A stretch of DNA of 64,000 nt, taken from positions 62,001-126,000 of the forward strand of contig NZ_CP039292.1 of NCBI RefSeq assembly GCF_004798665.1, written 5' to 3'. This stretch comes from Actinomyces procaprae. Its GTDB lineage: Bacteria > Actinomycetota > Actinomycetes > Actinomycetales > Actinomycetaceae. Shown here one piece after another: positions 1 through 64,000 of this stretch. The translations under genes were made by a program, and so were the position numbers. The stretch's first letter is position 1. Every line of letters begins with the position of its first letter. The notes under the pieces were generated by a model. That model did not search any database. It saw nothing but the letters and a program-made list of their open reading frames with translations, and was not told the DNA's origin.

Positions 1-17
1 CGTGGCCGTTGAGCCTG

Positions 18-140
18 CCCGTTGGACCCCTGTGCCCCCGTTGGACCCCTGTGCCCCCGTTGGACCGCCGTAGCCACGGGTTACAGCGGTCCAACGGGGC
101 CGTAAGCGGTCCAACGGGGCGTGAGCGGTCCAACCAGGGC
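18..140. repeat. Array of 19-20 bp repeats, three direct then three inverted
   Basis: Three head-to-tail units beginning CCCGTTGGACC (18-36, 37-55, 56-75) are followed by three units in the opposite orientation beginning AGCGGTCCAAC (85-104, 105-123, 124-140). The two halves can fold on each other. No convincing gene covers 1-332; the short open frame across the repeats has no other support. A transcription end or a protein-binding array are both possible. Confidence 0.7.
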
Positions 141-332
141 GGCGCAAGACCCACCCGCCCCCTCGACGGGCGCACACAGCCGACTCAACCTGGAGCCACG
201 TAGCCACCAGACACGACGAACTCGCCACCCGCTACCAGGACACTACCCACATCGCCGGCACCGCCCCACCAGCACGAACGACTCACACAACGCGACCTAG
301 ATCGGTCCGGGACCGAGGTCACCGGTTCGGTG

Positions 333-1277
333 TCAGTCCTGGCGGGCGAGGTCGGCGGCGCCGATCAGCCCGGCCTCCTGGCCCGAGGAGGAGATGACGA
401 TCGGGATCTCGGGACGGTGGGCGCGCGCCGTCAGGTGTTCATCGAAGCTGGCGCGCACCGGGTTCAGCAGGATGTCGCCCGCCTCGGTGAGACCACCGGC
501 GAGCACGATGACCTCGGGGTCAAGGACGGCACACAGGTCGGCCAGCCCCAGGCCAAGGGCGCTGCCCAGGCGCTCGTAGCACTCCAGGGCGGCCGGGTCG
601 CCCTCGCGGGCGGCGGCGGTGACGGCCTTGCCGGAGATCCTGTTCTGGTCCCCGCCGGACAGCTCGATGATGCGCGCGGCGTAGTCGGGCTGGAACTTGG
701 CCAGCTCCCAGCCGTTGACACCCAGTGCTGTGCCGGAGCCGTAGCGCTCCAGGCAGCCGCGCTGACCGCAGCCGCAGGGGCGTCCGTCCGGGACCACGTT
801 GATGTGGCCGATCTCTGCGGCGAAGCCGGCGGCGCCGCGAACAAGGTGTCCGTCGATGATGACGGCGCCCCCGACGCCGGTCCCCAGCGTGACCACCAAG
901 ACGTTCTTGGCGCCCTTGCCGCCGCCGAAGCGGGCCTCCGCCCAGCCGGCCGCGTTCGCGTCGTTCTCCACCACGACCTTCTTGCCGGTGCGGGCGGAGA
1001 TCTCATCGGCGATGCGGGCGCCGGTCCAGTCCAGGTTCGTGCCATAGACCATGGTGTTGCGGTCGGAGGAGGTGAATCCGGCCGCGCCCACGCCGATGGT
1101 CTCGGCGTCGTACTGTGCGGCGAGCTCGTTGGCGACGTCCGCAATGGTGGCGAAGATGGCTTCGCGGCTGGTGGCGGGGGAGTCGCGTCGTGCGGTGGCG
1201 AGTACGGTGCCGTCCTCGTCAACGACGCCCGCAGCGATCTTGGTTCCACCCACATCGACGCCGATGCTCAATGCCAT
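333..1277 (-). CDS. glcK: ROK-family glucokinase
   Basis: The 314-aa product probably phosphorylates glucose with ATP in the cytoplasm to give glucose-6-phosphate. The N-terminus reads MALSIGVDVGGTKIA, the phosphate-binding loop of the ROK/sugar kinase fold. VENDANAAG and VTLGTGVGGA follow, and the ROK zinc site appears as GHI...CGCGQRGCLE. A frame open far upstream exists, but the start at 1277 is chosen because AGGAG lies 8 nt before it and the family motif begins at once. Length matches ROK glucokinases (about 310-320 aa). Other ROK sugar kinases cannot be fully excluded from sequence alone. Confidence 0.9.
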   Translation of the reverse strand: MALSIGVDVGGTKIAAGVVDEDGTVLATARRDSPATSREAIFATIADVANELAAQYDAETIGVGAAGFTSSDRNTMVYGTNLDWTGARIADEISARTGKKVVVENDANAAGWAEARFGGGKGAKNVLVVTLGTGVGGAVIIDGHLVRGAAGFAAEIGHINVVPDGRPCGCGQRGCLERYGSGTALGVNGWELAKFQPDYAARIIELSGGDQNRISGKAVTAAAREGDPAALECYERLGSALGLGLADLCAVLDPEVIVLAGGLTEAGDILLNPVRASFDEHLTARAHRPEIPIVISSSGQEAGLIGAADLARQD

Positions 1278-1495
1278 AGCTGTTCTCCTGGTTCGCTCAA
1301 ATTCCGATATGTCTTGAAACTGATCCGCGCCAGGGGCGTCGGCGCCCCTGGACCTCACCGGCTCGCCGGTTCGCGGAGATCCATGGATCCTATTGTGGCA
1401 GCCGCCGCGAGGCTCGCCAACCGTCGCACCCCAACATCGGCCCACCCCGGGCGCAACCCACACCCCCCACCGACACCCCCCACCCCCACCACCCG

Positions 1496-1551
1496 CGAGG
1501 TCGGTAGATCTTACGTGCCGAGGTCGGTAGTTGTTACGTGCCGAGGTCGGT
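1496..1551 (-). repeat. 23-bp repeat array, reverse orientation
   Basis: Two complete 23-bp units plus a leading partial carry the core CGAGGTCGGT, the reverse complement of ACCGACCTCG. They lie between the glucokinase promoter side and the 3' end of the DsbA-like gene. The forward-orientation array of the same family lies at 2548-2747, so the gene at 1594-2394 is flanked by arrays pointing in opposite directions. The rest of 1278-1593 is C-rich with no recognisable gene. Confidence 0.85.
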
Positions 1552-1593
1552 TGAAATGGCGGATCGGCGGGGCGCCGGGCAGGCGTGGGGGTC

Positions 1594-2394
1594 TTACCTG
1601 GCGGCTTCGGCCTGCTCACGGATGGTGTTGCGTAGGTAATCGGCGTCCGCGTATCCGGGCACGTACGCATCGTTGATGATGAGGAAGGGCGTGCCGGAGA
1701 TGCCGAGGTCATAGGCGTGTTGCTTGGCCTCCGCGACCGCCTGCACGGTCGCGGCGTCGTTCATGTCGGAGCGGAACCGGTCGAGGTCCGGCACGCCCGC
1801 CTCCTTCGCAAAGGCAACCAGGGATTCCTCGGTGTACTCAGGGTGATCGGTAGGGTCGGCGGCGGCATAGACGGCGTCGTGGAACTCCCAGAACCTTCCC
1901 TGCTTCCCGGCAGCGACGCCGGCCTGCGCCGCCAGGGGTGAGGTGTCGGTGATCTGCGCCAGGTCGCGCCATTCGATGCGCAGCGTGCCGTCCCGCACCA
2001 GGTCCTCCAGTGCAGGCTCGACTTCCTGCGCGAACTTAGTGCAATACGGGCAGGCGAAATCAGAGTAAATGACCATCACCACCGGGGAGTCGACGTCGCC
2101 CCTGGCTTGGGCGTCGTCGGGATCCCGCCTCACCTCGCCGTGCAGGATCTCCAGCAGGCCGGCATCGGTCTGCGACGGCGCGGCGGTCTGTACCTCGGCG
2201 GGCTGCGCCGATGCGCCTGCCGATGCCGCTGCGCTCGTGGACGCGTCGGCGGTGGACTGGCTGGGGCGCATCACCAGGATGATCGCAATGACGGCGAGCA
2301 GGATCGCGATGCAGGCGAGCAGGAAGACGATAATCGGGTTGCTGCGGGATGAGCGCTGCTGCTCCGGCACGCTTCCGTCAGTGGGTGAGGTCAT
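1594..2394 (-). CDS. Membrane-anchored DsbA-family thiol-disulfide oxidoreductase
   Basis: The 266-aa protein has a short cytoplasmic N-terminus, one transmembrane segment (about residues 21-43), a Ser/Ala/Thr-rich linker, and a DsbA/Thioredoxin_4 domain from about residue 85. The redox motif CPYC is at residues 115-118 in the context SDFACPYCTKFA, and GISGTPFLI supplies the cis-Pro loop. It probably catalyses disulfide formation or reshuffling in exported proteins outside the membrane. The start at 2394 precedes the hydrophobic segment directly. The gene stands alone between two repeat arrays. Confidence 0.85.
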   Translation of the reverse strand: MTSPTDGSVPEQQRSSRSNPIIVFLLACIAILLAVIAIILVMRPSQSTADASTSAAASAGASAQPAEVQTAAPSQTDAGLLEILHGEVRRDPDDAQARGDVDSPVVMVIYSDFACPYCTKFAQEVEPALEDLVRDGTLRIEWRDLAQITDTSPLAAQAGVAAGKQGRFWEFHDAVYAAADPTDHPEYTEESLVAFAKEAGVPDLDRFRSDMNDAATVQAVAEAKQHAYDLGISGTPFLIINDAYVPGYADADYLRNTIREQAEAAR

Positions 2395-2547
2395 GGGCGC
2401 AGTGTGTCAGAGTCGACGACGCCGGTGCCCTCCATATCGCTCAGAGTCGGATGGCATATCGGTAAAGCGGTGCTACTGGGCGGCCGCCCGCACGGCTGCT
2501 GAATGCGCGCGGGTGGCCCCGGCGCACGACCGGGGCCACCCATGTCT

Positions 2548-2747
2548 ATCGACCTCGCCACGTAACAACTACCGACCTCGCCACGTAACAACTACCGACC
2601 TCGCCACGTAACAACTACCGACCTCGCCACGTAACAACTACCGACCTCGCCACGTAACAACTACCGACCTCGCCACGTAACAACTACCGACCTCGGTACG
2701 TAACAACTACCGACCTCGGTACGTAAGATCTACCGACCTCGGTGAAG
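2548..2747 (+). repeat. 23-bp tandem repeat array, eight units plus a partial
   Basis: Eight consecutive 23-bp units run from 2548 to 2731, followed by a partial unit. Each starts ACCGACCTCG and most continue CCACGTAACAACT; the last units change to GGTACGTAA. There are no variable spacers, so it is not CRISPR. Related units lie at 1496-1551 (inverted) and 41161-41216 (diverged, 22 bp). The spacing is about two helical turns, which would suit cooperative protein binding, but the role is unknown. Confidence 0.95.
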
Positions 2748-2790
2748 GGGCGGGAGGGGCGGGGCGAGGCGGGCGGGAGGGATGGTCGGG

Positions 2791-4200
2791 TCAGGCGGCG
2801 GAGCCGTCGCGACCCTTGCTGCCGTCTTCGTCCTCGCCCCCGAAGCGCCGCATCATGTCCGTCAGGCTGGTGCCGGTCAGCGAGCGCATGACGGCGTCGA
2901 GCTGCTCGACGTTCCCGGCCACCGCCTTGGGCAGCGCGGAGGCGCCGTCGGTGGAGATGATCGACATGTCCTTGACGCTGCCCAGCGGCTCGGCCAGGGC
3001 GCGGGCGATCTCCGGCGCCTTGTCCAGGATCATCTGCTGGGTGGCGGCCCGGCCGTACTTGGCCAGGGCGTCGGCCTTGTCGCTCATGGCCTTCGCCTCC
3101 GCCTCACCGGCGGCGCGCACGGCCTCGGCCTCGGCACGGCCGCGGGCGGCGATGGCCTCCGCCTCGGCCTGGGCCTGCGCGGCGGTGGCGCGGGCCTGGG
3201 CCTCGGCACGGGCGACGGTTGCCTGCGCCTGGGCCTCGGCGTCCAGGCGGGTGCGCTCGGCCTCTGCCTCCGCCCGGCGGATCGATTCGGCCTTGGCGGC
3301 CTCGGCCTCCTGCTCGCGCTGGTAGCGGGCGGCGTCGGCGGGCTTACGGACGGTGGAGTCCAGCTCGCGCTCGGTCAGGGCGGCCTGTGCCTCGGCGGCC
3401 TCCTGCTCGATGACGGCGATCTCCCGCTTCTTGGCGGCGCGGGCAAGCGGCCCGGCGGAGTCGGCCTCCGCCTGAGCCTTGTCGGTCTCCGCCTTGAGCT
3501 CGGCCTGGCGCAGGGCCAGGTCGCGCTCCCGCTCGGCGATCTGCTGGCGCGAGGTCACCTCGGCGTCCTTGGCCTCCCGCTCGGCGTTGGCGCGGGCCAC
3601 GCGGGCGTCCTTGGCGACGCGCTGCTGCTCGGGCACGCCCAGGGAGTCGATGTAGCCGGAGGCGTCGGTGATCTCGGAGATCTGCAGCACGTCGATCTCC
3701 AGGCCCATGTTGGCCATGACCGACTTGGCGTCGTCGAACACGTTCTGCTGGAGGGCGTCGCGGTCGGAGATGAGGTCGGTGACGGTCATGTGGCCGATGA
3801 TGGAGCGCAGTGAGCCGATCAGGGCGTCGCGGGAGGAGTCGGCGATCGCCTGGTCGGTGTTCGGCTTGCCCAGGAAGCGCTTTGCGGCGGCCCGCACCTG
3901 CTGGTCGGAGTCGCCGACCTTCACGGCGGCGACGGCGGAGACGGACACGTTGATCTTGTTCTCGTCCTCGGCGGTCACCTGGAAGCCGATGGTGTTCTGG
4001 GTGAAGGGCAGGTACTGGATGGACTGGATGATCGGCAGGACGAAGTCGCGCCCGCCGGGGCGGATGATCTTGACCTCCCCGTTGCGGCTGGATCCGGAGA
4101 CCAGGCCGGTCAGGTTGGAGGGCACGACGACGACTCGGGAGAGCATGTACACGCCCAGCAGGAGTGCCAGGACGACGACGGCGATGATGGCGTAGAGCAT
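2791..4200 (-). CDS. SPFH/flotillin-family membrane scaffold protein
   Basis: The 469-aa protein starts with one hydrophobic anchor (MLYAIIAVVVLALLLG), followed by an SPFH/band-7 domain to about residue 190. A long Ala/Glu/Arg coiled coil follows (about 210-390, many AEAEA and REAEA runs), then a C-terminal region with PLGSVKDMSIIS typical of flotillins. Flotillins organise membrane microdomains from the cytoplasmic face. The start at 4200 is chosen because upstream frame extension is very Arg-rich and overlaps the next gene. The gene downstream in the ledger (4302-4853, upstream in transcription) is NfeD-like, the usual flotillin partner, so the two are probably co-transcribed. Confidence 0.88.
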   Translation of the reverse strand: MLYAIIAVVVLALLLGVYMLSRVVVVPSNLTGLVSGSSRNGEVKIIRPGGRDFVLPIIQSIQYLPFTQNTIGFQVTAEDENKINVSVSAVAAVKVGDSDQQVRAAAKRFLGKPNTDQAIADSSRDALIGSLRSIIGHMTVTDLISDRDALQQNVFDDAKSVMANMGLEIDVLQISEITDASGYIDSLGVPEQQRVAKDARVARANAEREAKDAEVTSRQQIAERERDLALRQAELKAETDKAQAEADSAGPLARAAKKREIAVIEQEAAEAQAALTERELDSTVRKPADAARYQREQEAEAAKAESIRRAEAEAERTRLDAEAQAQATVARAEAQARATAAQAQAEAEAIAARGRAEAEAVRAAGEAEAKAMSDKADALAKYGRAATQQMILDKAPEIARALAEPLGSVKDMSIISTDGASALPKAVAGNVEQLDAVMRSLTGTSLTDMMRRFGGEDEDGSKGRDGSAA

Positions 4201-4301
4201 TTGTGTGCTTTCGTGGTGAGGGTGCGGACTCGGAATCAGTGGTTGGTAGCGCTGGTGGACGGACCGGAGCTGCCGGCCGGTCGTGTCCGGTGCTGCGTCG
4301 G

Positions 4302-4853
4302 TCAGCCGGCGGCCCCCGGCCGATTCGGCGGACGCGTGGGTGAGTCGGGTGATCCGGGTGGATCGATGCGGCTGATGATGAGGGCGTCGTCGGCGGCCGC
4401 ATCCACCACCCAGGCGACGGTGCCGCCGCGCAGCTCGTCGTCGGAGCGGGCGGGCAGGGTCACCTGGTGGCCGCGGGACGTGGCCATGACCTCGCCGCGG
4501 CCGTCCTTCCACCACAGCACCCGGACCTCGGTACCCACCATCTCTCCGACGGTGAGGGGCACGGCGTTGCGGGGCATGGAACGGCGCAGTCGCACCCACA
4601 CGGCGCGTGTGATCGCACCGGCGACGACGGCGAAGCCCAGCGGCACCCCGACCAGTACCGGGGTGGCCAGCCGCTCGCCGGCCAGCGCCTGTACCCCCAT
4701 GCCGACGGCGCCGAACACGCCCAGCGCGCAGGCCAGTACCGGCAGGGAGCCGTCGAACAGCAGGTCGTCCAGGCCGTCGAACAGGCCGTCGAGCAGCAGT
4801 GAGAGCGCCAGGGCGCCGCAGCCGAGAACGGCGCACCACATGAACACAGACAT
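4302..4853 (-). CDS. NfeD-like membrane protein, partner of the flotillin
   Basis: The 183-aa protein has an N-terminal hydrophobic segment, a second membrane region around residues 40-85, and a C-terminal soluble domain (about 95-165). That domain, with MVGTEVRVLWW and later VAWVVDAAADDALIISRID, resembles the OB-fold of NfeD/YqiJ proteins. It lies about 100 bp upstream of the flotillin gene on the same strand, the usual NfeD-flotillin arrangement, and probably works with it in the membrane. The Pro-rich tail is variable. Family assignment rests on topology and neighbour more than on a strict motif. Confidence 0.7.
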   Translation of the reverse strand: MSVFMWCAVLGCGALALSLLLDGLFDGLDDLLFDGSLPVLACALGVFGAVGMGVQALAGERLATPVLVGVPLGFAVVAGAITRAVWVRLRRSMPRNAVPLTVGEMVGTEVRVLWWKDGRGEVMATSRGHQVTLPARSDDELRGGTVAWVVDAAADDALIISRIDPPGSPDSPTRPPNRPGAAG

Positions 4854-4984
4854 GTCCGCCTTTCCGGGCCGTTGGGAGCCGGCCGGCTCTCATGATGGGT
4901 ACGTCCGGATTGTTTCATGCCGAGCGCGCCGGGGCGCGGCTGTTCCACGAGCCGGGCGGGCAGGTGCACAGGGAGTTCTTCCCA

Positions 4985-6553
4985 TCATGCCGAGTCTGAG
5001 GAGATCCGTCGCGCCACCTGGTAGCCGTCGGTGTCCAGCACCAGCTCGTAGGTGGCGTCGGTACGCGACCGGGCGGTGGCCCAGGAGGCGGCGTCCGTCG
5101 GTGGATTTCCGCCCCAGGCGGAGGAGTGGGAGTCCACGACGACGTAGTCCGCGTCGACGTCGGCGGTGCCCACCCAGTAGACGGTGTGCTCGGGCACCAG
5201 GTAGGCGAGCAGCCCGAGGTCGGTTTCCACGGTGGCCCCGTCGGGGATCGTGTCCATGACGCGGGCGGCGGCCTGCGCGCGCGCGGGGGCGGCCCCGTAG
5301 CCGGGTCGGCGCAGATCCCACAGCGGCAGGTCGGGGGCCGTGGCCAGGCCGGTCACCAGTGGCACGACGACGCCGAGCCCCACCGCCCAGCGTGCCCACA
5401 TCGGCACGGCCGACCAGCCCGACGGTGCACGGTGAGCCTCCGGGGGCGATGCCTCCGGCGCGGGGGCGGATGGGCTGTGAGCCGCAGGTGCGGCGTCGGC
5501 ACGGGCCCTGAGTCGGGCGACGACGTCGAGCAGGGCCCCGAGCGCGATTGGAATCAGGACGGCGTTGTAGTGCCAGTTCTGCCAGCCCCAGTAGAACTCG
5601 TTGGAGGACAGGAAGCGCCAGGCGAGAGTCGGCAGCACCAGGGCCATCCAGGGCGAGAACAGCCCGATCAGTCCGGCAGTGCATACCAGCATGACCAGGG
5701 TCTGTAGCTTGACCTCGGAGGAGAGCAGACGGGCGACCAGGCTCGTGTTGCCGCCACCGCCGGACAGCCCGTACTCCCACGCCCCCGAGGGACTCAGTGC
5801 CGGCAGGAGGACCAGCACCGTCAGGAGGAAGGCGCCGAGGCCGAACGCGGCCACGACCAGACCCAGGCGGACGGTGTCCAGGCGCCGCCACCAGGCCGGT
5901 CCGCGGCGGGACGGCTGCTGCGGATCCCCCTGCCGGCCACGCAGGGCGATGGCCAGGCCGGCCATGAGCACGGTGAGTCCCAGGTCCTCCTTGACCAGGA
6001 CGAGCGGAGCCAGCCACAGGGCGCAGCTGCGCCAACGCCGCTCGGCGAAGGCGACGGCGGCCCAGGCCAGTAGCGGCACCGCGAAGGCGATCTCGTGGAA
6101 CTGGGCGGCGACGGCGCCCTGAAGGCCCCAGGACAATACGTAGAACAGGCCCAGCGCCGTTGCCGCGAGGCGGCCGAGCAGGCGGGTCGCCAAGCGGGTC
6201 AGGGGCCAGGCGGAGACGGCGAGCAGCAGGTCCTGCAGCACCAGCAGGGCCAGCGGGCTGGGGAACAGGCGCCAGACCAGGCCCAGCAGCACCAGCATGG
6301 GGTGGAAGTGGTCGCCGAGCAGGTTGTAGCCCTCGCCCTTGATCGGGACGATCGGTGCCTCGAGGCGCGAGTAGGCCTTGGCCAGTTCGGAGAAGATCGC
6401 CAGGTCCCAGCTGGGAACCTGCATGGCGCGCCACTGGCCCACCGAGTAGGCGATCATCACGACGGCACCGGCGACGACGGCGAACGCGGCCGGCAGGAGG
6501 TCGAGCGGCTGTGCGCGTGGTCGGTCGGGGCGGGGGCGAGCGTCAGTCATCAA
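4985..6553 (-). CDS. DUF2079 polytopic membrane protein
   Basis: The 522-aa protein has about ten hydrophobic segments. The N-terminal part contains WDLAIFSELAKAYS and GEGYNLLGDHFHPML, a pattern typical of DUF2079 proteins, which resemble GT-C type glycosyltransferases in topology (an Asp-rich first extracellular loop and a conserved GDHFHP). FHEIAF and VKEDLGL are further family-like stretches. Function is not established; a membrane glycosyl- or lipid-linked transferase is a reasonable guess. The start may be 6553 or the next Met at 6550. It appears monocistronic. Confidence 0.75.
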   Translation of the reverse strand: MMTDARPRPDRPRAQPLDLLPAAFAVVAGAVVMIAYSVGQWRAMQVPSWDLAIFSELAKAYSRLEAPIVPIKGEGYNLLGDHFHPMLVLLGLVWRLFPSPLALLVLQDLLLAVSAWPLTRLATRLLGRLAATALGLFYVLSWGLQGAVAAQFHEIAFAVPLLAWAAVAFAERRWRSCALWLAPLVLVKEDLGLTVLMAGLAIALRGRQGDPQQPSRRGPAWWRRLDTVRLGLVVAAFGLGAFLLTVLVLLPALSPSGAWEYGLSGGGGNTSLVARLLSSEVKLQTLVMLVCTAGLIGLFSPWMALVLPTLAWRFLSSNEFYWGWQNWHYNAVLIPIALGALLDVVARLRARADAAPAAHSPSAPAPEASPPEAHRAPSGWSAVPMWARWAVGLGVVVPLVTGLATAPDLPLWDLRRPGYGAAPARAQAAARVMDTIPDGATVETDLGLLAYLVPEHTVYWVGTADVDADYVVVDSHSSAWGGNPPTDAASWATARSRTDATYELVLDTDGYQVARRISSDSA

Positions 6554-6643
6554 CGCGAGTTTACCCGGGCGTGACCACCTGGAGACCAGTCCTGCGGCCG
6601 GGGCGGCGGGGACGGGCGCCGTCGGGACCCCGGTATCACCCGG

Positions 6644-7387
6644 CTACGGCAGCTTCACTGTTCCGAAGACGATGTTGGTGTGGTGGGGGCGCCGGGCGTC
6701 GGGGATGAAGTGGCGGTAGTCGACCGTGACGCCGGCGTCCTCGAAGTCGTGCAGGAGATCGTGCGGCGTGACCAGGAACAGGTCGGAGGTGCGGGTCTCC
6801 TTGCCCCGGGTGAGGGTGACCCGGCGACGTCGGCGCGCATGGTCGATCCGCTCCGTCAGGGTGATTCCCGGGCGGGCGGTGAAGGTGGCGCGGGCGGGCG
6901 CCTCCGGGCGTACGTGCTCGGCGGACAGGATGAGTCTGCCGCCGGGGGCCAGGTGTGCGGTGGCCAGGCGGATCGTCTCGCGGCGCTGCTCGGTGTTGAG
7001 GACGGTGATCGCGCCGGCTGAGATGCACACGGCCTTGAAGCGCTCTTCGAACAGGAAGTCGGTCATGTCGGCCGCGCGCACGTCGACGCGGGAGGCGACG
7101 TCCGGGTGGGTGGGGCGCAGGTTGTCCAGGCGGGAGGTGAGCAGGCCAAGGACCTCCGGTCGGGAGTCGGTGGCCAGCACGCGGTGGCCGGATGCGGCCA
7201 TGGGCATGGTGACGGGGCCGGTTCCGCAGGCCAGTTCCAGTACGCGCAGCCCTGCCAGCTCCGGTTCCTGAATGAAGGAGAGCAGGTCCAGGACGGACTG
7301 GATCTCCGTCTCGTCGCACATGGAGGGCAGCGGCGGGCGGGTGCTGTTGTTATGGGCCTGGCTGAGGGAGAGCGGATGCTTGGTCAT
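6644..7387 (-). CDS. Class I SAM-dependent methyltransferase
   Basis: The 247-aa protein shows the SAM-binding motif VLELACGTGPVT (about residues 48-59), an acidic residue after strand 2 (VLATDSRPEV), and a later strand VRAADMTDF. The substrate is not evident. The N-terminus (SMCDETEIQSVLDLL) and the mixed C-terminal half do not identify a subfamily for me. It lies downstream of a terminator and a small peptide gene on the same strand. The terminator separates them, so a joint role is only speculative. Confidence 0.75.
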   Translation of the reverse strand: MTKHPLSLSQAHNNSTRPPLPSMCDETEIQSVLDLLSFIQEPELAGLRVLELACGTGPVTMPMAASGHRVLATDSRPEVLGLLTSRLDNLRPTHPDVASRVDVRAADMTDFLFEERFKAVCISAGAITVLNTEQRRETIRLATAHLAPGGRLILSAEHVRPEAPARATFTARPGITLTERIDHARRRRRVTLTRGKETRTSDLFLVTPHDLLHDFEDAGVTVDYRHFIPDARRPHHTNIVFGTVKLP

Positions 7388-7715
7388 CGTGCCTCACCGG
7401 CTCCGTGGCTGCCGTACCGGCCGCCGAGGAGTGTGGTGTACGGCTGGGTTCGACGGCTTGTTGGCCGGGTGGCACTGTGAGTCATGTGTTGCTCCGGGAG
7501 GGATGGTTGCGGTTCCGGCGCATGGTGCTGCGTCGGTGTTGCGTCGGGCGGCTTCGGGTCGAAGCCTTGCGCAGTCGCTTGCTAGTGACGCGTCGTATTC
7601 CACTCCCGTCGGGGGCGATGACAATCGGCCGATTGGGAGGATCGATCGGGGGAAATGTGCGGTTCGATCCGGGCGGGGTGGACCGATGTGCGGGGCGGCA
7701 GCGCGGGAGAACGAC

Positions 7716-7754
7716 GACGGCGCGTCCCCGAATCTGCTTCGGGGACGCGCCGTC
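7716..7754 (-). terminator. Perfect 14-bp hairpin terminator
   Basis: Arms GACGGCGCGTCCCC (7716-7729) and their complement (7741-7754) enclose an 11-nt loop. The hairpin lies 18 bp beyond the stop of the tiny frame at 7773-7856 on the minus strand, which supports that frame being transcribed. The T-run is weak. Confidence 0.7.
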
Positions 7755-7772
7755 ATCAGCGCTCGTTCGGGT

Positions 7773-7856
7773 TCACCCCCAGCGCCACTTGTAGCCGAGG
7801 AACACTACCCAGGGGTTCCAGGAGGCGTAGATGCCTGCGGTGTCGAAGAGGCCCAT
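7773..7856 (-). CDS. Possible 27-residue Trp-rich peptide
   Basis: A 28-codon frame starts ATG at 7856 and stops TGA at 7773-7775, with an in-frame stop a few codons upstream fixing the start. It encodes MGLFDTAGIYASW followed by NPWVVFLGYKWRWG: four Trp, net positive C-terminus, no leader or double glycine. A GGAT stretch precedes the ATG, but this is a weak ribosome site. A strong hairpin follows the stop, and a sensor kinase/regulator pair lies upstream on the same strand. A leaderless antimicrobial-like or signalling peptide would fit, but chance cannot be excluded. The surrounding 7388-7967 stretch shows no other gene. Confidence 0.4.
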   Translation of the reverse strand: MGLFDTAGIYASWNPWVVFLGYKWRWG

Positions 7857-7967
7857 AGTCGCTATCCAATCTGTTAATGGGACAATGTTTACGACGGACG
7901 CTGCTAATGCTTCCACAGTCTGTAGCCAGGGGTATCACCCAAGTGGCTAGTCCGATCGGGTGATCTG

Positions 7968-8660
7968 CTAGACCAGGCCGGCGCGCAGGGCGTAAACCAC
8001 GGCGCCAACGCGGTCCTGTACGCCCAGTTTGGCGATCAGGGTGGAGACATGCGTCTTGACGGTGGCATCACTCACACCGAGTGCGTGAGCGATCTGCTTG
8101 TTGGTCTTGGCCTCGACCATCAGGGCCAGAACCTCCACCTCCCGCGGGGAGAGGGTGACTCCCGGGGGCAGGCTCTTGGTTGCCGCCTGCGGGGAGGGCG
8201 CGGGAGTCGACGCCGCGGGCGAGCTCGGGGTCGGCCTGCTGCGGATGATGGCGGAGGATGTGGGCGAGAGCACCATGTTGCCGGCGGCGACGTGGCGGAT
8301 GGTCGCGGCCAGGGTCTCCACCGGGTCCTCCTTCGCGATGAAGCCGCGCACGCCGGCGGCCAGTGCCCGGTCCACCACCGAGTCGGCCACGAAGGTGGTC
8401 AGTACGAGTATGGCGATCTCGGGGTGCTCGCGATGCAGGATCTTTGCCAGGGCGATGCCGTCCAGACGCGGCATCTGCACGTCGAGCAGTAGCACCTGCA
8501 CATTCGCCTCCGGCGTCTGCGAACGCAGGATCTCCAGGGCCTCCTGCCCGTCGCGGGCCGCCCATTCGACGTGTATGTCGTCAATGGCCTCGGTGGTGAG
8601 CAGGTCGGTGAGTGTGCGGCGCACGAGTGCGTCGTCGTCAACGATGCCTACGTGAATCAT
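7968..8660 (-). CDS. NarL/FixJ-family response regulator
   Basis: The 230-aa protein has an N-terminal receiver domain with acidic pocket VDDDA, phospho-acceptor Asp in LLLDVQMPRLDG, Thr in VLTTF and Lys in FIAKEDP. A Ser/Pro-rich linker of about 35 residues leads to a LuxR-type helix-turn-helix (LSPREVEVLALMVEAKTNKQ, then VSDATVKTHVSTLIAKLG). It is a DNA-binding transcription regulator. Its start overlaps the 3' end of the kinase gene by 4 bp, so the two form a coupled operon. The linker is longer than usual for the family. Confidence 0.93.
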   Translation of the reverse strand: MIHVGIVDDDALVRRTLTDLLTTEAIDDIHVEWAARDGQEALEILRSQTPEANVQVLLLDVQMPRLDGIALAKILHREHPEIAILVLTTFVADSVVDRALAAGVRGFIAKEDPVETLAATIRHVAAGNMVLSPTSSAIIRSRPTPSSPAASTPAPSPQAATKSLPPGVTLSPREVEVLALMVEAKTNKQIAHALGVSDATVKTHVSTLIAKLGVQDRVGAVVYALRAGLV

Positions 8661-9895
8661 GACGGTTTCTCCGCGGTCAGGAGGATGGGGCGTGAGTCGG
8701 TTACGGTGACAGTGGCGGTGACCATCCAGGAGCCGTCGTCGGACAGGGTGGTCAGGGTGCCGCCGATGGCGGCCAGGCGCTCCCGCATGCCCAGGATGCC
8801 GGTTCCGGAGCGGGGCAGATGTGCGCCGGTGTCGCGGACGCGGTTGGTGGACACCAGCCGGATGACCTCCGGGCCGAGGGAGAGGGTCATGGTGACCGGC
8901 GCGTGGGGATCGCCGTGGCGGATGATGTTGGCACCCATCTCCCTGGCCACCCGGGACAGGGTGCTGGCCTGGATGCGGGTGGGGACGGAGTCACCCAGAT
9001 GACGGTAGGTGATGTCGAACCCGGCGGAGGAGACGTCGGCGCTGATGGCGCCCACCGCGGTACGCAGGTCGGTTACCGCGTTACCCAGGCCGGTGGTGGC
9101 GGAGATCGACTTCTCCTGCTCGGAGGAGGGAGTGCGCAGCGTGCGCAGCAGCAGCCGCAGCTCATGGAGCGCGTCCGAGGCAGTCGCCTCGAGGGCGGTG
9201 AACTCGCTGCGGGCGCGGTCCGGGTAGGAGGTGTCGGCGGCGGCGCGTTGGGCACGCAGCGCCGTCTGCGACATGGAGTAGGCGACTAGATCGTGCATCT
9301 CCCGGGCGATCTCCAGGCGCATCTCCTCGAGCTGGGCGTCCGCCTGCTCAGCCTCGGCCAGGCGTGAGGCCTCGACGAAGCGCATCAGTGCTCCGAGCGG
9401 AACCAGGAGGGCGCCCATCAGGGCCGTGTACCACAGTGTCCCCAGCGTGTTGCCGATCGCGTTCCCGGGCGAGCTCAGCGATACCAGCAGAACGGCTTCG
9501 ACCAGAAGTGTTGCGAGCAGCACTGAGAAGGCCGGCCAGGGCGGGAAGAACCGGCCCAGGAAGAACAGGAAGGCCAGATTGCTGATGGTCATGTCTGAGA
9601 AGTCCGCGGCCGGTATCAGCAGCAGGAGAACCCAGCAGGTGAGGTAGGCGAGCACCCCCGGTACCGGCCGCACCGGGATGACGGTCACCGATACCAGGGC
9701 CACGGTCATGAACGCCAGATCGAGGGGCTTGACCGCCTGCAGATTCGCGGCCAGGTTGAAGACCAGGTTCCCGATTCCGACGATCGCCCCGATGAACACG
9801 TAGATACGGCGGCGGGACAGTGGCTCGGGTTGTCGTAGAAGTACGCTGCGGGCACGTGCTGCCAGGGAGGCGATGGCATCGCCCAGCACTGTCAT
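8657..9895 (-). CDS. HisKA_3-type sensor histidine kinase
   Basis: The 412-aa membrane kinase has about six N-terminal hydrophobic segments (residues 30-170) with little extracytoplasmic sequence, as in intramembrane-sensing kinases. The phospho-acceptor His is in EIAREMHDLVAYSMSQ, and the HATPase domain carries REMGANIIRHGDPHAP and GTGILGMRERLAAIGG. It partners the regulator encoded downstream (overlap 4 bp). The signal is unknown. About 250 bp upstream (9896-10147) hold no gene and may contain the operon promoter. Confidence 0.92.
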   Translation of the reverse strand: MTVLGDAIASLAARARSVLLRQPEPLSRRRIYVFIGAIVGIGNLVFNLAANLQAVKPLDLAFMTVALVSVTVIPVRPVPGVLAYLTCWVLLLLIPAADFSDMTISNLAFLFFLGRFFPPWPAFSVLLATLLVEAVLLVSLSSPGNAIGNTLGTLWYTALMGALLVPLGALMRFVEASRLAEAEQADAQLEEMRLEIAREMHDLVAYSMSQTALRAQRAAADTSYPDRARSEFTALEATASDALHELRLLLRTLRTPSSEQEKSISATTGLGNAVTDLRTAVGAISADVSSAGFDITYRHLGDSVPTRIQASTLSRVAREMGANIIRHGDPHAPVTMTLSLGPEVIRLVSTNRVRDTGAHLPRSGTGILGMRERLAAIGGTLTTLSDDGSWMVTATVTVTDSRPILLTAEKPS

Positions 9896-10147
9896 GCATC
9901 CCCTTCCGCCATGCTCGCTGTTATGCGAGTCACTCTAGCAATGCTCGTCGTAAGCGTTCCCGAGACGGGCATGACGACTCCGACATTAGCCGTGCGTGGG
10001 CGAGGATACTGGCGATTCGCCAGTGATACGACAGTGGTATCGAGCACCTGTGCCGCATCGGCGGTGTTGGGCGGCCAGGTATGGGGGCACGATGGTGGTC
10101 CAGGGCCGCGCGTGGGTGCCGATGGCGATTCGGGCGCTCGTTCGTTC

Positions 10148-10582
10148 TCAGTTAAGTGAGGACCGGGCGCGAGAAGCGACCGGCCGGAAGCGACCGTGGG
10201 CGAGGAACAGCCCCCACGGCCCGTAGGGAAGCTTCAGGTGACGAGTGTGTGCCAGCTCCGCGAGCACCGCGTACCTGCCGTAAACCCAGGCGAGCGTGAC
10301 CGCCAGCATCAGGATGACCGCGCAGGTGATGATCACCTGCGCGGGATTCAGCAGGCTTCCCGCAGCCATCAGCAGCGCGGTGCCGAGGGCTGCGCAGACG
10401 CTGGCAATGGTGACCGTCTGCACGATCGCCTTGAGGGTATTGAGCAGGCCCGCGTCGGTGATGGTGCCGCCCATGGCGGCCATGGTCGTCAGAAAACTGC
10501 GATACCGGCGGCGGGAGATGAAGAAGGTGATGACGGCGGTGGCGAGGCTGCCGACTATGGCACTAAGTATCTCGATGGTCAT
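10148..10582 (-). CDS. Small membrane protein of unknown function
   Basis: The 144-aa frame begins MTIEILSAIVGSLATAVITFF, a hydrophobic N-terminal segment followed by RRRYR. Two further membrane segments lie around residues 58-78 and 84-104, and the tail is basic. I recognise no family. It lies upstream of the kinase operon on the same strand, but 250 bp separate them, so co-transcription is uncertain. Confidence 0.6.
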   Translation of the reverse strand: MTIEILSAIVGSLATAVITFFISRRRYRSFLTTMAAMGGTITDAGLLNTLKAIVQTVTIASVCAALGTALLMAAGSLLNPAQVIITCAVILMLAVTLAWVYGRYAVLAELAHTRHLKLPYGPWGLFLAHGRFRPVASRARSSLN

Positions 10583-10641
10583 CAGGGACTCCTTCGGGAT
10601 GATGTCCTGCCGATTGTGCTAGTAACTCCGCTACCGCGCAT

Positions 10642-10668
10642 CCCCCGATCGGGTGATCCAATCGGGGG
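10642..10668 (-). terminator. Hairpin after the flippase-like gene
   Basis: Arms CCCCCGAT (10642-10649) and ATCGGGGG (10661-10668) flank an 11-nt loop about 55 bp past the stop of the minus-strand gene at 10722. The position fits a terminator, but there is no clear T-run. Confidence 0.45.
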
Positions 10669-10721
10669 GCGCTGCGGCCCGCCGGGGCGGCGGGTGTGCT
10701 CCGGGGCTGCTGGTGACGCGG

Positions 10722-13484
10722 CTACAGGTCGCCGTTGCGCTGCAGGCGGTGCAGGCTCAGCCAGCCGACGGGGATCGGGATCCAGAAGGTGACCAGGCGG
10801 TAGACGATCGCGGTGGACAGGGCCACGCCGCTGGGCACGCCGGCGGTGACCAGGCCGGCCGTCAGCGCCACTTCCACCGGGCCGATGCCGCCGGGGGAGG
10901 GGACCACCGAGCCGACCGTGTTCGCCGCCAGGTAGGTGATCGCCAGCAGGGAGAAGGACAGGGTGTGGCCGAAGGCCCACAGGCTGGCCCCGAAGGACAT
11001 GATGTAGCTCAGGCTCAGCAGGAGTGTGCCGCCGAGTCCCAGCGCCAACCGTCCCGGGTTGGACATGACCCACACCAGCCGCGGCCACACCTGCCGGTAG
11101 GTGGGCTCGATCTTGTCCCACACCCAGCTGCGCACCTTCGGGATGAACAGGGCGGTGGCGACGACGGCGACCAGGACGACGGCGATCAGCAGCACCCAGC
11201 CGCTGGGCAGGGTGAGGCTGGTCGACTGGCCGGTCGTGGCGGCGACGATGATGAGCAGGACCACGGTGACGACGAATTGGACCACCTGGACCAGTGCCAC
11301 GGTGGCCACGCCGATCGCCGTCGGCACCCCGTTGCGGGACAGGAAGCGCAGGTTGATGGCGGCGCCGCCCACGCCGGCCGGTGCGACGAGCGAGACCACG
11401 GATGAGGCCAGGTGCACCTCGGTGGACTTCCACAGAGACAGCCGCACCGGGCTGAAGGCCACCAGGGCCAGCCCGGCCCCCACGTAGGTGGCCAGTGAGA
11501 AGACCAGTGCGCCGATGATCCACCAGATGCTCGCCCCGGCGACGGCGTCGGTGATCTGCTCGATGTTCATGCGGGCCAGCAGCGTCCACAGGGCCACCAG
11601 GCCGACGATCGCCATGATCACGGTCCGCGGGGAGAAGCGGGTCAGCTTGGCCGGCTCGGCATGCGCCGTCGGCGTCAGGTCCACCAGGGCGTCACGCAGC
11701 TCCTGCAGTACCTTGCCGCGCCGCCCCATGGCCTCGCGGGTCGCGGCCGGCAGGACCACCCGCTGCAGCATGGGGGCGATGGAGGCCAGCTGCTGGGTGC
11801 TCAGGGAGCGCGAGGCCGCGGTGATGGCGCGTTCGACGTCGGCCAGTGAGGCGGTGAGCGCCAGCGCCTGGGCGAGGTCGACTCGGCGGGACAACTCGGA
11901 GGAGATGGTCTCACCGGAGTCCCATCCGAGCAGCCAGACGGCGCCGTCGGCGTCGAGGACGACGCACGCGGAGTCGAGTTCCCGGTGGGCCAGGCCGGCT
12001 CTGTGCGCGCGGCTGATCTGATCCCACAGGTCGGTCAGTACGTCGTCACCGACCTCCTCGAGGTCCGCCAGGGCGCGGGCGCCGTCCACATGCTCGGTCA
12101 CCAGCAGGACGGACTCGTCGGCCTCCGCCATACCCACCAGGGCGGGGGTGCGCACGCCGGCGCGACCCGCCTCAAGGATCATGAGGGCCGCGTGCTCGGC
12201 GGCCGAGCGCACCGACAGGCCCCGTTCCGGTGACAGTCCCTTCACGCGGACCCGGTCCCACAGGGTGGCCAGGAAGCCCGCCACCTGCCGGTCGGCGTCC
12301 AGTACGGTGACGTCCCGGCGCACGCCCTCGGCGTCCCAGACGGCGTACAGGCGGTGGGCTGACAGCCGCCCCTCGGTGAGTGCCGCGGAGGAGGCCTCGG
12401 CCAGGACGACGGCGAGGTCGACGTCGTCGGCGGGGGTGATCGTGGAACTGTCCTCCGGTAGCAGTGGAGAGGTCACCTCGGGCGGGGGTGGGGCGTCCGG
12501 GGCCTCGTCGACGACGGTGGCGGTGGCCTCGGCGTCGTCGAGTGCTGTGGGTGCGGTCAGGGGGGTCTCGCGGACGCGCTCGGTGTATCCCAGCGGCGTC
12601 TGGGTCTCAACCGTCCAGGCGCGGGCGGCGGGGGCGCGGTCCATGCGTACGACGCGGACGGCATCGATGCCGGCGCGACGCAGGGCCCGCACCAGGGCGA
12701 CGCCGTGGGCACGCGTGTCGTCGACCCCGAAGGCGTAGCGCACGGCGAGTCCGGGCAGGCGTCCCAGCAGGATGGAGATGATGGCTCCCGGCAGGGTGAT
12801 CGCGCTGCGCAGGACCGCCAGCCCCACCACGATCCACACGGCGGTCCAGGTGTGCCGAATGACGGGGGAGGACCGACGCTCGCCCGCACCCGTGAGCAGG
12901 CCCGCCAGGGTGGCGAACACCGTGGAGATGCCTATACGGGCGGAGCCGGAGGCGGTCACGGTCAGGCCGGAGGCGAGAATGCTGGGGCCCCACGCGTTCA
13001 GGGCGTGCAGGCTCAGCCAGGCCAGGAGGAAGCCTCCGGCTCCGGCCAGCAGGGCCGCGCCCGCCGTCCGCCAGGCACGGCGCAGCAGGCTGTTCATGAT
13101 CACCACCACTGGGACGGTGAAGGTGATCAGACCCTCGATGGCCTGCAGGGGGAAGACGAGGACGCGGCGCAGCACGACTGCGAGCGCGTTCTGCACGTCC
13201 TGGGTGACGCCGGTGGTGGTGGCGTGGGCGTAGGCCGCCAGGATGATCATGAAGGTCAGGCCGAGTGCGGCCACGATCAGGTCGAGCAGGTCCTCGGCGC
13301 GGCGCAAGTGGCGCTCGGGGGCGTCCACCAGCAGTGTCGTCGTCCGAGGGGCCGCGGTGCCTGCGGAGGTGTGGGGGGACTGCGTCGACTTGTCGACGAC
13401 GGGAGTGACGCCAATGCGCGGAATGCCGACCGGCGAAGTCGCCTGGACGCGTTCCGGGTTCTCCGGGGGCGGGACATCTGTCAT
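10722..13484 (-). CDS. Flippase-like (LPG-synthase TM domain) protein with kinase-like region
   Basis: With a start at 13484 (MTDVPPPENP) the protein is 920 aa; the frame is open further upstream to 13673 and the start is uncertain. After about 60 soluble residues come several membrane segments. A cytoplasmic region of about 350 residues follows, including a protein-kinase-like stretch (VTEHVDGARAL, HRAGLAHRELDSACVVLDADG) that lacks a clear catalytic DFG. The C-terminal 300 residues form the UPF0104/lysylphosphatidylglycerol-synthase membrane domain (SLVAPAGVGGAAINLRFLSR and VVPSPGGIGPVEVALTAGL). Such domains flip or handle lipids. The combination is known in actinobacteria, but the substrate is unknown. 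Confidence 0.75.
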   Translation of the reverse strand: MTDVPPPENPERVQATSPVGIPRIGVTPVVDKSTQSPHTSAGTAAPRTTTLLVDAPERHLRRAEDLLDLIVAALGLTFMIILAAYAHATTTGVTQDVQNALAVVLRRVLVFPLQAIEGLITFTVPVVVIMNSLLRRAWRTAGAALLAGAGGFLLAWLSLHALNAWGPSILASGLTVTASGSARIGISTVFATLAGLLTGAGERRSSPVIRHTWTAVWIVVGLAVLRSAITLPGAIISILLGRLPGLAVRYAFGVDDTRAHGVALVRALRRAGIDAVRVVRMDRAPAARAWTVETQTPLGYTERVRETPLTAPTALDDAEATATVVDEAPDAPPPPEVTSPLLPEDSSTITPADDVDLAVVLAEASSAALTEGRLSAHRLYAVWDAEGVRRDVTVLDADRQVAGFLATLWDRVRVKGLSPERGLSVRSAAEHAALMILEAGRAGVRTPALVGMAEADESVLLVTEHVDGARALADLEEVGDDVLTDLWDQISRAHRAGLAHRELDSACVVLDADGAVWLLGWDSGETISSELSRRVDLAQALALTASLADVERAITAASRSLSTQQLASIAPMLQRVVLPAATREAMGRRGKVLQELRDALVDLTPTAHAEPAKLTRFSPRTVIMAIVGLVALWTLLARMNIEQITDAVAGASIWWIIGALVFSLATYVGAGLALVAFSPVRLSLWKSTEVHLASSVVSLVAPAGVGGAAINLRFLSRNGVPTAIGVATVALVQVVQFVVTVVLLIIVAATTGQSTSLTLPSGWVLLIAVVLVAVVATALFIPKVRSWVWDKIEPTYRQVWPRLVWVMSNPGRLALGLGGTLLLSLSYIMSFGASLWAFGHTLSFSLLAITYLAANTVGSVVPSPGGIGPVEVALTAGLVTAGVPSGVALSTAIVYRLVTFWIPIPVGWLSLHRLQRNGDL

Positions 13485-13820
13485 GTCGGTGTCAACCTGT
13501 TGGCCTACGGATCGTGCAGCCCCAACCGGGGCGAAACGAGCGTACCAGGCGGACCCTGGGACGCCGCGGGACACCCGGTGGGTACCAGCCGGGAGAGCGG
13601 CCGCGAATCGGGTGGGCTCGGAGTGCGTGGGCTCGGAGTGGCGCAGCGAGGCGACCGGGTCACATTTGTCCAACGGGTGGACTCAATCAGTGTGGATCGG
13701 CCGATTGGCTGTCCGATCCGACTAGCCGATCGGCCGATGTTGAGAGTCTCGACGCTTGGCAGACTTATCGCCGTCGGCACGCAAGAGCCGAGCTGACTAG
13801 TCCCTGAACCTCCCTGGTTA

Positions 13821-13865
13821 GTTCGGGCCGGGCCCCTCAGCGGGGCTCGGCCCGAACCGCTTTTT
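13821..13865 (+). terminator. Strong hairpin plus T5 run
   Basis: Arms GTTCGGGCCGGGCCCC (13821-13836) and a near-perfect complement (13842-13857) have a 5-nt loop. A CGC and five Ts follow (13861-13865), a Rho-independent terminator for the plus strand. No plus-strand gene is evident in 13485-13820, so what it ends is unknown. That 540-bp stretch otherwise holds only a 14-bp direct repeat (GTGGGCTCGGAGTG, twice near 13610-13637) and a GC-rich palindrome near 13700-13740. Confidence 0.75.
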
Positions 13866-14027
13866 GGCGGGTGTGCGTGGGTGTGCTCGGCGTCGGCGTG
13901 GGGCTGCCGCTGCGGGAGCGGTGGCATCGTGGGGCTGCGGCTGGGCGAACTGTCGGGGAGCACTGAACCGTCCTAGCCGAGCGTGTTCAATGGTCTGTGT
14001 GAGCCCTGATTGAGAGCACCTGCTGTC

Positions 14028-14120
14028 ATGAGTGTGACTGATGAGAAGAAGGCCGCCGCGTGGGAGGCCGTTCCGGCTGGTAGTGGTGTGGTCCGGGAGC
14101 CGGCTGCCTTGCGGCGCGCT
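14028..14120 (+). pseudogene. Possible truncated IS256-type transposase start
   Basis: ATG at 14028 opens a 30-codon frame (MSVTDEKKAAAWE...) ending in a stop. Continuing in other frames gives ALRRALDDGLFEQVESG-like text, resembling the N-terminal part of Mutator-type transposases. The reading is broken within 100 bp. It may be the left end of an earlier IS256 copy. Evidence is thin. Confidence 0.35.
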
Positions 14121-15183
14121 TGATGACGGCCTGTTTGAGCAGGTCGAGTCCGGCAGGGTGGAGCTGACTGGAGCTGACTGGTGCTGACTGTGCTGGCGGT
14201 CTGCTGCCGGCCTTGTTGAAGGGCCCCCGGGGTGCGGGGCCTGCAGGCAGAGCCGGCTCGACCACCTGGGCCACGGGGAAGGGCATGGGGAAGGGCGAGC
14301 CGACCAAGGCCGTCCGTGGTAATGCGGCGCTTCGTGTTTGGGGGTGTGGGTGGAGCCGGGAGGTGGTTCGTCGGCGTGCTTTGCGCTGACCTCGTCTGCT
14401 CGCCGGTTCGCGGTTTACTACGCCGGTTCGGTGTCTGCTGAAGGGTCCGGGAGGGTGTCAGATTGTTTGTGTAAGGGGTGTGGTCCGACCTACAAGGAGA
14501 CGAGAGGGTGAGTATGACTGCTGCTGAAGACCGGGCTGCGGCTGGTGAGCGGCAGCGTGAGATCGCGGAGGAGCTGAAGGCCTCGGGCGCGTCGGGGTGA
14601 GATCTTCGCGCAGATCGATGCCGGTACCCCGTTGACTGGAGAGGATGGGCTGCTGACCGGCGTGCTCAAGGCGGCCCTGGAGCGGGGTCTTGAGGCCGAG
14701 CTGACCAGCCACTTGGGCTACGAGAAGGGCGCTGCCGACGCCGCGGCGCATACCAACTCCCTTTGGCGGCACCAGCCGTAAGACGATCAGCACTTAAGGA
14801 TCGGGGATGTCGACCCGGAGGTCGTGCCGCAGGGGTAGGGCCGGCACCTTCACCCCGATGCTGGTACCCAAGGGACAGCGCCGCCCGGGGGCGGCCTGGA
14901 CGGGATGATCACCCGGCCTGTACGCCGGCGGCATTGAGGGTGCGGGACACCCCGGCATCATTTGGCCTCGACCATCGGCACCGAGCCGGTGCCACGAGAC
15001 GATCAGCAAGATCACCGACCAGACCTGGCAGGGGAGGTGCTGGCCTGGCCCCGCCGGCCGCCGGGTGGCCCACCTACCCGGTGATTCTGCCAGGGGCGCG
15101 ATCGTGGCCGGGATCCGCGACGGGGCCCATGTCTCCAACCGGGCCGCGCATATCGCCGTTGGGGCGGGGCATGGACGGGATTA

Positions 15184-16193
15184 GGGCGTGTTGCGTTAGT
15201 CGGGTGGGGTGGTCGGCGTGGTGTGCGGGATGGGGTGAGGCCTTTGGGGTATCACGGGTGGTGTGAGAACAAACCGTGACACTGCCAAAGGCCTCGACCG
15301 TTGAGTATAGACGCTGCCGCTCGTCATGACCTGACCGATGCTCAGTGGGGGCTGCTCGAGCCCCTGCTGCCCGCCCCGCCTGTTCGTGGCAGGCCGCGCG
15401 TGTATCCGCTGCGGGACATGATCAACGCCGTACGGTGGAGAACCCGGGTCGGTGCGCCCTGGCGTGACGTACCGGCCCGCTACGGGCCGTGGTGGAGGGC
15501 CCTGCGCCCTGTACCGGGCCTGGCAGACCGATGGGGTGTGGGAGCGCATCGAGTCCGCCCTTGTCGCCCAGGCCGACGCCGCCGGCAAGATCGGCTGGCG
15601 GGTGTCGGTGGATTCGACCACCTGTCGGGCGCATGTGCATGCCGCTGGGGCGCGCAAGGACAGTCCCCAGCTGGTGGAGGGGGAGCCCGAGGATCACGCC
15701 CTGGGGACCTCTCGGGGTGGCTGGTCGACCAAGGTTCACGCCGCCGTGGACGCCGCCTGCGGCATGCTGGCCGGGGTGCTGACCGCCGGACAGGTCGCGG
15801 ACTGCCCGATGATGATCCCCGTCCTAGACAAGATATGTGTCCAGCGTCCTGCCGGTGGACGGCCCCGCACCAGGCCGCAGATGGTGCTGGCCGACAAGGC
15901 CTACTCCTCAAAGGGGAACCGGGACTGGCTGCGCAACCACCACATCAAGGCCACCATCCCTATCAAGGCAGACCAGGCCGACAACCGCCGCCGACGCGGC
16001 AGCGCCGGGGGCAGACCGCCCGCCTTCGACCCCGTGGCCTACAAGGACCGCAACGCCGTGGAGCGGTGCTTCGGCCAGCTCAAGCAGAACCGCGCCATGG
16101 CCACCAGGTACGACAAGCTCGCCGTCCGCTACCAAGCCACCACCCACATCGCCAGCATCGACCACTGGCTCAAACGACTTACATAACACGCCC
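15184..16193 (+). mobile_element. IS5-family insertion sequence, 1,010 bp
   Basis: The ends are GGGCGTGTTGCGTTAG (left) and the complement of GGGCGTGTTATGTAAG (right), a 16-bp imperfect inverted repeat, flanked by TA on both sides (15182-15183 and 16194-16195). It carries one transposase read in two frames. It sits inside the IS256-family transposase and separates DGAHVSNRAAHIAVG from KHVLGIW, so it is the younger insertion. Confidence 0.9.
15301..16186 (+). CDS. IS5-family transposase, two overlapping frames
   Basis: The first frame (TTG at 15301) gives LTDAQWGLLEPLLPAPPVRG through ARYGPWWRAL. The second frame, open from 15452, continues ALYRAWQTDGVWERIES to the TAA at 16186. A frame change near 15490-15500 joins them, as is common in the IS427/IS1031-type groups, so this may be programmed rather than a defect. 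The DDE residues are visible: VDSTTCRAHVH, VLADKAYSS and NAVERCFGQLKQ. The element may still be active. Confidence 0.8.
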
Positions 16194-16972
16194 TAAGCAC
16201 GTCCTGGGTATCTGGGCACCTGGCCCATGAGGGAGCTAAGTTCTGGGCCGGGGTGTGCGCCCGTGCCGGCACAACCGCGGCGTCCTAGGGGCGTGCTGAT
16301 CGTGTGCCGGGCGGGCTGACCGGGTTCCCTGAGGCGATCGAGGCGACCTGGCCACAGGCCACCGCCCCGGACCTGCGTAGTGCACCCGGGTCCGGGCTGC
16401 CACACGGTTCGTGTCCTACAAGGACCGCAAGGGGCGTGTGCGCCGCGTTGCGGCCGACCCTGCCAGGCCGCCAACGAGGAGGCCGCCCCGGGGTGGCCCT
16501 GGCGGCCTTCGAGGCCAGCGAACTCGGCCAGCGCTACCCGGCGGCGGACACAGGCCTTCACCGACGCCTGGGAGAGGAACACCGCCGTTCCTGGCGTACT
16601 CCGGCCGATGCTGCGCCGGGTCATCTCTCCCCCACTTCGTGGGAGGTACCCCCTCCACCAACAGTATCGAGTCGCCCAGCTACCAGCTGCGCAAGGTGTC
16701 GAAGAACAGGGGCCAGCACCCGCTCCGATGAGGCCGCGGTGAAGCTGTTGTGGCTGGCGATCTGCAACACCCGTGGACAAGCGCGCCAGACAGCGCGAGA
16801 AGGAGAAGAACCTACCCGCCAGCAAACGCAAAGCCAAGGGCCGGCTCGTGGAAGGAGCGGTAACCACCAACTGGAAACAAGCCCTCCAACAACAGGCCCT
16901 GGCCTACCCAGAACGAATCAACCCCTACCTGTAAGCAACAACCCGCTTACACAGAAAACTTGACAGGCTCCC

Positions 16973-17239
16973 GCGCGCTGGTCTTGACCGCACTCGCTCG
17001 ACGCCCGCGACACCGCCCCGAGGACACCCCCCGCCGGCCACAAGTCCTCCTCAGCTCCAGAACCTCCGCGCAGGTCCCACAACCTCGCTGCCCCGACGCC
17101 CGAGCACGACCACCCCGTCCCGAGCACGGCCTCCTAGCCGGCGGTGCACGCCGAACAGCGCGCCCGAGCACGACCACCCGCGAGCCCGGGCACGACCACC
17201 CGCGGGCCCGCACCACCACGCCCGCAAACGCGCAGCGCC
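16973..17239. mobile_element. Remnant of an ISL3-type MITE (right end)
   Basis: The right boundary (to 17239) reads CCACCACGCCCGCAAACGCG followed by CAGCGCC, matching the right end of the intact MITE at 38032-38714 at about 20 of 27 positions. Inside are repeated CCCGAGCACGACCACC units, whose complement (GGTCGTGCTCGGG) recurs inside that MITE. The left end is missing and abuts the IS256 right end. No transposase is present. Confidence 0.5.
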
Positions 17240-17259
17240 CGTGAGCATCCGATGGTGCT

Positions 17260-17394
17260 CCCAGCTGTCACAGATTGCACCACTTTCGCCGGGACGCGCC
17301 GGGAACCCGGTCAACAGAACCGCATGATTTCAACGATTTGTGCTAGGTGGCTCCTGTCCGGGCAGGTAAAGTGGTGCAATCAGTGACAGCTGGG
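17260..17394. repeat. Intergenic inverted-repeat element, copy 1
   Basis: The 135-bp element has 27-nt terminal arms (17260-17286 and 17368-17394) with one mismatch, beginning CCCAGCTGTCAC and containing GATTGCACCACTTT. CCGCATGATT lies in the middle. Related copies are at 44954-45075 (inverted orientation) and 55318-55439. The rest of 17240-17816, upstream of the lanthipeptide precursors, holds a candidate regulatory motif and the direct repeat TAAGTCT-CA-TAAGTCT near 17677-17692, but no gene. Confidence 0.9.
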
Positions 17395-17575
17395 CGACGG
17401 TCACCGTGTCGAGCCGGCAGGCCCACCGGTCTCCTCACCCGGAGACACGCCGGCCGCCACATCCACAAGCACGACGAGCCGGTCCAGATGACCTGGCGGG
17501 GCTGCTAGAGGACACGCCCCGGCCAGACCTCACACCTGCAAACCGGAAGCGCCACATATGTGCACCCTCGCACCC

Positions 17576-17606
17576 AACCCGGGTGAGAAAGGCTCAGTGC
17601 TGCCGC
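17576..17606 (+). promoter_or_regulatory. Motif shared by lanA and second ABC-transporter leaders
   Basis: This 31-nt stretch contains TGAGAAAGGCTC and matches 30117-30147 at 24 of 31 positions. It lies 210 bp before the alpha-precursor start; the second copy lies 64 bp before the second ABC-transporter ATPase. It may bind the cluster regulator encoded at 32901-33569 or form part of a promoter; no consensus -35/-10 is evident to me. Confidence 0.5.
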
Positions 17607-17816
17607 ACCCCGTGGTGGAGCGGGCCCGGTCTCAGCATTCTGGATCAACTAGACGATGGTTGGCCCTGGCTCCTCCTTAAGTCTCATAAGTCTGAGCCGT
17701 TCTGCTGATGGGAAGCACCCCGGACGGCGAACACACTTGTCCCTGTCAGCAACGACAACCGGTGGGGAGCCCACAGCATCCGCACCACTCACACCCGACC
17801 CGAAAGGAACACTCAA

Positions 17817-17987
17817 ATGAACGCCAAGTTCACCTCCACCTCCACCGCCAAGAACGACCTCCTCGACGAGATCACCGAGCAGGACTACATCACCGCAAAC
17901 GGCGGCGTCTCCTGGCTGTCGCGAAAGCTCGGGAACCGCGGATTCTTCTGCACCCTCACCAAGGAGTGCCAGAGTATGTGCAACTAA
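17817..17987 (+). CDS. lanA1: Two-component lanthipeptide precursor, alpha peptide
   Basis: The 56-aa precursor has an acidic leader ending ITEQDYITANGG (double-glycine site, residues 29-30) and a 26-residue core starting VSWLSRKLGNRG and ending FFCTLTKECQSMCN. The CTLTxEC motif is the lipid II-binding ring signature of mersacidin, lacticin 3147 A1, haloduracin alpha and lichenicidin alpha. By analogy with haloduracin the rings would be Ser5-Cys15, Thr16-Cys21 and Thr18-Cys25 of the core. The N-terminal Cys pair of haloduracin alpha is absent here. A ribosome site AAAGGA lies 9 nt upstream. It is modified by a LanM in this locus and exported by LanT. Confidence 0.95.
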   Translation: MNAKFTSTSTAKNDLLDEITEQDYITANGGVSWLSRKLGNRGFFCTLTKECQSMCN

Positions 17988-18042
17988 TCGCCCTCGCACG
18001 ACAATCAACCCACCAGCAGCTACCGACCGAAAGGACACGACT

Positions 18043-18204
18043 ATGACCCATGAGAACCTGACCGGCACCTACACCGCCTCCGAGCTGGAGGAGCTGAATG
18101 ACATCAGCGCCTACGGCGGAACAACCCCCAGCTCCTGGCCCTGCGGCATTGGCATCACGACCACCATCTGCCCGACCGCAGTATGCACTAGCAAGTGCCG
18201 GTGA
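18043..18204 (+). CDS. lanA2: Two-component lanthipeptide precursor, beta peptide
   Basis: The 53-aa precursor has leader MTHENLTGTYTASELEEL... ending NDISAYGG (Gly25-Gly26) and a 27-residue core beginning TTPSSWPCGIGITTTIC and ending PTAVCTSKCR. The TT..WPC start and CPTxxCTSxC end match haloduracin beta and lichenicidin beta, the pore-forming partners of two-component lantibiotics. Four Cys and at least nine Ser/Thr allow four thioether rings. The ribosome site (ACCGAAAGGACAC) nearly copies that of the alpha gene 55 bp upstream, suggesting co-expression at similar levels. Haloduracin- and lichenicidin-type beta peptides are further trimmed by a separate protease; no such protease gene is visible in this window. 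Confidence 0.95.
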   Translation: MTHENLTGTYTASELEELNDISAYGGTTPSSWPCGIGITTTICPTAVCTSKCR

Positions 18205-18212
18205 CCAATCGC

Positions 18213-18255
18213 TGAGGGGAGGGAGGGAGTACTGCTTCCTCCCTCCCTCCCCTCA
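18213..18255 (+). terminator. Perfect 17-bp hairpin between precursors and lanM1
   Basis: Arms TGAGGGGAGGGAGGGAG (18213-18229) and the exact complement (18239-18255) have a 9-nt loop and are followed by a pyrimidine-rich tract CTTCTCCTCCTC. The position, 8 bp past lanA2 and 47 bp before lanM1, is that of an attenuator or RNA-stabilising hairpin that would keep precursor mRNA in excess over synthetase mRNA. Confidence 0.8.
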
Positions 18256-18302
18256 CTTCTCCTCCTCAGCACCTCCTCCTTGACGGAAAGAGACCTCCGC
18301 AC

Positions 18303-21218
18303 ATGACGACCCTGGACGCCACCGACCTCTTCCCAGAGCTCGACAGCATTCGCCTGAGCGACTACCTCGAGCGCATGAGCGAGGTCTCGCTCCCACCCTC
18401 CAACCCCGGCGACGACATCGGCCCGCTCACCCTTCCTGCCAGCCAGGAACGGACCCCTTTCCAGCACCTGTACGAGGCCGTGGAGGCCGCTACCTACCAC
18501 CCTGGGAAGGAGCGCACCCACCGAGGCGATCTCCTGGCGACCGCCAGGAGCACCCGCCGCCGCATCGTTGTCGACTCCCTAGACAGCATCCTCACCCGTC
18601 CCCTTGTCAGCCTTCTCCGGAAGGAGCGCGATCAGGGGGCGCTGCGGGCGGACACTCCGCACGACCGCTACCGCGAATTCACCAGGCGCCTGGCCTCCCG
18701 CCCGTCTCTCATTCGCTCACGGTTCCCCGTCGCCTGGACCATGCTGATGACCACCATGAGGAACACCGAAGCCTTCCTCACCGAGCTCGTCCGCCGCCTT
18801 GAGCTGGACTGGGACGAGATCACCAGCGAGCTCGGCATCCCACCCACCGATACTGTCACCAGCCTTCAGACGGGAGGCGACTGCCACCACCACGGCCGTC
18901 GCGTCACCACCGTCACCACGTCCAGCGGCGTCCGATTCGTCTACAAGCCCCGCTCGATGGACGGCGAATGGGCCTATGAGCAGATCGTCTCCCGCCTGGC
19001 ACCCATCATCGGCCACTACCGCTCGGCTCACGTCATCCGCAAAGAGGGCTATGGCTACGCCGAGTTCGTCGAGGCCACCGACGACGTCAGCCTGGTCGAT
19101 GCTGCTGGACAAACCGGTGGCCTGTCGGCCCTGTTCTACGTCCTGGGATGCAACGACCTGCATGCGGAGAACGTCCTGCTCACCGCGGACGGCCCCGTAC
19201 CCATCGACATGGAGACTATGCTGCACCCCTACGTCCCCAACCAGGACGGCGGTAGTGCAACAGCCCACCACGAGGCCAACCGACTACTCGCCCAGTCAGT
19301 ATTCGGCACAGGCGTGCTGCCCATGGTCGTGTCACGTCCTGAGGACCCCGACTCCTACTACGACGTCGGCCTCCTCGGCCCGCAGGAGCAGGTCAACGGC
19401 GGGGCGTTCCGCCACCACGCCATCACCAACCCCTTCACCGACGAGATGTCAGTAATCCTCACCAAAGAGGGGACGGAGCCGGAGCCAGAGCGCCATCGCG
19501 GCACTGACCTGGACGAGGTGCGCGCCTGCTCGGACGCCTTCGCCTCCGCCTTCAGTCGGACCTACCGCGCTCTTATGGGCAGCCGCGAGACGCTGCTCAA
19601 TGTCGTCGCCGACTGCTGCTCGGGCCTGCGCCTGCGCTACATCCACAACCCGACCCAGTTCTACGCCCAGATCCTGTCCACACTCACCTCCCCACTCGCC
19701 GCAGGCTCAGCCGGGCTCGCTCGGATGCTCGCCCTGCGGGTCGGGCTGACGGGCACCTCCCACACGCGGCTCATCGCCGAGGAGGTGAGCAGCCTCCTGG
19801 ACCAGGACATCCCCTACTTCACCACCGACACGAGCAGGCCCCATGTCCTCGACGCCGCCGGCGCACGAGCCCTCCTACCACTGGACCGGGCGCCGATTGA
19901 TACTGCGTTGGAACGGATCCGGGCACTGGACGAGACCGATCTGGCCCGCCAGCTGCGTCTCATCCGCTCGGCCTTCTGTGGAATCGTTCCCGACGAGTCC
20001 ATCGCCCCGACGGCCCGCCCGGCACTCGCCCCCCGCCCGGCGTCGTGGGCGCCGAGTGAGGACCGCATGACGCTCACCGACCTCGCGGCGAACCTAGGCG
20101 GACAGATCGTCGCTCGTATGCTCACCGACACCGACTCTCGCCACCCGATGACGTGGATCGGCCCCCTCGCCTCAGTGGAGACGACCCGCCCCTGGCCCCC
20201 CGGCGTACTGGGATACGACCTCTACACCGGCCGCCTGGGCACCGCCCTCGCCCTCGCCCGCGCAGGTCGCGCGCTCAGCGACACGGCCCTCACCCGCGCA
20301 GCCTCCCAGATCTTCGACACCACCATCGACGTGGTGGGAGATGATCCTGAGGCCGCCTCCCCGGTACGAGGAACCTACGCGGGCGCCGCGGGCGTGGCCT
20401 GGGCCCTGTGGGCGGCAGGACAGGTCCTGGAGCGCCCCGACTGGTGCCGCTCCAGCGGTGACCTCCTGCGCCACCTGTGGAGGAGCACCCGCCCCACCGA
20501 CCCGGCGGACGAGCTCGACACCATCAGCGGAGTCATCGCCTCCTGGCGCGTGAGCCAGATGCTCGGCGTCACGGAGCCCATAGTCGGCCACGACCTCGAC
20601 AAGGCCCTTGCCACCATCACGGACGGCAGCTGGAAGGACACCGAGGTCGCCCACCACTCCGGCTTCGCTCACGGCACAGCCGGAGTCCTCTACACCGTCG
20701 CACAGCACCCTCAGGCTCAGCGCTACATACCCACGCTCCTGGACCACCTGGCCACCTTCTGGGACGAGGACAGCCGTAACTGGTTTACCGCCTCGGACCG
20801 CAGTCACGTCAACCACGGCTGGTGCCACGGACGCGCCGGCGTGCTCCTCGGCCTCGCAGCCGCCCGGCTCACCCAGGGACTCACAGACGTCCACCGGAGC
20901 GAGCTGACAGGGCTGACAGCCGACATCGCCAACGACGGGGCGGCCTACAACCTCACCTACTGCCACGGCTCGCTGGGCGACTACGACGCCGCCCGCTGGC
21001 TCATCGACCACGGCGCATGCACAGATACCTCCGTCCTGACCCGCATGGAGGAGGTCATCACCCCGCAGGCCATCGCCCGGAAGAGTCGCGATCCGCACAG
21101 TCGCTACTCCCTCAGCGACGGCCTGATGATCGGGATCGCCGGCTCACTCCTCCACCTGGCGGAACGCATCGACCCCACCATCACAGTCTCCCCGACAACC
21201 CTGGAGGTCCACTCATGA
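18303..21218 (+). CDS. lanM1: Class II lanthipeptide synthetase LanM, first copy
   Basis: The 971-aa bifunctional enzyme dehydrates Ser/Thr in the precursor core and closes thioether rings. The dehydratase half shows GGDCHHHGRRV, the kinase Lys in VYKPRSM, NDLHAENVLL and the acidic IDMETMLHP, the residues needed for phosphorylation and elimination in CylM-type enzymes; RYIHNPTQFY is the later Arg/Thr motif. The LanC-like cyclase half has the zinc ligands Cys841 (GWCHGRAG) and Cys887-His888 (TYCHGSLG). All key residues appear intact. Length is typical (900-1,100). It follows the precursors directly and overlaps lanT by 4 bp (ATGA). Which precursor it modifies cannot be told from sequence. Confidence 0.95.
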   Translation: MTTLDATDLFPELDSIRLSDYLERMSEVSLPPSNPGDDIGPLTLPASQERTPFQHLYEAVEAATYHPGKERTHRGDLLATARSTRRRIVVDSLDSILTRPLVSLLRKERDQGALRADTPHDRYREFTRRLASRPSLIRSRFPVAWTMLMTTMRNTEAFLTELVRRLELDWDEITSELGIPPTDTVTSLQTGGDCHHHGRRVTTVTTSSGVRFVYKPRSMDGEWAYEQIVSRLAPIIGHYRSAHVIRKEGYGYAEFVEATDDVSLVDAAGQTGGLSALFYVLGCNDLHAENVLLTADGPVPIDMETMLHPYVPNQDGGSATAHHEANRLLAQSVFGTGVLPMVVSRPEDPDSYYDVGLLGPQEQVNGGAFRHHAITNPFTDEMSVILTKEGTEPEPERHRGTDLDEVRACSDAFASAFSRTYRALMGSRETLLNVVADCCSGLRLRYIHNPTQFYAQILSTLTSPLAAGSAGLARMLALRVGLTGTSHTRLIAEEVSSLLDQDIPYFTTDTSRPHVLDAAGARALLPLDRAPIDTALERIRALDETDLARQLRLIRSAFCGIVPDESIAPTARPALAPRPASWAPSEDRMTLTDLAANLGGQIVARMLTDTDSRHPMTWIGPLASVETTRPWPPGVLGYDLYTGRLGTALALARAGRALSDTALTRAASQIFDTTIDVVGDDPEAASPVRGTYAGAAGVAWALWAAGQVLERPDWCRSSGDLLRHLWRSTRPTDPADELDTISGVIASWRVSQMLGVTEPIVGHDLDKALATITDGSWKDTEVAHHSGFAHGTAGVLYTVAQHPQAQRYIPTLLDHLATFWDEDSRNWFTASDRSHVNHGWCHGRAGVLLGLAAARLTQGLTDVHRSELTGLTADIANDGAAYNLTYCHGSLGDYDAARWLIDHGACTDTSVLTRMEEVITPQAIARKSRDPHSRYSLSDGLMIGIAGSLLHLAERIDPTITVSPTTLEVHS

Positions 21219-23344
21219 GGCACCGTGTCCCCGTGCGCACCCAGGTCTCGCAGACGGAGTGCGGTCTCGCCTGCTGCCTGGCCGTCCTGGAGCACCTGGG
21301 GTGCTACCGCTCCTTCACCGACGCCCGTCGCTGCCTGCGACCAGGCCGGTCTGGGCTGTCCATCACCGAGCTGCAGGACTACCTGCGTGACAACGGCTGC
21401 AAGGTCCGCTCCTACCGGGCCGGGACCGGACGGCTGACCGAGCTGCCGCTACCGGCGATCGTCTTCTGGGAGAAGTCCCACTTCGTCGTCCTGGAGCACC
21501 TCGGCCGCCATCGGGTCAAGCTCATGGACCCCGCCCTGGGACGCAGGACGCTCTCACGCGCCACCTTTGACGAGAACTACTCCGGCGTGATCCTCACAGC
21601 CACGCGCGGGCCCGGCTTCCAGCCCCGACGCCGCCAGCCGCTGCACCAGTGGCGGCTGCCCGGACTCACCTGGGACCTCGATCTGGCCAGCACGGGAGTC
21701 ATCGCCGCGACGACGGTACTGACCTACCTCGTCACCCTCGTCATGCCGATGATCACGGCCCACCTCGTCGACCATGTGACCGGCGCACCCGCAGGCGCCG
21801 GGACATCGGCCCGTACCCTCCTGCTCGCCACAGCAGCCACCGTGGTGCTGTACATCGTCGTGGAGTACGTGCGCACCCTGGCTACCTCACGCGTGGTCAG
21901 ACGCCTGGGAGCCGGACTCATGCAGACCTCTTTCGGGCACCTGTTGCGCCTACCCCTGTCCTACTTCGCCACCCGCGTGCCCGGCGAGCTCATGCAACGC
22001 CTCGCCGGCGTCAACTACCTGCGCGACACCTTGTCCAGCCAGCTGGTGTCTTCCCTGTTCGACCTGGGAACAGCCATCGTCGTCCTCGGCTACATCTGGG
22101 TCGTCTCACCTCAGCTCGGCCTGGCCGCCACGGTGATCCTCGTCCTTCTCCTCGCCTTCCTCCTCCTGACCCGCCAGCCCCTCAGTCGGGCCATCGACGA
22201 GGAGATCACCGCGCTCATGGAGGCCCAGGGGGTGCAGTACGACGCGGTCTCCTCCATCGCCCAGATCAAGATCGGCGGCTACACCACGACAATGGAGAGC
22301 AAGTGGCGCAAGGAGTACGACCGCTCCCTCACCGCCCTCCACAGCAGGATGCGCTGGCAGAACGGGATCGTGGGCTCGGTCAGCGCCGCGTTTCAGCTCT
22401 TCGGCCCCTTCACGCTGCTGCTCTACGGCACGACGCTTCCCTCGACCTCCCTGGGGCAGGCTGTGGCCGTCTCCTCCCTGGCGGCCACGATGCTCGCCGG
22501 CGTCTCAGGCCTGCTGGGCACCTACACCGACTTCATCACCTGCTCCAACCACCTTGACCGCCTCGAGGACATCATCGCCACCGCGCCCGAGCCGACGGGC
22601 GGTGCGATCAGCGTCATCCGTGACGGCCGCATCGAGCTGGAGAACTTGTCCTTCCGCTACGCCAACGAGCCCGTACCTGTGCTCGACGGTGTCAGCCTGA
22701 CGATTCGCGAGGGAGAGATGACCGCCCTGGTGGGCCAGTCGGGCTCCGGCAAGACCACTCTGGCAAAGGTCCTATGCAGCCTCTACGCCCCCTCCTCAGG
22801 CCAGGTCCGCATCGGAGGCCACTTGCTTGAGGACTACGACCGGGACGCGCTGCGTCGGCACATCGGTTACGTCCCGCAGGACGTCACCCTCCACAACGGC
22901 ACCCTCATGGAGAACCTGGCCCTCGGCAGCGACATGCCCGAGGAGGAGATCGTCCGGCACTGCCGCTCCCTGGGCTTCCTCGACTTCATCGACAGCCTCC
23001 CGATGGGCTACTCCACCCAGGTGTCCGACCTCGGTGCGAACTTCTCCGGCGGACAGCGTCAGCGCCTCGCTATCGCCCGGGCACTGCTGCGCCGGCCCCG
23101 AATCATGGTGCTGGACGAGGCGACCAGCGCCCTGGACCGGCTGAACGAGCACCGCGTCAACAAGGTCCTCCGCGACCTGGGATGCACACGAGTCGTTATC
23201 GCCCACCGCCTGGAGACAGTGCGCTCCGCCGACAGCATCTACGTCATGGACTCCGGCCGAGTCGTCGAGCACGGCACCCACCAGAGCCTCATCCAGGCCA
23301 ACTCCACCTACGCCGCCCTCTACAAGAAAGGTGCTGCAGCATGA
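21215..23344 (+). CDS. lanT: LanT: C39 peptidase-containing ABC exporter
   Basis: The 709-aa protein cleaves the leader after the double Gly and exports the peptides. The frame is open upstream, but the start at 21215 is chosen because it gives the C39 domain beginning MRHRVPVRTQ, overlaps lanM1 by ATGA and has GGAGG 7 nt ahead. Catalytic Cys16 (SQTECGLACC), the oxyanion Gln10, His in KSHFVVLEH and Asp in LMDPALG are present. Six membrane segments follow (about 150-440). The ABC domain has GQSGSGKTT, FSGGQRQRLAIARA and MVLDEATSALD. Both precursors end their leaders in GG, so one LanT can serve both. It overlaps lanM2 by ATGA. Confidence 0.95.
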   Translation: MRHRVPVRTQVSQTECGLACCLAVLEHLGCYRSFTDARRCLRPGRSGLSITELQDYLRDNGCKVRSYRAGTGRLTELPLPAIVFWEKSHFVVLEHLGRHRVKLMDPALGRRTLSRATFDENYSGVILTATRGPGFQPRRRQPLHQWRLPGLTWDLDLASTGVIAATTVLTYLVTLVMPMITAHLVDHVTGAPAGAGTSARTLLLATAATVVLYIVVEYVRTLATSRVVRRLGAGLMQTSFGHLLRLPLSYFATRVPGELMQRLAGVNYLRDTLSSQLVSSLFDLGTAIVVLGYIWVVSPQLGLAATVILVLLLAFLLLTRQPLSRAIDEEITALMEAQGVQYDAVSSIAQIKIGGYTTTMESKWRKEYDRSLTALHSRMRWQNGIVGSVSAAFQLFGPFTLLLYGTTLPSTSLGQAVAVSSLAATMLAGVSGLLGTYTDFITCSNHLDRLEDIIATAPEPTGGAISVIRDGRIELENLSFRYANEPVPVLDGVSLTIREGEMTALVGQSGSGKTTLAKVLCSLYAPSSGQVRIGGHLLEDYDRDALRRHIGYVPQDVTLHNGTLMENLALGSDMPEEEIVRHCRSLGFLDFIDSLPMGYSTQVSDLGANFSGGQRQRLAIARALLRRPRIMVLDEATSALDRLNEHRVNKVLRDLGCTRVVIAHRLETVRSADSIYVMDSGRVVEHGTHQSLIQANSTYAALYKKGAAA

Positions 23345-26115
23345 CTGCCCCCGCCCTGCCCACGACACAGGCCCTGACCTCCGCCTTCGATGCCTTCCAC
23401 CCCTTCCTCGAGGCCGTCACGGCGCAGTCCCTCCAGCAGACCGAGGCCGCCGCGTTGCCCGCCCACCTCACGCACAGCGTCCACGACAAGATCCTTGAGG
23501 AGGCCTCCCGGATCTGGTTCCGTGCCCTCCTTGAAGAGTTTCACGAGTTCCGTCAGGACGCGGGCCTCCCCATGCAGGCCGACTCCCAGCAGGCCCTGCG
23601 GCGCTACGCCGCCCACCTGGGCAGGCCGGAGGTCGTCGCAGGCCTCCGGCTACGCTGGCCAACAGCCGACCAGCTCCTGCGTACTCGCGCCTCGATGCAC
23701 GTCGCCAACGCCTGGCAGCTGGCCCAGGCCTGGCAGGAGGACCGCCAGCACCTGGTCTCCTGCGGACTCATTCCGCCAGACTTCGACCCGGAGACCGTCA
23801 CCTTCGGCAAGGGCGACAGCCACAACGGCGGCCAGTCCGTCACGGTCCTGTCCTGCGCCAGTGGCGAGCGCATCCTGTTCAAGCCGCACAGCGCTGACGG
23901 AGACCTCCTGCTGGCAGACCTTCTCGGGCTCGTGAGCCGATACTGCGGGGAGGACCTGACCGGTTGCGCTCCCCGTACCCTTGCCGGCTCGTGGGGCAGC
24001 TGGCAGGAGTTCGTCCCCGCTCGGGAGCCCGCAACCCCCGGTGAGGTCAGTCAGTACTTCTACCGCTTCGGACTCCTGGCCGCCCTCCTGACCGCTATCG
24101 GCGCTGGGGACCTGCACCACGAGAATGTCATCGTGCGTGGACCCAGCCCGTGCGTCATCGACACAGAGACACTCCTTCAGCCCGGCACCGTGGGTCCTTC
24201 CAACCGTCTTGGGGACATCCTCCTCGAGGCGGGCGAAAGGTCTCCGGGCTCCACGCTCATGCTCCCCATGCGGGTGAGGGAAGGAGCCTTCGACATCCTG
24301 CTGTGCGCGCTGGGGGTCCCCTGGGAGCAGGTCTCCCGAAAGTCGACCTTCACCCTCCTCGACGACGGCACGGACGCCGTGCGGATGGCCCGCTCCGAGG
24401 TGCAGATCGACCATGAGGCCAACGTCGTGCGCCTCTACGGCGAGGTTGTCGACCCCGTCGACCACATCGACCGCGTCACTGCCGGATACCTGAGGATGCA
24501 CGCAGCACTGAGGGAGTGCCAGGAGGAGGTCGTCTCGCTTTTGCAGCAGTCCGGCTCAGGGACGTTCCGTGTCGTGCTGCGCCCTACGGAGACCTACACG
24601 AAGCTCCTGGACGCCTCCGTCCAGCTGAGCGCGCTCCGCGACGCCCGGCAGCGACAGGGGATCCTCTCCGTCCTGCGCGACCAGGACTACAACGACGACG
24701 GGGCCGTCGGGGCGCGAGAGCGGAAAGACCTTGCCAACTTCGACGTCCCGGCCTTCCAGGTCCGGGCCGACGGAACACGGCTGCTCCACCGTGGCCAGCC
24801 GGTATCTCGCCCCTACTTCGCCGCGAGCCCCGTCGCAGCGGCGACCACCTCGCTCCGGCGCTTCTGCCAGCGCGACCCGCTCTTCCACCACCAGGTTCTC
24901 GAGACCTCGCTCGGCGAGCTCGCTGCGGGGCAAGGACGTCCCTACCCCGCCCCTCTCGTCGAGGGAGCGCTGGAGGAAGACCCGAACCGCTGCGCGAATG
25001 GCGTCCTGAGGCTCCTGGAGCGCACGGCGCTGCGGGGTCTGACCGATGAGGGTCTGGGCGCCTCCTGGCTGTCCCACCTCGGCCACGACGGCCTGGAGAC
25101 CTTCGAGCTCGACCGGGTCATGTCGTTCCACGACCTCGGTGGTCTCGTCGCCACTCTGGTCTCCAGGCACCCCGGCTCGCCCCTGGCACGGCAGGCGCGA
25201 GCCGCACTGAGCACCCGGCTGGCGATCCAGGACGAGTCGGCTGGCACCCCGGTCCTGTCGGTGTTTGCCGGTCCGATGCACGGCTGGCTTCCAGATGACG
25301 ACATGGCTGCCGTCCCACCTGGCCCCCACGTGCTCGCCCGCCTGTGCCCACGGCCTGAGGACATCGATCTCATCACGGGCCTGTCTGGCAGCATCCTCGC
25401 TGCGGCGAGCCAGCCCGACCAGGTGGGTGACCGCCTCGTGGCCGCCCTCAGCCGGCTGGAGGAACTGCTGCCCGAGGTCCGCTGGGAACGGGACTGGTAC
25501 AATCTCGCCCACGGGGAGGTAGGGGCCCTGTGGGCCCAGGTCCGCGCACGCCACGCCCTCGGCCTTGCGGTTGACGAGCCGCTGACCAAGATCCTCCGCG
25601 GCCTGCAAGGCAGCCTGGAGGACACCCGGCTGGGCACGTCGTGGTGCGCCGGGGCCTCGGGCGGATTGATCGTTCTGTCCGACCTGCACCGGATGGGCCT
25701 TGAAGCGCCGCCCTCGACCGCCGGGGCCCTCGCCGCCCGGATCAGCAGTCAGGCTCTGGGAGAGGACCCCGTTGACCTGTCCGTGTGCCACGGGGTGAGC
25801 GGCTGCATACAGGCTCTTCTACTGGCCTCAGAGACGGGACTCCTTCCCGAGGGCATGACCCAGGCCGGCTTATTGTGGACCGGGGCCGTAAGCCGGGCCC
25901 GTTCCCGCGGTACCCAGACCGGCGCGGTCGGCCGCACGACCGTCCAGGGCTACATGCTGGGGTGGGGCGGCCTCCTGGACACCATGCACCGGCTCACACG
26001 GGGCCCCGGCACCTTTGACGCAGTGAGCCTGCGCCCCCGCCTGCCCGCCCCGCAGCATCATCTGATCGGAGGACCCGTTAGCCCGATGTCGGCCGTCACC
26101 CCGAAAACGGCCTGA
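23341..26115 (+). CDS. lanM2: Class II lanthipeptide synthetase LanM, second copy
   Basis: With ATG at 23341 (overlapping the lanT stop, AAAGG upstream) the enzyme is 924 aa. Dehydratase motifs are GKGDSHNGGQSV, ILFKPHS, GAGDLHHENVIV, CVIDTETLLQPG and VVLRPTETYTKLL. The cyclase zinc ligands are Cys769 (TSWCAGASG) and Cys816-His817 (SVCHGVSG), with a NLAHGEVG helix before them. It is clearly diverged from lanM1 (for example WCAG instead of WCHG), as expected when each synthetase serves one precursor of a two-component pair. It ends the tightly coupled M1-T-M2 block; 72 bp follow before the transporter genes. Confidence 0.95.
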   Translation: MTAPALPTTQALTSAFDAFHPFLEAVTAQSLQQTEAAALPAHLTHSVHDKILEEASRIWFRALLEEFHEFRQDAGLPMQADSQQALRRYAAHLGRPEVVAGLRLRWPTADQLLRTRASMHVANAWQLAQAWQEDRQHLVSCGLIPPDFDPETVTFGKGDSHNGGQSVTVLSCASGERILFKPHSADGDLLLADLLGLVSRYCGEDLTGCAPRTLAGSWGSWQEFVPAREPATPGEVSQYFYRFGLLAALLTAIGAGDLHHENVIVRGPSPCVIDTETLLQPGTVGPSNRLGDILLEAGERSPGSTLMLPMRVREGAFDILLCALGVPWEQVSRKSTFTLLDDGTDAVRMARSEVQIDHEANVVRLYGEVVDPVDHIDRVTAGYLRMHAALRECQEEVVSLLQQSGSGTFRVVLRPTETYTKLLDASVQLSALRDARQRQGILSVLRDQDYNDDGAVGARERKDLANFDVPAFQVRADGTRLLHRGQPVSRPYFAASPVAAATTSLRRFCQRDPLFHHQVLETSLGELAAGQGRPYPAPLVEGALEEDPNRCANGVLRLLERTALRGLTDEGLGASWLSHLGHDGLETFELDRVMSFHDLGGLVATLVSRHPGSPLARQARAALSTRLAIQDESAGTPVLSVFAGPMHGWLPDDDMAAVPPGPHVLARLCPRPEDIDLITGLSGSILAAASQPDQVGDRLVAALSRLEELLPEVRWERDWYNLAHGEVGALWAQVRARHALGLAVDEPLTKILRGLQGSLEDTRLGTSWCAGASGGLIVLSDLHRMGLEAPPSTAGALAARISSQALGEDPVDLSVCHGVSGCIQALLLASETGLLPEGMTQAGLLWTGAVSRARSRGTQTGAVGRTTVQGYMLGWGGLLDTMHRLTRGPGTFDAVSLRPRLPAPQHHLIGGPVSPMSAVTPKTA

Positions 26116-26187
26116 CAAACACACAACAACTGACTGTCCAAAAAACACCCATCACTCCAAACCGTTCTCAACCATGGGAGTATCACC

Positions 26188-26889
26188 ATGTCCATCATCC
26201 TGACTGACGTGTGCCAGGCCTATTCGGGCTTCGAGTTGCGCGACGTGTCCTTCGAGGTCTCCACCGGCGAGATCGTCGGCTTCCTGGGGCCCAACGGCTC
26301 GGGCAAGTCCACCACGTTGCGCATCCTGCTGGGCCTGGAGCGCCCCGTTCGGGGCACCGCCCTCATCGAGGGGACCCCTTACGCGAAGCTGCCTCAGCCG
26401 ATGCGCACCATCGGCTCCATCCTCGACGCCCAGTGGATCGCTGGGGGCCAGACGGTGACGCAGTACCTGAACTGGCTGGCCATCGCCGGGGGCCTGGACC
26501 GCTCCCGCATCCCCCTGCTGCTAGAGCAGGTCGACCTGGCCTACGCCGCCAAACGACGTGTCTCGCGCCTATCCCTGGGCATGCGCCAGCGCCTGGGCCT
26601 GGCCGGAGCGCTGCTGGGCGACCCGCGCTACCTCGTTCTGGACGAGCCGCTCAACGGACTGGACCCCGAGGGCATCCGCTGGTTCCGTGACCTGCTACGA
26701 GAGCTACGAGACCAGGGCCGGGGCATCCTGTTGTCCTCCCACATCCTGACCGAGGTCTCCGCCGTAGCCGACCGCGTCGTCATGATCTCCAACGGACGCG
26801 TCACCGGCAGTGGCAGCCTGAGCGACTTCGAGGCGGAAGGCAGCCTGGAAGACGCCTTCTTCAAGCACCTCGCCCCCAAGGAGCGGTGA
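26188..26889 (+). CDS. lanF: LanF-like ABC transporter ATPase (self-protection)
   Basis: The 233-aa ATPase has Walker A GPNGSGKST, Q-loop region ILDAQWI, signature LSLGMRQRLGLAGA and Walker B YLVLDEPLNGLDPEG, and resembles bacitracin/lantibiotic immunity ATPases (LanF/BcrA). It would drive removal of the lantibiotic from the producer membrane. GGGAG precedes the ATG. Its stop overlaps a GTG start of the permease. The location straight after lanM2 supports the immunity role; an export role for another compound is less likely. Confidence 0.9.
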   Translation: MSIILTDVCQAYSGFELRDVSFEVSTGEIVGFLGPNGSGKSTTLRILLGLERPVRGTALIEGTPYAKLPQPMRTIGSILDAQWIAGGQTVTQYLNWLAIAGGLDRSRIPLLLEQVDLAYAAKRRVSRLSLGMRQRLGLAGALLGDPRYLVLDEPLNGLDPEGIRWFRDLLRELRDQGRGILLSSHILTEVSAVADRVVMISNGRVTGSGSLSDFEAEGSLEDAFFKHLAPKER

Positions 26890-28631
26890 TAGCGATGCGA
26901 CTGCTCATCAGCGAGCTCTACAAGCTCTACGTCTACCGGTGGCCCGCCCTGCTGCTGACAGGAGCACTGGCCGCCTGCGCCCTCCTGGACATCTACCTCG
27001 CCCTGGCGTACTCCTCCTCCGCCGGCTCCTATGTGAGCATGGCACTGAGCTTTAACGAGCTTGTCTGCCGCCTGGCGTGGTTCACTCTGCCCGTCCTGGT
27101 CCTGGCCGGTGACGCGCGTGATGGCATGCTGGCCAGTGTCGTCCTGGTCCGTCCGCGTCCGCGCGCGATCCTGGCCGCCAAGCTCGTCTCCTCCCTTGTC
27201 GCCGCCCAGGTCAGCGCCCTGGGGTCCCTGGTCCTCATCGCGGCCTTCATGCCGCTGGGAGGCTGGCCCGACGCCGCCACCGCCCTGGCCGCCGCCGCCC
27301 CGATGGCCGCTCGCTTGCTGGTGCTGCCGCCGCTGGCAGTGTGCTTCGGTTTTGGCGTGGCCGTCCTGGCCAACTTGAGGTCACTGCCGTGGGTGGCGAC
27401 GGGACTGGTCCTCTGGAGCCAGGTGATCGAGAAGCTCCTCTTCACCGTCGTGGGCAACCTCGTGCCTCCGTCCGTCGGAGCGGCCCTGGCCCCGTATTCC
27501 GCCGCTGTCATGTGGTTGTACGGCGGCTGGGGCGAGATGGGCCTGCCTGCCTTTGACACCTGGGGCTTCCTGCCGCTGGCGGGCCTGGCCGCCCTCACCT
27601 GTGCGGCCGCCGCCTTCCTCCTCATGCGTACCGCCGACCCGGCCGGACGGCCCTGGGGCCTGCACACCGTCGCTCTGACCGCCGAGGCCGCACCCGCCAT
27701 GAGCGCCACCCCGACGACGACCGCCTCCGCGCATACCGCCACGGCCGCAGCAACCCCGACGCGTCAGGCGGCCGACGGCGACGCCGCTCGCCCTCACCTG
27801 GTGGGAGCGCCTGCCCCCACTACCGGGGCCAGGTCCCGCAGGGGTGTGTTGGCTGATGTCCTGGCCTGGCTTTGGGCCAGTATGAGCGCCCACGGAGCGT
27901 TGCGGCGCACGCTGCTCCTGACCCTGTTCACCGCCGTCGCGAACGCCGCCATCACTGCCGGCGTGGTGGTCATCTTCGAGATCTCCCTGACCTCCTCCGG
28001 TGCCCTCAGTGACGCCGAGTCCGCGTTCGTGGCCGTCAGCGGCGGGTGGGGCATGCTCTGCCTGCCGTTGACCGTCCTGACCGGCTCGTGGACCTACCTG
28101 CGTCTCATCCAAACCCGCGAGCTGGCCCTGGTCTACACGGCTCTTCCGCGTCGCAGCGCCGTCATCACCGCCTGCGCGGTCCACGCCGGCCTCCAGGCGG
28201 CGGTGGTCACCCTGGTGTCCATCGCCGCGGGTCTTGCGGTCCTGAGCGCTGCCACCAGCGTCAGCGCCGTCCTGGCCACTGCCGGTCTTACCCGGATGTT
28301 GGTCGCCGCCCCGCTGGGCGCCGTCCTCGCCCAGCTCAGCGTCATCGGAGCCGCCGTCCTCATCCGCCGGCCGATCCCCGCCCTGGCGGGCGTGGCCGGC
28401 TGGCTCCTGCTGGCTGAGCCCCTCCTCCAGAGCAGCAGCCCGGTCTTGGAGCGAGTAGTCGGTAGACGCACCATCAGCGCTCTGGTTGACAACCTCGTCA
28501 GTCCCAGCTCCTTCGCCGACGAGACCCTGAGCACCACTTCGGCCCTTATGTGGCTCATCGTGCTTGCCGCCGTCCTCGTCACCACGGCGATCGTCGTCGA
28601 GCGACGGCGCCCAGGAGTCATCGGGAACTGA
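26886..28631 (+). CDS. Fused LanE-LanG-like ABC permease
   Basis: The 581-aa polytopic protein falls into two permease-like halves: residues about 1-260 (LLISELYKLYVYRW...) and about 325-581 (LADVLAWLWASMSAHGALRR...). A Ala/Thr/Pro-rich linker joins them. LanFEG systems normally use two separate ~250-aa permeases, so this looks like LanE and LanG joined in one chain. The start may be GTG 26886 (overlapping the ATPase stop) or ATG 26895. It pairs with the ATPase upstream for immunity to the peptides made here. Confidence 0.8.
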   Translation: MIAMRLLISELYKLYVYRWPALLLTGALAACALLDIYLALAYSSSAGSYVSMALSFNELVCRLAWFTLPVLVLAGDARDGMLASVVLVRPRPRAILAAKLVSSLVAAQVSALGSLVLIAAFMPLGGWPDAATALAAAAPMAARLLVLPPLAVCFGFGVAVLANLRSLPWVATGLVLWSQVIEKLLFTVVGNLVPPSVGAALAPYSAAVMWLYGGWGEMGLPAFDTWGFLPLAGLAALTCAAAAFLLMRTADPAGRPWGLHTVALTAEAAPAMSATPTTTASAHTATAAATPTRQAADGDAARPHLVGAPAPTTGARSRRGVLADVLAWLWASMSAHGALRRTLLLTLFTAVANAAITAGVVVIFEISLTSSGALSDAESAFVAVSGGWGMLCLPLTVLTGSWTYLRLIQTRELALVYTALPRRSAVITACAVHAGLQAAVVTLVSIAAGLAVLSAATSVSAVLATAGLTRMLVAAPLGAVLAQLSVIGAAVLIRRPIPALAGVAGWLLLAEPLLQSSSPVLERVVGRRTISALVDNLVSPSSFADETLSTTSALMWLIVLAAVLVTTAIVVERRRPGVIGN

Positions 28632-28663
28632 CCTGGACGGAGCACCATCCGCGCACCCTTTCA

Positions 28664-28706
28664 GGGTGGCCCTGGTCGGCGACAGCCTCACCGGCCAGGG
28701 CCACCC
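28664..28706 (+). terminator. Hairpin after the lanthipeptide operon
   Basis: Perfect 12-bp arms GGGTGGCCCTGG and CCAGGGCCACCC, extendable inward, lie about 30 bp beyond the permease stop and are followed by CTCTGT. This is a likely end of the lanA1-to-permease transcript, though the T-run is poor. From 28707 to 28912 nothing else is recognisable. Confidence 0.6.
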
Positions 28707-28912
28707 CTCTGTCCGCACGGCTGGCTCCAGCTGCAGGCGGCCTCTCTGCTTGCCCCGGGCGACCAGTTCATCATCACCACGGAGTACGCCGTTCATGCCG
28801 GTGCCGGTGACCGACCTCTGCGTCCTGGCGGACAGGGCCCAGGTTCTTGATCGCTGCAGGCTTGATAACCACCCGCGGCCCTTCGGCAGTCACTAGGCCA
28901 CCAGGTTTTACC

Positions 28913-29833
28913 GGCTCTGCGTGTTTGTGGGCGTGGTGTGTGGGGTGTCTGGGTGGTGGTTTGTGTGTGCGCCCCGGTGGGTGCGGTGAGCGGGGATGGG
29001 ATGGTTCACCGTGAGTCCCGGCGGGTCACGGCGGATATCGGCGGATCGTGCGTGAGGGTTCGTGCGCTCTGGTCGACGGTTCGGCTCGTCCGGCGGCGGT
29101 CCGTGGGGTGGGTGCACGAGTCGTCGTCGGTCATGCCGAGCTGTTGGAGCTTCCTGACGAGCCGTCAGGCAAACACACGAACCGTCCACCCCCTGACGCC
29201 ATCCCCTGTCGTCGGCCCATGACGGCCCGCCCGCCAGAGCCCGCCGCCGATGCACTCGGCAGTCCATCTGGCCTGCGCCAGTGTCGGTGTGGGTCTGGGG
29301 GGTGTCGGGGAGGTTCTTTACGACGCTACTTAGGGGATTGTGACGCGACTTAGCGGTCTGCTGAAGGCCTCCCGGGGCGTACAGCAGAGCGGTGAATGGT
29401 GTTGCGGACGGTCAAGCGGTGTTGCGTACGCGCCCGCGGGGTCGGCGACCGGGATGTTCTCCTCGCGGGGTGCCGTGCTCGTGCCCCCAAGCTCCCCGTT
29501 GGCCCTGGGGTTCAGGGACGGGGACCTGACCCTAGTGCGTGCCCCGGGGTTGGTGGGGTTCGTGTTCCCCGGTCGGCTGTGCTTGGTAGGACGGGCGCCA
29601 TGTCGATTTACGATCTTGGGCTGCGATTCGCGACCACCCCGGGGTCGTAAACCAGCGCTGGCCAGCGCTTCGCGCTTGAGGGGCGCGGCCGCCCAAGACA
29701 ACCACGCGGCAGGTCTCCCTCGGGCGCGGCAGGCCGTGTTCAGGCGCGGGAGGCTACGCATGGGGGCGCGGGAGATACTGCCCTCAGGCCGACCAGAACA
29801 CACCACCAGCCACCCCCCCAAACACAAAGATCC
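28913..29833. mobile_element. ISL3-type MITE, older copy (about 921 bp)
   Basis: The left end GGCTCTGCGTGTTTGTGGG and the right end (complement of GGATCTTTGTGTTTGGGGG, ending 29833) form imperfect inverted repeats and resemble the GGCTCTTCCGGTTTG ends of the intact MITE at 38032. Both elements carry the same internal palindromic core GTCTGCTGAAGGCCTC...ACAGCAGAGCG (here about 29354-29391). The 8-nt flanks GTTTTACC and CTGTTAGC agree at 5 positions, consistent with a decayed target duplication. No transposase is encoded. The following 29834-30116 shows no gene. Confidence 0.6.
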
Positions 29834-30116
29834 CTGTTAGCCGACGCAGCAGCATGATCGTCTGGGCCCAGCTGGTGGCGGCCCGCTGCCAGGGACGGAC
29901 GTCGTGGCGGTGGCGGTGGGCTGCGATTCACCGGGACACGGTGCGGGCGGTGGCGTCAGGTACGTCGAGGGTGGCACGATAGGGCAGCGCGCGAGGCCTC
30001 ATTTTCGGGCTTGGTTTCTTGGTCGAGACGCATGCTGCCGAAAGACTCCGCGTGCACTCACTAACGACACACCCACCTTCCCGCACCACCCCAACGATCC
30101 CTAGCCCCCTGCCCTC

Positions 30117-30147
30117 AACCCTGATGAGAAAGGCTCGCTGAACCCGC
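30117..30147 (+). promoter_or_regulatory. Second copy of the lan leader motif
   Basis: The stretch contains TGAGAAAGGCTC and matches 17576-17606 at 24 of 31 positions. It lies 64 bp upstream of the ABC ATPase start, so the transporter and the lanthipeptide operon may share a regulator. Confidence 0.5.
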
Positions 30148-30210
30148 TCGAGGAGTGCCTGGCGGCACACCTCTGTGAAACATCGTCCACAACTGAAGGA
30201 GACACTCACC

Positions 30211-31158
30211 ATGACCGCCGAGAGCCCCGCGCTTGAACTGCGGGATATTCGCAAGCGCTACGACACCCCCGGTGGGGCCATTGACGCCCTCGCGGGCATG
30301 ACGCTGACCGCCGAGCAGCACAAGATCCACGCCTTCCTCGGCCCCAACGGCGCCGGTAAGAGCACCTCCCTGGAGATGACGGTCGGCCTGCGCACCCCCG
30401 ACTCGGGCACCGTGCGCACCCTGGGCCTCGACCCGCGTACGGCACGGGACGAACTCAGTCGCCGCGTCGCCATCCAGCCGCAGGAGGCCAAGGTCTTCCA
30501 GTACCTGCGCGTCGGCGAACTGCTGGACCTGTGGTCCTCCTTCTACGACCATCCCCGGCCTGCCGACGAGATCCTCGACTCCCTCGAGCTGGCGAAGTAC
30601 GTCGAGCGCCAGGTGACCAAGCTCTCGGGGGGCACGCTCCAGCGTCTTAACGTCGCCCTGGCGATGGTGTCCGACCCCGAGCTGCTCATTCTTGACGAGC
30701 CTTCCACCGGCTTGGACCCGCGGGCACGGGAACGACTGTGGTCGGTCCTCGGCAGCTGGAGGGACCGCGGCACGACGATCGTCCTGTCCACACACTCCAT
30801 GGAGGAGGCCACCGCATTGGCGGACTCCGTGTTCATTGTGGACCGTGGCAGGTGCGTCAGCTCCGGGACCCCAAAGGAGCTGATCGCCTCCTTCGCCGGA
30901 GGACCGGCAGTCGTCTTCCGCCTGTCAGGGGACCTGACTGAGGAGAACGCCTCCCGGCTGCGGTCGCTCGGGGACCTCACGGTCAACCCGGACCGCTCCG
31001 CCGCTCTCATGACGGCGCGGACCGATGAGGCACTCGCTCTCCTGTCCCAGACTCCCGGATGCTACGACCTCGGCATCCGTCAGCCCACGCTGGGCGACGC
31101 CTATCTGGCCGCCACCGGCACCGAACTTACCGCTACTACGACACCCGAGGAAGACTGA
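30211..31158 (+). CDS. ABC transporter ATPase, second cluster transporter
   Basis: The 315-aa ATPase has Walker A GPNGAGKST, signature KLSGGTLQRLNVALA, Walker B LLILDEPSTGLDPRA and the switch His in LSTHSMEE, followed by a C-terminal extension of about 80 residues as in drug-export ATPases (CcmA/DrrA type). The start at 30211 is chosen over the open upstream Met because GAAGGAG lies 10 nt ahead. With the permease 2 bp downstream it forms an ABC-2 exporter. The shared leader motif suggests a role in lantibiotic export or immunity, but this is inferred. Confidence 0.88.
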   Translation: MTAESPALELRDIRKRYDTPGGAIDALAGMTLTAEQHKIHAFLGPNGAGKSTSLEMTVGLRTPDSGTVRTLGLDPRTARDELSRRVAIQPQEAKVFQYLRVGELLDLWSSFYDHPRPADEILDSLELAKYVERQVTKLSGGTLQRLNVALAMVSDPELLILDEPSTGLDPRARERLWSVLGSWRDRGTTIVLSTHSMEEATALADSVFIVDRGRCVSSGTPKELIASFAGGPAVVFRLSGDLTEENASRLRSLGDLTVNPDRSAALMTARTDEALALLSQTPGCYDLGIRQPTLGDAYLAATGTELTATTTPEED

Positions 31159-31160
31159 CC

Positions 31161-31943
31161 ATGAGCACCACGACCGACAGCGGTGCGCTCCGCAGCGCCC
31201 GTCCCCTTACCATCACCCACTGGCGGGAGATGTCCCGCAATCGGACGAACTTCGGCGTCGCCATCCTCCTTCCCTTCTTTATCGCTGGAGTCTTCCTGGG
31301 CATGGACAAGATCCTCCACTCGACAATGGGAGGACCGGGACCAGACTTCTCGGTGATGGTGGTACCAATCGCCCTGTGCATGCTTCTCACTGGGACGTGC
31401 ATGACACTGACCGCCGGCCCGATCGCCGAGTACCGGCAGTACGGCACCCTGCGTATTCTGGGCACCACCCCGGTGTCACGGGGACAATTCATCCTGACCC
31501 ACCTTGCCGTTCGAGTGCTCCTTGCGATCGCGCTCAGTGTTCTGGTTGGAGTTCTGGGTGCGCTTCTCGGCATCAGCGAGACCGCCGCCGTATGGCGTGC
31601 TGTGCTCGTCGCCCTGCCCTCCTCCGTGCTGTTCCTGGCCCTGGGCTACTTCATCGGCTCGATCGTCAGTTCGGGGCAGGCTGCCACCAATATCGCCACA
31701 TTCACCGGGATGTTCTTCCTGTTCGCATCGGGGGTGGTCGTCCCCCTGGAACTGCTGTCCGACTCGGTCAAGCGCGTCTTCGACTTCCTTCCCACCTCAT
31801 ACTTCGGGGACTTGTTGTTCTGGGTCACCGGAGGCGTGCAGAGATATGAGACGACGCTGGACTTCGTGGTTCTCACCGCCTTGGCGATCGTGGCCGTTCC
31901 CCTGGCGGTTAAGACTTTCCGCTGGGAGGCTGCGAATAACTGA
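31161..31943 (+). CDS. ABC-2 type permease, second cluster transporter
   Basis: The 260-aa protein has six hydrophobic segments. Features include an N-terminal THWREMSRNRTNF amphipathic start, the cytoplasmic loop EYRQYGTLRILGTTPVSR, and the ASGVVVPLELLSDSVKRVFDF stretch typical of ABC-2 exporters before the last segments. The ATG at 31161 lies 2 bp past the ATPase stop, so the genes are coupled. Substrate unknown; the neighbourhood suggests a peptide or lipid-II-directed antibiotic. Confidence 0.88.
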   Translation: MSTTTDSGALRSARPLTITHWREMSRNRTNFGVAILLPFFIAGVFLGMDKILHSTMGGPGPDFSVMVVPIALCMLLTGTCMTLTAGPIAEYRQYGTLRILGTTPVSRGQFILTHLAVRVLLAIALSVLVGVLGALLGISETAAVWRAVLVALPSSVLFLALGYFIGSIVSSGQAATNIATFTGMFFLFASGVVVPLELLSDSVKRVFDFLPTSYFGDLLFWVTGGVQRYETTLDFVVLTALAIVAVPLAVKTFRWEAANN

Positions 31944-31991
31944 GCCGCTCATCCGTTGAATGGATGGATTCTTCTGGGAGGAGGTAGCTTC

Positions 31992-32568
31992 ATGGGATGT
32001 AATACCGACTCATCCTTGGGGGTGAGTACGATCATGGAGCGTGTAAGCACTATCCTCGACGAGCACGATATGTGCGTCCACCGTGGGCGCGAAGGAACCT
32101 CGGCTCACGCCGTGTTTCTTCGCTCCGCTTGATGAGCACCGCTTGGTCTTCGTCTCATCGAAGGGATCTTGGCACGTGGCCCATATGCGGGCGGACCCGC
32201 ATTGCTCGGCACTCGTGCTTCCCGAGCAGGCGGAGCGGGGACGGCTGGTTTCCCTGCTCCTGGCGGGAGAGGTGACGTGCCCGCAAGGGCGGAGCCGGCT
32301 CAGCGCACCGACGAGCTACATAGCGCGGATGCGGAGTCTGCTCCCCTCGGTCTCGAGTAGCATGCGCGGCCTGCTGGACAAAAAGGTGTTTGTCCTGGAG
32401 GCCGAGACCATCGAACTCGTTGACACCCTCCTTTGCGGCGGCACCGTGCGTGTGGGCAGAGGGCCTCGGGGTTGGAGCGCCGGACCGGGGATGGTTTTGG
32501 GGCTTGGGAATGACATCCATCCCCAAGCCCCAAAACCAATTCCGATCAACGGGATCGGTCAGCAGTAA
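31992..32568 (+). pseudogene. Frameshifted flavin split-barrel (PNPOx-like) protein
   Basis: An ATG at 31992 opens MGCNTDSSLGVSTIMERVS...ILDEHDMC. A change of frame near 32070 then gives ASTVGAKEPRLTPCFFAPLD, ..HRLVFVSSKGSWHVAHMRADP.., the N-terminal pattern of pyridoxamine-phosphate-oxidase-like proteins. The second frame runs to 32568 through the terminator hairpin and its last third looks unlike the family. One base change would restore the main domain. It could be a sequencing error or true decay. Confidence 0.5.
32492..32538 (-). terminator. Perfect 17-bp hairpin terminator
   Basis: Arms TGGTTTTGGGGCTTGGG (32492-32508) and the complement (32522-32538) enclose 13 nt. It lies 20 bp past the stop of the secreted peptide gene on the minus strand, and its A/T-rich outer arm serves either strand, so it may be bidirectional. 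Confidence 0.8.
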
Positions 32569-32759
32569 GATGGTGCGATGCGACATATCCAATTCGGGTA
32601 TGTGAATGATGCGGGCGAAATAAGGGCTAATGATTCGCTCGGTGAGGCGGTTACATGGATGGGAGATGGGGGTTCGGCGGGTGCTGCTGCGGCGGGAGTT
32701 GTCAGCCCCAGGAGCGATACGGACATGGCGATGGCAGAGAGGGTGCGAAGGGAACGCAT
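32559..32759 (-). CDS. Small secreted peptide with two C-terminal Cys
   Basis: The 66-aa frame starts ATG at 32759 with AGGAAG 9 nt upstream. Residues 1-25 form a signal peptide (MRSLRTL, hydrophobic AIAMSVSLLGL, then TTPAAAAPA). The predicted mature peptide of about 40 residues ends FTYPNWICRIAPSYC, allowing one disulfide. A strong terminator follows. It is encoded on the same strand as the regulator and kinase genes, with about 140 bp between. A signal for that kinase or a small accessory peptide are possible roles; I know no family for it. Confidence 0.55.
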   Translation of the reverse strand: MRSLRTLSAIAMSVSLLGLTTPAAAAPAEPPSPIHVTASPSESLALISPASFTYPNWICRIAPSYC

Positions 32760-32900
32760 GTGCGAGGACTTCCTGACGGTTGTGGATCCGGTGGGATAGC
32801 CGCATCTTGCCCCACACAGCTGTGTGGGCTGTTCATCATTGAGTCCCCATGCGATTCCTCCTTTTGGGGGAACCCGACGAGACATGATGAGGAGGGGAGA

Positions 32901-33569
32901 CTAGCCGCCGATGCCCCGCTTGTACGCCTCGGTGACGATCTCCAGTCGGCTACCCACCCCCATCTTGCGCATAAGCGATGAGACGTGAGTTTTGACGGTG
33001 GTCTCCGCAACGTTCATCTGGCGTGCAATCTGGCGGTTGCTGCGTGCCTGGCACAGAAGCCGAAGCACTTCCCGCTCTCGTCCCGATAGATCGAGCTCCG
33101 CGGTGGAACTGGTACTGGGGCGCTGGCCACGCACGTAGCGGTCCAAGACGCGGCTGGTGGGTCCGGGCGAGAGGACCTTACCGCCCCCGTGGACGGTCCG
33201 AATTGCCGTTGCGATCTCGGCGGCAGGTGTGCTCTTGAGAAGGAAGCCCGAAGCGCCGGCGGCGATTCCGCCATCGAGAAAAGTATCGTCATCGAAGGTG
33301 GTCAATAGGAGTACCCGGGTCTTGCCCCCGGCTGCGAGGATACGTGAGGTGGCCTTGATGCCGTCCAGCTCCGGCATCTGGACGTCCATGAGCACGACAT
33401 CCACCATGCGTTCATGAACCAGATCGACCGCCTCGATGCCATTCGTGGCGGTGGCGATGATCTCGATGCCGTCCTCCTGGCCGAGGATCGCGGATAGTGT
33501 CTCGCGCACGATGGCGTCATCGTCCACGATGGCGACGCGGATCGGACTGGGCTGGGTGCTTGGGTTCAC
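32901..33569 (-). CDS. NarL-family response regulator of the lanthipeptide region
   Basis: The 222-aa protein has receiver-domain residues VDDDA, phospho-Asp in VLMDVQMPELDG, LTTFDDD and Lys in LLKSTP, and a LuxR-type DNA-binding end (LSGREREVLRLLCQARSNRQ, VAETTVKTHVSSLMRKMG). Start is GTG at 33569, overlapping the stop of the second kinase copy (GTGA), so translation is coupled. It most likely controls the ABC transporters or lanthipeptide operon near it. It resembles the regulator at 7968-8660 in plan, but the sequences differ. Confidence 0.93.
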   Translation of the reverse strand: MNPSTQPSPIRVAIVDDDAIVRETLSAILGQEDGIEIIATATNGIEAVDLVHERMVDVVLMDVQMPELDGIKATSRILAAGGKTRVLLLTTFDDDTFLDGGIAAGASGFLLKSTPAAEIATAIRTVHGGGKVLSPGPTSRVLDRYVRGQRPSTSSTAELDLSGREREVLRLLCQARSNRQIARQMNVAETTVKTHVSSLMRKMGVGSRLEIVTEAYKRGIGG

Positions 33570-34701
33570 GGTTTGTCCTTAGCGTTGTTGGGTGTGAGGG
33601 GGAGGGTGGTGTGGAGGATCCATTGGTGGTTGGTGTGTTTGGTGGTGGTGGTTCCTCCGAGGGCGTGGGTGCGTTCTTGGATGCCGAGGATGCCGAGTTT
33701 GGATGAGGTGGCGGGGGTTGTGTGTCGGGTGTCGGACAGGGGGTTGATGGCGTGGAGTTCGGCGGTGGTGTCGGTGATGTCTAGTTGGATGGTGCACTGG
33801 GCGTCGGGGGCGGCGTACTTGATCATGTTGGCGACGCATTCGTCCAGGATGCGGGTCAGGGTGGTGGTCAGGGTGGGGGTTAGCCGGGTGGGGTCTCCTT
33901 GGTGGGTGACGGTGGCGCGCAGGCCGGCTGACTGGAGGTTGTGGCGGGCTTGGGCGAGGGTGGTGGCTAGGTCGGGTGTGGGGGTGCGGGGTCTAGGGGG
34001 GTGTTGGTGTCTTGTCTTAGGAGGCGCAGCATGGTGCGCAGGTCGAGGACTGATTGGTGGCCGGTGGTGATGATGTCGTCTAGGGCGGTGTTGATCTGGT
34101 TGGCGTGGTTGGGGGTGTGGAGGTGGGTTTGTGCTTGTTGGGCGCGTAGGACGATTTGGGTGTTGGCGCGGGCGAGGGTGTCGTGGAGCTCGCGGGCTAT
34201 GAGGGCGCGCTGATCGCGCAGGGCCTGGGCGTGGGCGGCCTGGGCCCGGGAAACGTTGGCGTCCGCAAGCCGCAGAGCCGAGGCGATACCCAGACAAAGG
34301 ACGAGCCACAACAGTTGGGTTGGTAGAGAGTAGTGCATGTCGTGACCCGCGTGCCAGGCCAGGAGGTTGCCGGCCACCATGGCCACCACCATCACAACAG
34401 CCTGCAGATAGCCACCCCGACGGATAAAGACACAGATTGCCGCGGTAGTGGCTATAACGGTTCCGGTGAACTGGTTGCTGGCTGTCACATGTACAGCGCT
34501 TAGTGCCAGGATGATGGTGGCGGTCCAAGGGTTGCGGGGGATCAGCAGCAGCGCCCACGGCACCACCAGACCCACCGCGTCAGCGAGAGTGAACCTCTGG
34601 AGCAGCACCGGCAACGCAGAGACAGCCAGACTGAGCGCTGTTAGCAACCAAAGTCGCCAATGCGTGCGCGACCAGTTCCGTGTGCGACCCCACCGATCCA
34701 T
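33566..34701 (-). pseudogene. Second sensor-kinase copy, frameshifted in a G run
   Basis: From ATG 34701 (MDRWGRTRNWSRTHW...) this copy encodes membrane segments and the phospho-acceptor region (ARELHDTLARANTQ), but then loses frame at a run of five Gs (33979-33985 area) where the first copy has six. The HATPase half (PDLATTLAQARHNLQ...ECVANMIKYAAPDAQ...GILGIQERTHALGG) continues in the other frame to 33566, where it overlaps the regulator start. With one more G it would be an intact kinase of about 378 aa. No clear ribosome site precedes ATG 34701, so it may be translated only as the tail of copy 1. Confidence 0.75.
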
Positions 34702-35438
34702 GTTTCGGTGAGCGTCCGATGTGTGATGTCTAGGCTCGTCTTCGTTGTTGGGTGTGAGGGGGAGGGTGGTGTGGAGGATCCATTGGTGGTTGGTGTGTTT
34801 GGTGGTGGTGGTTCCTCCGAGGGCGTGGGTGCGTTCTTGGATGCCGAGGATGCCGAGTTTGGATGAGGTGGCGGGGGTTGTGTGTCGGGTGTCGGACAGG
34901 GGGTTGATGGCGTGGAGTTCGGCGGTGGTGTCGGTGATGTCTAGTTGGATGGTGCACTGGGCGTCGGGGGCGGCGTACTTGATCATGTTGGCGACGCATT
35001 CGTCCAGGATGCGGGTCAGGGTGGTGGTCAGGGTGGGGGTTAGCCGGGTGGGGTCTCCTTGGTGGGTGACGGTGGCGCGCAGGCCGGCTGACTGGAGGTT
35101 GTGGCGGGCTTGGGCGAGGGTGGTGGCTAGGTCGGGTGTGGGGGGTGCGGGGTCTAGGGGGGTGTTGGTGTCTTGTCTTAGGAGGCGCAGCATGGTGCGC
35201 AGGTCGAGGACTGATTGGTGGCCGGTGGTGATGATGTCGTCTAGGGCGGTGTTGATCTGGTTGGCGTGGTTGGGGGTGTGGAGGTGGGTTTGTGCTTGTT
35301 GGGCGCGTAGGACGATTTGGGTGTTGGCGCGGGCGAGGGTGTCGTGGAGCTCGCGGGCTATGAGGGCGCGCTGATCGCGCAGGGCCTGGGCGTGGGCGGC
35401 CTGGGCCCGGGAAACGTTGGCGTCCGCAAGCCGCAGAG
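33583..35438. repeat. Direct duplication of about 695 bp within the kinase genes
   Basis: Segments 33583-34277 and 34743-35438 appear identical by eye except for one G (695 versus 696 bp). The adjoining membrane-domain sequences are patchily similar, with blocks of identity (for example around 34510-34620 and 35670-35780) separated by diverged blocks. This pattern suggests an older duplication homogenised by gene conversion. Confidence 0.9.
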
Positions 35439-35889
35439 GTGCGGCGATACCAATACAGATTACAATCCACAACGCCTGGCTGATGAACAGGTCATCCATC
35501 TTCGTTCCCGCGTGCCAGGCCAGGAGGTTGCCGGCCATCATGGCCACCACCATCACAACAGCCTGCAGATAGCCACCCCGACGGAAGAGGGCGTATGTGG
35601 CGAAGCACCCGGCCATCAGCAATCCGGGGCCTCTAGCGTCTACCAGCCCATGAGCCGTACCCGCTGCCAGGATGATGGTGGCGGTCCAAGGGTTGCGGGG
35701 GATCAGCAGCAGCGCCCACGGCACCACCAGACCCACCGCGTCAGCGAGAGTGAACCTCTGGAGCAGCACCGGCAACGCAGAGAGAGCCAGGCTGAAGGCC
35801 GTGAAGACGCTGAGTTCACGGCGGGCGCGCCACGCAGCACGAAGTCGCCTCGGCGCGACGTTGAGTGCTGGGTGGGGCAGGGCGAACAT
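33967..35889 (-). CDS. Tandem fused sensor histidine kinase (copy 1 plus start of copy 2)
   Basis: The start at ATG 35889 (GAAAGG 8 nt upstream) is preferred to an in-frame GTG at 35913. The 640-aa product contains a full HisKA_3 kinase: five or six membrane segments, ARELHDTLARANTQ with the phospho-His, and HATPase motifs DECVANMIKYAAPDAQ and GILGIQERTHALGG. It reads through with no stop into a second copy (linker NNEDEPRHHTSDAHRN) and ends after the second phospho-acceptor region because of the G-run frameshift. Thus one chain carries two sensor/His domains and one ATPase domain. It is divergent from the ABC transporter at 36040. Confidence 0.8.
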   Translation of the reverse strand: MFALPHPALNVAPRRLRAAWRARRELSVFTAFSLALSALPVLLQRFTLADAVGLVVPWALLLIPRNPWTATIILAAGTAHGLVDARGPGLLMAGCFATYALFRRGGYLQAVVMVVAMMAGNLLAWHAGTKMDDLFISQALWIVICIGIAAPLRLADANVSRAQAAHAQALRDQRALIARELHDTLARANTQIVLRAQQAQTHLHTPNHANQINTALDDIITTGHQSVLDLRTMLRLLRQDTNTPLDPAPPTPDLATTLAQARHNLQSAGLRATVTHQGDPTRLTPTLTTTLTRILDECVANMIKYAAPDAQCTIQLDITDTTAELHAINPLSDTRHTTPATSSKLGILGIQERTHALGGTTTTKHTNHQWILHTTLPLTPNNEDEPRHHTSDAHRNMDRWGRTRNWSRTHWRLWLLTALSLAVSALPVLLQRFTLADAVGLVVPWALLLIPRNPWTATIILALSAVHVTASNQFTGTVIATTAAICVFIRRGGYLQAVVMVVAMVAGNLLAWHAGHDMHYSLPTQLLWLVLCLGIASALRLADANVSRAQAAHAQALRDQRALIARELHDTLARANTQIVLRAQQAQTHLHTPNHANQINTALDDIITTGHQSVLDLRTMLRLLRQDTNTPLDPAPPHPT

Positions 35890-36039
35890 GGGCGGCCTTT
35901 CAAGACTGTTCACAGACTAGCCCACATCATGAGCCTCCTACCAAGGTAGGACAGGTCGTGGCGGGAAGCCGGAGCACTCACGTATCCCTGCGATGGCATC
36001 CTCGGACTGTCCGAAGGATCGCCTGGAGAGGAACGTGTT

Positions 36040-36936
36040 GTGCAGCCGGTGCTTGCTCGTGGCGTGTGTCACTCATATGCGGGACGCCAGGTGCTGCGGG
36101 ATGTGGATCTGGTGGTGGAACGGGGGTCGTTCCACGGAGTTGTAGGTCCTACTGGTGCAGGTAAGACGACGCTGGTGGAGATCATCCAGGGCGCGTGTCG
36201 TGCCCAGGAGGGCAGTGTGGAGCTGCTGGGGCGGGCGCCGTTGCCGCGCGATCCGCGTCTGCTGGCGCGGGTTGGAATTCAGCCGCAGGCCACGGCCTTC
36301 TTCGCGCGCGCCACCGTGTGGGAGCACCTGTCGACTGTTGCCGCGATCTTCGGTGCCTCTGCCGCGCGTGCGGAGCAGCTCATTGAGAACATGGGCCTTG
36401 GGCATGTGCGCAACTCGCGTGTGGAGCGGGTGTCTCGTGGTGAGCGGCAGAAACTGGCGGTGGCTTCGGCGATGGTGCATCGTCCGGAGGTACTGTTCTT
36501 GGATGAGCCGACGGCGGCTCTGGACGCGGCGGCCCGTCATGATTTGGTGAGCATGCTGGTGTCGGCGCGTGAGGATGGCACGACGGTGGTCTACACGGCT
36601 CACTCCTTGGAAGAGGCCGAGCGCCTGTGCGACGTGATCACCATCCTTGATGGTGGCCGGGTGGTGGCCACGGACTCTCCGTCTGCTCTGGTTGCCGGTG
36701 TGGGTGGTGGTGCCTCGGTGCTGCTGCCCGGCGCGGTGCCGTACCTGGATGCGGTGACCGGTCTGGATGCGGTGACGGCTGCGACCGTGAGTGCAGACGG
36801 GCTGGTGGCTCACGTGCGTGATGTGGGCGAGGCGTTTGCGGCTCTCGGTGCGGCGGGTGTGCCGACCACGGGCGCGCAGGTGCATGGCCCGACCCTGGAG
36901 GACGCGTTTATGGAGCTCACGGGAAAGGAGCGCTAG
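36040..36936 (+). CDS. ABC transporter ATPase, third transporter
   Basis: The 298-aa ATPase starts at GTG 36040 with GGAGAGG ahead. Walker A is GPTGAGKTT and Walker B VLFLDEPTAALDAAA, with the switch His in YTAHSLEE. The signature is VSRGERQKLAVASA, with Arg in place of the usual second Ser/Gly position of LSGGQ. A C-terminal extension of about 75 residues is of the DrrA type. It is divergent from the kinase gene with a shared 150-bp promoter region and is followed 2 bp later by its permease. It is a likely target of the adjacent two-component system. Confidence 0.88.
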   Translation: MQPVLARGVCHSYAGRQVLRDVDLVVERGSFHGVVGPTGAGKTTLVEIIQGACRAQEGSVELLGRAPLPRDPRLLARVGIQPQATAFFARATVWEHLSTVAAIFGASAARAEQLIENMGLGHVRNSRVERVSRGERQKLAVASAMVHRPEVLFLDEPTAALDAAARHDLVSMLVSAREDGTTVVYTAHSLEEAERLCDVITILDGGRVVATDSPSALVAGVGGGASVLLPGAVPYLDAVTGLDAVTAATVSADGLVAHVRDVGEAFAALGAAGVPTTGAQVHGPTLEDAFMELTGKER

Positions 36937-36938
36937 TC

Positions 36939-37682
36939 ATGACCCCCTTCAAAGCCCTAACAGTTTCCCTGGCGCGCACCAATCTGCGTGACCCGGCCAC
37001 CATGTTCTTCTCCTACGTCTTCCCGCCGGCACTGCTGGTTGTCCTTGCCCTGACCATGGGCGACCAACCAGGGGTGGACGGTTATGACATCGTCGACTTC
37101 ATCAGCCCCAACGTCACGGGCTTCGGAATTGCATTCGTCGGAATGTTCACCGGAGCCACAACTATTGTCGAGTGGCGGGAGAAGGGAGTCGGACGCGTCC
37201 TGCGCAGTGCGCCAATGACCGTGAGTTCGATACTCGCCTCAGCGCTGACCGTCGCCGTCGTCTCCGCGCTCGTGCAGGCGATGCTCGTCGTGCTCACCGG
37301 GCTTGTGCCGGCGGTCGGTGTGACGCTGACGCCGTGGGCGCTCCTCGCCGTGGTGCCGGTGTTCTTGGGGACTTTAGTCTTCTACTCCCTGGGCATGCTC
37401 GTCGGCCTGGCGCTGCCCACCCTCACTGCAGTCTCCCTGGCGGTCATGATCGTGGTCCTGCCCATGGCTTTCGCCTCCGGTGCGGTGCTGCCCCTGGAGA
37501 TGATGCCGGGATGGATGCAGACGCTCTCTGACTTCCTCCCGCTGACTTACCTGCTCGACGCGCTGCGCTGGCCGTTGACGGGCGTGGCCGAGCTGAGCGA
37601 CGCGCTGATCGGGCTCGGCGTTACCGGCACGACCGGAGCGGCCCTGTTTTGGGCCGCCACCAAGCTCACGCGATGGACGTGA
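36939..37682 (+). CDS. ABC-2 type permease, third transporter
   Basis: The 247-aa protein has six hydrophobic segments. It includes VEWREKGVGRVLRSAPMT (cytoplasmic loop) and FASGAVLPLEMMPGWMQTL before the last helices, the ABC-2 exporter pattern. The start is 2 bp after the ATPase stop. Together they form a small drug- or peptide-exporter. The gene ends just before the decayed SGNH hydrolase. Confidence 0.88.
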   Translation: MTPFKALTVSLARTNLRDPATMFFSYVFPPALLVVLALTMGDQPGVDGYDIVDFISPNVTGFGIAFVGMFTGATTIVEWREKGVGRVLRSAPMTVSSILASALTVAVVSALVQAMLVVLTGLVPAVGVTLTPWALLAVVPVFLGTLVFYSLGMLVGLALPTLTAVSLAVMIVVLPMAFASGAVLPLEMMPGWMQTLSDFLPLTYLLDALRWPLTGVAELSDALIGLGVTGTTGAALFWAATKLTRWT

Positions 37683-38031
37683 GATGTTGAAGCGGTCCGA
37701 CCTCGGCGTGGTCCCCGACCGGGGGTGCCGTGCCAAGACGGCGGGGCGCCCCACCTGCAAACACCACGTTCGTTCTTATGTCGGTGGAGGTCATGGCGGA
37801 GGATCCCATGGGCGCCTACGCGATCGCCGGTTACCAGGAGGCGCGCTCCAGCAGGTCGCCGACGCCGATCTCGGTGCCGTACTGCATGGTGCTGCTGGGG
37901 GACTCCTACTCGGCGGGCAACGCTGCCGGGGACTACTACGGGGATGACAAGAGCGCCTACCGCAGCCGCAACAACTGGGCGCACCGCCATGTGGACTGGG
38001 TCAATACCCAGAACGTCTCCGCCACTTTGAC

Positions 38032-38714
38032 GGCTCTTCCGGTTTGAGGGTGTGGCGCTTCCGGCGTGGTGGCTTTGGTCCGGGTTGCGGTGTTCGCGGT
38101 GGACGTGGCTGGGGCGGTGAGGTCGGTGTGGGGCTGGCGGGGTCGTGCTCGGGGGCGGAGGAGGTCGATGTCGGGCTGGTGGGGTCGTGCTCGGTGGGTG
38201 CTGGTTTGCCGAGAACGTCCTCTTCATCCCCAAACCCTCCACGTTCGGGAGGGTTTCGGGCTTACGAGGACGTACTCGACCGGCGCAGGTCGTTGCCGGG
38301 CGCACAAGGACGTTTTCGGGCCGGCGGGGTCGTGTTCGGGCTGGCGAGGACGTCGTCGGCCCGGTGGGGGCGTCTTCGCCGCGGCCGGGCGGAGTGCTCG
38401 AGGACGCGGGTTGAACCTCCACGGCGCCGGCTCACCACGCCAGAACGCCAGGCCTGGCTGCCGACGGCTCCGGCGCCCGGGAGCGGGTTCGTCTGGAACG
38501 CCACTTCACCGTCTGCAACGCCACTTCGGGGTTAACAACGCTAGTTAACCGTCTGCTGAAGGCCTCTGGGGTATACAGCAGAGCGTTAAGTAGCGTTGTT
38601 AACGCCCAGCCGGCGCACCAGACACCCCACGCCACCCCATGCCATGTCCCAGGACATCGGCAGCACTCCTGCCGCAGCCCCAGACAACCACCACACCCCC
38701 AAACCGGAAGAGCC
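38032..38714. mobile_element. ISL3-type MITE, 683 bp, with 8-bp target duplication
   Basis: The terminal inverted repeats start GGCTCTTCCGGTTTG and match over 24 bp with one mismatch (left 38032-38055, right ending 38714). ACTTTGAC is duplicated on each side (38024-38031 and 38715-38722), the 8-bp target length and end sequence typical of ISL3-family elements. No transposase is encoded, so it needs one in trans. Inside are several GGGGTCGTG(C/T)TCGG repeats and a 73-nt palindrome. Related elements are at 28913-29833 and 16973-17239. Confidence 0.9.
38531..38603. repeat. Large imperfect palindrome inside the MITE
   Basis: Two 28-nt arms (38531-38558 and 38576-38603; GTTAACAACGCTA...TCTGCTG) pair with three mismatches around a 17-nt loop AAGGCCTCTGGGGTATA. 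Its core is also found in the older MITE near 29354-29391, so the palindrome is a conserved part of the element rather than chance. Confidence 0.8.
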
Positions 38715-40052
38715 ACTTTGACCAACCTGGCTCACAGCGGTGCGGTGACCGACGACCTGCTCGGGCGTTCGGGACAGGTGGCCGCCATGCCTACCGACAC
38801 CGACCTGGTGATGCTGACCATCGGCGGCAACGACGTCGGATTCGCCGACATCGTCCAGAAATGCTTCATGCTGGGCATGCGTGACGCCAAGTCCTGCAAA
38901 AGTACAGTGGATTCCGCTAATGCCCTAGCTACATCCTGAAGAACCTCTTCGGCTCCTTCGCCTACGACGCCGGCACGGGGGTGCGTGCATTGAGCGAGAC
39001 CGCCCGGACCAAGCAGGCCAAACTGGTCGCGAACTGGAATGCCACACATCCCGGCTTGAAGGTCACCTACATAGACGGCGTCGTGTCGGCCTTCAACGGG
39101 CACGAGCCCGATCCGGCCACCAACTCTCGCAACGACTACCGGTGGATCAACGAGTTCTTCGAGACCCGCGGCCGCCTGGCCGCCAACGGCAAGACGACCT
39201 CCACGCTCAGCCTGGACGCCGCCGAGTTCTACCACCCGAACATCATCGGCCACCAGCAGATGGCCAACCTCATCATCAACGGGTGGGCGTGCCCTCCAAC
39301 GTCAAGCCCGCAAACAGCCCCGCGATCGCTCCTGCCGCGTATGCAATGAGCAGCACCGTCCAGGCTGATGGCGAGGATGCACCCGAGGCGTGGATCCAGG
39401 GCCCGTACGTTGCCCAGGAGGGGAGCACCCTGAGCCTGGATGCGCGCGGGTCCTATGCCGGTGACGGGACCATCACCGCCTACGAGTGGGACCTGGACGG
39501 CGACGGCGTCGGCGACGCCTGCGACCCCGACCCCGGCTACCCCACCGAGGACCAGCCCGGAGTGTGCGTCGTCGGCGATAACTGCCCCGACGACGACGCA
39601 GACGCCGCCCCCGCACCCACGCCCGACGGCGCGGGCGCCGCACCGGGTGCATCAGACCCGAGCGGATCGGCGACTGGGGCCGCAACGGCAGACACAACGA
39701 ACCCGGAACCGGCCGCTCCCGCCCCTGATGCCGCGGGAGACGCGGCCGCCGTCGGCAACCAGCCGGCAATAGCCGCCGATAGTCCGACAGCACTGGGAAC
39801 GGCCGCGGCGACTGAAACGCCGTCGTCGCCGTATGCGATACCCGCCAGCTCAACGGCACACGACACGCGTACCCGCCTGGCCAACACCGGCACCAGCCTC
39901 GTACTTACCCTCCTGGTTGCAGCAGCGGCCGCCACAGTCGGCGGCACGTCGCTTCTTGCAGCCACCAACCGGCGGCAATCACGACAAGACCGCTAGACCA
40001 CAATCAGACGGTCCTAGAAGAAGCTCGGAGCGCAGGCCAGCCGCCGGGATGG

Positions 40053-41084
40053 TCACAGGCGACCCAGCAGTTCTGTTGCCTCCTCGGTTTTCCAGGAGGG
40101 ATCCTCGGCAAGGACGCCGTCGGTCAGCAGGAACTGCATGTCGGCCTCCTGCGGTGAGGCGACCCGGATCTTGATGGCGTGCGGGCCTTCTGCCCCGTCG
40201 AATGCGCGCAGGATGGGCTCGGCCTCATCCAGCGTCAGGTCCTGCGCGTAGATCTCGATCCCGGGCAGTCCGTCGGCGTAGCCGGGGCCGACGGCGTCCA
40301 GCCTCACGCGCGGTTCGCGGGTGGGGTCCTCGGTGCCGTCGGGAAGTGCGGCGAGTACGGCGTCGAGCGGCACCACCGACAGGTCGACGTCGGAGGATGC
40401 ACTGATCCTCAGGGACGTGCCGCCGATCTCGAGGCCGTCCTCGTAGGTCAGGACGGTGCCGTCGGCGGCCGCGGGCGGAGCCAGGACGACGTCAGCGGGG
40501 AGGGTGTCTGTCTGAACGTGTCCGATTGAGATTGCCTCGTCTGTCTCCAGCGGGATGCCCACGGCGCCGATGCTGCCCTGGTTCAGTCCGGCGGCGATGC
40601 GGAGCCGTTCACACTGGAAGTCGAGCTCTGAGCGCGGGCGCACCAAGTCAACGTCAATGGACGTGTGCAGGTCTTCACCGGCCGGTCCGGTGCCGTTCCA
40701 GCCGATGATCAGCGTGGCATATTCCAGCCCCTTAACACTTTCAGCCAGGTCGGTATGGGCGGACTGGATCAGGGTGATGGCGTCATCGACGGGCGTGTTC
40801 TGCTCGAGTGTGAGGAAGATGCGTACGCCCCAGGACTTCCGTGACTCCTTCTTGGTGTTGACGTTTGGCTCGCTTGTCACGGGGGTGCGGCCGCTGAAGT
40901 AGTCGGAGAAGGGCGTCGTGTCCGGTTCGGGCGCAGGTATCCGCATCCAGATGTGCACGCCGGCTCCGGTTAGGGTGACGGCAGTGCTAAGGCCACCGAT
41001 GACCTGGCGGCGGGTGAGGCCGCGTCGCTTGGCAGGCTCAGCGGGTGCGGAATCTTCAGGGGCTGGGGTTGTCTGCGAATTCAC
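40053..41084 (-). CDS. Exported protein of unknown function with Tat-like N-terminus
   Basis: The 343-aa protein begins with a hydrophilic stretch, then KRRGLTRRQVIGGLSTAVTL, a twin-arginine-like signal or membrane anchor ending near residue 46. The remaining 300 residues are soluble, acidic and mostly beta-rich by appearance, without Cys clusters or known catalytic motifs that I recognise. It is preceded upstream by the diverged repeat array at 41161-41216. No operon partner is evident. Confidence 0.6.
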   Translation of the reverse strand: MNSQTTPAPEDSAPAEPAKRRGLTRRQVIGGLSTAVTLTGAGVHIWMRIPAPEPDTTPFSDYFSGRTPVTSEPNVNTKKESRKSWGVRIFLTLEQNTPVDDAITLIQSAHTDLAESVKGLEYATLIIGWNGTGPAGEDLHTSIDVDLVRPRSELDFQCERLRIAAGLNQGSIGAVGIPLETDEAISIGHVQTDTLPADVVLAPPAAADGTVLTYEDGLEIGGTSLRISASSDVDLSVVPLDAVLAALPDGTEDPTREPRVRLDAVGPGYADGLPGIEIYAQDLTLDEAEPILRAFDGAEGPHAIKIRVASPQEADMQFLLTDGVLAEDPSWKTEEATELLGRL

Positions 41085-41160
41085 CGCCGCAGATTATGGG
41101 CGGGGTCTGAACCGACTCAAGGCCCTGGCGTGGGTAGTGCTCCCCATCCCCGCCACTTCG

Positions 41161-41216
41161 ACCGACCTCGATGGTCATATCAACCGATCTCGATGGTTAT
41201 ATCTACCGATCTCGAG
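41161..41216 (+). repeat. Diverged 22-bp repeat array of the ACCGACCTCG family
   Basis: Two 22-bp units and a partial begin ACCGACCTCG, ACCGATCTCG and ACCGATCTCG, with ATGGT(C/T)ATAT between. They share the 10-bp core and near two-turn spacing with the arrays at 1496-1551 and 2548-2747. The position is between the 3' end of copA and the start region of the exported protein gene. Confidence 0.75.
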
Positions 41217-41229
41217 CTACTTGCCGGCT

Positions 41230-44013
41230 CTACTTGCCGGCGTGGCGCAGGCGCAGGGAGTTGGTGACCACGATGACGCTGGAGGCGGCCATGGCGGCGC
41301 CGGCGATCATCGGGTTCAGCATCCCCACCGCGGCCAGCGGGATCGCGGCCACGTTGTAGGCGAAGGCCCAGAACAGGTTCTGCTTGATGATCCGCAGCGT
41401 GTCCCGGCTGACGCGGATGGCGGCCACCACCGCGTCCAGGTCGGCGCGCACCAGGGTGATGTCCGCGGCCTCGATGGCCACGTCCGTGCCCGAGCCCATG
41501 GCGAAGCCCAGCCCGCGCCTGCCGGCCTGAGCCAGGGCTGCGGCGTCGTTCACGCCGTCGCCGACCATGCCCACCACATGGCCCTCATCCTGCAGGGCGG
41601 CGACCACGTCGCGCTTGTCGCCCGGCAGCACCTCGGCGCGGACATCATCTGCGTCAATGCCGACCTCCCGGGCCACGCGCTGGGCGGTGCGGGCGTTGTC
41701 ACCGGTCAGCAGCACCGGGCGCACCCCGAGTCTGCGCAGGGCGGTGACGGCGGCCGGCGAGGAGGGGCGCACCGTGTCGCGCACCGCCAGCACCGCGCGG
41801 GCGGCGCCGTCCACGGCGAGCACGACGGCGGTCGCCCCGGTCTCCTCCGCGGCGGCAACGGCGGCGGTCGCCTGCGTGGGCAGGTCCACCCCCTGCTCCG
41901 CCAGCCAGGCGGGGCGACCCACCCGGACCTGGTAGGCGGCGCCGTCCAGCGTCACCGTGCCGGACACGCCCCGCCCCTCATGGTTGGAGAAGTCCTGCAC
42001 CGTCGGCACCTGCTCCAGGTGCTCCTGGGCGGCCTCGGCGATCGCCCGCGCCACCGGGTGCTCGCTGGCGGCCTCCACGCTCCCCGCCAGGGCGAGGGCA
42101 CGCAATCGCCTGCTCTCGGGGCCGGGGCGGTGAAGCCCCTCTCGGCTACCATCCGCGATCCTCGTGCCTCGGATCGCTCCCGCCAGCCCCGCCACGCCTT
42201 CGAGCGGCTCCCCCGCCCCGGCTGACTCTGCCCCGGCGGTCTCGGCTCCAGGCTCTGGAGGCGTGCTGCAATCCTCCGCTGCGGCTTCCACCCCGCCCTC
42301 AACCTCGGCATCCCAGGTGATGATCCCGTCGGCGACGTCAAGGCGCATGCGGCCCTCGGTGACGGTGCCGGTCTTGTCCAGCACGATGGTGTCCAGCGTG
42401 CGCGTGGACTCCAGCACCTCCGGGCCCTTGATGACCACGCCGAGCTGGGCGGCCCGCCCGGAGCCGACCAGCAGCGCAGTCGGCGTCGCCAGTCCGAGCG
42501 CACAGGGGCAGGCGATCACCAGCACGGAAACGGCCGCCATGAGCGCGTGCTGGGCCGGGTGGCCGAGCAGCAGCCACACGGCCGCCGTGGCCACCGCCAG
42601 CACGATCACCGCGGGCACGAACACCCCGGAGATGCGGTCCGCCAGACGCTGCACTGGCGCCTTGCCGGCCTGCGCCTCGGTAACCATCGCGCCGATACGC
42701 GCCAGCGTGGTCCCCGCGCCCACCGCCGTCGCCCGCACCAGCAGCGCCCCGGAGGTGTTGACGCAGCCGCCGGTGACGGCGTCTCCGGGACCGGCCTCCA
42801 CCGGCACAGACTCACCGGTGAGCATGGACGCGTCGACGGCGGAGCGGCCCTCTATGACCACCCCGTCGGTGGCGATCTTCTCCCCCGGCCGCACCGCGAA
42901 CAGGTCGCCCGCGGCCAGGGCGTCGATCGCGACCGTCTCCTCGGCGCGGGTGGCATCGGGTAGGGGCGCGCCGTCGTCGTCGAGCACGTCGACGGCGTCG
43001 GTGGAGCCGGTCGGGGAGGTCAGCCTCACGCGCGTGGCCTGGGTGGCGCCGAGCTCCAGCAGCGCGCGCAGGGCGTCGCCGGAGCGGTAGCGGGCACGGG
43101 CCTCCGCGTAGCGGCCGGCCAGCAGGAAGGTGGTCACCCAGGCGGCGGACTCGAAGTACATGTGCACCTGGTGGCCCTGGGCGCGCGGGAGCAGCTCCAT
43201 GCTCATGTGCGCCCCCAGCTGGCCGGCGCCGCCCAGCAGCAGCGCCCACAGGCTCCAGCCGGTCGCGGCGATCACGCCCAGTGACACCAGCGTGTCCATG
43301 GTGAAGGTGCCGTGCCGCAGCGCCCGGAAGGCGGAGCGGTGGAAGGGCCAGGCGCCCCAGGTCGCCACCGGCAGGGCCAGCGCGGCCAGCACCCACTGCC
43401 AGCCGGTGAACTGCAGCGCCGGAAGCATCGACAGCGCCATCACCGGGATCGACAGCACCAGGGAGACGATCAGGCGGGTGCGCAGGTAGGCGGCGCGGTC
43501 CGCCTGCGACTGGCCGAGCACGGGGGTCGGGTGCTTCGCCGATGCTTCGGCGGGCGCCGACTCCGCCGACTCGGCCGCACCCGACTCGGAGTCGGCGGCG
43601 GAGGCGCCATCGGACGGGTGCGCCGCAACGTCCAGCGGCGCGGCCGCGTACGGTGACGGCACGGTGGCGGGATCCGGTTCGGATCCGGCATCGGGCTGGG
43701 GCGCGGCGAAGTCGGCATCGTCGTCGGCGCGGAGCTCGATGCGATCGGTGACAGTGGCGGTGTAGCCCGCCCGCGCCACCGCGTTCACCAGCTCCTCATT
43801 GCTGACCGGTGCGGTCAGGGTGACGCGAGCCGACTCGGTGGCGAGGTTGACCGACGCCTCGACGCCGTCGAGCTTGCTCAGCTTCTTCTCCACGCGCGCC
43901 ACACAGGAGGCGCAGGTCATGCCGCCGACCGCGAGGTCGACCGTGACGAGCGGTGGCGCGGGCGATTCGGCCTCGGGGGCGGTGGTGCGGGCGGGGTGAG
44001 CGGTATCGGGCAT
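41230..44013 (-). CDS. copA: Copper-translocating P1B-type ATPase
   Basis: The 927-aa membrane pump exports Cu(I). An N-terminal metal-binding domain has GMTCASC. An acidic Ala/Pro/Ser-rich linker follows, then membrane helices, the TGES-type actuator ([11 protein letters not shown]), the intramembrane metal site [11 protein letters not shown], the phosphorylation site [10 protein letters not shown], the hinge [15 protein letters not shown], and a last helix with [16 protein letters not shown], all typical of CopA. The start overlaps the copZ stop by 1 bp (TGATG). A glycine-poor, acidic insertion of about 70 residues lies in the nucleotide-binding region. Confidence 0.95.
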
Positions 44014-44276
44014 CAGGCGGCGTCGCGCTCGATGGCGTCGAGGGTGTAGGCGCCGGCCTCGTCGATCGCCTCGGCCAGGGCGGCGTCGGGCAGGACTACG
44101 TCAGAGACGACCGTGGCCACGGACTGGCCGCCCTTGTTGAGGATGACGGAGACGTTCTTGACGCCATCCAGGGCCTCCAGCTCCTCGGTGACGTGGGCGA
44201 CGCAGTGCTCGCAGGTCATCCCCGAGATCCTCAGGGTGGTGGTGCGGTCGATACCGTCGGCGGTGAACTCGGACAT
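44013..44276 (-). CDS. copZ: Copper chaperone (HMA domain)
   Basis: The 87-aa protein is a single heavy-metal-associated domain with [13 protein letters not shown] (Cys-x-x-Cys copper ligands) and a beta-alpha-beta-beta-alpha-beta sized sequence. It carries Cu(I) to CopA and CsoR in the cytoplasm. It sits between csoR and copA on one strand and overlaps copA by 1 bp. Confidence 0.93.
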
Positions 44277-44358
44277 GATGGGCTCCTTGACTGCGGTGTG
44301 TGGTTATGGGCTTGGCGTGCGGCGGCGGATGCGGGCAGGTGGCCACCTCACGGTGGGG

Positions 44359-44640
44359 TCAGGACCTGACCAGGCGGGCGATCGCGTCGGAGGCCTCGCG
44401 GATCTTGGCGCGGCCCTCCTCGTCCGAGGACTGTGCCGCGTGCAGTACGCAGTGGTTCATGTGGTCCTCGAGCAGGCCCAGGCTGACGGCCTGAAGTGCC
44501 TTGGTGACTGCGGAAACCTGGGTGAGTACGTCGATGCAGTAGGCGTCCTCCTGGACCATGCGCGAGATGCCGCGCACCTGCCCCTCAATGCGACTCAGTC
44601 GCTTGAGGTAGTCCTCCTTGGTTCCCGTATATCCGGCCAC
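44359..44640 (-). CDS. csoR: CsoR-family copper-sensing repressor
   Basis: With GTG at 44640 (AGGAGG just upstream) the protein is 93 aa, the usual CsoR size. It is all-helical with YLKRLSRIEGQVRGI, and the Cys-His-Cys copper ligands lie in DAYCIDV, DHMNH and HCVLHAA. Copper binding releases DNA and derepresses the operon csoR-copZ-copA. An in-frame upstream extension exists but would add a long Arg/Pro-rich piece and cross the operator. Confidence 0.93.
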   Translation of the reverse strand: MAGYTGTKEDYLKRLSRIEGQVRGISRMVQEDAYCIDVLTQVSAVTKALQAVSLGLLEDHMNHCVLHAAQSSDEEGRAKIREASDAIARLVRS

Positions 44641-44705
44641 CGTGCCTCCTGCCAGTGCATGCCGCTCGTAGCGCCGGGTGATTCTGCCGGCGCCGCGCTT
44701 CACCA

Positions 44706-44720
44706 TACCCCTAGGGGGTA
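44706..44720 (-). promoter_or_regulatory. Palindromic CsoR operator
   Basis: TACCCC-TAG-GGGGTA is an exact inverted repeat within a longer G/C tract ATACCCCTAGGGGGTAGGGG, about 65 bp upstream of the csoR start. CsoR proteins bind such G-tract palindromes, so autoregulation of the copper operon is expected. Confidence 0.8.
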
Positions 44721-44953
44721 GGGGTTGCAATGGCGGTGTGCGCACTGGTCGAGTGTCACGTCGTCCGTTCCGAAGCTCTACGCCCTGGCACACGGGAGTT
44801 TGCCGCGCGCCGGAGGGTGGAGCCTCGGAGCCGGGTGTGAAGTGTCGGGGGCGGCTGAATCGGCGGTCGGCGCCCGACGCCCGCGGTCCGGCCATCGGCG
44901 GCGACATCCAACGCGGGGATATGGCGGGACCCAAACAGACGGCATGCAGGTGG

Positions 44954-45075
44954 TGTCACTGAATGCACCACTTTCATCCGCGACGGCGTTGGGCCGACGC
45001 GATGATCCGCGTAATCATGCGGTTGTCCGCAGTGGCGCCTCAAGGTCTGTGCTGAAAGTGGTGCATTCTGTGACA
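44954..45075. repeat. Intergenic inverted-repeat element, copy 2 (inverted)
   Basis: The arms start TGTCACTGAATGCACCACTTTC (split here as TGTCACTGAATG + CACCACTTTC) and their complement ends at 45075, with ACCGCATGATT inside in reverse orientation relative to the copies at 17260 and 55318. The region 44641-45153 otherwise contains the copper operator and no gene. Confidence 0.88.
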
Positions 45076-45153
45076 GCGATCGGGGTGGGTCCCCGAATCG
45101 GGGCCCTCATCAGGGGGAAGGTGCGGGAGTGGTGGTTGTGGGATGCTGGTCAC

Positions 45154-45873
45154 ATGAGCGAGCAGCGCGCACCCGCGGAACAGAACGCCGCCGACACGTC
45201 CGACACGTCTTGGGCCCCGATCGGCTGGGAGCAGAGCGACATCGGCTTCGACGATGCCCCCTTCGGTACCGTCCTGGGTGACCCGCTCATGGGTTCACCC
45301 ATCTTCGATGTCTCGGTGCTGGATGCGGCCCCCGCCTCCGACGGTAACGCCGCCGGCTCGGCCGTTGACGCAGACGACGCTCCTTCCAGTGCGCAGGCCG
45401 GAGGTGCTCGCCGCGCCACTGCGCAGCTCCACGCACGCGAGCAGTATCGGCAGGCCGTACGACCCGGTCGGCAGCAGCCACTCGCCGGGCCCCAGGTGCA
45501 GACTCCTGCCCCCGCGATAGCCGCCGTGGGAGCCCCGACGGTTGGGGAAGTCCGCCCACCGGTGCTGCGGGTCCCTGGAAATCCGTCGTTCAACCCGTAC
45601 GCGGAGGCGCCGTCCGGGCATCCGCAGCCGAGCCCCTCGATGCCCCAGATCAGTAGGCCGGCGCAGGCGCCCACCGCCAACAGCGGACCGTGGGCATCGC
45701 AGCCACACGTGCCGGGGCAGGGCCCGTACGTGCAGGCTCCATCGCGGGGTGTCCCATCTACCTCCCGCCGGGAAGGTCAGACCGATGACGCTGAGGGGAT
45801 CGGCGGTTTCATATCCGTCGGGATCTGGTGGGTGGTCGCCTTCCTGCTCCTGATCATCTTCTCCAACGTGTGA
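45154..45873 (+). CDS. Tail-anchored, disordered protein of unknown function
   Basis: The 239-aa protein from ATG 45154 is rich in Pro, Ala, Gln and Gly with no folded-domain motif, and ends in one hydrophobic segment GFISVGIWWVVAFLLLIIF followed by SNV. It should sit in the membrane by its C-terminus with a disordered cytoplasmic (or exposed) region. A longer upstream frame exists but would cross the inverted-repeat element. Function unknown. Confidence 0.65.
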   Translation: MSEQRAPAEQNAADTSDTSWAPIGWEQSDIGFDDAPFGTVLGDPLMGSPIFDVSVLDAAPASDGNAAGSAVDADDAPSSAQAGGARRATAQLHAREQYRQAVRPGRQQPLAGPQVQTPAPAIAAVGAPTVGEVRPPVLRVPGNPSFNPYAEAPSGHPQPSPSMPQISRPAQAPTANSGPWASQPHVPGQGPYVQAPSRGVPSTSRREGQTDDAEGIGGFISVGIWWVVAFLLLIIFSNV

Positions 45874-45922
45874 GGCGCCGCGGGGACGCGTCCTCCTGGG
45901 GTGCTGCGGGGGGACACGGTGA

Positions 45923-47347
45923 TCAGGCGTCCAGGTGACGAACCAGGTGGGCGGCCATGCCGGTGTAGGTGGCGGGGGTCAGCTCCAGCAGCCGCGCCTC
46001 GACGTCCGCGGGCATGCCCAGGTCCGCGATGAACTCCCGCATGGAGGCGGCCGTGACCTGCTTGCCGCGCGTGAGCTCCTTGAGCCGCTCGTACGGGTCG
46101 GCCATGCCGGTGGCCCCGGCCACCGACGCCGCGCGCATGGCCTGCTGCACCGGCTCGCCCAGGACCTCCCAGGTGGCGTCAAGATCCTCCGCCAGGCGGG
46201 CGTGGTCGACGTCGAGCCCGGCCAGGCCGCGGCGAATGTTGTCGACCGCCAGCAGCGAGTGCCCGAAGGCGACGCCCACATTGCGCTGCGTGGTGGAGTC
46301 CGTCAGGTCGCGCTGCAGGCGGGAGGTGACCAGGGTGGCGGCGAGCGAATCCAGCAGGGCGCAGGAGACCTCGAGGTTCGCCTCCCCGTTCTCGAAGCGG
46401 ATCGGGTTGACCTTGTGCGGCATGGTGGAGGAACCTGTGGACCCCTGCGCGCTCAGACGCTGGCGGAAGTAGCCCAGTGAGATGTAGGTCCAGGCGTCGG
46501 TGGCCAGATTGTGGGCGATCCGGTTGAAGCGGGCGACGTCGGCGTACAGCTCCGCCTGCCAGTCGTGGGACTCGATCTGGGTGGTGAGCGGGTTCCAGGT
46601 CAGGCCCAGGGACTCCACGAAGGCGCGGGCTATCTGCTCCCAGTCGGCGCCCGGCACCGCGACCACGTGCGCGCCGAAGGTGCCGGTGGCGCCGTTGATC
46701 TTGCCCAGGTACTCGGTGGCCTCTACCCGCTTGACCTGTCGGCGCAGCCGGTGCGCCAGCACCGCCAGCTCCTTGCCGAGCGTGGTGGGGGTGGCCGGCT
46801 GGCCGTGGGTGCGGGCGAGCATGGCGGCGTCGGCGTGCTCGCGGGCCATAGTGGCGAGGTCGTCCACGAGCCCGCGGGCCGCGGGCAGCCACACCTGCGC
46901 GACGGCGTCGCGGATGGTCAGCGCGTAGGCGAGGTTGTTGATGTCCTCGCTGGTGCAGAAGATGTGGACGATCTCGTGCACCTCGGGCAGCACCGTGGTG
47001 CCCAGGGCGTCGGGGGCGGCGTCCAGGCGGCGCTTGAGCAGGTACTCCACGGCCTTGACGTCGTGGCGGGTAACCGCCTCGATCTCTGCCAGCTCGGCGA
47101 TCTCAGCGGCACCGAAGGTATCGACGACGCCGCGCAGGTAGGTCTTCTCGGCGTCGGACAGCGTGGGGGCGCCGGGCAGTACGCGGTGGTCGGTGAGGTG
47201 GATGAGCCACTCGACTTCCACACGCAGGCGCGCCCGGTTCAGGGCGGCCTCGGACAGGTAGTTGACCAGTGGCGCGGTGACGGCGCGGTAGCGGCCGTCG
47301 AGGGGACCGAGGGCGATGGCGGGGGAGACGGTGGCGAGGTCGACCAT
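45923..47347 (-). CDS. purB: Adenylosuccinate lyase
   Basis: The 474-aa protein cleaves adenylosuccinate to AMP and fumarate, and SAICAR to AICAR, in purine synthesis. The fumarase/aspartase signature SSTMPHKVNPIRFEN is present, along with TEDINNLAY-like SEDINNLAY, RTHGQPATPTT and KRAR-free N-terminus AIALGPLDGRYRA. The start at 47347 (MVDLATVSPA) is close to the family start. Monocistronic by position. Confidence 0.95.
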   Translation of the reverse strand: MVDLATVSPAIALGPLDGRYRAVTAPLVNYLSEAALNRARLRVEVEWLIHLTDHRVLPGAPTLSDAEKTYLRGVVDTFGAAEIAELAEIEAVTRHDVKAVEYLLKRRLDAAPDALGTTVLPEVHEIVHIFCTSEDINNLAYALTIRDAVAQVWLPAARGLVDDLATMAREHADAAMLARTHGQPATPTTLGKELAVLAHRLRRQVKRVEATEYLGKINGATGTFGAHVVAVPGADWEQIARAFVESLGLTWNPLTTQIESHDWQAELYADVARFNRIAHNLATDAWTYISLGYFRQRLSAQGSTGSSTMPHKVNPIRFENGEANLEVSCALLDSLAATLVTSRLQRDLTDSTTQRNVGVAFGHSLLAVDNIRRGLAGLDVDHARLAEDLDATWEVLGEPVQQAMRAASVAGATGMADPYERLKELTRGKQVTAASMREFIADLGMPADVEARLLELTPATYTGMAAHLVRHLDA

Positions 47348-47391
47348 GACGCCGATTCTGCCAGGCGCGGCCGACGGCGCAGGCCGCCATC

Positions 47392-48082
47392 TCAGAGAAC
47401 GTCGTCAGGTGCCGCACGACCGGAGCAGGACCTGCTTGCGGAGGCGCCGCGTAGGAGGCGTGCAGTAGGTCGCGATGCGGGCATGCCCGTCCGCCCCGAG
47501 CTCGATGTTGGTGCGTGCATTCTGGGACACCCACTCAACGGCCGCAGTGAGCATTTGCGGATTGGCCCGTCGATCCGGAGTCGGTCAGTGGCTCTTGGGC
47601 CGCCTTCATCGCCCACGCCCGCGGCTGTGATCGCCAGTGCAGGGAAGTGCCTCTGCGGGTAGTTCCCGAGGGCGTACAGACCAGCCAACGTGGCTGTGCC
47701 CTCCTCCGTCAGGATGTTCAGGTTGAGCAGAACCTCTGCGTCGGACTGATCCCTCAGCGCGGTAGAGCCCGCACGCGCGTTGCGCACAAAACCCTTGACC
47801 AGGTCCGCATCGAGGTTGTTAATAGACGTGTTCGGGATCGGGATGGTGTCTCCGCGGGGGGCGCTGATGACGTATCAGTAGTTGATGCTCCTCCACCGGG
47901 TTCTCGCTCACGCCCAGGAGGAGCGTGCCTCCACCGGGGAGATTGGCGAAAGCGGACAGGGTTGGGCCGAGTGCGTCACGGGAGTACTCGGAAAAGGTCT
48001 TTGCCTCAAGGTCCAGGCAGTCGCCGCCCTCGAGTTCGAGTCGGGCGAGAGCCTCCAAGAGGTCCTGCTCATCGACAATCAT
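47392..48082 (-). pseudogene. AlbA_2-domain regulator, frameshifted
   Basis: From ATG 48082 (MIVDEQDLLEALARLELEGG) comes the N-terminus of a Schlafen/AlbA_2 ATP-binding protein: CLDLEAKTFSEYSRDALG, SAFANLPGGGTLLLGV. The frame breaks near 47870, and the next parts (GDTIPIPNTSINNLDADLVK; EEGTATLAGLYALGNYPQRH) lie in another frame. The gene dissolves before 47392, lacking the HATPase-like and winged-helix parts seen in the intact relative at 59284-60732. It is probably a decayed accessory regulator. Confidence 0.7.
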
Positions 48083-48172
48083 GTACAAGAGCCCGTGTTG
48101 AGTGTGCAAGAGGGGGAGTGTGACTGTACAAGACTGTACAGGAGTGTCTATGAGGCTGTACAAGAGCGTACA
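48083..48172. repeat. TGTACAAGAGC repeats upstream of the AlbA_2 pseudogene
   Basis: TGTACAAGA occurs at about 48083, 48124 and 48156, and GTACAGGAG-type variants at about 48133 and 48166, some as close inverted pairs. They sit exactly over the promoter region of the pseudogene and look like operator sites. The 48173-48456 stretch shows nothing else. Confidence 0.55.
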
Positions 48173-48456
48173 GGAGGCGTGCGGGTTGTTCGATGCCCGC
48201 TCCTGCGCCGTACGCCGTCGGCCCGGGCGGGTTGTGAACGCAATCGGGCCAGCCGACTAGGGCGTCTCAGCATGGGGCCGTGTCCGAGCAGGTGCGGCGG
48301 CTGACGACCGGTGACCTCCAGCGGTGAGATGCACGCATTGATGCGTGAGACCGCTGGCTTACCCGACGCGTCGGCGTCTGTCGCAAGCTGGGATTCCAAG
48401 TCGCACCGACGTTCGAGGACCCCCGCTGGCCCGGCGCTGCCCGCTACCCTCGCCCC

Positions 48457-49089
48457 ATGAGCAGCGCGCGGCAGACCGAATGGGAGTCCCGCTACGCCGC
48501 CGAGCGTCTGTGGTCCGGACAGCCCAATGACTGGCTGACCCTGGCCGCCGCCTGGGAGCCGGGGCGTAGCCTCGACGTCGGCTGCGGCGAGGGCGCCGAC
48601 GTGCTCTGGCTGGCCGCGCACGGCTGGCGGGCCACCGGCGTCGACTTCGCCCCCACCGCGGTCGCGCGCATGCTCGCCGAGGCCCGGCGCCGCGGCCTGG
48701 CCGAGCGTGTGCACGGCGCCGTCCTCGACCTGAACACCGACCCGCTGCCGGCCGGTCCCTTCGACCTGGTCACCAGCTTCTACGTCCACGGCGGCCCGGA
48801 CCCCGGCGGCCTCGACCTGCCTCGGCTGCTCACGCGCCTGGCCGCGCTCGTCGCCGACGGCGGACGCCTGCTCACCGCCGTGCACTGCACCAACCCGCCC
48901 TGGCACCGCCACCACGCCCTCACCTACCGGCCCGAGCGGCTGGCCGACGCCGTCCTGGCGGCCGCGCCCGGAACCTGGGAGGTGGTTGCGGCCGAGGAGC
49001 GCTGGCGGGATGCCGTCTCACCCGGGGGGTTTCCGGGAAGACGGTCCGACGCCGTCGTCTGCCTGCGCCGCGGCGTGGGGCGGGCCTGA
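48457..49089 (+). CDS. Class I SAM-dependent methyltransferase
   Basis: The 210-aa protein begins QTEWESRYAAERLWSGQPND, followed by the SAM loop SLDVGCGEGADVLWLA and acidic TGVDFAPTA, then VTSFYVHG and a Pro-Pro loop. It resembles the small thiopurine/tellurite-type methyltransferase family (WxxRY..e.lWSg.PN). The substrate cannot be named. It is 28 bp upstream of the next gene on the same strand, so the two may be an operon. Confidence 0.85.
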   Translation: MSSARQTEWESRYAAERLWSGQPNDWLTLAAAWEPGRSLDVGCGEGADVLWLAAHGWRATGVDFAPTAVARMLAEARRRGLAERVHGAVLDLNTDPLPAGPFDLVTSFYVHGGPDPGGLDLPRLLTRLAALVADGGRLLTAVHCTNPPWHRHHALTYRPERLADAVLAAAPGTWEVVAAEERWRDAVSPGGFPGRRSDAVVCLRRGVGRA

Positions 49090-49117
49090 GCGGCCCGACG
49101 GCGGGGAGGATGGTGGC

Positions 49118-49885
49118 ATGAGCGAGCCTGCACGCGGGCCCTCGCCCGAGCCGGGTCCCGCGGACGTGCCCCAGTGGATCAACGACCTGGTGCCGATCGC
49201 CGCCCACGCCCGCGCCCTGCTGCGCGCAGCCACGCCTGCCCTGCTGGCAGCCGTTGCCCTCGTCCTGGTGATCCCGCAGCTGGTGGCGCGCCCGGCACCC
49301 TGGATGGCGGCGGTGTGCATGGTGCTCGGCAACGTCGTCGCGCTGCGACACGGCGGACGGAACGCGTCGACGGACGACGCCACCGACGTCGGCGGCAATA
49401 CCACCGGGTCGCGGGCGGCCGCCGACGCCCGGGCCGAGGTCGGCGCCCGAACACAGTCGACATCCGGGACTTCGGCCGTAATCGCGGCCGGAGAGCTGCG
49501 GCCCGGCGGTCGCACCGGCGCCCTGCTGGTGGTGCTCGATCTACTCCTGACCGCCACGGGTGTGGCCGCGCTGGTCGGCCGGGCCCTGGCCGGGACGGAC
49601 CGGCCGCTGCTGGTGGCCGCTGCGGGAGCCGCCGCGGGCCTGGCCGCTGGCGTCGGCACGGTGGCCGGCCTGGAGCTGAGCGGACGACGCGCCCGCGGCG
49701 CGTTCGTGGTGCTCGGCGCGGTTGCCGTGGCCGTCATCGCCGCGGTGGTGTATGTCTTCAACCGCCTGGACCCCGCCTGGTGGTGGGTGCTGGCACTGGC
49801 GGTCGTCGCGGACGCGGTCGGCCTGCTCGCCCTGCGCGCGGGCGCCCGGAACGACCGTGCACCCACGCGTCCGGGCGTGCCCTAG
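49118..49885 (+). CDS. Multi-pass membrane protein of unknown function
   Basis: The 255-aa protein (ATG 49118, GGGGAGGA upstream) has about six hydrophobic segments separated by a polar Ala/Asp/Thr-rich loop around residues 85-125. No family motif is evident. It follows the methyltransferase by 28 bp. The next 210 bp (49886-50096) contain no gene. Confidence 0.65.
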   Translation: MSEPARGPSPEPGPADVPQWINDLVPIAAHARALLRAATPALLAAVALVLVIPQLVARPAPWMAAVCMVLGNVVALRHGGRNASTDDATDVGGNTTGSRAAADARAEVGARTQSTSGTSAVIAAGELRPGGRTGALLVVLDLLLTATGVAALVGRALAGTDRPLLVAAAGAAAGLAAGVGTVAGLELSGRRARGAFVVLGAVAVAVIAAVVYVFNRLDPAWWWVLALAVVADAVGLLALRAGARNDRAPTRPGVP

Positions 49886-50096
49886 GAGCCGCGCGTACCA
49901 CTGGTGCCTCGACGCCGTCGTCGACTGCATGCCTGGCGGCAAGAACTGACGCACGCGTCCGGGGCGGCGATCCGCCGGCCCCGGTGCCCGCTCCGAGGCG
50001 GCTGCCGTTATCCACAGGGGCGGTTCGTGCACCCCTGCGCCAACCGCATTCACAGCCGTCCTGCAGGCTCGGGAGCCGGCCGCCTACCGTCGAGGC

Positions 50097-50315
50097 ATGT
50101 CCTCCTTCATTCTCTCAATCGCCGCGGACAAGACAGCCATCGGCAGCGCCTTGGTTCCCGCCACCGTTCCTACCGACTGGACAGGGTCCGCCGCCTCGTC
50201 CTGCCAGACCACCCTCGATGAAGTAGTCACCCTCGTCGGCGGGCTCGATGCCCTCATGACCGACGCACAGAACGCCGTAACCGCCCTGGAAGCCGCACAG
50301 AGCGAGGAGGGGTAG
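50097..50315 (+). CDS. Small helical protein, possible WXG100-like partner
   Basis: The 72-aa protein is mostly helical (Ala, Asp, Leu, Thr) with DWTGSAASSCQTTLDE in the middle, resembling the W-x-G turn between two helices of WXG100/ESX proteins. It lacks a signal peptide. It lies 2 bp upstream of the large hydrolase gene, as small secretion partners or chaperones often do. Assignment is tentative. Confidence 0.55.
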   Translation: MSSFILSIAADKTAIGSALVPATVPTDWTGSAASSCQTTLDEVVTLVGGLDALMTDAQNAVTALEAAQSEEG

Positions 50316-50317
50316 CA

Positions 50318-52390
50318 ATGACCGCCGCCACATCGAATGCTCCGTCCTCCCAGGACGGATACGCCCTGAAGTACTTGAACCTACGCACCCCTCTGGCCAG
50401 CTACGCCGACCCGAGCAGTGTCCCCATCGGCTCCACCCCGTTCGGGCAGCCGCCCGGCGGCGGCTCGACTCTCTTCGGCGCCCCCGCGCCGGGCGGGGAC
50501 CAGGACGACATGGTGTGCACCCGCGGCGACTGGGCGCCCGGCGTTCAGCCTTCCACGGGCTCGGGCCCCTACACCACGGATGCTGCCCTGCCCTACCCCC
50601 TGACCTGGCCCGGCATGCCCGCAGGAACCGGTGTCACCGTCAGCGGCGGAACCTACGGGGTGAACACCAACGATCTCACCCGCTTCGCCGCCACCCTCGA
50701 CACCGCCGCCGACTGGCTGGAGGACGCCCGCGACCTGGCACTGACCTGCCTGACGGACCTGCGCTGCGGCGGCTTGGGCATCGACATGGTCTCCCAATGG
50801 AATATCGGCGCCGACGGCTCATTGCGCATCGGCTTCGACACGACACATGACGCCATGACCTCCGGCGGGGGCCGATGCGTCTCCTGGTTGGCGGACACCT
50901 CCGACACCGCCGCCGAGCGCGCCACCGCCATCGCCGCCCTGGAGGCGCTCACCAGCGGGAGCGGCTCCCTCGACGACGCCGCCGACAGCCTGCGCACGCT
51001 CGCCACCGCGGTCACCCTCTGCACCACCACCTACACCGACGCCGAGTCGGAGTCCGACGGAGCCTGGCTCCGCATTCTGCAGGTCGCCCGCGTGGGAGCG
51101 ATGCTGGGGATGGGAGGCGCCGGGGCGATGACGCTGCTCACGGGAATCGTGGCGATGCTGAGCGTGGACGGCGCCGCTCTGCCCGACGGCATGGACGACG
51201 TCCTTCAGAACCTCGAAATGCTCCTGGGCGATCAAATACTCGACGACTGGGCCCACACCGACATAATGATCGTCCTGGGGCTGGCCGTATGGGCGATGCA
51301 GGCCAACAGCGGACTGGAATCCACAACCATCGAGACCTACCTCGGGCAGGTCGCCGAGGAACTGGACCCCGCCGTCTCCGAGGTGCTCCCCGCTCAGGTG
51401 CAGGTCGGCAGCCGCATGGTGGACACCGATTCGCTGACTCCCATGCAGCGGGTCGCCTACTACCTGGCCATCTGTGCCGAGCAGTCGGGGGCGTCCCGGT
51501 ACGGGGAGCCCACCGGCGTGACCGTGACCCCGCACGGCGGGCAGCCGGTCACGGTTCCAACCGGAGTGCGCGACCCCTTCGGGCTCGGGACTGCCGTTCC
51601 CGCCGTCGCCGCAGCGCTTCCGCCCTCGGGCACGGCCGGCCCGCAGCCGGGGACAGCCGCAGAAGTCATCCGCTACTCCAGTGACATGAAGGGCCGTGAC
51701 GATGACGCCTCCTCCGGCGTGGTCTCCATCCTGCGCACCGACCACGCCGACGGGACCACCTCCTGGCTCGTCGTCGTGCCCGGCACCACCGACTGGGGCA
51801 GCGGAAACACCAACCCGCAGGACCTGCTGACCAACCTGCAGGCGGTCTCCGGGCGGCCGACAGACATGGAGACCGCCGTCGTCACCGCCATGCGTGAGGC
51901 CGGCATCGCACCCGGGGACAAGGTCGGCCTGTACGGGCATTCCCAAGGGGCGATAACCGCCTCCAACATCGCCGCCGACCCGGCAGTCAACGAGCAGTTC
52001 AACATCACCAACCTGCTCACCGCCGGCGGCCCGACCGCGGGCGCGGACCTGCCCGAAAACGTCAACGCCCTCCACCTGGAGAACACCGGCGACGCCGTGC
52101 CCGCGCTCGATGCGGCGCCCACTCCGCGCACCCCCACCCGCACCGTGGTCACCATCGATACCCACTCCGCCAACGTGGACGGGTACCCGCATGGGCCACA
52201 GGTCTATGCCGATGCCGTCGACGGCATATGCGGGAACCCGCAGATAGACCAGTGGACCGAGGAGCTCGGAGGCATCACCGGGGCCGGGGAGGACGGGGCG
52301 GAAACCACCGAGATCATCTTCGACATCACCCGCGACAGCCCCGACACCGTCTGGGAGCAGGCGGGACGTGACTTCGGCAAGCAGGGGTGA
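50318..52390 (+). CDS. Large alpha/beta-hydrolase-like protein with helical N-terminal half
   Basis: The 690-aa protein has a Pro/Gly-rich start and a helical region from about 110 to 250 (FAATLDTAADWLEDARDLAL). Two hydrophobic stretches follow (about 255-280 and 310-330). The C-terminal alpha/beta hydrolase region has LVVVPGTTDWG, the nucleophile elbow LYGHSQGAITA and NVDGYPHGPQVY near the end as candidate His region. A lipase/esterase fold is likely; the substrate is unknown. There is no cleavable signal, so export, if any, may need a specialised system. It is co-transcribed with the small protein upstream. Confidence 0.65.
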   Translation: MTAATSNAPSSQDGYALKYLNLRTPLASYADPSSVPIGSTPFGQPPGGGSTLFGAPAPGGDQDDMVCTRGDWAPGVQPSTGSGPYTTDAALPYPLTWPGMPAGTGVTVSGGTYGVNTNDLTRFAATLDTAADWLEDARDLALTCLTDLRCGGLGIDMVSQWNIGADGSLRIGFDTTHDAMTSGGGRCVSWLADTSDTAAERATAIAALEALTSGSGSLDDAADSLRTLATAVTLCTTTYTDAESESDGAWLRILQVARVGAMLGMGGAGAMTLLTGIVAMLSVDGAALPDGMDDVLQNLEMLLGDQILDDWAHTDIMIVLGLAVWAMQANSGLESTTIETYLGQVAEELDPAVSEVLPAQVQVGSRMVDTDSLTPMQRVAYYLAICAEQSGASRYGEPTGVTVTPHGGQPVTVPTGVRDPFGLGTAVPAVAAALPPSGTAGPQPGTAAEVIRYSSDMKGRDDDASSGVVSILRTDHADGTTSWLVVVPGTTDWGSGNTNPQDLLTNLQAVSGRPTDMETAVVTAMREAGIAPGDKVGLYGHSQGAITASNIAADPAVNEQFNITNLLTAGGPTAGADLPENVNALHLENTGDAVPALDAAPTPRTPTRTVVTIDTHSANVDGYPHGPQVYADAVDGICGNPQIDQWTEELGGITGAGEDGAETTEIIFDITRDSPDTVWEQAGRDFGKQG

Positions 52391-52487
52391 CAGGGGCGGT
52401 GCGGTGGGGGTGGGCACGGGCAAGGCGCGGGCGGGGCCTTAGCGGTGGTCGCCTCAGCGCATGCCCGTGTTCGCCTCAGCGCTCGCT

Positions 52488-52895
52488 TCAGCGATCGCTC
52501 GGCCCCAGAATGCCGACGATGATCGCCGAGGCGACCGAAACGATCAGAGAACCCACGATCGCGGTGCCGAAGGAACCCACATGCAGCCCCAGCGAAACCT
52601 CCGTGCCCGCGGTCACCCCCGCCAGCAGATCCGTGATCCGGCTGGTCAGCATGAGCATCGCCCCGTTTACCACCAGGGCGAACAGCCCGAAGGTCATCAC
52701 ATACAGCGGGAAGGCCAGCACATGTGCCACGGGCTTGACCAACGAGTTGACCAGGGCCAGCACCAGGCCGACCACAAGCAGGTTGGCCACGGTCAGCGCC
52801 AGGCTCGGCGCACCCGGCACGGCCATGCCGTCCAGCAGCGCCACCGCCAGCCACAGGCCGGCCGCGTTTCCGAGCGTGCGAACAATCAGGTCCAT
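52488..52895 (-). CDS. Phage-holin-family (Phage_holin_4_2-like) membrane protein
   Basis: With ATG at 52895 (GGGAGGA upstream) the protein is 135 aa with four hydrophobic segments. NSLVKPVAHVLAFPLYVMTFGLF is the family hallmark region (split N-SLVKPVAHVL / AFPLYVMTFG), typical of the YvlD/holin-4 membrane proteins common in actinobacteria. Despite the name it is not evidence of a prophage. The longer frame open upstream is antisense to the aminotransferase gene and was rejected. Confidence 0.85.
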   Translation of the reverse strand: MDLIVRTLGNAAGLWLAVALLDGMAVPGAPSLALTVANLLVVGLVLALVNSLVKPVAHVLAFPLYVMTFGLFALVVNGAMLMLTSRITDLLAGVTAGTEVSLGLHVGSFGTAIVGSLIVSVASAIIVGILGPSDR

Positions 52896-52976
52896 GCCCC
52901 CATCCTCCCAGACCCGGGCGACAGCGGAAACGGGATGCGGATCACTAAGGCCCGCGACGCGTGCCAGGATGAGGGC

Positions 52977-54047
52977 ATGACCGACGTGCACATCCGCCCC
53001 GCCGTCCAGACCCTGCCCGCCTATGTGCCCGGAGCCCGCTCCACCGGGGAGGACATCGCCAAGCTCTCCAGCAACGAGCTGCCCTACCCCCCGCAGGAGA
53101 GCGTGCTCGCCGCCCTGACCGGCGCCGCGGCCGACGTCAACCGCTACCCGGAGATGACCGGTGACGCGCTCGTGGAGGCAATCGCACGCAGGCACGGGGT
53201 CGCGCCGGAGCAGGTGGTGGTGGGCAACGGGTCGGTCGCCCTGATCCAGCACGTACTGGACACCGTCTGCGACGAGGGCGACGACGTGGTCCTGCCATGG
53301 CGCTCCTTCGAGGCCTACCCGATCTGCATCGCCGTGGCCGGCGCGCGTGCCGTCAAGGTGCCGCTGACCGCCGCCGGCCGCCACGACGTGCCCGCCATGA
53401 TCGCCGCCATCACCCCCCGCACGCGCGCCCTGCTTGCCTGCACCCCCAACAACCCCACCGGACCGGCCCTCACCGCCGATGAGCTCGCCGCGCTGGTGGA
53501 GGGCGTCCCGGAGCGGGTGCTGGTGATCGTGGACGAGGCCTACCTCGACTTCGTCGCCGACCCCGCGGTCGGGGACGCGCTCAGGCTGCTGGAGAAGTAC
53601 CCGAACCTGCTGGTCAGCCGCACCTTCTCCAAGGCCCACGCCCTGGCCGGCATGCGCGTGGGCTACCTGGTGGGCGAGCCCGGCATCATCTCCGCCATCC
53701 GCTCCGTGGCGACACCCTTCGGCGTCAACCTGCCGGCACAGGCAGCAGCCGTCGCCGCCCTCTCGCCCGAGGCGCTGGCCGAGACCGCCCGACGCGCCGC
53801 CGTCGTCGCCGCCGAGCGGGACCGGGTGCTGGCCGCGCTGCGGGAGCAGGGCTGGCAGGTGCCCGATGCGCAAGGGAACTTCTTCTGGCTGGCAGTCGGG
53901 GAGGAGACGAGCGCGCTGGCCGAGCACCTGCGGGCGGCCGGAATCCTGGCGCGACCCTTCTCCGGCGAGGGCGTGCGCGTATCCATCGGCACACCGGCCG
54001 AGAACGACCGCGTGCTCACGGCCGCGTCCGCCTGGCTCGCGCGCTGA
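52977..54047 (+). CDS. pat: Aromatic/histidinol-phosphate aminotransferase
   Basis: The 356-aa PLP enzyme shows KLSSNELPYPP, NRYPEMTG, VVGNGSVALIQHV and WRSFEAYP, then CTPNNPTGP, VDEAYLDF and the Schiff-base Lys in SRTFSKAHALAGMRVGY; Arg in RPFSGEGVRVSIG binds the substrate carboxylate. WRSFEAYP and the N-terminal LPAYVPG match the actinobacterial Pat branch of the HisC family, so aromatic amino acids are probable substrates, but HisC activity is possible. Start is ATG 52977. Confidence 0.9.
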   Translation: MTDVHIRPAVQTLPAYVPGARSTGEDIAKLSSNELPYPPQESVLAALTGAAADVNRYPEMTGDALVEAIARRHGVAPEQVVVGNGSVALIQHVLDTVCDEGDDVVLPWRSFEAYPICIAVAGARAVKVPLTAAGRHDVPAMIAAITPRTRALLACTPNNPTGPALTADELAALVEGVPERVLVIVDEAYLDFVADPAVGDALRLLEKYPNLLVSRTFSKAHALAGMRVGYLVGEPGIISAIRSVATPFGVNLPAQAAAVAALSPEALAETARRAAVVAAERDRVLAALREQGWQVPDAQGNFFWLAVGEETSALAEHLRAAGILARPFSGEGVRVSIGTPAENDRVLTAASAWLAR

Positions 54048-54169
54048 GCCCCACGTCCCCGGCAACGGACGCCGACGGTCGGCGCAAGGCGAAGCGATCA
54101 GTCGGTGCGCCGTCGTCTGCCCGCCGACGGCTCAGCGGCTCTCCGGCGCGCACGCGCCCCGGACGCTTC

Positions 54170-55291
54170 TCAGGCGGCGGCGATGGTCAGCACGAACAAC
54201 AGGCAGAAAACGATCTCGGTGATGCCCATGACCCGGGGGCGCAGCGGGGCCCTGCGGACGCGCACCAGATGCCACTGCCACAGTGGGATGGCCAGGGAGC
54301 GCACCGCCAGCACCACCCACAGGGCGGCGTGCACGACGGGCAGCCAGCCGCCGCGGGCGAGGTACACGGTGACCGCGGCGACCAGCACGTGCCAGGCGAC
54401 CGTGCCCGCCAGCAGCGGTCGGTTGAAGCGCTCGCGGATCATCGACTTGATGTAGGGAACCGTGCCGCAGAAGTAGGCGGCGGTCAGCGCCGTCACCAGC
54501 CACATCCACGCCCAGCCGGTGAGTTCTCCATTGGGCGAGGCGCCGGGCAGGCTCGTGGCCTCGGCCCCCAGGCCCAGGAAGCCGCCGCGACCGCCGACGC
54601 CTAGTGAGTAGGTGACTGCCGCTATGAGCGACGTGGCGGTTGTAGTCGCCAGTCCCGACACAAGTGAGCGTTCCTGGCCGCGCCAGGACTCCCACAGGGC
54701 GATTGCGAACAGCGGGGCCAGCGGCACCGCCCACTGCAGCAGGTAAGGGGCGACTGCCAGCGTCAACACGCCGAGCAGTGCTGTCCACGTGGTGTAGACC
54801 GCCAGCGGCGGCAGTGCCAGCGCCCGGCGGCGTGGGGAGCGTGCGCGCGCCCACTGCGACCAGGCCCAGTAGGTCAGGTATGCACAGATCCATGCGGGGA
54901 TGAACAGCAGGTTCACCCAGCTGAACCCGCCCACGATCCAGCCCATGATCGGCGGCAGTGCCAGCATGTAGTGCGCGCCGTGCTGGTTGGGCAGCCAGGC
55001 CCGGCGCCCACGCTGACCGCCCGGACGTGCCGGGGACGAACCAGGCCGCGGAGAGGCCGACCTGGCGCCGGCCCCCGCAGAGGACGGGCGCACGGGCTCC
55101 CCGGTCGCCAGGAGGAGATCATCCTCGGGTCCGGGGCGTGACTGCTGGTGCGGGATGGAGCGGCGCGGGCCGCGGGCGGTGGAACCCGCCGAGGTCGAGC
55201 CGGCTGCGGCGGGGTCAGTGTTCGCGTCTGACAGCCCGGAGACGTACTCGATGTGGCGGTCGGATGGGTCCGAGGGGCGCTGCTGTGTCAC
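54170..55291 (-). CDS. YwiC-like membrane protein
   Basis: From GTG 55291 the protein is 373 aa: about 120 disordered residues (Pro/Ser/Arg-rich), then WLPNQHGAHYMLALPPIMGW, the hallmark of YwiC-like proteins, and about eight hydrophobic segments. WSQWARARSPRR and IRERFNRP are further family-like stretches. Function is unknown. The start is uncertain because the N-terminal part is low-complexity; 54951 or so would begin at the conserved domain. The inverted-repeat element copy 3 lies just upstream. Confidence 0.75.
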   Translation of the reverse strand: MTQQRPSDPSDRHIEYVSGLSDANTDPAAAGSTSAGSTARGPRRSIPHQQSRPGPEDDLLLATGEPVRPSSAGAGARSASPRPGSSPARPGGQRGRRAWLPNQHGAHYMLALPPIMGWIVGGFSWVNLLFIPAWICAYLTYWAWSQWARARSPRRRALALPPLAVYTTWTALLGVLTLAVAPYLLQWAVPLAPLFAIALWESWRGQERSLVSGLATTTATSLIAAVTYSLGVGGRGGFLGLGAEATSLPGASPNGELTGWAWMWLVTALTAAYFCGTVPYIKSMIRERFNRPLLAGTVAWHVLVAAVTVYLARGGWLPVVHAALWVVLAVRSLAIPLWQWHLVRVRRAPLRPRVMGITEIVFCLLFVLTIAAA

Positions 55292-55317
55292 GCAGGTCAG
55301 CCTAATTGGGGCGGATC

Positions 55318-55439
55318 TGTCATGGAATGCACCACTTTCGGATGTCCCCCGGCTTCGTCGCTGCACCGATCCGCATGATGATGCGCCTGGTCTTCCGACT
55401 CGCGGCTAGGGCGGCCAGAATGTGGTGCATCCAGTGACA
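55318..55439. repeat. Intergenic inverted-repeat element, copy 3
   Basis: The 122-bp copy has ends TGTCATGGAATGCACCACTT and, at the right, TGTGGTGCATCCAGTGACA, with ATCCGCATGATG in the middle. It lies between divergent genes 54170-55291 and 55569-56438, 27 bp upstream of the YwiC-like start. Confidence 0.85.
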
Positions 55440-55568
55440 CCGATGACGGTTTTAGCCGGTGGATGTGTCTGCCACGGTGGGCTGCCGGTCCGGAGTGGAC
55501 CGAGGGTCAACGGGTTTTCCACAGGCTGTGACTGCTTATTGAGTATTGTTTGTGCTGTTTGACAGTAT

Positions 55569-56438
55569 TTGGTTGTGGATCGTGTTGACAGAGAAGGTCG
55601 TCTCCTGGTTGACCTCGGCCGCTGCGGCGGCGCGGCGAGGCGTGCGAGTCTGTGCCGTGACCGCTCCGACTGGCGTGCCCTCTCAGCATTAGTGGAGGGA
55701 GGCAAGGTCAGTTCCTATCCCCAGGGGGTCGTCGCCCTCCCGCAGGCCGACCGGGCGAAGGTTGTGGCCAGGCGCGTCGGCGGGCTGCTGACTTGCGGGC
55801 ACGCTCTTGCCCGCTACGGGATTCCCCTCCGCGAGGAGCCGGCTGCGGTTCACGTCGCGGTTCGGCGCGGGCGCAGTCATATCCCGTCCGGAGTGGGGCG
55901 GGTCGTCATCCACCGGGTCGAGGGGCTGGCGCCGCGTGGCCCTCTGGAGCCGCCGATCGCCGATCCCGAATCCGTTGTGCTGACGGTTATGCGGTGTGCA
56001 GACGAGCTCGATGCGTTGATAGCGCTGGACGCTGCGCTGAGGGTTGGCCTGGTTCACGAGACCATGCTGTTAGCGAGGTTGGCAGGTCCGCGCAATGGTC
56101 GCCTGCGGTCGCTGCTGCGGCGGGCTGATCCTCGGGCTGGTTCCCTCCTGGAGACGATTGCTCGGTACGACCTGCAGGAGGCCGGGCAGGAGCCGGAAGT
56201 CGCTGCCGATCTCGGCTTCGAGGTGGACCTGCTGATGGGGCGCCTGGTCATCGAGACGGACGGATACGCCTACCACGGCGACCGGGACTCTTGGGAGAAT
56301 GACCATAGGCGTGACCAGTCGCTGCTGCGGCGCGGTTATGTGCCGCTCAGGCTTACCAGCGCCCAGGTGCTCTCGCGTCAGACGGTGGGGCTGGTTGAGC
56401 CGGTGGCCCGCCGCCTGGGCTGTTGGCGTGAGAGCTGA
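55569..56438 (+). CDS. AbiEi/DUF559-type protein
   Basis: The frame gives up to 289 aa from TTG 55569 (GTG 55575 also possible). The N-terminal part (SALVEGGKVSSYPQGVVALPQ, LLTCGHALARYG) resembles the winged-helix AbiEi antitoxin-like domain. The C-terminus (DLGFEVDLLMGRLVIETDGYAYHGDRDSW, then RRDQSLLRRGYVPLRLT) is a DUF559/Vsr-like nuclease fold with the E-x-D-x-x-x-H pattern. Such stand-alone proteins are common in actinobacteria; role unknown, possibly DNA cleavage or repair. Confidence 0.75.
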   Translation: MVVDRVDREGRLLVDLGRCGGAARRASLCRDRSDWRALSALVEGGKVSSYPQGVVALPQADRAKVVARRVGGLLTCGHALARYGIPLREEPAAVHVAVRRGRSHIPSGVGRVVIHRVEGLAPRGPLEPPIADPESVVLTVMRCADELDALIALDAALRVGLVHETMLLARLAGPRNGRLRSLLRRADPRAGSLLETIARYDLQEAGQEPEVAADLGFEVDLLMGRLVIETDGYAYHGDRDSWENDHRRDQSLLRRGYVPLRLTSAQVLSRQTVGLVEPVARRLGCWRES

Positions 56439-56736
56439 GCGCAGGCCGGGTCTGTGGGGAATGAAGCCGTATGGGACTCATGTCGCCCGGATGCCTTGGG
56501 TGATCCGGTGGAAGAATGCGCGTGCATGAGCGATGTGGAGGTGCCGGCCGTGCCTCTGTCAGAGCCGAAGGTAAGAGCTGATCGCGCCCTGCGCCGGCTG
56601 CTTGGCGCGGATTGGGGTGTGGTGTGCCCGCTGTTGGTGCGGCCCGGGTGGGTGCGGCCGAGTTGAAAGGCGTCAGCCCGCTTGCGGCATCAGCCGTCCT
56701 TGGCGCTACTGCCGGACATTGTTGTCTCGCTGGGCT

Positions 56737-56820
56737 GGCAGGTCGCCTGCGGGCGGGGGTCAGGATGGTGAGCGTGGTGGAGTCGGTGAGAGCCTTTGGC
56801 AGGTCGCCTGCGGGCGGGGC
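56737..56820 (+). repeat. 22-bp direct repeat
   Basis: GGCAGGTCGCCTGCGGGCGG occurs at 56737 and 56798, 61 bp apart, with the following bases GG(G/C) also shared. The wider 56439-56978 interval contains only this, a small unsupported frame at 56527-56664, and the terminator at 56892-56931. Confidence 0.7.
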
Positions 56821-56891
56821 TGAGTGACCTGCGAGGCTGGCTACTGCAAAAGTGAGGGCGGACTGCACTCCAGCTTGCTTGCTGCACATGC

Positions 56892-56931
56892 GGGGTCCGG
56901 CGACGGGGGCTGACCCCCGTCGCCGGACCCC
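56892..56931 (-). terminator. Perfect 18-bp hairpin terminator after pgm
   Basis: Arms GGGGTCCGGCGACGGGGG and the exact complement have a 4-nt loop CTGA, about 47 bp past the pgm stop on the minus strand. Confidence 0.8.
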
Positions 56932-56978
56932 GGCTGTGTTGTGGCGCGGTGCTGTGCCTACCGTGCGGCGGCCTGGTC

Positions 56979-58658
56979 TCAGGCGCCGAGTGCGGCGGAG
57001 ACGACCTGCTTGGCCTCCTCCTGGACCTGGGCCAGGTGCTCGGCACCCTTGAAGGACTCGGCGTAGATCTTGTACACGTCCTCCGTGCCCGAGGGGCGCG
57101 CGGCGAACCAGGCGTTCTCGGTGGTGACCTTGAGCCCGCCGATGGGGGCGTCGTTGCCGGGGGCGCGCACCAGGCGGTCGGTGATCGGCTCCCCGGCCAG
57201 CTCGGTGGCGGTGACGTCCTCTGGCGAGAGGGCGGCCAGCTTGGCCTTCTCCTCCTTGGTGGCAGCGGCGTCGATGCGGGCATAGGCGGAGGCGCCGAAG
57301 CGCTCCACCTGCTCCTCGTGCAGCTGGGAGGGGGTCTTGCCGGTGACGGCGATGATCTCGCTGGCCAGCAGGGCCAGGATGATGCCGTCCTTGTCCGTGC
57401 TCCACACGGTGCCGTCCTTGCGCAGGAAGGAGGCGCCGGCGCTCTCCTCGCCGCCGAAGCCGACGGAACCGTCCAGCAGGCCGGGCACGAAGTGCTTGAA
57501 GCCGACCGGCACCTCCACCAGCTTGCGGCCCATGGCGGCCACCACCCGGTCGATCAGGCTGGAGGACACCAGCGTCTTACCGACCGCGGCGTCCGCGGGC
57601 CAGCCGGGCCGGTGGGTGAACAGGTACTCGATTGCGACCGCCAGGTAGTGGTTGGGGTTCATCAGCCCGTCGGGGGTGACGATGCCGTGGCGGTCGGAGT
57701 CGGCGTCGTTACCGGTGGCGACGTCGTAGGGGGTGTTGCCCTCGGCGTCGGGGGTCATGGCATTCCTCAGCGACGCCATGGCGTTGGGGGAGGAGCAGTC
57801 CATGCGGATCTTGCCGTCCCAGTCCAGGGTCATGAAGGACCAGGCCGGGTCGACCTTCGGGTTGACCACGGTCAGGTCCAGGCCGTAGCGCTCCCCGATG
57901 GCGCCCCAGTAGTCCACGGAGGCGCCGCCGAGCGGGTCGGCGCCGATGCGCACGCCGGCGTCCCGGATGGCGTCCATGTCGATGACGTTCTCGAGGTCTG
58001 ACACATAGGTCTCGAGGTAGTCGTGCTTGATGACGTAGTTGCCGTCCAGGGCCTCGGCGATCGGCACGCGCGGCACGTCCCGCCAGCCGTCGGCCAGCAG
58101 CTCGTTGGCGCGGGCGGCGATCCAGCTGGTGGCGTCGGAGTCGGCGGGGCCGCCGTGCGGGGGGTTGTACTTGAAGCCGCCGTCGCGGGGCGGGTTGTGC
58201 GAGGGGGTTACCACGATGCCGTCGGCCAGGCCGGGTCCGGTGGTGCGCACGCCGGACTCGGTGCCGGCGCCGTTGGCCAGCAGGATCGAGTGGGAGACGG
58301 CGGGCGTGGGCGTGTAGGAGCCGCGGGCGTCGACGGCGGTGGTGACGCCCGCGCCCGCCAGCACCTCAATGGCGGTGCGCCAGGCGGGCTCTGATAGGGC
58401 GTGGGTGTCACGGCCGATGTAGAGCACGCCGTCGGTGCCCTGGGAGCGGCGGTACTCGACAATCGCCGCCGTGGTGGCAACGATGTGGGCCTCGTTGAAG
58501 GCGGTGTCCAGAGACGAGCCGCGGTGTCCGGAGGTGCCGAAGACGACCTTCTGCGCCGGGATCGCGGGGTCAGGGACGAGTTCGTAGTAGGCGTTGACGA
58601 CCTCATCGACGTCAATGAGGTCCTCTGGTTGGGCGGGAAGTCCTGCGCGTTCGTGCAT
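56979..58658 (-). CDS. pgm: Phosphoglucomutase, alpha-D-glucose-phosphate specific
   Basis: The 559-aa enzyme interconverts glucose-1- and glucose-6-phosphate. It has [13 protein letters not shown] near the N-terminus, the catalytic Ser loop [15 protein letters not shown], the metal-binding [14 protein letters not shown] [11 protein letters not shown], the sugar loop GGEESAGAS and the phosphate site [15 protein letters not shown]. Length and order match bacterial Pgm. The start is ATG 58658. It is flanked by RidA in the opposite direction. Confidence 0.95.
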
Positions 58659-58796
58659 GGGTGCAGTGTGTCACGGACCACGGAGCGTGTCCTGGGAATC
58701 CCGGAGATCGGACGTATTGGTTTTGGCGATGCGACGCAGCGTCCCCAGATGACGCCGGGTGACGCGCGGCGGCGGCCGCGTGCTTAGGATGCCGCC

Positions 58797-59204
58797 ATGT
58801 CGACCGCTGCACAGACCGCCATCGCCACCACCAGCGCCCCGGCCGCCGTCGGCCCGTACTCCCAGGCCGTGTCCACCGGCGTGGGCAGCGGCGCCACCGT
58901 CTACATCTCCGGGCAGGTGCCGCTCGACCCGGCCACCGGAAAGCTGGTCGACGGCGATATCGCGGCCCAGGCCGAGCGGGTGCTGGCCAATATCGGTGCG
59001 ATCCTTAAGGCCGCCGGCCTGGGGTACGAGCACGTCGTCAAGACCACGGTGCTGTTGGCCGACATCGCCGACTTCGCCGCCGTCAATGAGATCTATGCGC
59101 GCTTCTTCACCGGCGCGGTGCTGCCCGCCCGGGCGGCCTTCCAGGTGGCGGCGCTGCCGCTCGGCGCGGGCGTGGAGATCGAGGCCGTCGCGGTGCGCCC
59201 ATGA
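58797..59204 (+). CDS. ridA: RidA/YjgF-family enamine/imine deaminase
   Basis: The 135-aa protein hydrolyses reactive enamine/imine intermediates. It shows APAAVGPYSQAV, VYISGQVPLDP, the active-site region KTTVLLADIADFAAVNEIYA and the catalytic Arg in PARAAFQVAALPLGAGVEIE. It is full length. The 59205-59283 interval after it carries the repeat/operator of the next gene. Confidence 0.92.
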   Translation: MSTAAQTAIATTSAPAAVGPYSQAVSTGVGSGATVYISGQVPLDPATGKLVDGDIAAQAERVLANIGAILKAAGLGYEHVVKTTVLLADIADFAAVNEIYARFFTGAVLPARAAFQVAALPLGAGVEIEAVAVRP

Positions 59205-59230
59205 GAGGTGTCGCCGACGCCGCCGCGGCG

Positions 59231-59277
59231 CCTGCTACTGACAAGCTACTGACAACTACTGCTAATTTCTTTACAGT
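59231..59277 (+). promoter_or_regulatory. CTACTGACAA repeats upstream of the AlbA_2 gene
   Basis: CTACTGACAAG and CTACTGACAACTACTG are followed by the imperfect palindrome CTACTG...CAGTAG ending 7 bp before the ATG. Nearly the same 33 nt recur at 60773-60805 after the gene. Position over the start suggests an operator for autoregulation. Confidence 0.6.
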
Positions 59278-59283
59278 AGACGC

Positions 59284-60732
59284 ATGGATGTGATCGGTAG
59301 AGAACCTCCAAGCAGGATCGACTTCGAGTCACTGGTAGCGGCAGATCCGCGACAGCGCGGGGTGATGCTCGTTGGCGCGCCGGAGAACCAGTGGTTCGAG
59401 CGCAAGTCGGTTCGCGTCGACGCCAAGCGGCTCGCCGCCGCACTGATCGGGATGGCCAATGCTGAGGGCGGCATGGTGGCTGTGGGGGTCAGCGAGGGAC
59501 GAATTGAAGGCATTGACGGCGAGACCCGCAAGGTCAACCGACTGCGCCGGGTCCCGGTTGATCTCATCGATCCGCCGCTCGTACTCAGAGTGGAGGAGAT
59601 GCCGGTCGAACGCTCCGACCGCACGCAGGACCATGTCCTGGTGTTTCTGGTGGAGCCGAGTCGTCACGCCCATCAGCGCACCGACGAGGAGGCCTTCATA
59701 CGGGCGGGTGACTCGACCATCACGCTGAGTCGGACTGCCTGGCAGGAACTCGTCTACGACCGTGAGGCCGATGCCTATGAGGCGCAGCCCGCTCCAGTCG
59801 GCCGCGAGGGTGTGGACTCGGCTCGTGTAGATGCGCTGCGGGAGGCTATTGGCGCGGTAGGGGATGACCTGCACGTACTGCGCGCACGCTCTCTGGTAAC
59901 CCCCGATGATCGATTGACGGTTGCCGGACTGCTCCTGGTGGGGGTGCACCCGCAGCGATTCCTCCCGCAGGCACTCGTGCGCGTGCTGCGATACCAGGCC
60001 GATGAGACCGGTGTGGGATCACGCCAGACAATGGTTGCCGACGGTGATCGCCGCCTGGAGGGAACGATCCCGGAGATGATTGAGGCCGCATTCTCCTTGG
60101 TCGAGGAGTGGGCTCCGCGCCGTCGTGCACTCGGCGTAGATGGCAAATTCGGTCCGGTGGATGTCATTCCTCGCGAGGCGTGGATGGAGGCGATCGTCAA
60201 CGCAGTCATCCACCGCTCGTACTCGATGGCTGGGGACCACATCCGGGTCTCGATCTTCCCGCATCGTATTGAGGTCTCCTCGCCGGGCCGTTTCCCCGGT
60301 CTGGTCGATCCGTCCCGACCGCTTGAGATCGCCAGATATGCGCGTAACCCGCGTATCGCGCGCGTCTGCTCGGACCTGGGATTCGCTCAGGAACTGGGTG
60401 AGGGGATTCGTCGCATGGTGGGGCAGATGCGCCAGGCAGGTCTCGGCGACCCGGTGTACCGGCAGACGTCGACGAGCGTAATAGTGAGTCTGGATGCCGC
60501 CTCGCGAATTTCGACGACGGTTGCCGACCGACTTGGCCAGCCTGCGCTCGATGCCATGGCGTTGCTGCGCGGCACCGGTCCGCTCGGTACTGCGGACATT
60601 GCTGCCGCGATGGGTGTCACCCGCCAAACGGCGCTGAAGCGTCTCAAGGCTCTGGAGGCCGAGGGATTGGTGATGCGCACTGGCAGGTCGCCGCGCGACC
60701 CGCGATCTACGTGGGTCATCCCCGGGGCGTGA
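59284..60732 (+). CDS. AlbA_2-domain ATP-binding regulator with HTH
   Basis: The 482-aa protein has an N-terminal Schlafen/AlbA_2 domain (NQWFERKSVRVDAKRLAAAL; NAEGGMVAVGVSEG) and a central region with LTVAGLLLVGVHPQRFLPQA. A HATPase-like segment follows (REAWMEAIVNAVIHRSYSMAG, SSPGRFPGLVDP), and the C-terminal winged helix is GTADIAAAMGVTRQTALKRL. This is the architecture of the "ATP-dependent RecG-like/AlbA_2" transcription regulators. The short spacing between operator-like repeats and ATG suggests autoregulation. A decayed relative is at 47392-48082. Confidence 0.85.
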   Translation: MDVIGREPPSRIDFESLVAADPRQRGVMLVGAPENQWFERKSVRVDAKRLAAALIGMANAEGGMVAVGVSEGRIEGIDGETRKVNRLRRVPVDLIDPPLVLRVEEMPVERSDRTQDHVLVFLVEPSRHAHQRTDEEAFIRAGDSTITLSRTAWQELVYDREADAYEAQPAPVGREGVDSARVDALREAIGAVGDDLHVLRARSLVTPDDRLTVAGLLLVGVHPQRFLPQALVRVLRYQADETGVGSRQTMVADGDRRLEGTIPEMIEAAFSLVEEWAPRRRALGVDGKFGPVDVIPREAWMEAIVNAVIHRSYSMAGDHIRVSIFPHRIEVSSPGRFPGLVDPSRPLEIARYARNPRIARVCSDLGFAQELGEGIRRMVGQMRQAGLGDPVYRQTSTSVIVSLDAASRISTTVADRLGQPALDAMALLRGTGPLGTADIAAAMGVTRQTALKRLKALEAEGLVMRTGRSPRDPRSTWVIPGA

Positions 60733-60787
60733 CCAGCAGGTGGGTACCGCCGAAGGTGTAGATCCCGCAGGCACCTGCTACTGACAA

Positions 60788-60833
60788 GCTACTGACAACT
60801 ACTGTTAAGAAATTAACAGTAGTTGTCAGTAGC
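60788..60833. terminator. Perfect 21-bp hairpin between convergent genes
   Basis: Arms GCTACTGACAACTACTGTTA(A) at 60788-60808 and the complement at 60813-60833 surround GAAA. It lies between the AlbA_2 gene and the convergent oxidoreductase gene, so could end both transcripts. The arm sequence is the same CTACTGACAACTACTG motif seen upstream of the AlbA_2 gene, so it may also be a binding site of that regulator. Confidence 0.75.
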
Positions 60834-60861
60834 GGGCAGTCCTGGTCAGTGGGCGCCGACC

Positions 60862-62079
60862 TCAGGCCCAGTCCTCGATGTCGGTGGTCACGTCCCGACC
60901 GGAGGCGGCGGCCTCGTCGATGGCGCATGACAGCAGGTGGTCCTGGCAGGCCTGCGCCAGCGGGTAGGGGGCCGGGCCCTCGCCGCGCGCCCACCGGCCG
61001 GTGTCGGCAAGGATGGTGGCGGCGGCGAGGTCGTCCTCGCTCATGCGCGTTCCCACCCACCGGTTGCGGTAGAGGACCCGCCCATCCAGGCCGGCGTGGA
61101 CCAGGTCGTTGCCCTCGAGGTTCAAGTCGCACCCAGTGCGCCGGTACTCGATCCGGCTGGTCACGGGGCCCGCGTCCGGCACCCAGCGGGTGACGGCGTC
61201 GTCGACGATCTCCCCCAGGGTGCCGCGCACGAGCACTCGCCGGGACAGCAGCGGGTTGTGCCACTGGTTGGAGGTGAACTCGTAGACGCCGGTGCGGCCG
61301 CCGTCGAAGGCGAGGGCGGCCAGCACCGTCTCGCCCGGCTCGACCGCGGGCACTGCGCTCCAGCCGGCGCGGTCGAGGGGCTGGAGGAGTGGGGCGGGGA
61401 AGCTGCGGGCGGTGACGGTGACGGGGCCGGCCAGCGGGGCGCCGTCGTCGGCCAGGAAGTGCCGCAGTAGCGAGACGGCGTGGTAGCCGTGCGTGGAGGA
61501 GACCTGCGCCCAGGTGGGGGTGCCGATGGTGCCGGCGCGGATGGCCGCGAGGCGGGCGGCGTGGCCGGGCATGCGGGTGTACTGCTCGGCGACCTGGACC
61601 AGGCCGGAGGCGCCGACGTCGCGCCACAGGGCGCGCAGCGAGTCGGGGTCTGGCGCGGGCGGGGTCTCCGACAGCACCGGGATGCCACGGTCCACCAGTT
61701 CGCGAACCAGGTCCGGCATGGCGGCCCAGCCCACCGACGGCACGACCAGCTCGGGGGAGCGGGCTCGCAGGCCGTCGAGGGAGTCGGTGGTGACGACGCC
61801 GAACTCCTCGGCGAGCGCCTGGCGCGACTCGGCGCGGCGGGCCAGGGCGCCCACGCACTCCAGGCGCTCGGGGGCCATGGCGGCCAGGCGCAGGAAGAAG
61901 CGGGCCCGCCAGCCGGCGCCGACGACGCCGAAGCGCACCGGCCCGTCCGGCGGCGGGGCCGGGCTCTGGTCGGGCATGGGGGCGCTGTAGGGGCGGGTCG
62001 GCTCGGGCGCGGCGGGGTGGCGCGGGTATCGCGGCGGCGGCGTGGGGGCTTGGTCGGTGGTGTGGGCGTCGCTGCTCAC
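60862..62079 (-). CDS. Gfo/Idh/MocA-family oxidoreductase
   Basis: The 405-aa NAD(P)-dependent enzyme has a Pro-rich N-terminal 45 residues, the Rossmann motif VRFGVVGAGWRARFFLR, then VPSVGWAAMPDLVRELV and LVQVAEQYTRMP, the region where family members often carry the catalytic Lys-Pro (here SETPPAPD in place of EKP). Substrates are sugars or inositols in relatives. It is 80 bp downstream of the sugar permease genes on the same strand and likely acts on the imported sugar. The missing EKP Lys is unusual and could indicate altered chemistry. Confidence 0.82.
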   Translation of the reverse strand: MSSDAHTTDQAPTPPPRYPRHPAAPEPTRPYSAPMPDQSPAPPPDGPVRFGVVGAGWRARFFLRLAAMAPERLECVGALARRAESRQALAEEFGVVTTDSLDGLRARSPELVVPSVGWAAMPDLVRELVDRGIPVLSETPPAPDPDSLRALWRDVGASGLVQVAEQYTRMPGHAARLAAIRAGTIGTPTWAQVSSTHGYHAVSLLRHFLADDGAPLAGPVTVTARSFPAPLLQPLDRAGWSAVPAVEPGETVLAALAFDGGRTGVYEFTSNQWHNPLLSRRVLVRGTLGEIVDDAVTRWVPDAGPVTSRIEYRRTGCDLNLEGNDLVHAGLDGRVLYRNRWVGTRMSEDDLAAATILADTGRWARGEGPAPYPLAQACQDHLLSCAIDEAAASGRDVTTDIEDWA

Positions 62080-62158
62080 GGCGGTCTCCTCGGGCTGCAG
62101 ACTTCATCGCCGAGACGGCAACGACGCTATACCCGGGGCGAGGAAGGGGCAACGGGGC

Positions 62159-62968
62159 TTATCCCTTGACGGCGCCCTCCGTCATGCCCGAGATGAACTG
62201 CTTCTGCAGCAGTAGGTAGAGCACGACCATCGGCAGCGCGACGAGTACCGCGCCGGCGGCTAGCAGGGTGGAGCCCTGCGTGTACTGCCCCTGGAAGAAG
62301 GCCAGGCCGAGCGGTGCAGTGCGCATCTTGCCGGAGGGGGACATGACCAGCGGGATCAGGAAGTCGTTCCAGGTCCACATGAAGGTCAGCACGACCTGCG
62401 TGACGATCGCCGGTCGGCCGAGCGGGAGCAGAATGGAGGTCAGGATGCGCAGGTCCCCGGCGCCGTCAATGCGTGCGGCCTCGAGAATGGCGGGGTTGAC
62501 GCCGCGGAAGAAGGCGCGCATCCAGAAAGTGCCGAAGGCCAGGGACTGCGCTGTCTGTGGCAGCGCCACCGCCCAGATCGTATCCGTCAGACCGGCGTCG
62601 CGCAGGTCGAAGAACAGCGGCAGGACGATTGCCTCGGAGGGCACCATGATGCCGAGCAGGAAGACGTAGAAGAGAATGTCGCCGCCGCGCGGCCGAAGAA
62701 TGCCGAGCACGTAGCCGCTCATGAGCGATAGCACGAGCGCGAGGGAGACCACCAGCACGGCGATGATGACCGAATTGGTCATGTATTGGGAGAAGTGGCC
62801 CTGCTCCCAGGCGGTGGCGAAGTTCTCCAGGTGCCAGAAGGAGTTGTCCCCGATCCGCTCGGGTTGAAGTGCGAGCACGAGCACATAGAGGATCGGGACC
62901 AGCGCCTGCGCGGCGAAGGCGACGAGGACGACGTAGTTGAGGACCTTCTCGGTCGTGGAGGCCCGCAT
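62159..62968 (-). CDS. Carbohydrate ABC transporter permease, MalG type
   Basis: The 269-aa protein has six membrane segments and the EAA loop EAARIDGAGDLRILTSILLP that contacts the ATPase, ending KQFISGMTEGAVKG, typical of MalG-like CUT1 permeases. The start overlaps the stop of the partner permease by 1 bp. The substrate is unknown; the linked oxidoreductase suggests a sugar or polyol. Confidence 0.92.
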   Translation of the reverse strand: MRASTTEKVLNYVVLVAFAAQALVPILYVLVLALQPERIGDNSFWHLENFATAWEQGHFSQYMTNSVIIAVLVVSLALVLSLMSGYVLGILRPRGGDILFYVFLLGIMVPSEAIVLPLFFDLRDAGLTDTIWAVALPQTAQSLAFGTFWMRAFFRGVNPAILEAARIDGAGDLRILTSILLPLGRPAIVTQVVLTFMWTWNDFLIPLVMSPSGKMRTAPLGLAFFQGQYTQGSTLLAAGAVLVALPMVVLYLLLQKQFISGMTEGAVKG

Positions 62969-63951
62969 CAGTCGCGCTCCCCGAGGAGGTTGATGGTGAG
63001 GTTGATGGCGAAGATGACCAGGGTCAGGATGACCGCCAGCGACGAGGCCGTGCCCACGCTACCGAGTCGGAAGGCCTGGTTGTAGACCTCGTAGGAGGGG
63101 ACGGTGGTGGAGGTCCCGGGGCCGCCGGAGGTGGTGACGTAGACGAGGTCGAAGGTCTTGAGTGCGGCGATGACGGTGAGCGTGAGCGAGACGAGGATCT
63201 CTGCCCTGACTCCTGGGATGGTGATGTGCCAGAAGCGTCGCCACCAGCCGGCGCCGTCGAGGGTGGCCGCCTCGTAGTAGTCCTTGGGAATGTTTGAGAT
63301 TCCGCTCATGAGCAGCACGGTGACTAGCCCGGTGCTGACCCAGGTGCCGATGAGCCCGACGGCGATGAGCGCCGTCGAGAAATCGCCCAGCCAGGTGCGG
63401 GTCAGCGCGCCGAGCCCGATGCCCCGGAGAAGGGAGTTGAGCAGGCCGTCGGGTGCGTAGATGCGCCGCCAGGCGATGGCCAGGACCACCATCGCGATCA
63501 CCTGCGGCAGGAAGACTACCGTGCGGAAGAAGCCCAGTCCGCGCATCTGGGCGCGCGTCAGCAGGGTGGCCAGTACGAGGCCCACGGCCAGCGGGATGAC
63601 GGCGTAGAAGATGATCAGGATGAGCGCGTGGAGGAACGCCCCCAACAGGCGGTCGTCGGAGAAGGTCTTGACATAGTTGTTCACACCGACCCATTCCCCG
63701 ACGCCGAGGCCGTCCCACCGGTAGAAGGACAGCATGAGCACTCGTCCCAGGGGATACAGCATGAACAGGCCGTAGACGAGTAGTGGCAGGGCGAGCAGAA
63801 CCACCGAGATCACCGCGCGTCCCTGTCGCTTGTTGAGAAGGCGCCGAGGTCGTGGGTCGCCCGCGTGGGGTGACTGCGGCGTCGCGGCGGTGCCGGGCAT
63901 GATGGGTGCGGTCATGATCAGCCTTGGTGAGAGATGGGTGAATGCCGACAT
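62968..63951 (-). CDS. Sugar ABC transporter permease, MalF type
   Basis: The frame gives up to 327 aa; a start at 63915 (MTAPIMPGTAATP) or 63951 is possible. Six membrane segments and the EAA loop YEAATLDGAGWWRRFWHITI are present. LYPLGRVLMLSFYRWDGLG is a typical first-loop sequence. It forms the heterodimeric channel with the MalG-type protein. The substrate-binding protein is expected further upstream, beyond the window. Confidence 0.9.
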   Translation of the reverse strand: MSAFTHLSPRLIMTAPIMPGTAATPQSPHAGDPRPRRLLNKRQGRAVISVVLLALPLLVYGLFMLYPLGRVLMLSFYRWDGLGVGEWVGVNNYVKTFSDDRLLGAFLHALILIIFYAVIPLAVGLVLATLLTRAQMRGLGFFRTVVFLPQVIAMVVLAIAWRRIYAPDGLLNSLLRGIGLGALTRTWLGDFSTALIAVGLIGTWVSTGLVTVLLMSGISNIPKDYYEAATLDGAGWWRRFWHITIPGVRAEILVSLTLTVIAALKTFDLVYVTTSGGPGTSTTVPSYEVYNQAFRLGSVGTASSLAVILTLVIFAINLTINLLGERD

Positions 63952-63971
63952 GGTTCCCGTTCGCCGGCGGT

Positions 63972-64000
63972 TCCGGACCGGACTCGGAGTCCGGTCCGGA
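63972..64000 (-). terminator. Palindrome upstream of the permease genes
   Basis: A perfect 14-bp inverted repeat (TCCGGACCGGACTC-G-complement) lies at the window end, 20 bp upstream of the permease. Such hairpins between a binding-protein gene and the permease genes commonly lower expression downstream; the upstream gene is not visible here. Confidence 0.55.

Follow-up and report, generated by a model that had tools for sequence, protein, structure and literature searches.

Lacticin 3147 (pMRC01, Lactococcus lactis) is a two-component lantibiotic with established synergy, where LtnM1 serves the alpha peptide and LtnM2 the beta peptide. Haloduracin, from Bacillus, has a beta peptide with a WPC start and an alpha peptide with an N-terminal Cys. 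The division of labour between alpha, which binds lipid II, and beta, which forms the pore, is described in the available parts of PMC1858699 and PMC7268733. For lichenicidin, also from Bacillus, the accessible part of PMC9863751 gives an alpha peptide with an N-terminal Cys and places a mersacidin-like site for lipid II in its rings C and D. The lacticin 3147 family has a dedicated LanM for each peptide; in the Roseocin family, type 1 contains a single promiscuous LanM and type 3 two similar LanMs (available sections of PMC10027976).

Among Actinobacteria, a lacticin-like pair has been characterised from Streptomyces rimosus, birimositide (PMC7268733), and families with lichenicidin-like alpha peptides are described in the accessible part of the same paper. 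Two-component clusters with two LanMs were earlier proposed in Streptomyces, and in S. viridochromogenes DSM 40736, which is the strain of our locus L054, two LanM genes flank the transporter (PMC3951391, part of the text). A LanB/LanC cluster is reported for Actinomyces sp. oral taxon 848 in the part available of PMC3091789. In the accessible portions, PMC8549736 contains lantibiotic terms only in its reference list and PMC4573289 does not mention Actinomyces. A literature search, with most subscription papers outside its reach, found, partly by title and abstract, no paper on the pair studied here or on its counterparts in Actinomyces sp. 432 and A. procaprae.

The locus is located in a window of 64,000 nucleotides (the whole stretch of DNA that was analysed), within a 3.6-Mb single-contig genome. 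Judging from the sequences, family matches, gene order, enzyme phylogeny and conservation, it is very probably a two-component class II lantibiotic cluster of lacticin 3147 type.

Precursor peptides and cluster genes

The operon is compact, lies on one strand and comprises seven genes:
17817..17987, + strand: alpha precursor (LanA1), 56 aa, leader 1-30 ending in GG, core 17907-17984; PF14867 and NF000539; homologues P0002-P0004
18043..18204, + strand: beta precursor (LanA2), 53 aa, leader 1-26 ending in GG, core 18121-18201; NF038161; homologues P0005 and P0006
18303..21218, + strand: LanM1, class II lanthipeptide synthetase, 971 aa; TIGR03897 (418.5 bits), DUF4135 and LANC_like; groups with LtnM1 of pMRC01
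21215..23344, + strand: LanT, C39 peptidase and ABC exporter, 709 aa; PF03412, PF00664 and PF00005
23341..26115, + strand: LanM2, divergent class II synthetase, 924 aa; DUF4135 (230.8 bits) and LANC_like (46.5); groups with LtnM2 of pMRC01
26188..26889, + strand: LanF-like ABC ATPase, probable immunity; PF00005
26886..28631, + strand: membrane protein, putative fused LanE/LanG permease, 581 aa; counterpart conserved in Actinomyces sp. 432 (L018)

Four-base overlaps join LanM1 to LanT, LanT to LanM2 and the ATPase to the membrane protein. The preliminary description had placed both precursor frames at 17817..18204, where they are indeed present. The alpha precursor is formed by the leader MNAKFTSTSTAKNDLLDEITEQDYITANGG and the core VSWLSRKLGNRGFFCTLTKECQSMCN, and the beta precursor by the leader MTHENLTGTYTASELEELNDISAYGG and the core TTPSSWPCGIGITTTICPTAVCTSKCR. 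The features ascribed to them read as claimed: CTLTKEC and LGNRG in alpha, WPC and CPTAVCTSKC in beta, a GG end in both leaders and an alpha core lacking an N-terminal Cys. Profile (HMM) searches of both peptides, which the same description had proposed, identified alpha with PF14867 (E 3.2e-11, 43.2 bits, cut-off 27) and NF000539 (E 1.2e-12, 48.1 bits, cut-off 29) and beta with NF038161 (LchA2/BrtA2; E 7.5e-14, 51.9 bits, cut-off 26), the latter peptide having no match in Pfam. Each match is well over its curated cut-off and beyond chance. The middle of beta had been called unusual, which did not hold: Streptomyces gossypii (CITAATISIC) and S. alkaliterrae (CITVATVTIC) have the same eight-residue spacing between Cys residues. 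P0006, a 65% identical homologue, has kept two residues of the beta core, Thr 13 and Cys 17. The sole match of beta in the PDB, midkine (E 1.3), was taken as chance.

In LanM1, residues C841, C887 and H888 are invariant across 6 aligned LanM1-type proteins. LanM2 reached 286.9 bits against the general LanM model TIGR03897, under the cut-off of 304, and for its counterpart on pMRC01 the annotation goes no further than DUF4135 protein. The ATPase and the membrane protein are probably an immunity ABC transporter: the best NCBIfam match of the former is the lantibiotic-protection ATPase TIGR03740 (179.1 bits, under the cut-off of 309.75), whereas the latter, whose hydrophobic segments fall into two blocks (about 20-251 and 342-575), matched nothing in Pfam or NCBIfam. 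A second cluster of this kind in the genome was discarded, the LanM1 search of the whole genome having matched only LanM1 and LanM2 of the present one.

By analogy with described systems, we infer an enzyme-peptide pairing, a ring pattern, a target, synergy, immunity and regulation as follows. LanM1 would dehydrate and cyclise the alpha precursor and LanM2 the beta precursor, since their counterparts in lacticin 3147 are so assigned; LanT would then cleave both behind the double glycine and export them. Mature alpha, with predicted rings S5-C15, T16-C21 and T18-C25, would bind lipid II through its mersacidin-like CTLTKEC region, and beta, with predicted rings S5-C8, T13-C17, T19-C22 and T23-C26, would dock on the alpha/lipid II complex and open pores in neighbouring Gram-positive cells. 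The calculated monoisotopic mass of the core is 3007.43 Da for alpha (2953.40, 2935.39 and 2917.38 after loss of 3-5 waters) and 2783.31 Da for beta (2711.27 to 2603.21 after loss of 4-10), with a further +0.98 where an N-terminal Dhb turns into 2-oxobutyryl. LanF and the fused permease would protect the producer as an ABC transporter, and a nearby two-component system would probably control expression.

Gene order, enzyme phylogeny and relatives

The alpha/beta two-component nature of the pair, already proposed in the preliminary description, is borne out by the family matches, the paired LanMs and LanT. Its assignment to the lacticin 3147/birimositide type comes from the order alpha-beta-LanM1-LanT-LanM2, which is that of pMRC01, and from the grouping of each LanM with its counterpart, LtnM1 or LtnM2. 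Lacticin 3147 shares CTLTxEC in alpha and CPT..CT..C in beta. Differences are the CSTN start (ring A) of its alpha, missing in the window alpha, LtnJ, with no such gene in the window by tblastn, and the enzymes, with identities of 26.4% for LanM1 (82% covered) and 23.8% for LanM2.

A quick tree built from 77 LanM rows gave two groups, M1 with 39 rows and M2 with 38, both at 100% SH-aLRT, and each holds one window enzyme and one pMRC01 enzyme (LtnM1 side and LtnM2 side). Within each group the Actinomyces pair forms a separate, deep-lying branch of this tree, for which the program warned of long branches meeting, Actinomyces rows among them. The tree was built without L060, the repeat loci L019, L020, L023 and L024 and two extra single LanMs. 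A more careful tree comprises a hand-picked subset of 25 LanM1 rows, and HalM1/HalM2 and LicM1/LicM2 are absent from both trees. In the careful tree a 100/100 branch sets five rows, labelled lichenicidin-like from their alpha peptides, apart from the Actinomyces pair and 18 rows of lacticin type; the branch separating the Actinomyces pair from the 18 lacticin-type rows has only 54/5. The Actinomyces cluster may represent a third deep lineage of the lacticin 3147 family, which is rare in its bacterial family.

Haloduracin and lichenicidin had been named as the closest kinds, which would make the locus a pair of that type where the alpha N-terminus alone changed. They share with the window the alpha lipid II motif and two LanMs. 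The beta start TTPSSWPC resembles that of haloduracin beta. Also in its favour, the beta model is named LchA2/BrtA2, the sole PDB match of alpha is lichenicidin VK21 A1 (E 0.00086) and the best LanM1 tree places the Actinomyces LanM1s beside the lichenicidin-like rows, weakly (the 54/5 branch). However, neither system is the best fit and this reading is unlikely: the gene order is that of lacticin and weakens them as closest kin, the LanMs pair with LtnM1 and LtnM2, and the 100/100 branch stands between LanM1 and the five lichenicidin-like rows of a tree where the haloduracin and lichenicidin enzymes themselves are absent. The lichenicidin-like relatives differ in gene order and apparently in LanM1 group, and the feature of their alpha peptides, an N-terminal Cys roughly 14 residues ahead of the CTxT Cys, is absent in the window alpha. 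The Roseocin family differs as well, the two LanMs of the window being dissimilar and in separate groups.

The gene order typical of the lacticin 3147 type was compared across named genomes. LanM1 alone as query gave no relative, and a LanM1 alignment gave 243, from which 80 were kept; the layouts and the alpha table drew on 34 of these (L028-L061). Frames for M1-like, LanT and M2-like proteins were identified in 32 of the 34 loci, with LanT between the two enzymes in 30, including L037, L039, L040 and L041, where a second LanT lies ahead of a more distant LanM2. Exceptions are L057 and L058, with the order M1-M2-T (these two lichenicidin-like actinobacterial loci run alpha-M1-beta-M2-T), and L060 and L061, with no M1/M2 pair seen in the layout.

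A motif scan of 91 loci (L018-L108), which counts four genomes twice and misses two Williamsia pairs, identified alpha in 40 and beta in 40: both peptides in 39, alpha only in 1, beta only in 1 and neither in 50. The missed pairs are those of L045 and L056, among these 50, which hold both peptides by eye. This co-occurrence, which includes lacticin 3147 itself (L108) with its proven synergy, makes it very improbable that a mersacidin-like alpha and a separate beta are two independent single-component lantibiotics sharing one operon without synergy, even if such a view would agree with two LanMs in the cluster and with the existence of single mersacidin-like peptides carrying CTxTxEC.

Some loci present other peptide arrangements. 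The Williamsia alphas (L045:9062-9340 and L056:8649-9341) read CTLTKESQNNCQ, with Ser for the second Cys of the lipid II motif, so that one ring should be missing. L026:12557-12984 contains a tandem pair of alpha-type peptides, with one beta-like peptide in the locus. In L061 (1119-1736 and 5101-5340), from a Propionibacteriaceae MAG, a very short alpha-like peptide (GGLSSGYLCSITKECQKICWLW) lacks Ser at -10, and the beta-like peptide sits beyond LanM, on the far side.

The earlier suggestion that an actinobacterial pair with these cores may be undescribed applies to the exact pair only; actinobacterial pairs are published (PMC7268733), and the alpha homologues of Actinomyces sp. 432 and A. procaprae are already labelled 'plantaricin C family lantibiotic' at NCBI. 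Novelty is limited, with birimositide published, the same enzyme types in 32/34 loci and a near-identical cluster in Actinomyces sp. 432. Distinctive here is the alpha without N-terminal Cys, of modest interest as a natural peptide lacking ring A.

An alpha peptide predicted to lack ring A

The alpha table comprises 41 peptides picked by the CTxTxE pattern and misses alphas not fitting it, such as the very short one of L061. A Cys within 25 residues before the CTxT Cys was identified in 37 of the 41, exactly 18 residues before it in 30. The four lacking it are those of the window, A. procaprae, Actinomyces sp. 432 and S. alkaliterrae. As the window core has no N-terminal Cys, three rings are predicted and no ring A. 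Ser or Thr at -10 from the CTxT Cys is present in all 41, which supports the predicted ring S5-C15 with S5 as the putative donor of ring B; the L061 alpha, outside the pattern, lacks it. S. alkaliterrae and S. gossypii group together at 100%, and as the alpha of the latter keeps the N-terminal Cys, the loss in S. alkaliterrae is a separate one. For the Actinomyces alphas, the sequence tables would be compatible with loss of the Cys or with its early absence alike.

None of the three Actinomyces alphas has the Ser at -12, which we take to be the D-Ala site in lacticin alpha; it is missing as well from the alphas in L057, L058 and L027 and from one of the two in L026. In the window this is consistent with the lack of any LtnJ match (tblastn, nothing at E <= 1) and of PF00296 (LanJC-type) proteins in the genome, and D-Ala tailoring of alpha by these two reductase types was rejected on the same results. 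Across 39 loci, LtnJ was found by tblastn (E <= 1e-10) in pMRC01 and L047-L053, all 8 from Bacillota, and neither in L060 nor in any of the 30 actinobacterial loci; its absence is therefore usual in Actinobacteria. The birimositide cluster, compared by its published description, differs in having a luciferase-like monooxygenase proposed as LanJC (PMC7268733), with no PF00296 match in the present genome. Neither the N-terminal Cys, common as it is, nor a LanJ reductase is treated here as defining for lacticin 3147-type lantibiotics.

The Actinomyces alpha could tentatively be regarded, at somewhat less than even chances, as a naturally minimal alpha of three rings, devoid of D-Ala and of any N-terminal ring or disulfide, where the C-terminal mersacidin-like site alone would bind lipid II and beta would still be recruited; the separate loss in S. 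alkaliterrae would mean that ring A is dispensable. Lichenicidin alpha appears to have two potential sites for lipid II, one at the N-terminus and one at the C-terminus (PMC9863751, available part). The window alpha keeps only the C-terminal one and, as a natural alpha lacking ring A, would offer a clean test of this debated point. Residues called essential in lacticin alpha include L21, E24, N14, F6, S7, W12, W18 and W28 (accessible part of PMC3918158). In our own alignment L21, E24 and N14 are kept, in contrast to F6, S7, W12, W18 and W28, and the partner contacts are therefore expected to differ from those of lacticin.

Actinomyces relatives and surroundings of the cluster

The block 17593-28741 is found with 90% DNA identity in a genome of the same genus, Actinomyces sp. 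432 (G036, locus L018), where LanM1 is 86% and LanM2 92% identical. The alphas of Actinomyces sp. 432 and of the A. procaprae record P0002, a comparison that covers alpha alone in the latter, are 79% and 82% identical to that of the window and likewise have no N-terminal Cys. L018 differs from the window by small core changes, such as FFPWLSRKLGNTGYV and CPTAACSSKC. Against L018, beta presented 8 synonymous and 3 non-synonymous changes (pN/pS 0.12), alpha 6 and 12 (0.56) and LanM1 207 and 163 (0.27). From these sequences beta looks constrained and alpha less so, the counts being small and from one genome pair. The excess of non-synonymous changes in alpha, together with a broken kinase frame adjoining the cluster, would fit a decaying cluster whose alpha lost its N-terminal ring through disuse. 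Such decay is highly unlikely, given that all seven cluster genes are open, LanM1 is conserved and the ring-less alpha recurs in three Actinomyces sequences, each retaining Ser at -10, the C-terminal Cys residues and GG.

LanM1 relatives at E <= 1e-60 were identified in 4 of 213 genomes of the bacterial family, own genome included. NF038161 matches (E <= 0.001) were present in 5 of the 213, 4 of them over the cut-off, and in 4/396 and 6/394 genomes of the order and class samples, counts that include the own genome and come from overlapping samples. L022 (G096; 24.1 bits, below the cut-off) and L025 (G913; 27.5 bits, with a TGA inside) present NF038161 matches and none for the cluster proteins of the window.

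The pair of precursors is followed by a stem-loop, and the cluster by regulators:
18213..18255, + strand: 17-bp stem-loop between beta and LanM1, -38 kcal/mol, z -5.1; matching stem-loop in L018, z -4.3
32671..36208, - strand: response regulator and tandem histidine kinases; Response_reg/GerE, HisKA_3

Positions 17300-18400 were scanned for sigma-70 promoter and T-run terminator patterns and none was identified. Because the T-run pattern is absent, we only infer a role for the stem-loop, possibly as read-through attenuator or mRNA end, which may allow production of the peptides to exceed that of the enzymes. The block 32671-36208 comes after the cluster in L018 too, with 89% DNA identity, and these regulators probably control the cluster.

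The gap between cluster and regulators (28741-32671) is 3.9 kb and contains an ABC transporter pair (30211-31943); in L018 it is 1.3 kb. At 33566-35913 (- strand) two near-identical histidine kinase copies lie in tandem, the first running into the second in one frame that breaks within the second copy, and the counterpart region of L018 is one frame of 781 codons. Upstream of the cluster, 15301-16230 matches an IS4/5-type transposase (DUF4096, frame residues 11-67 only) and is probably a broken copy. Downstream, 40032-41209 matches L018:375-1546 with 80% identity; the latter lies upstream of the L018 cluster, on the opposite side, which suggests rearrangement or movement.
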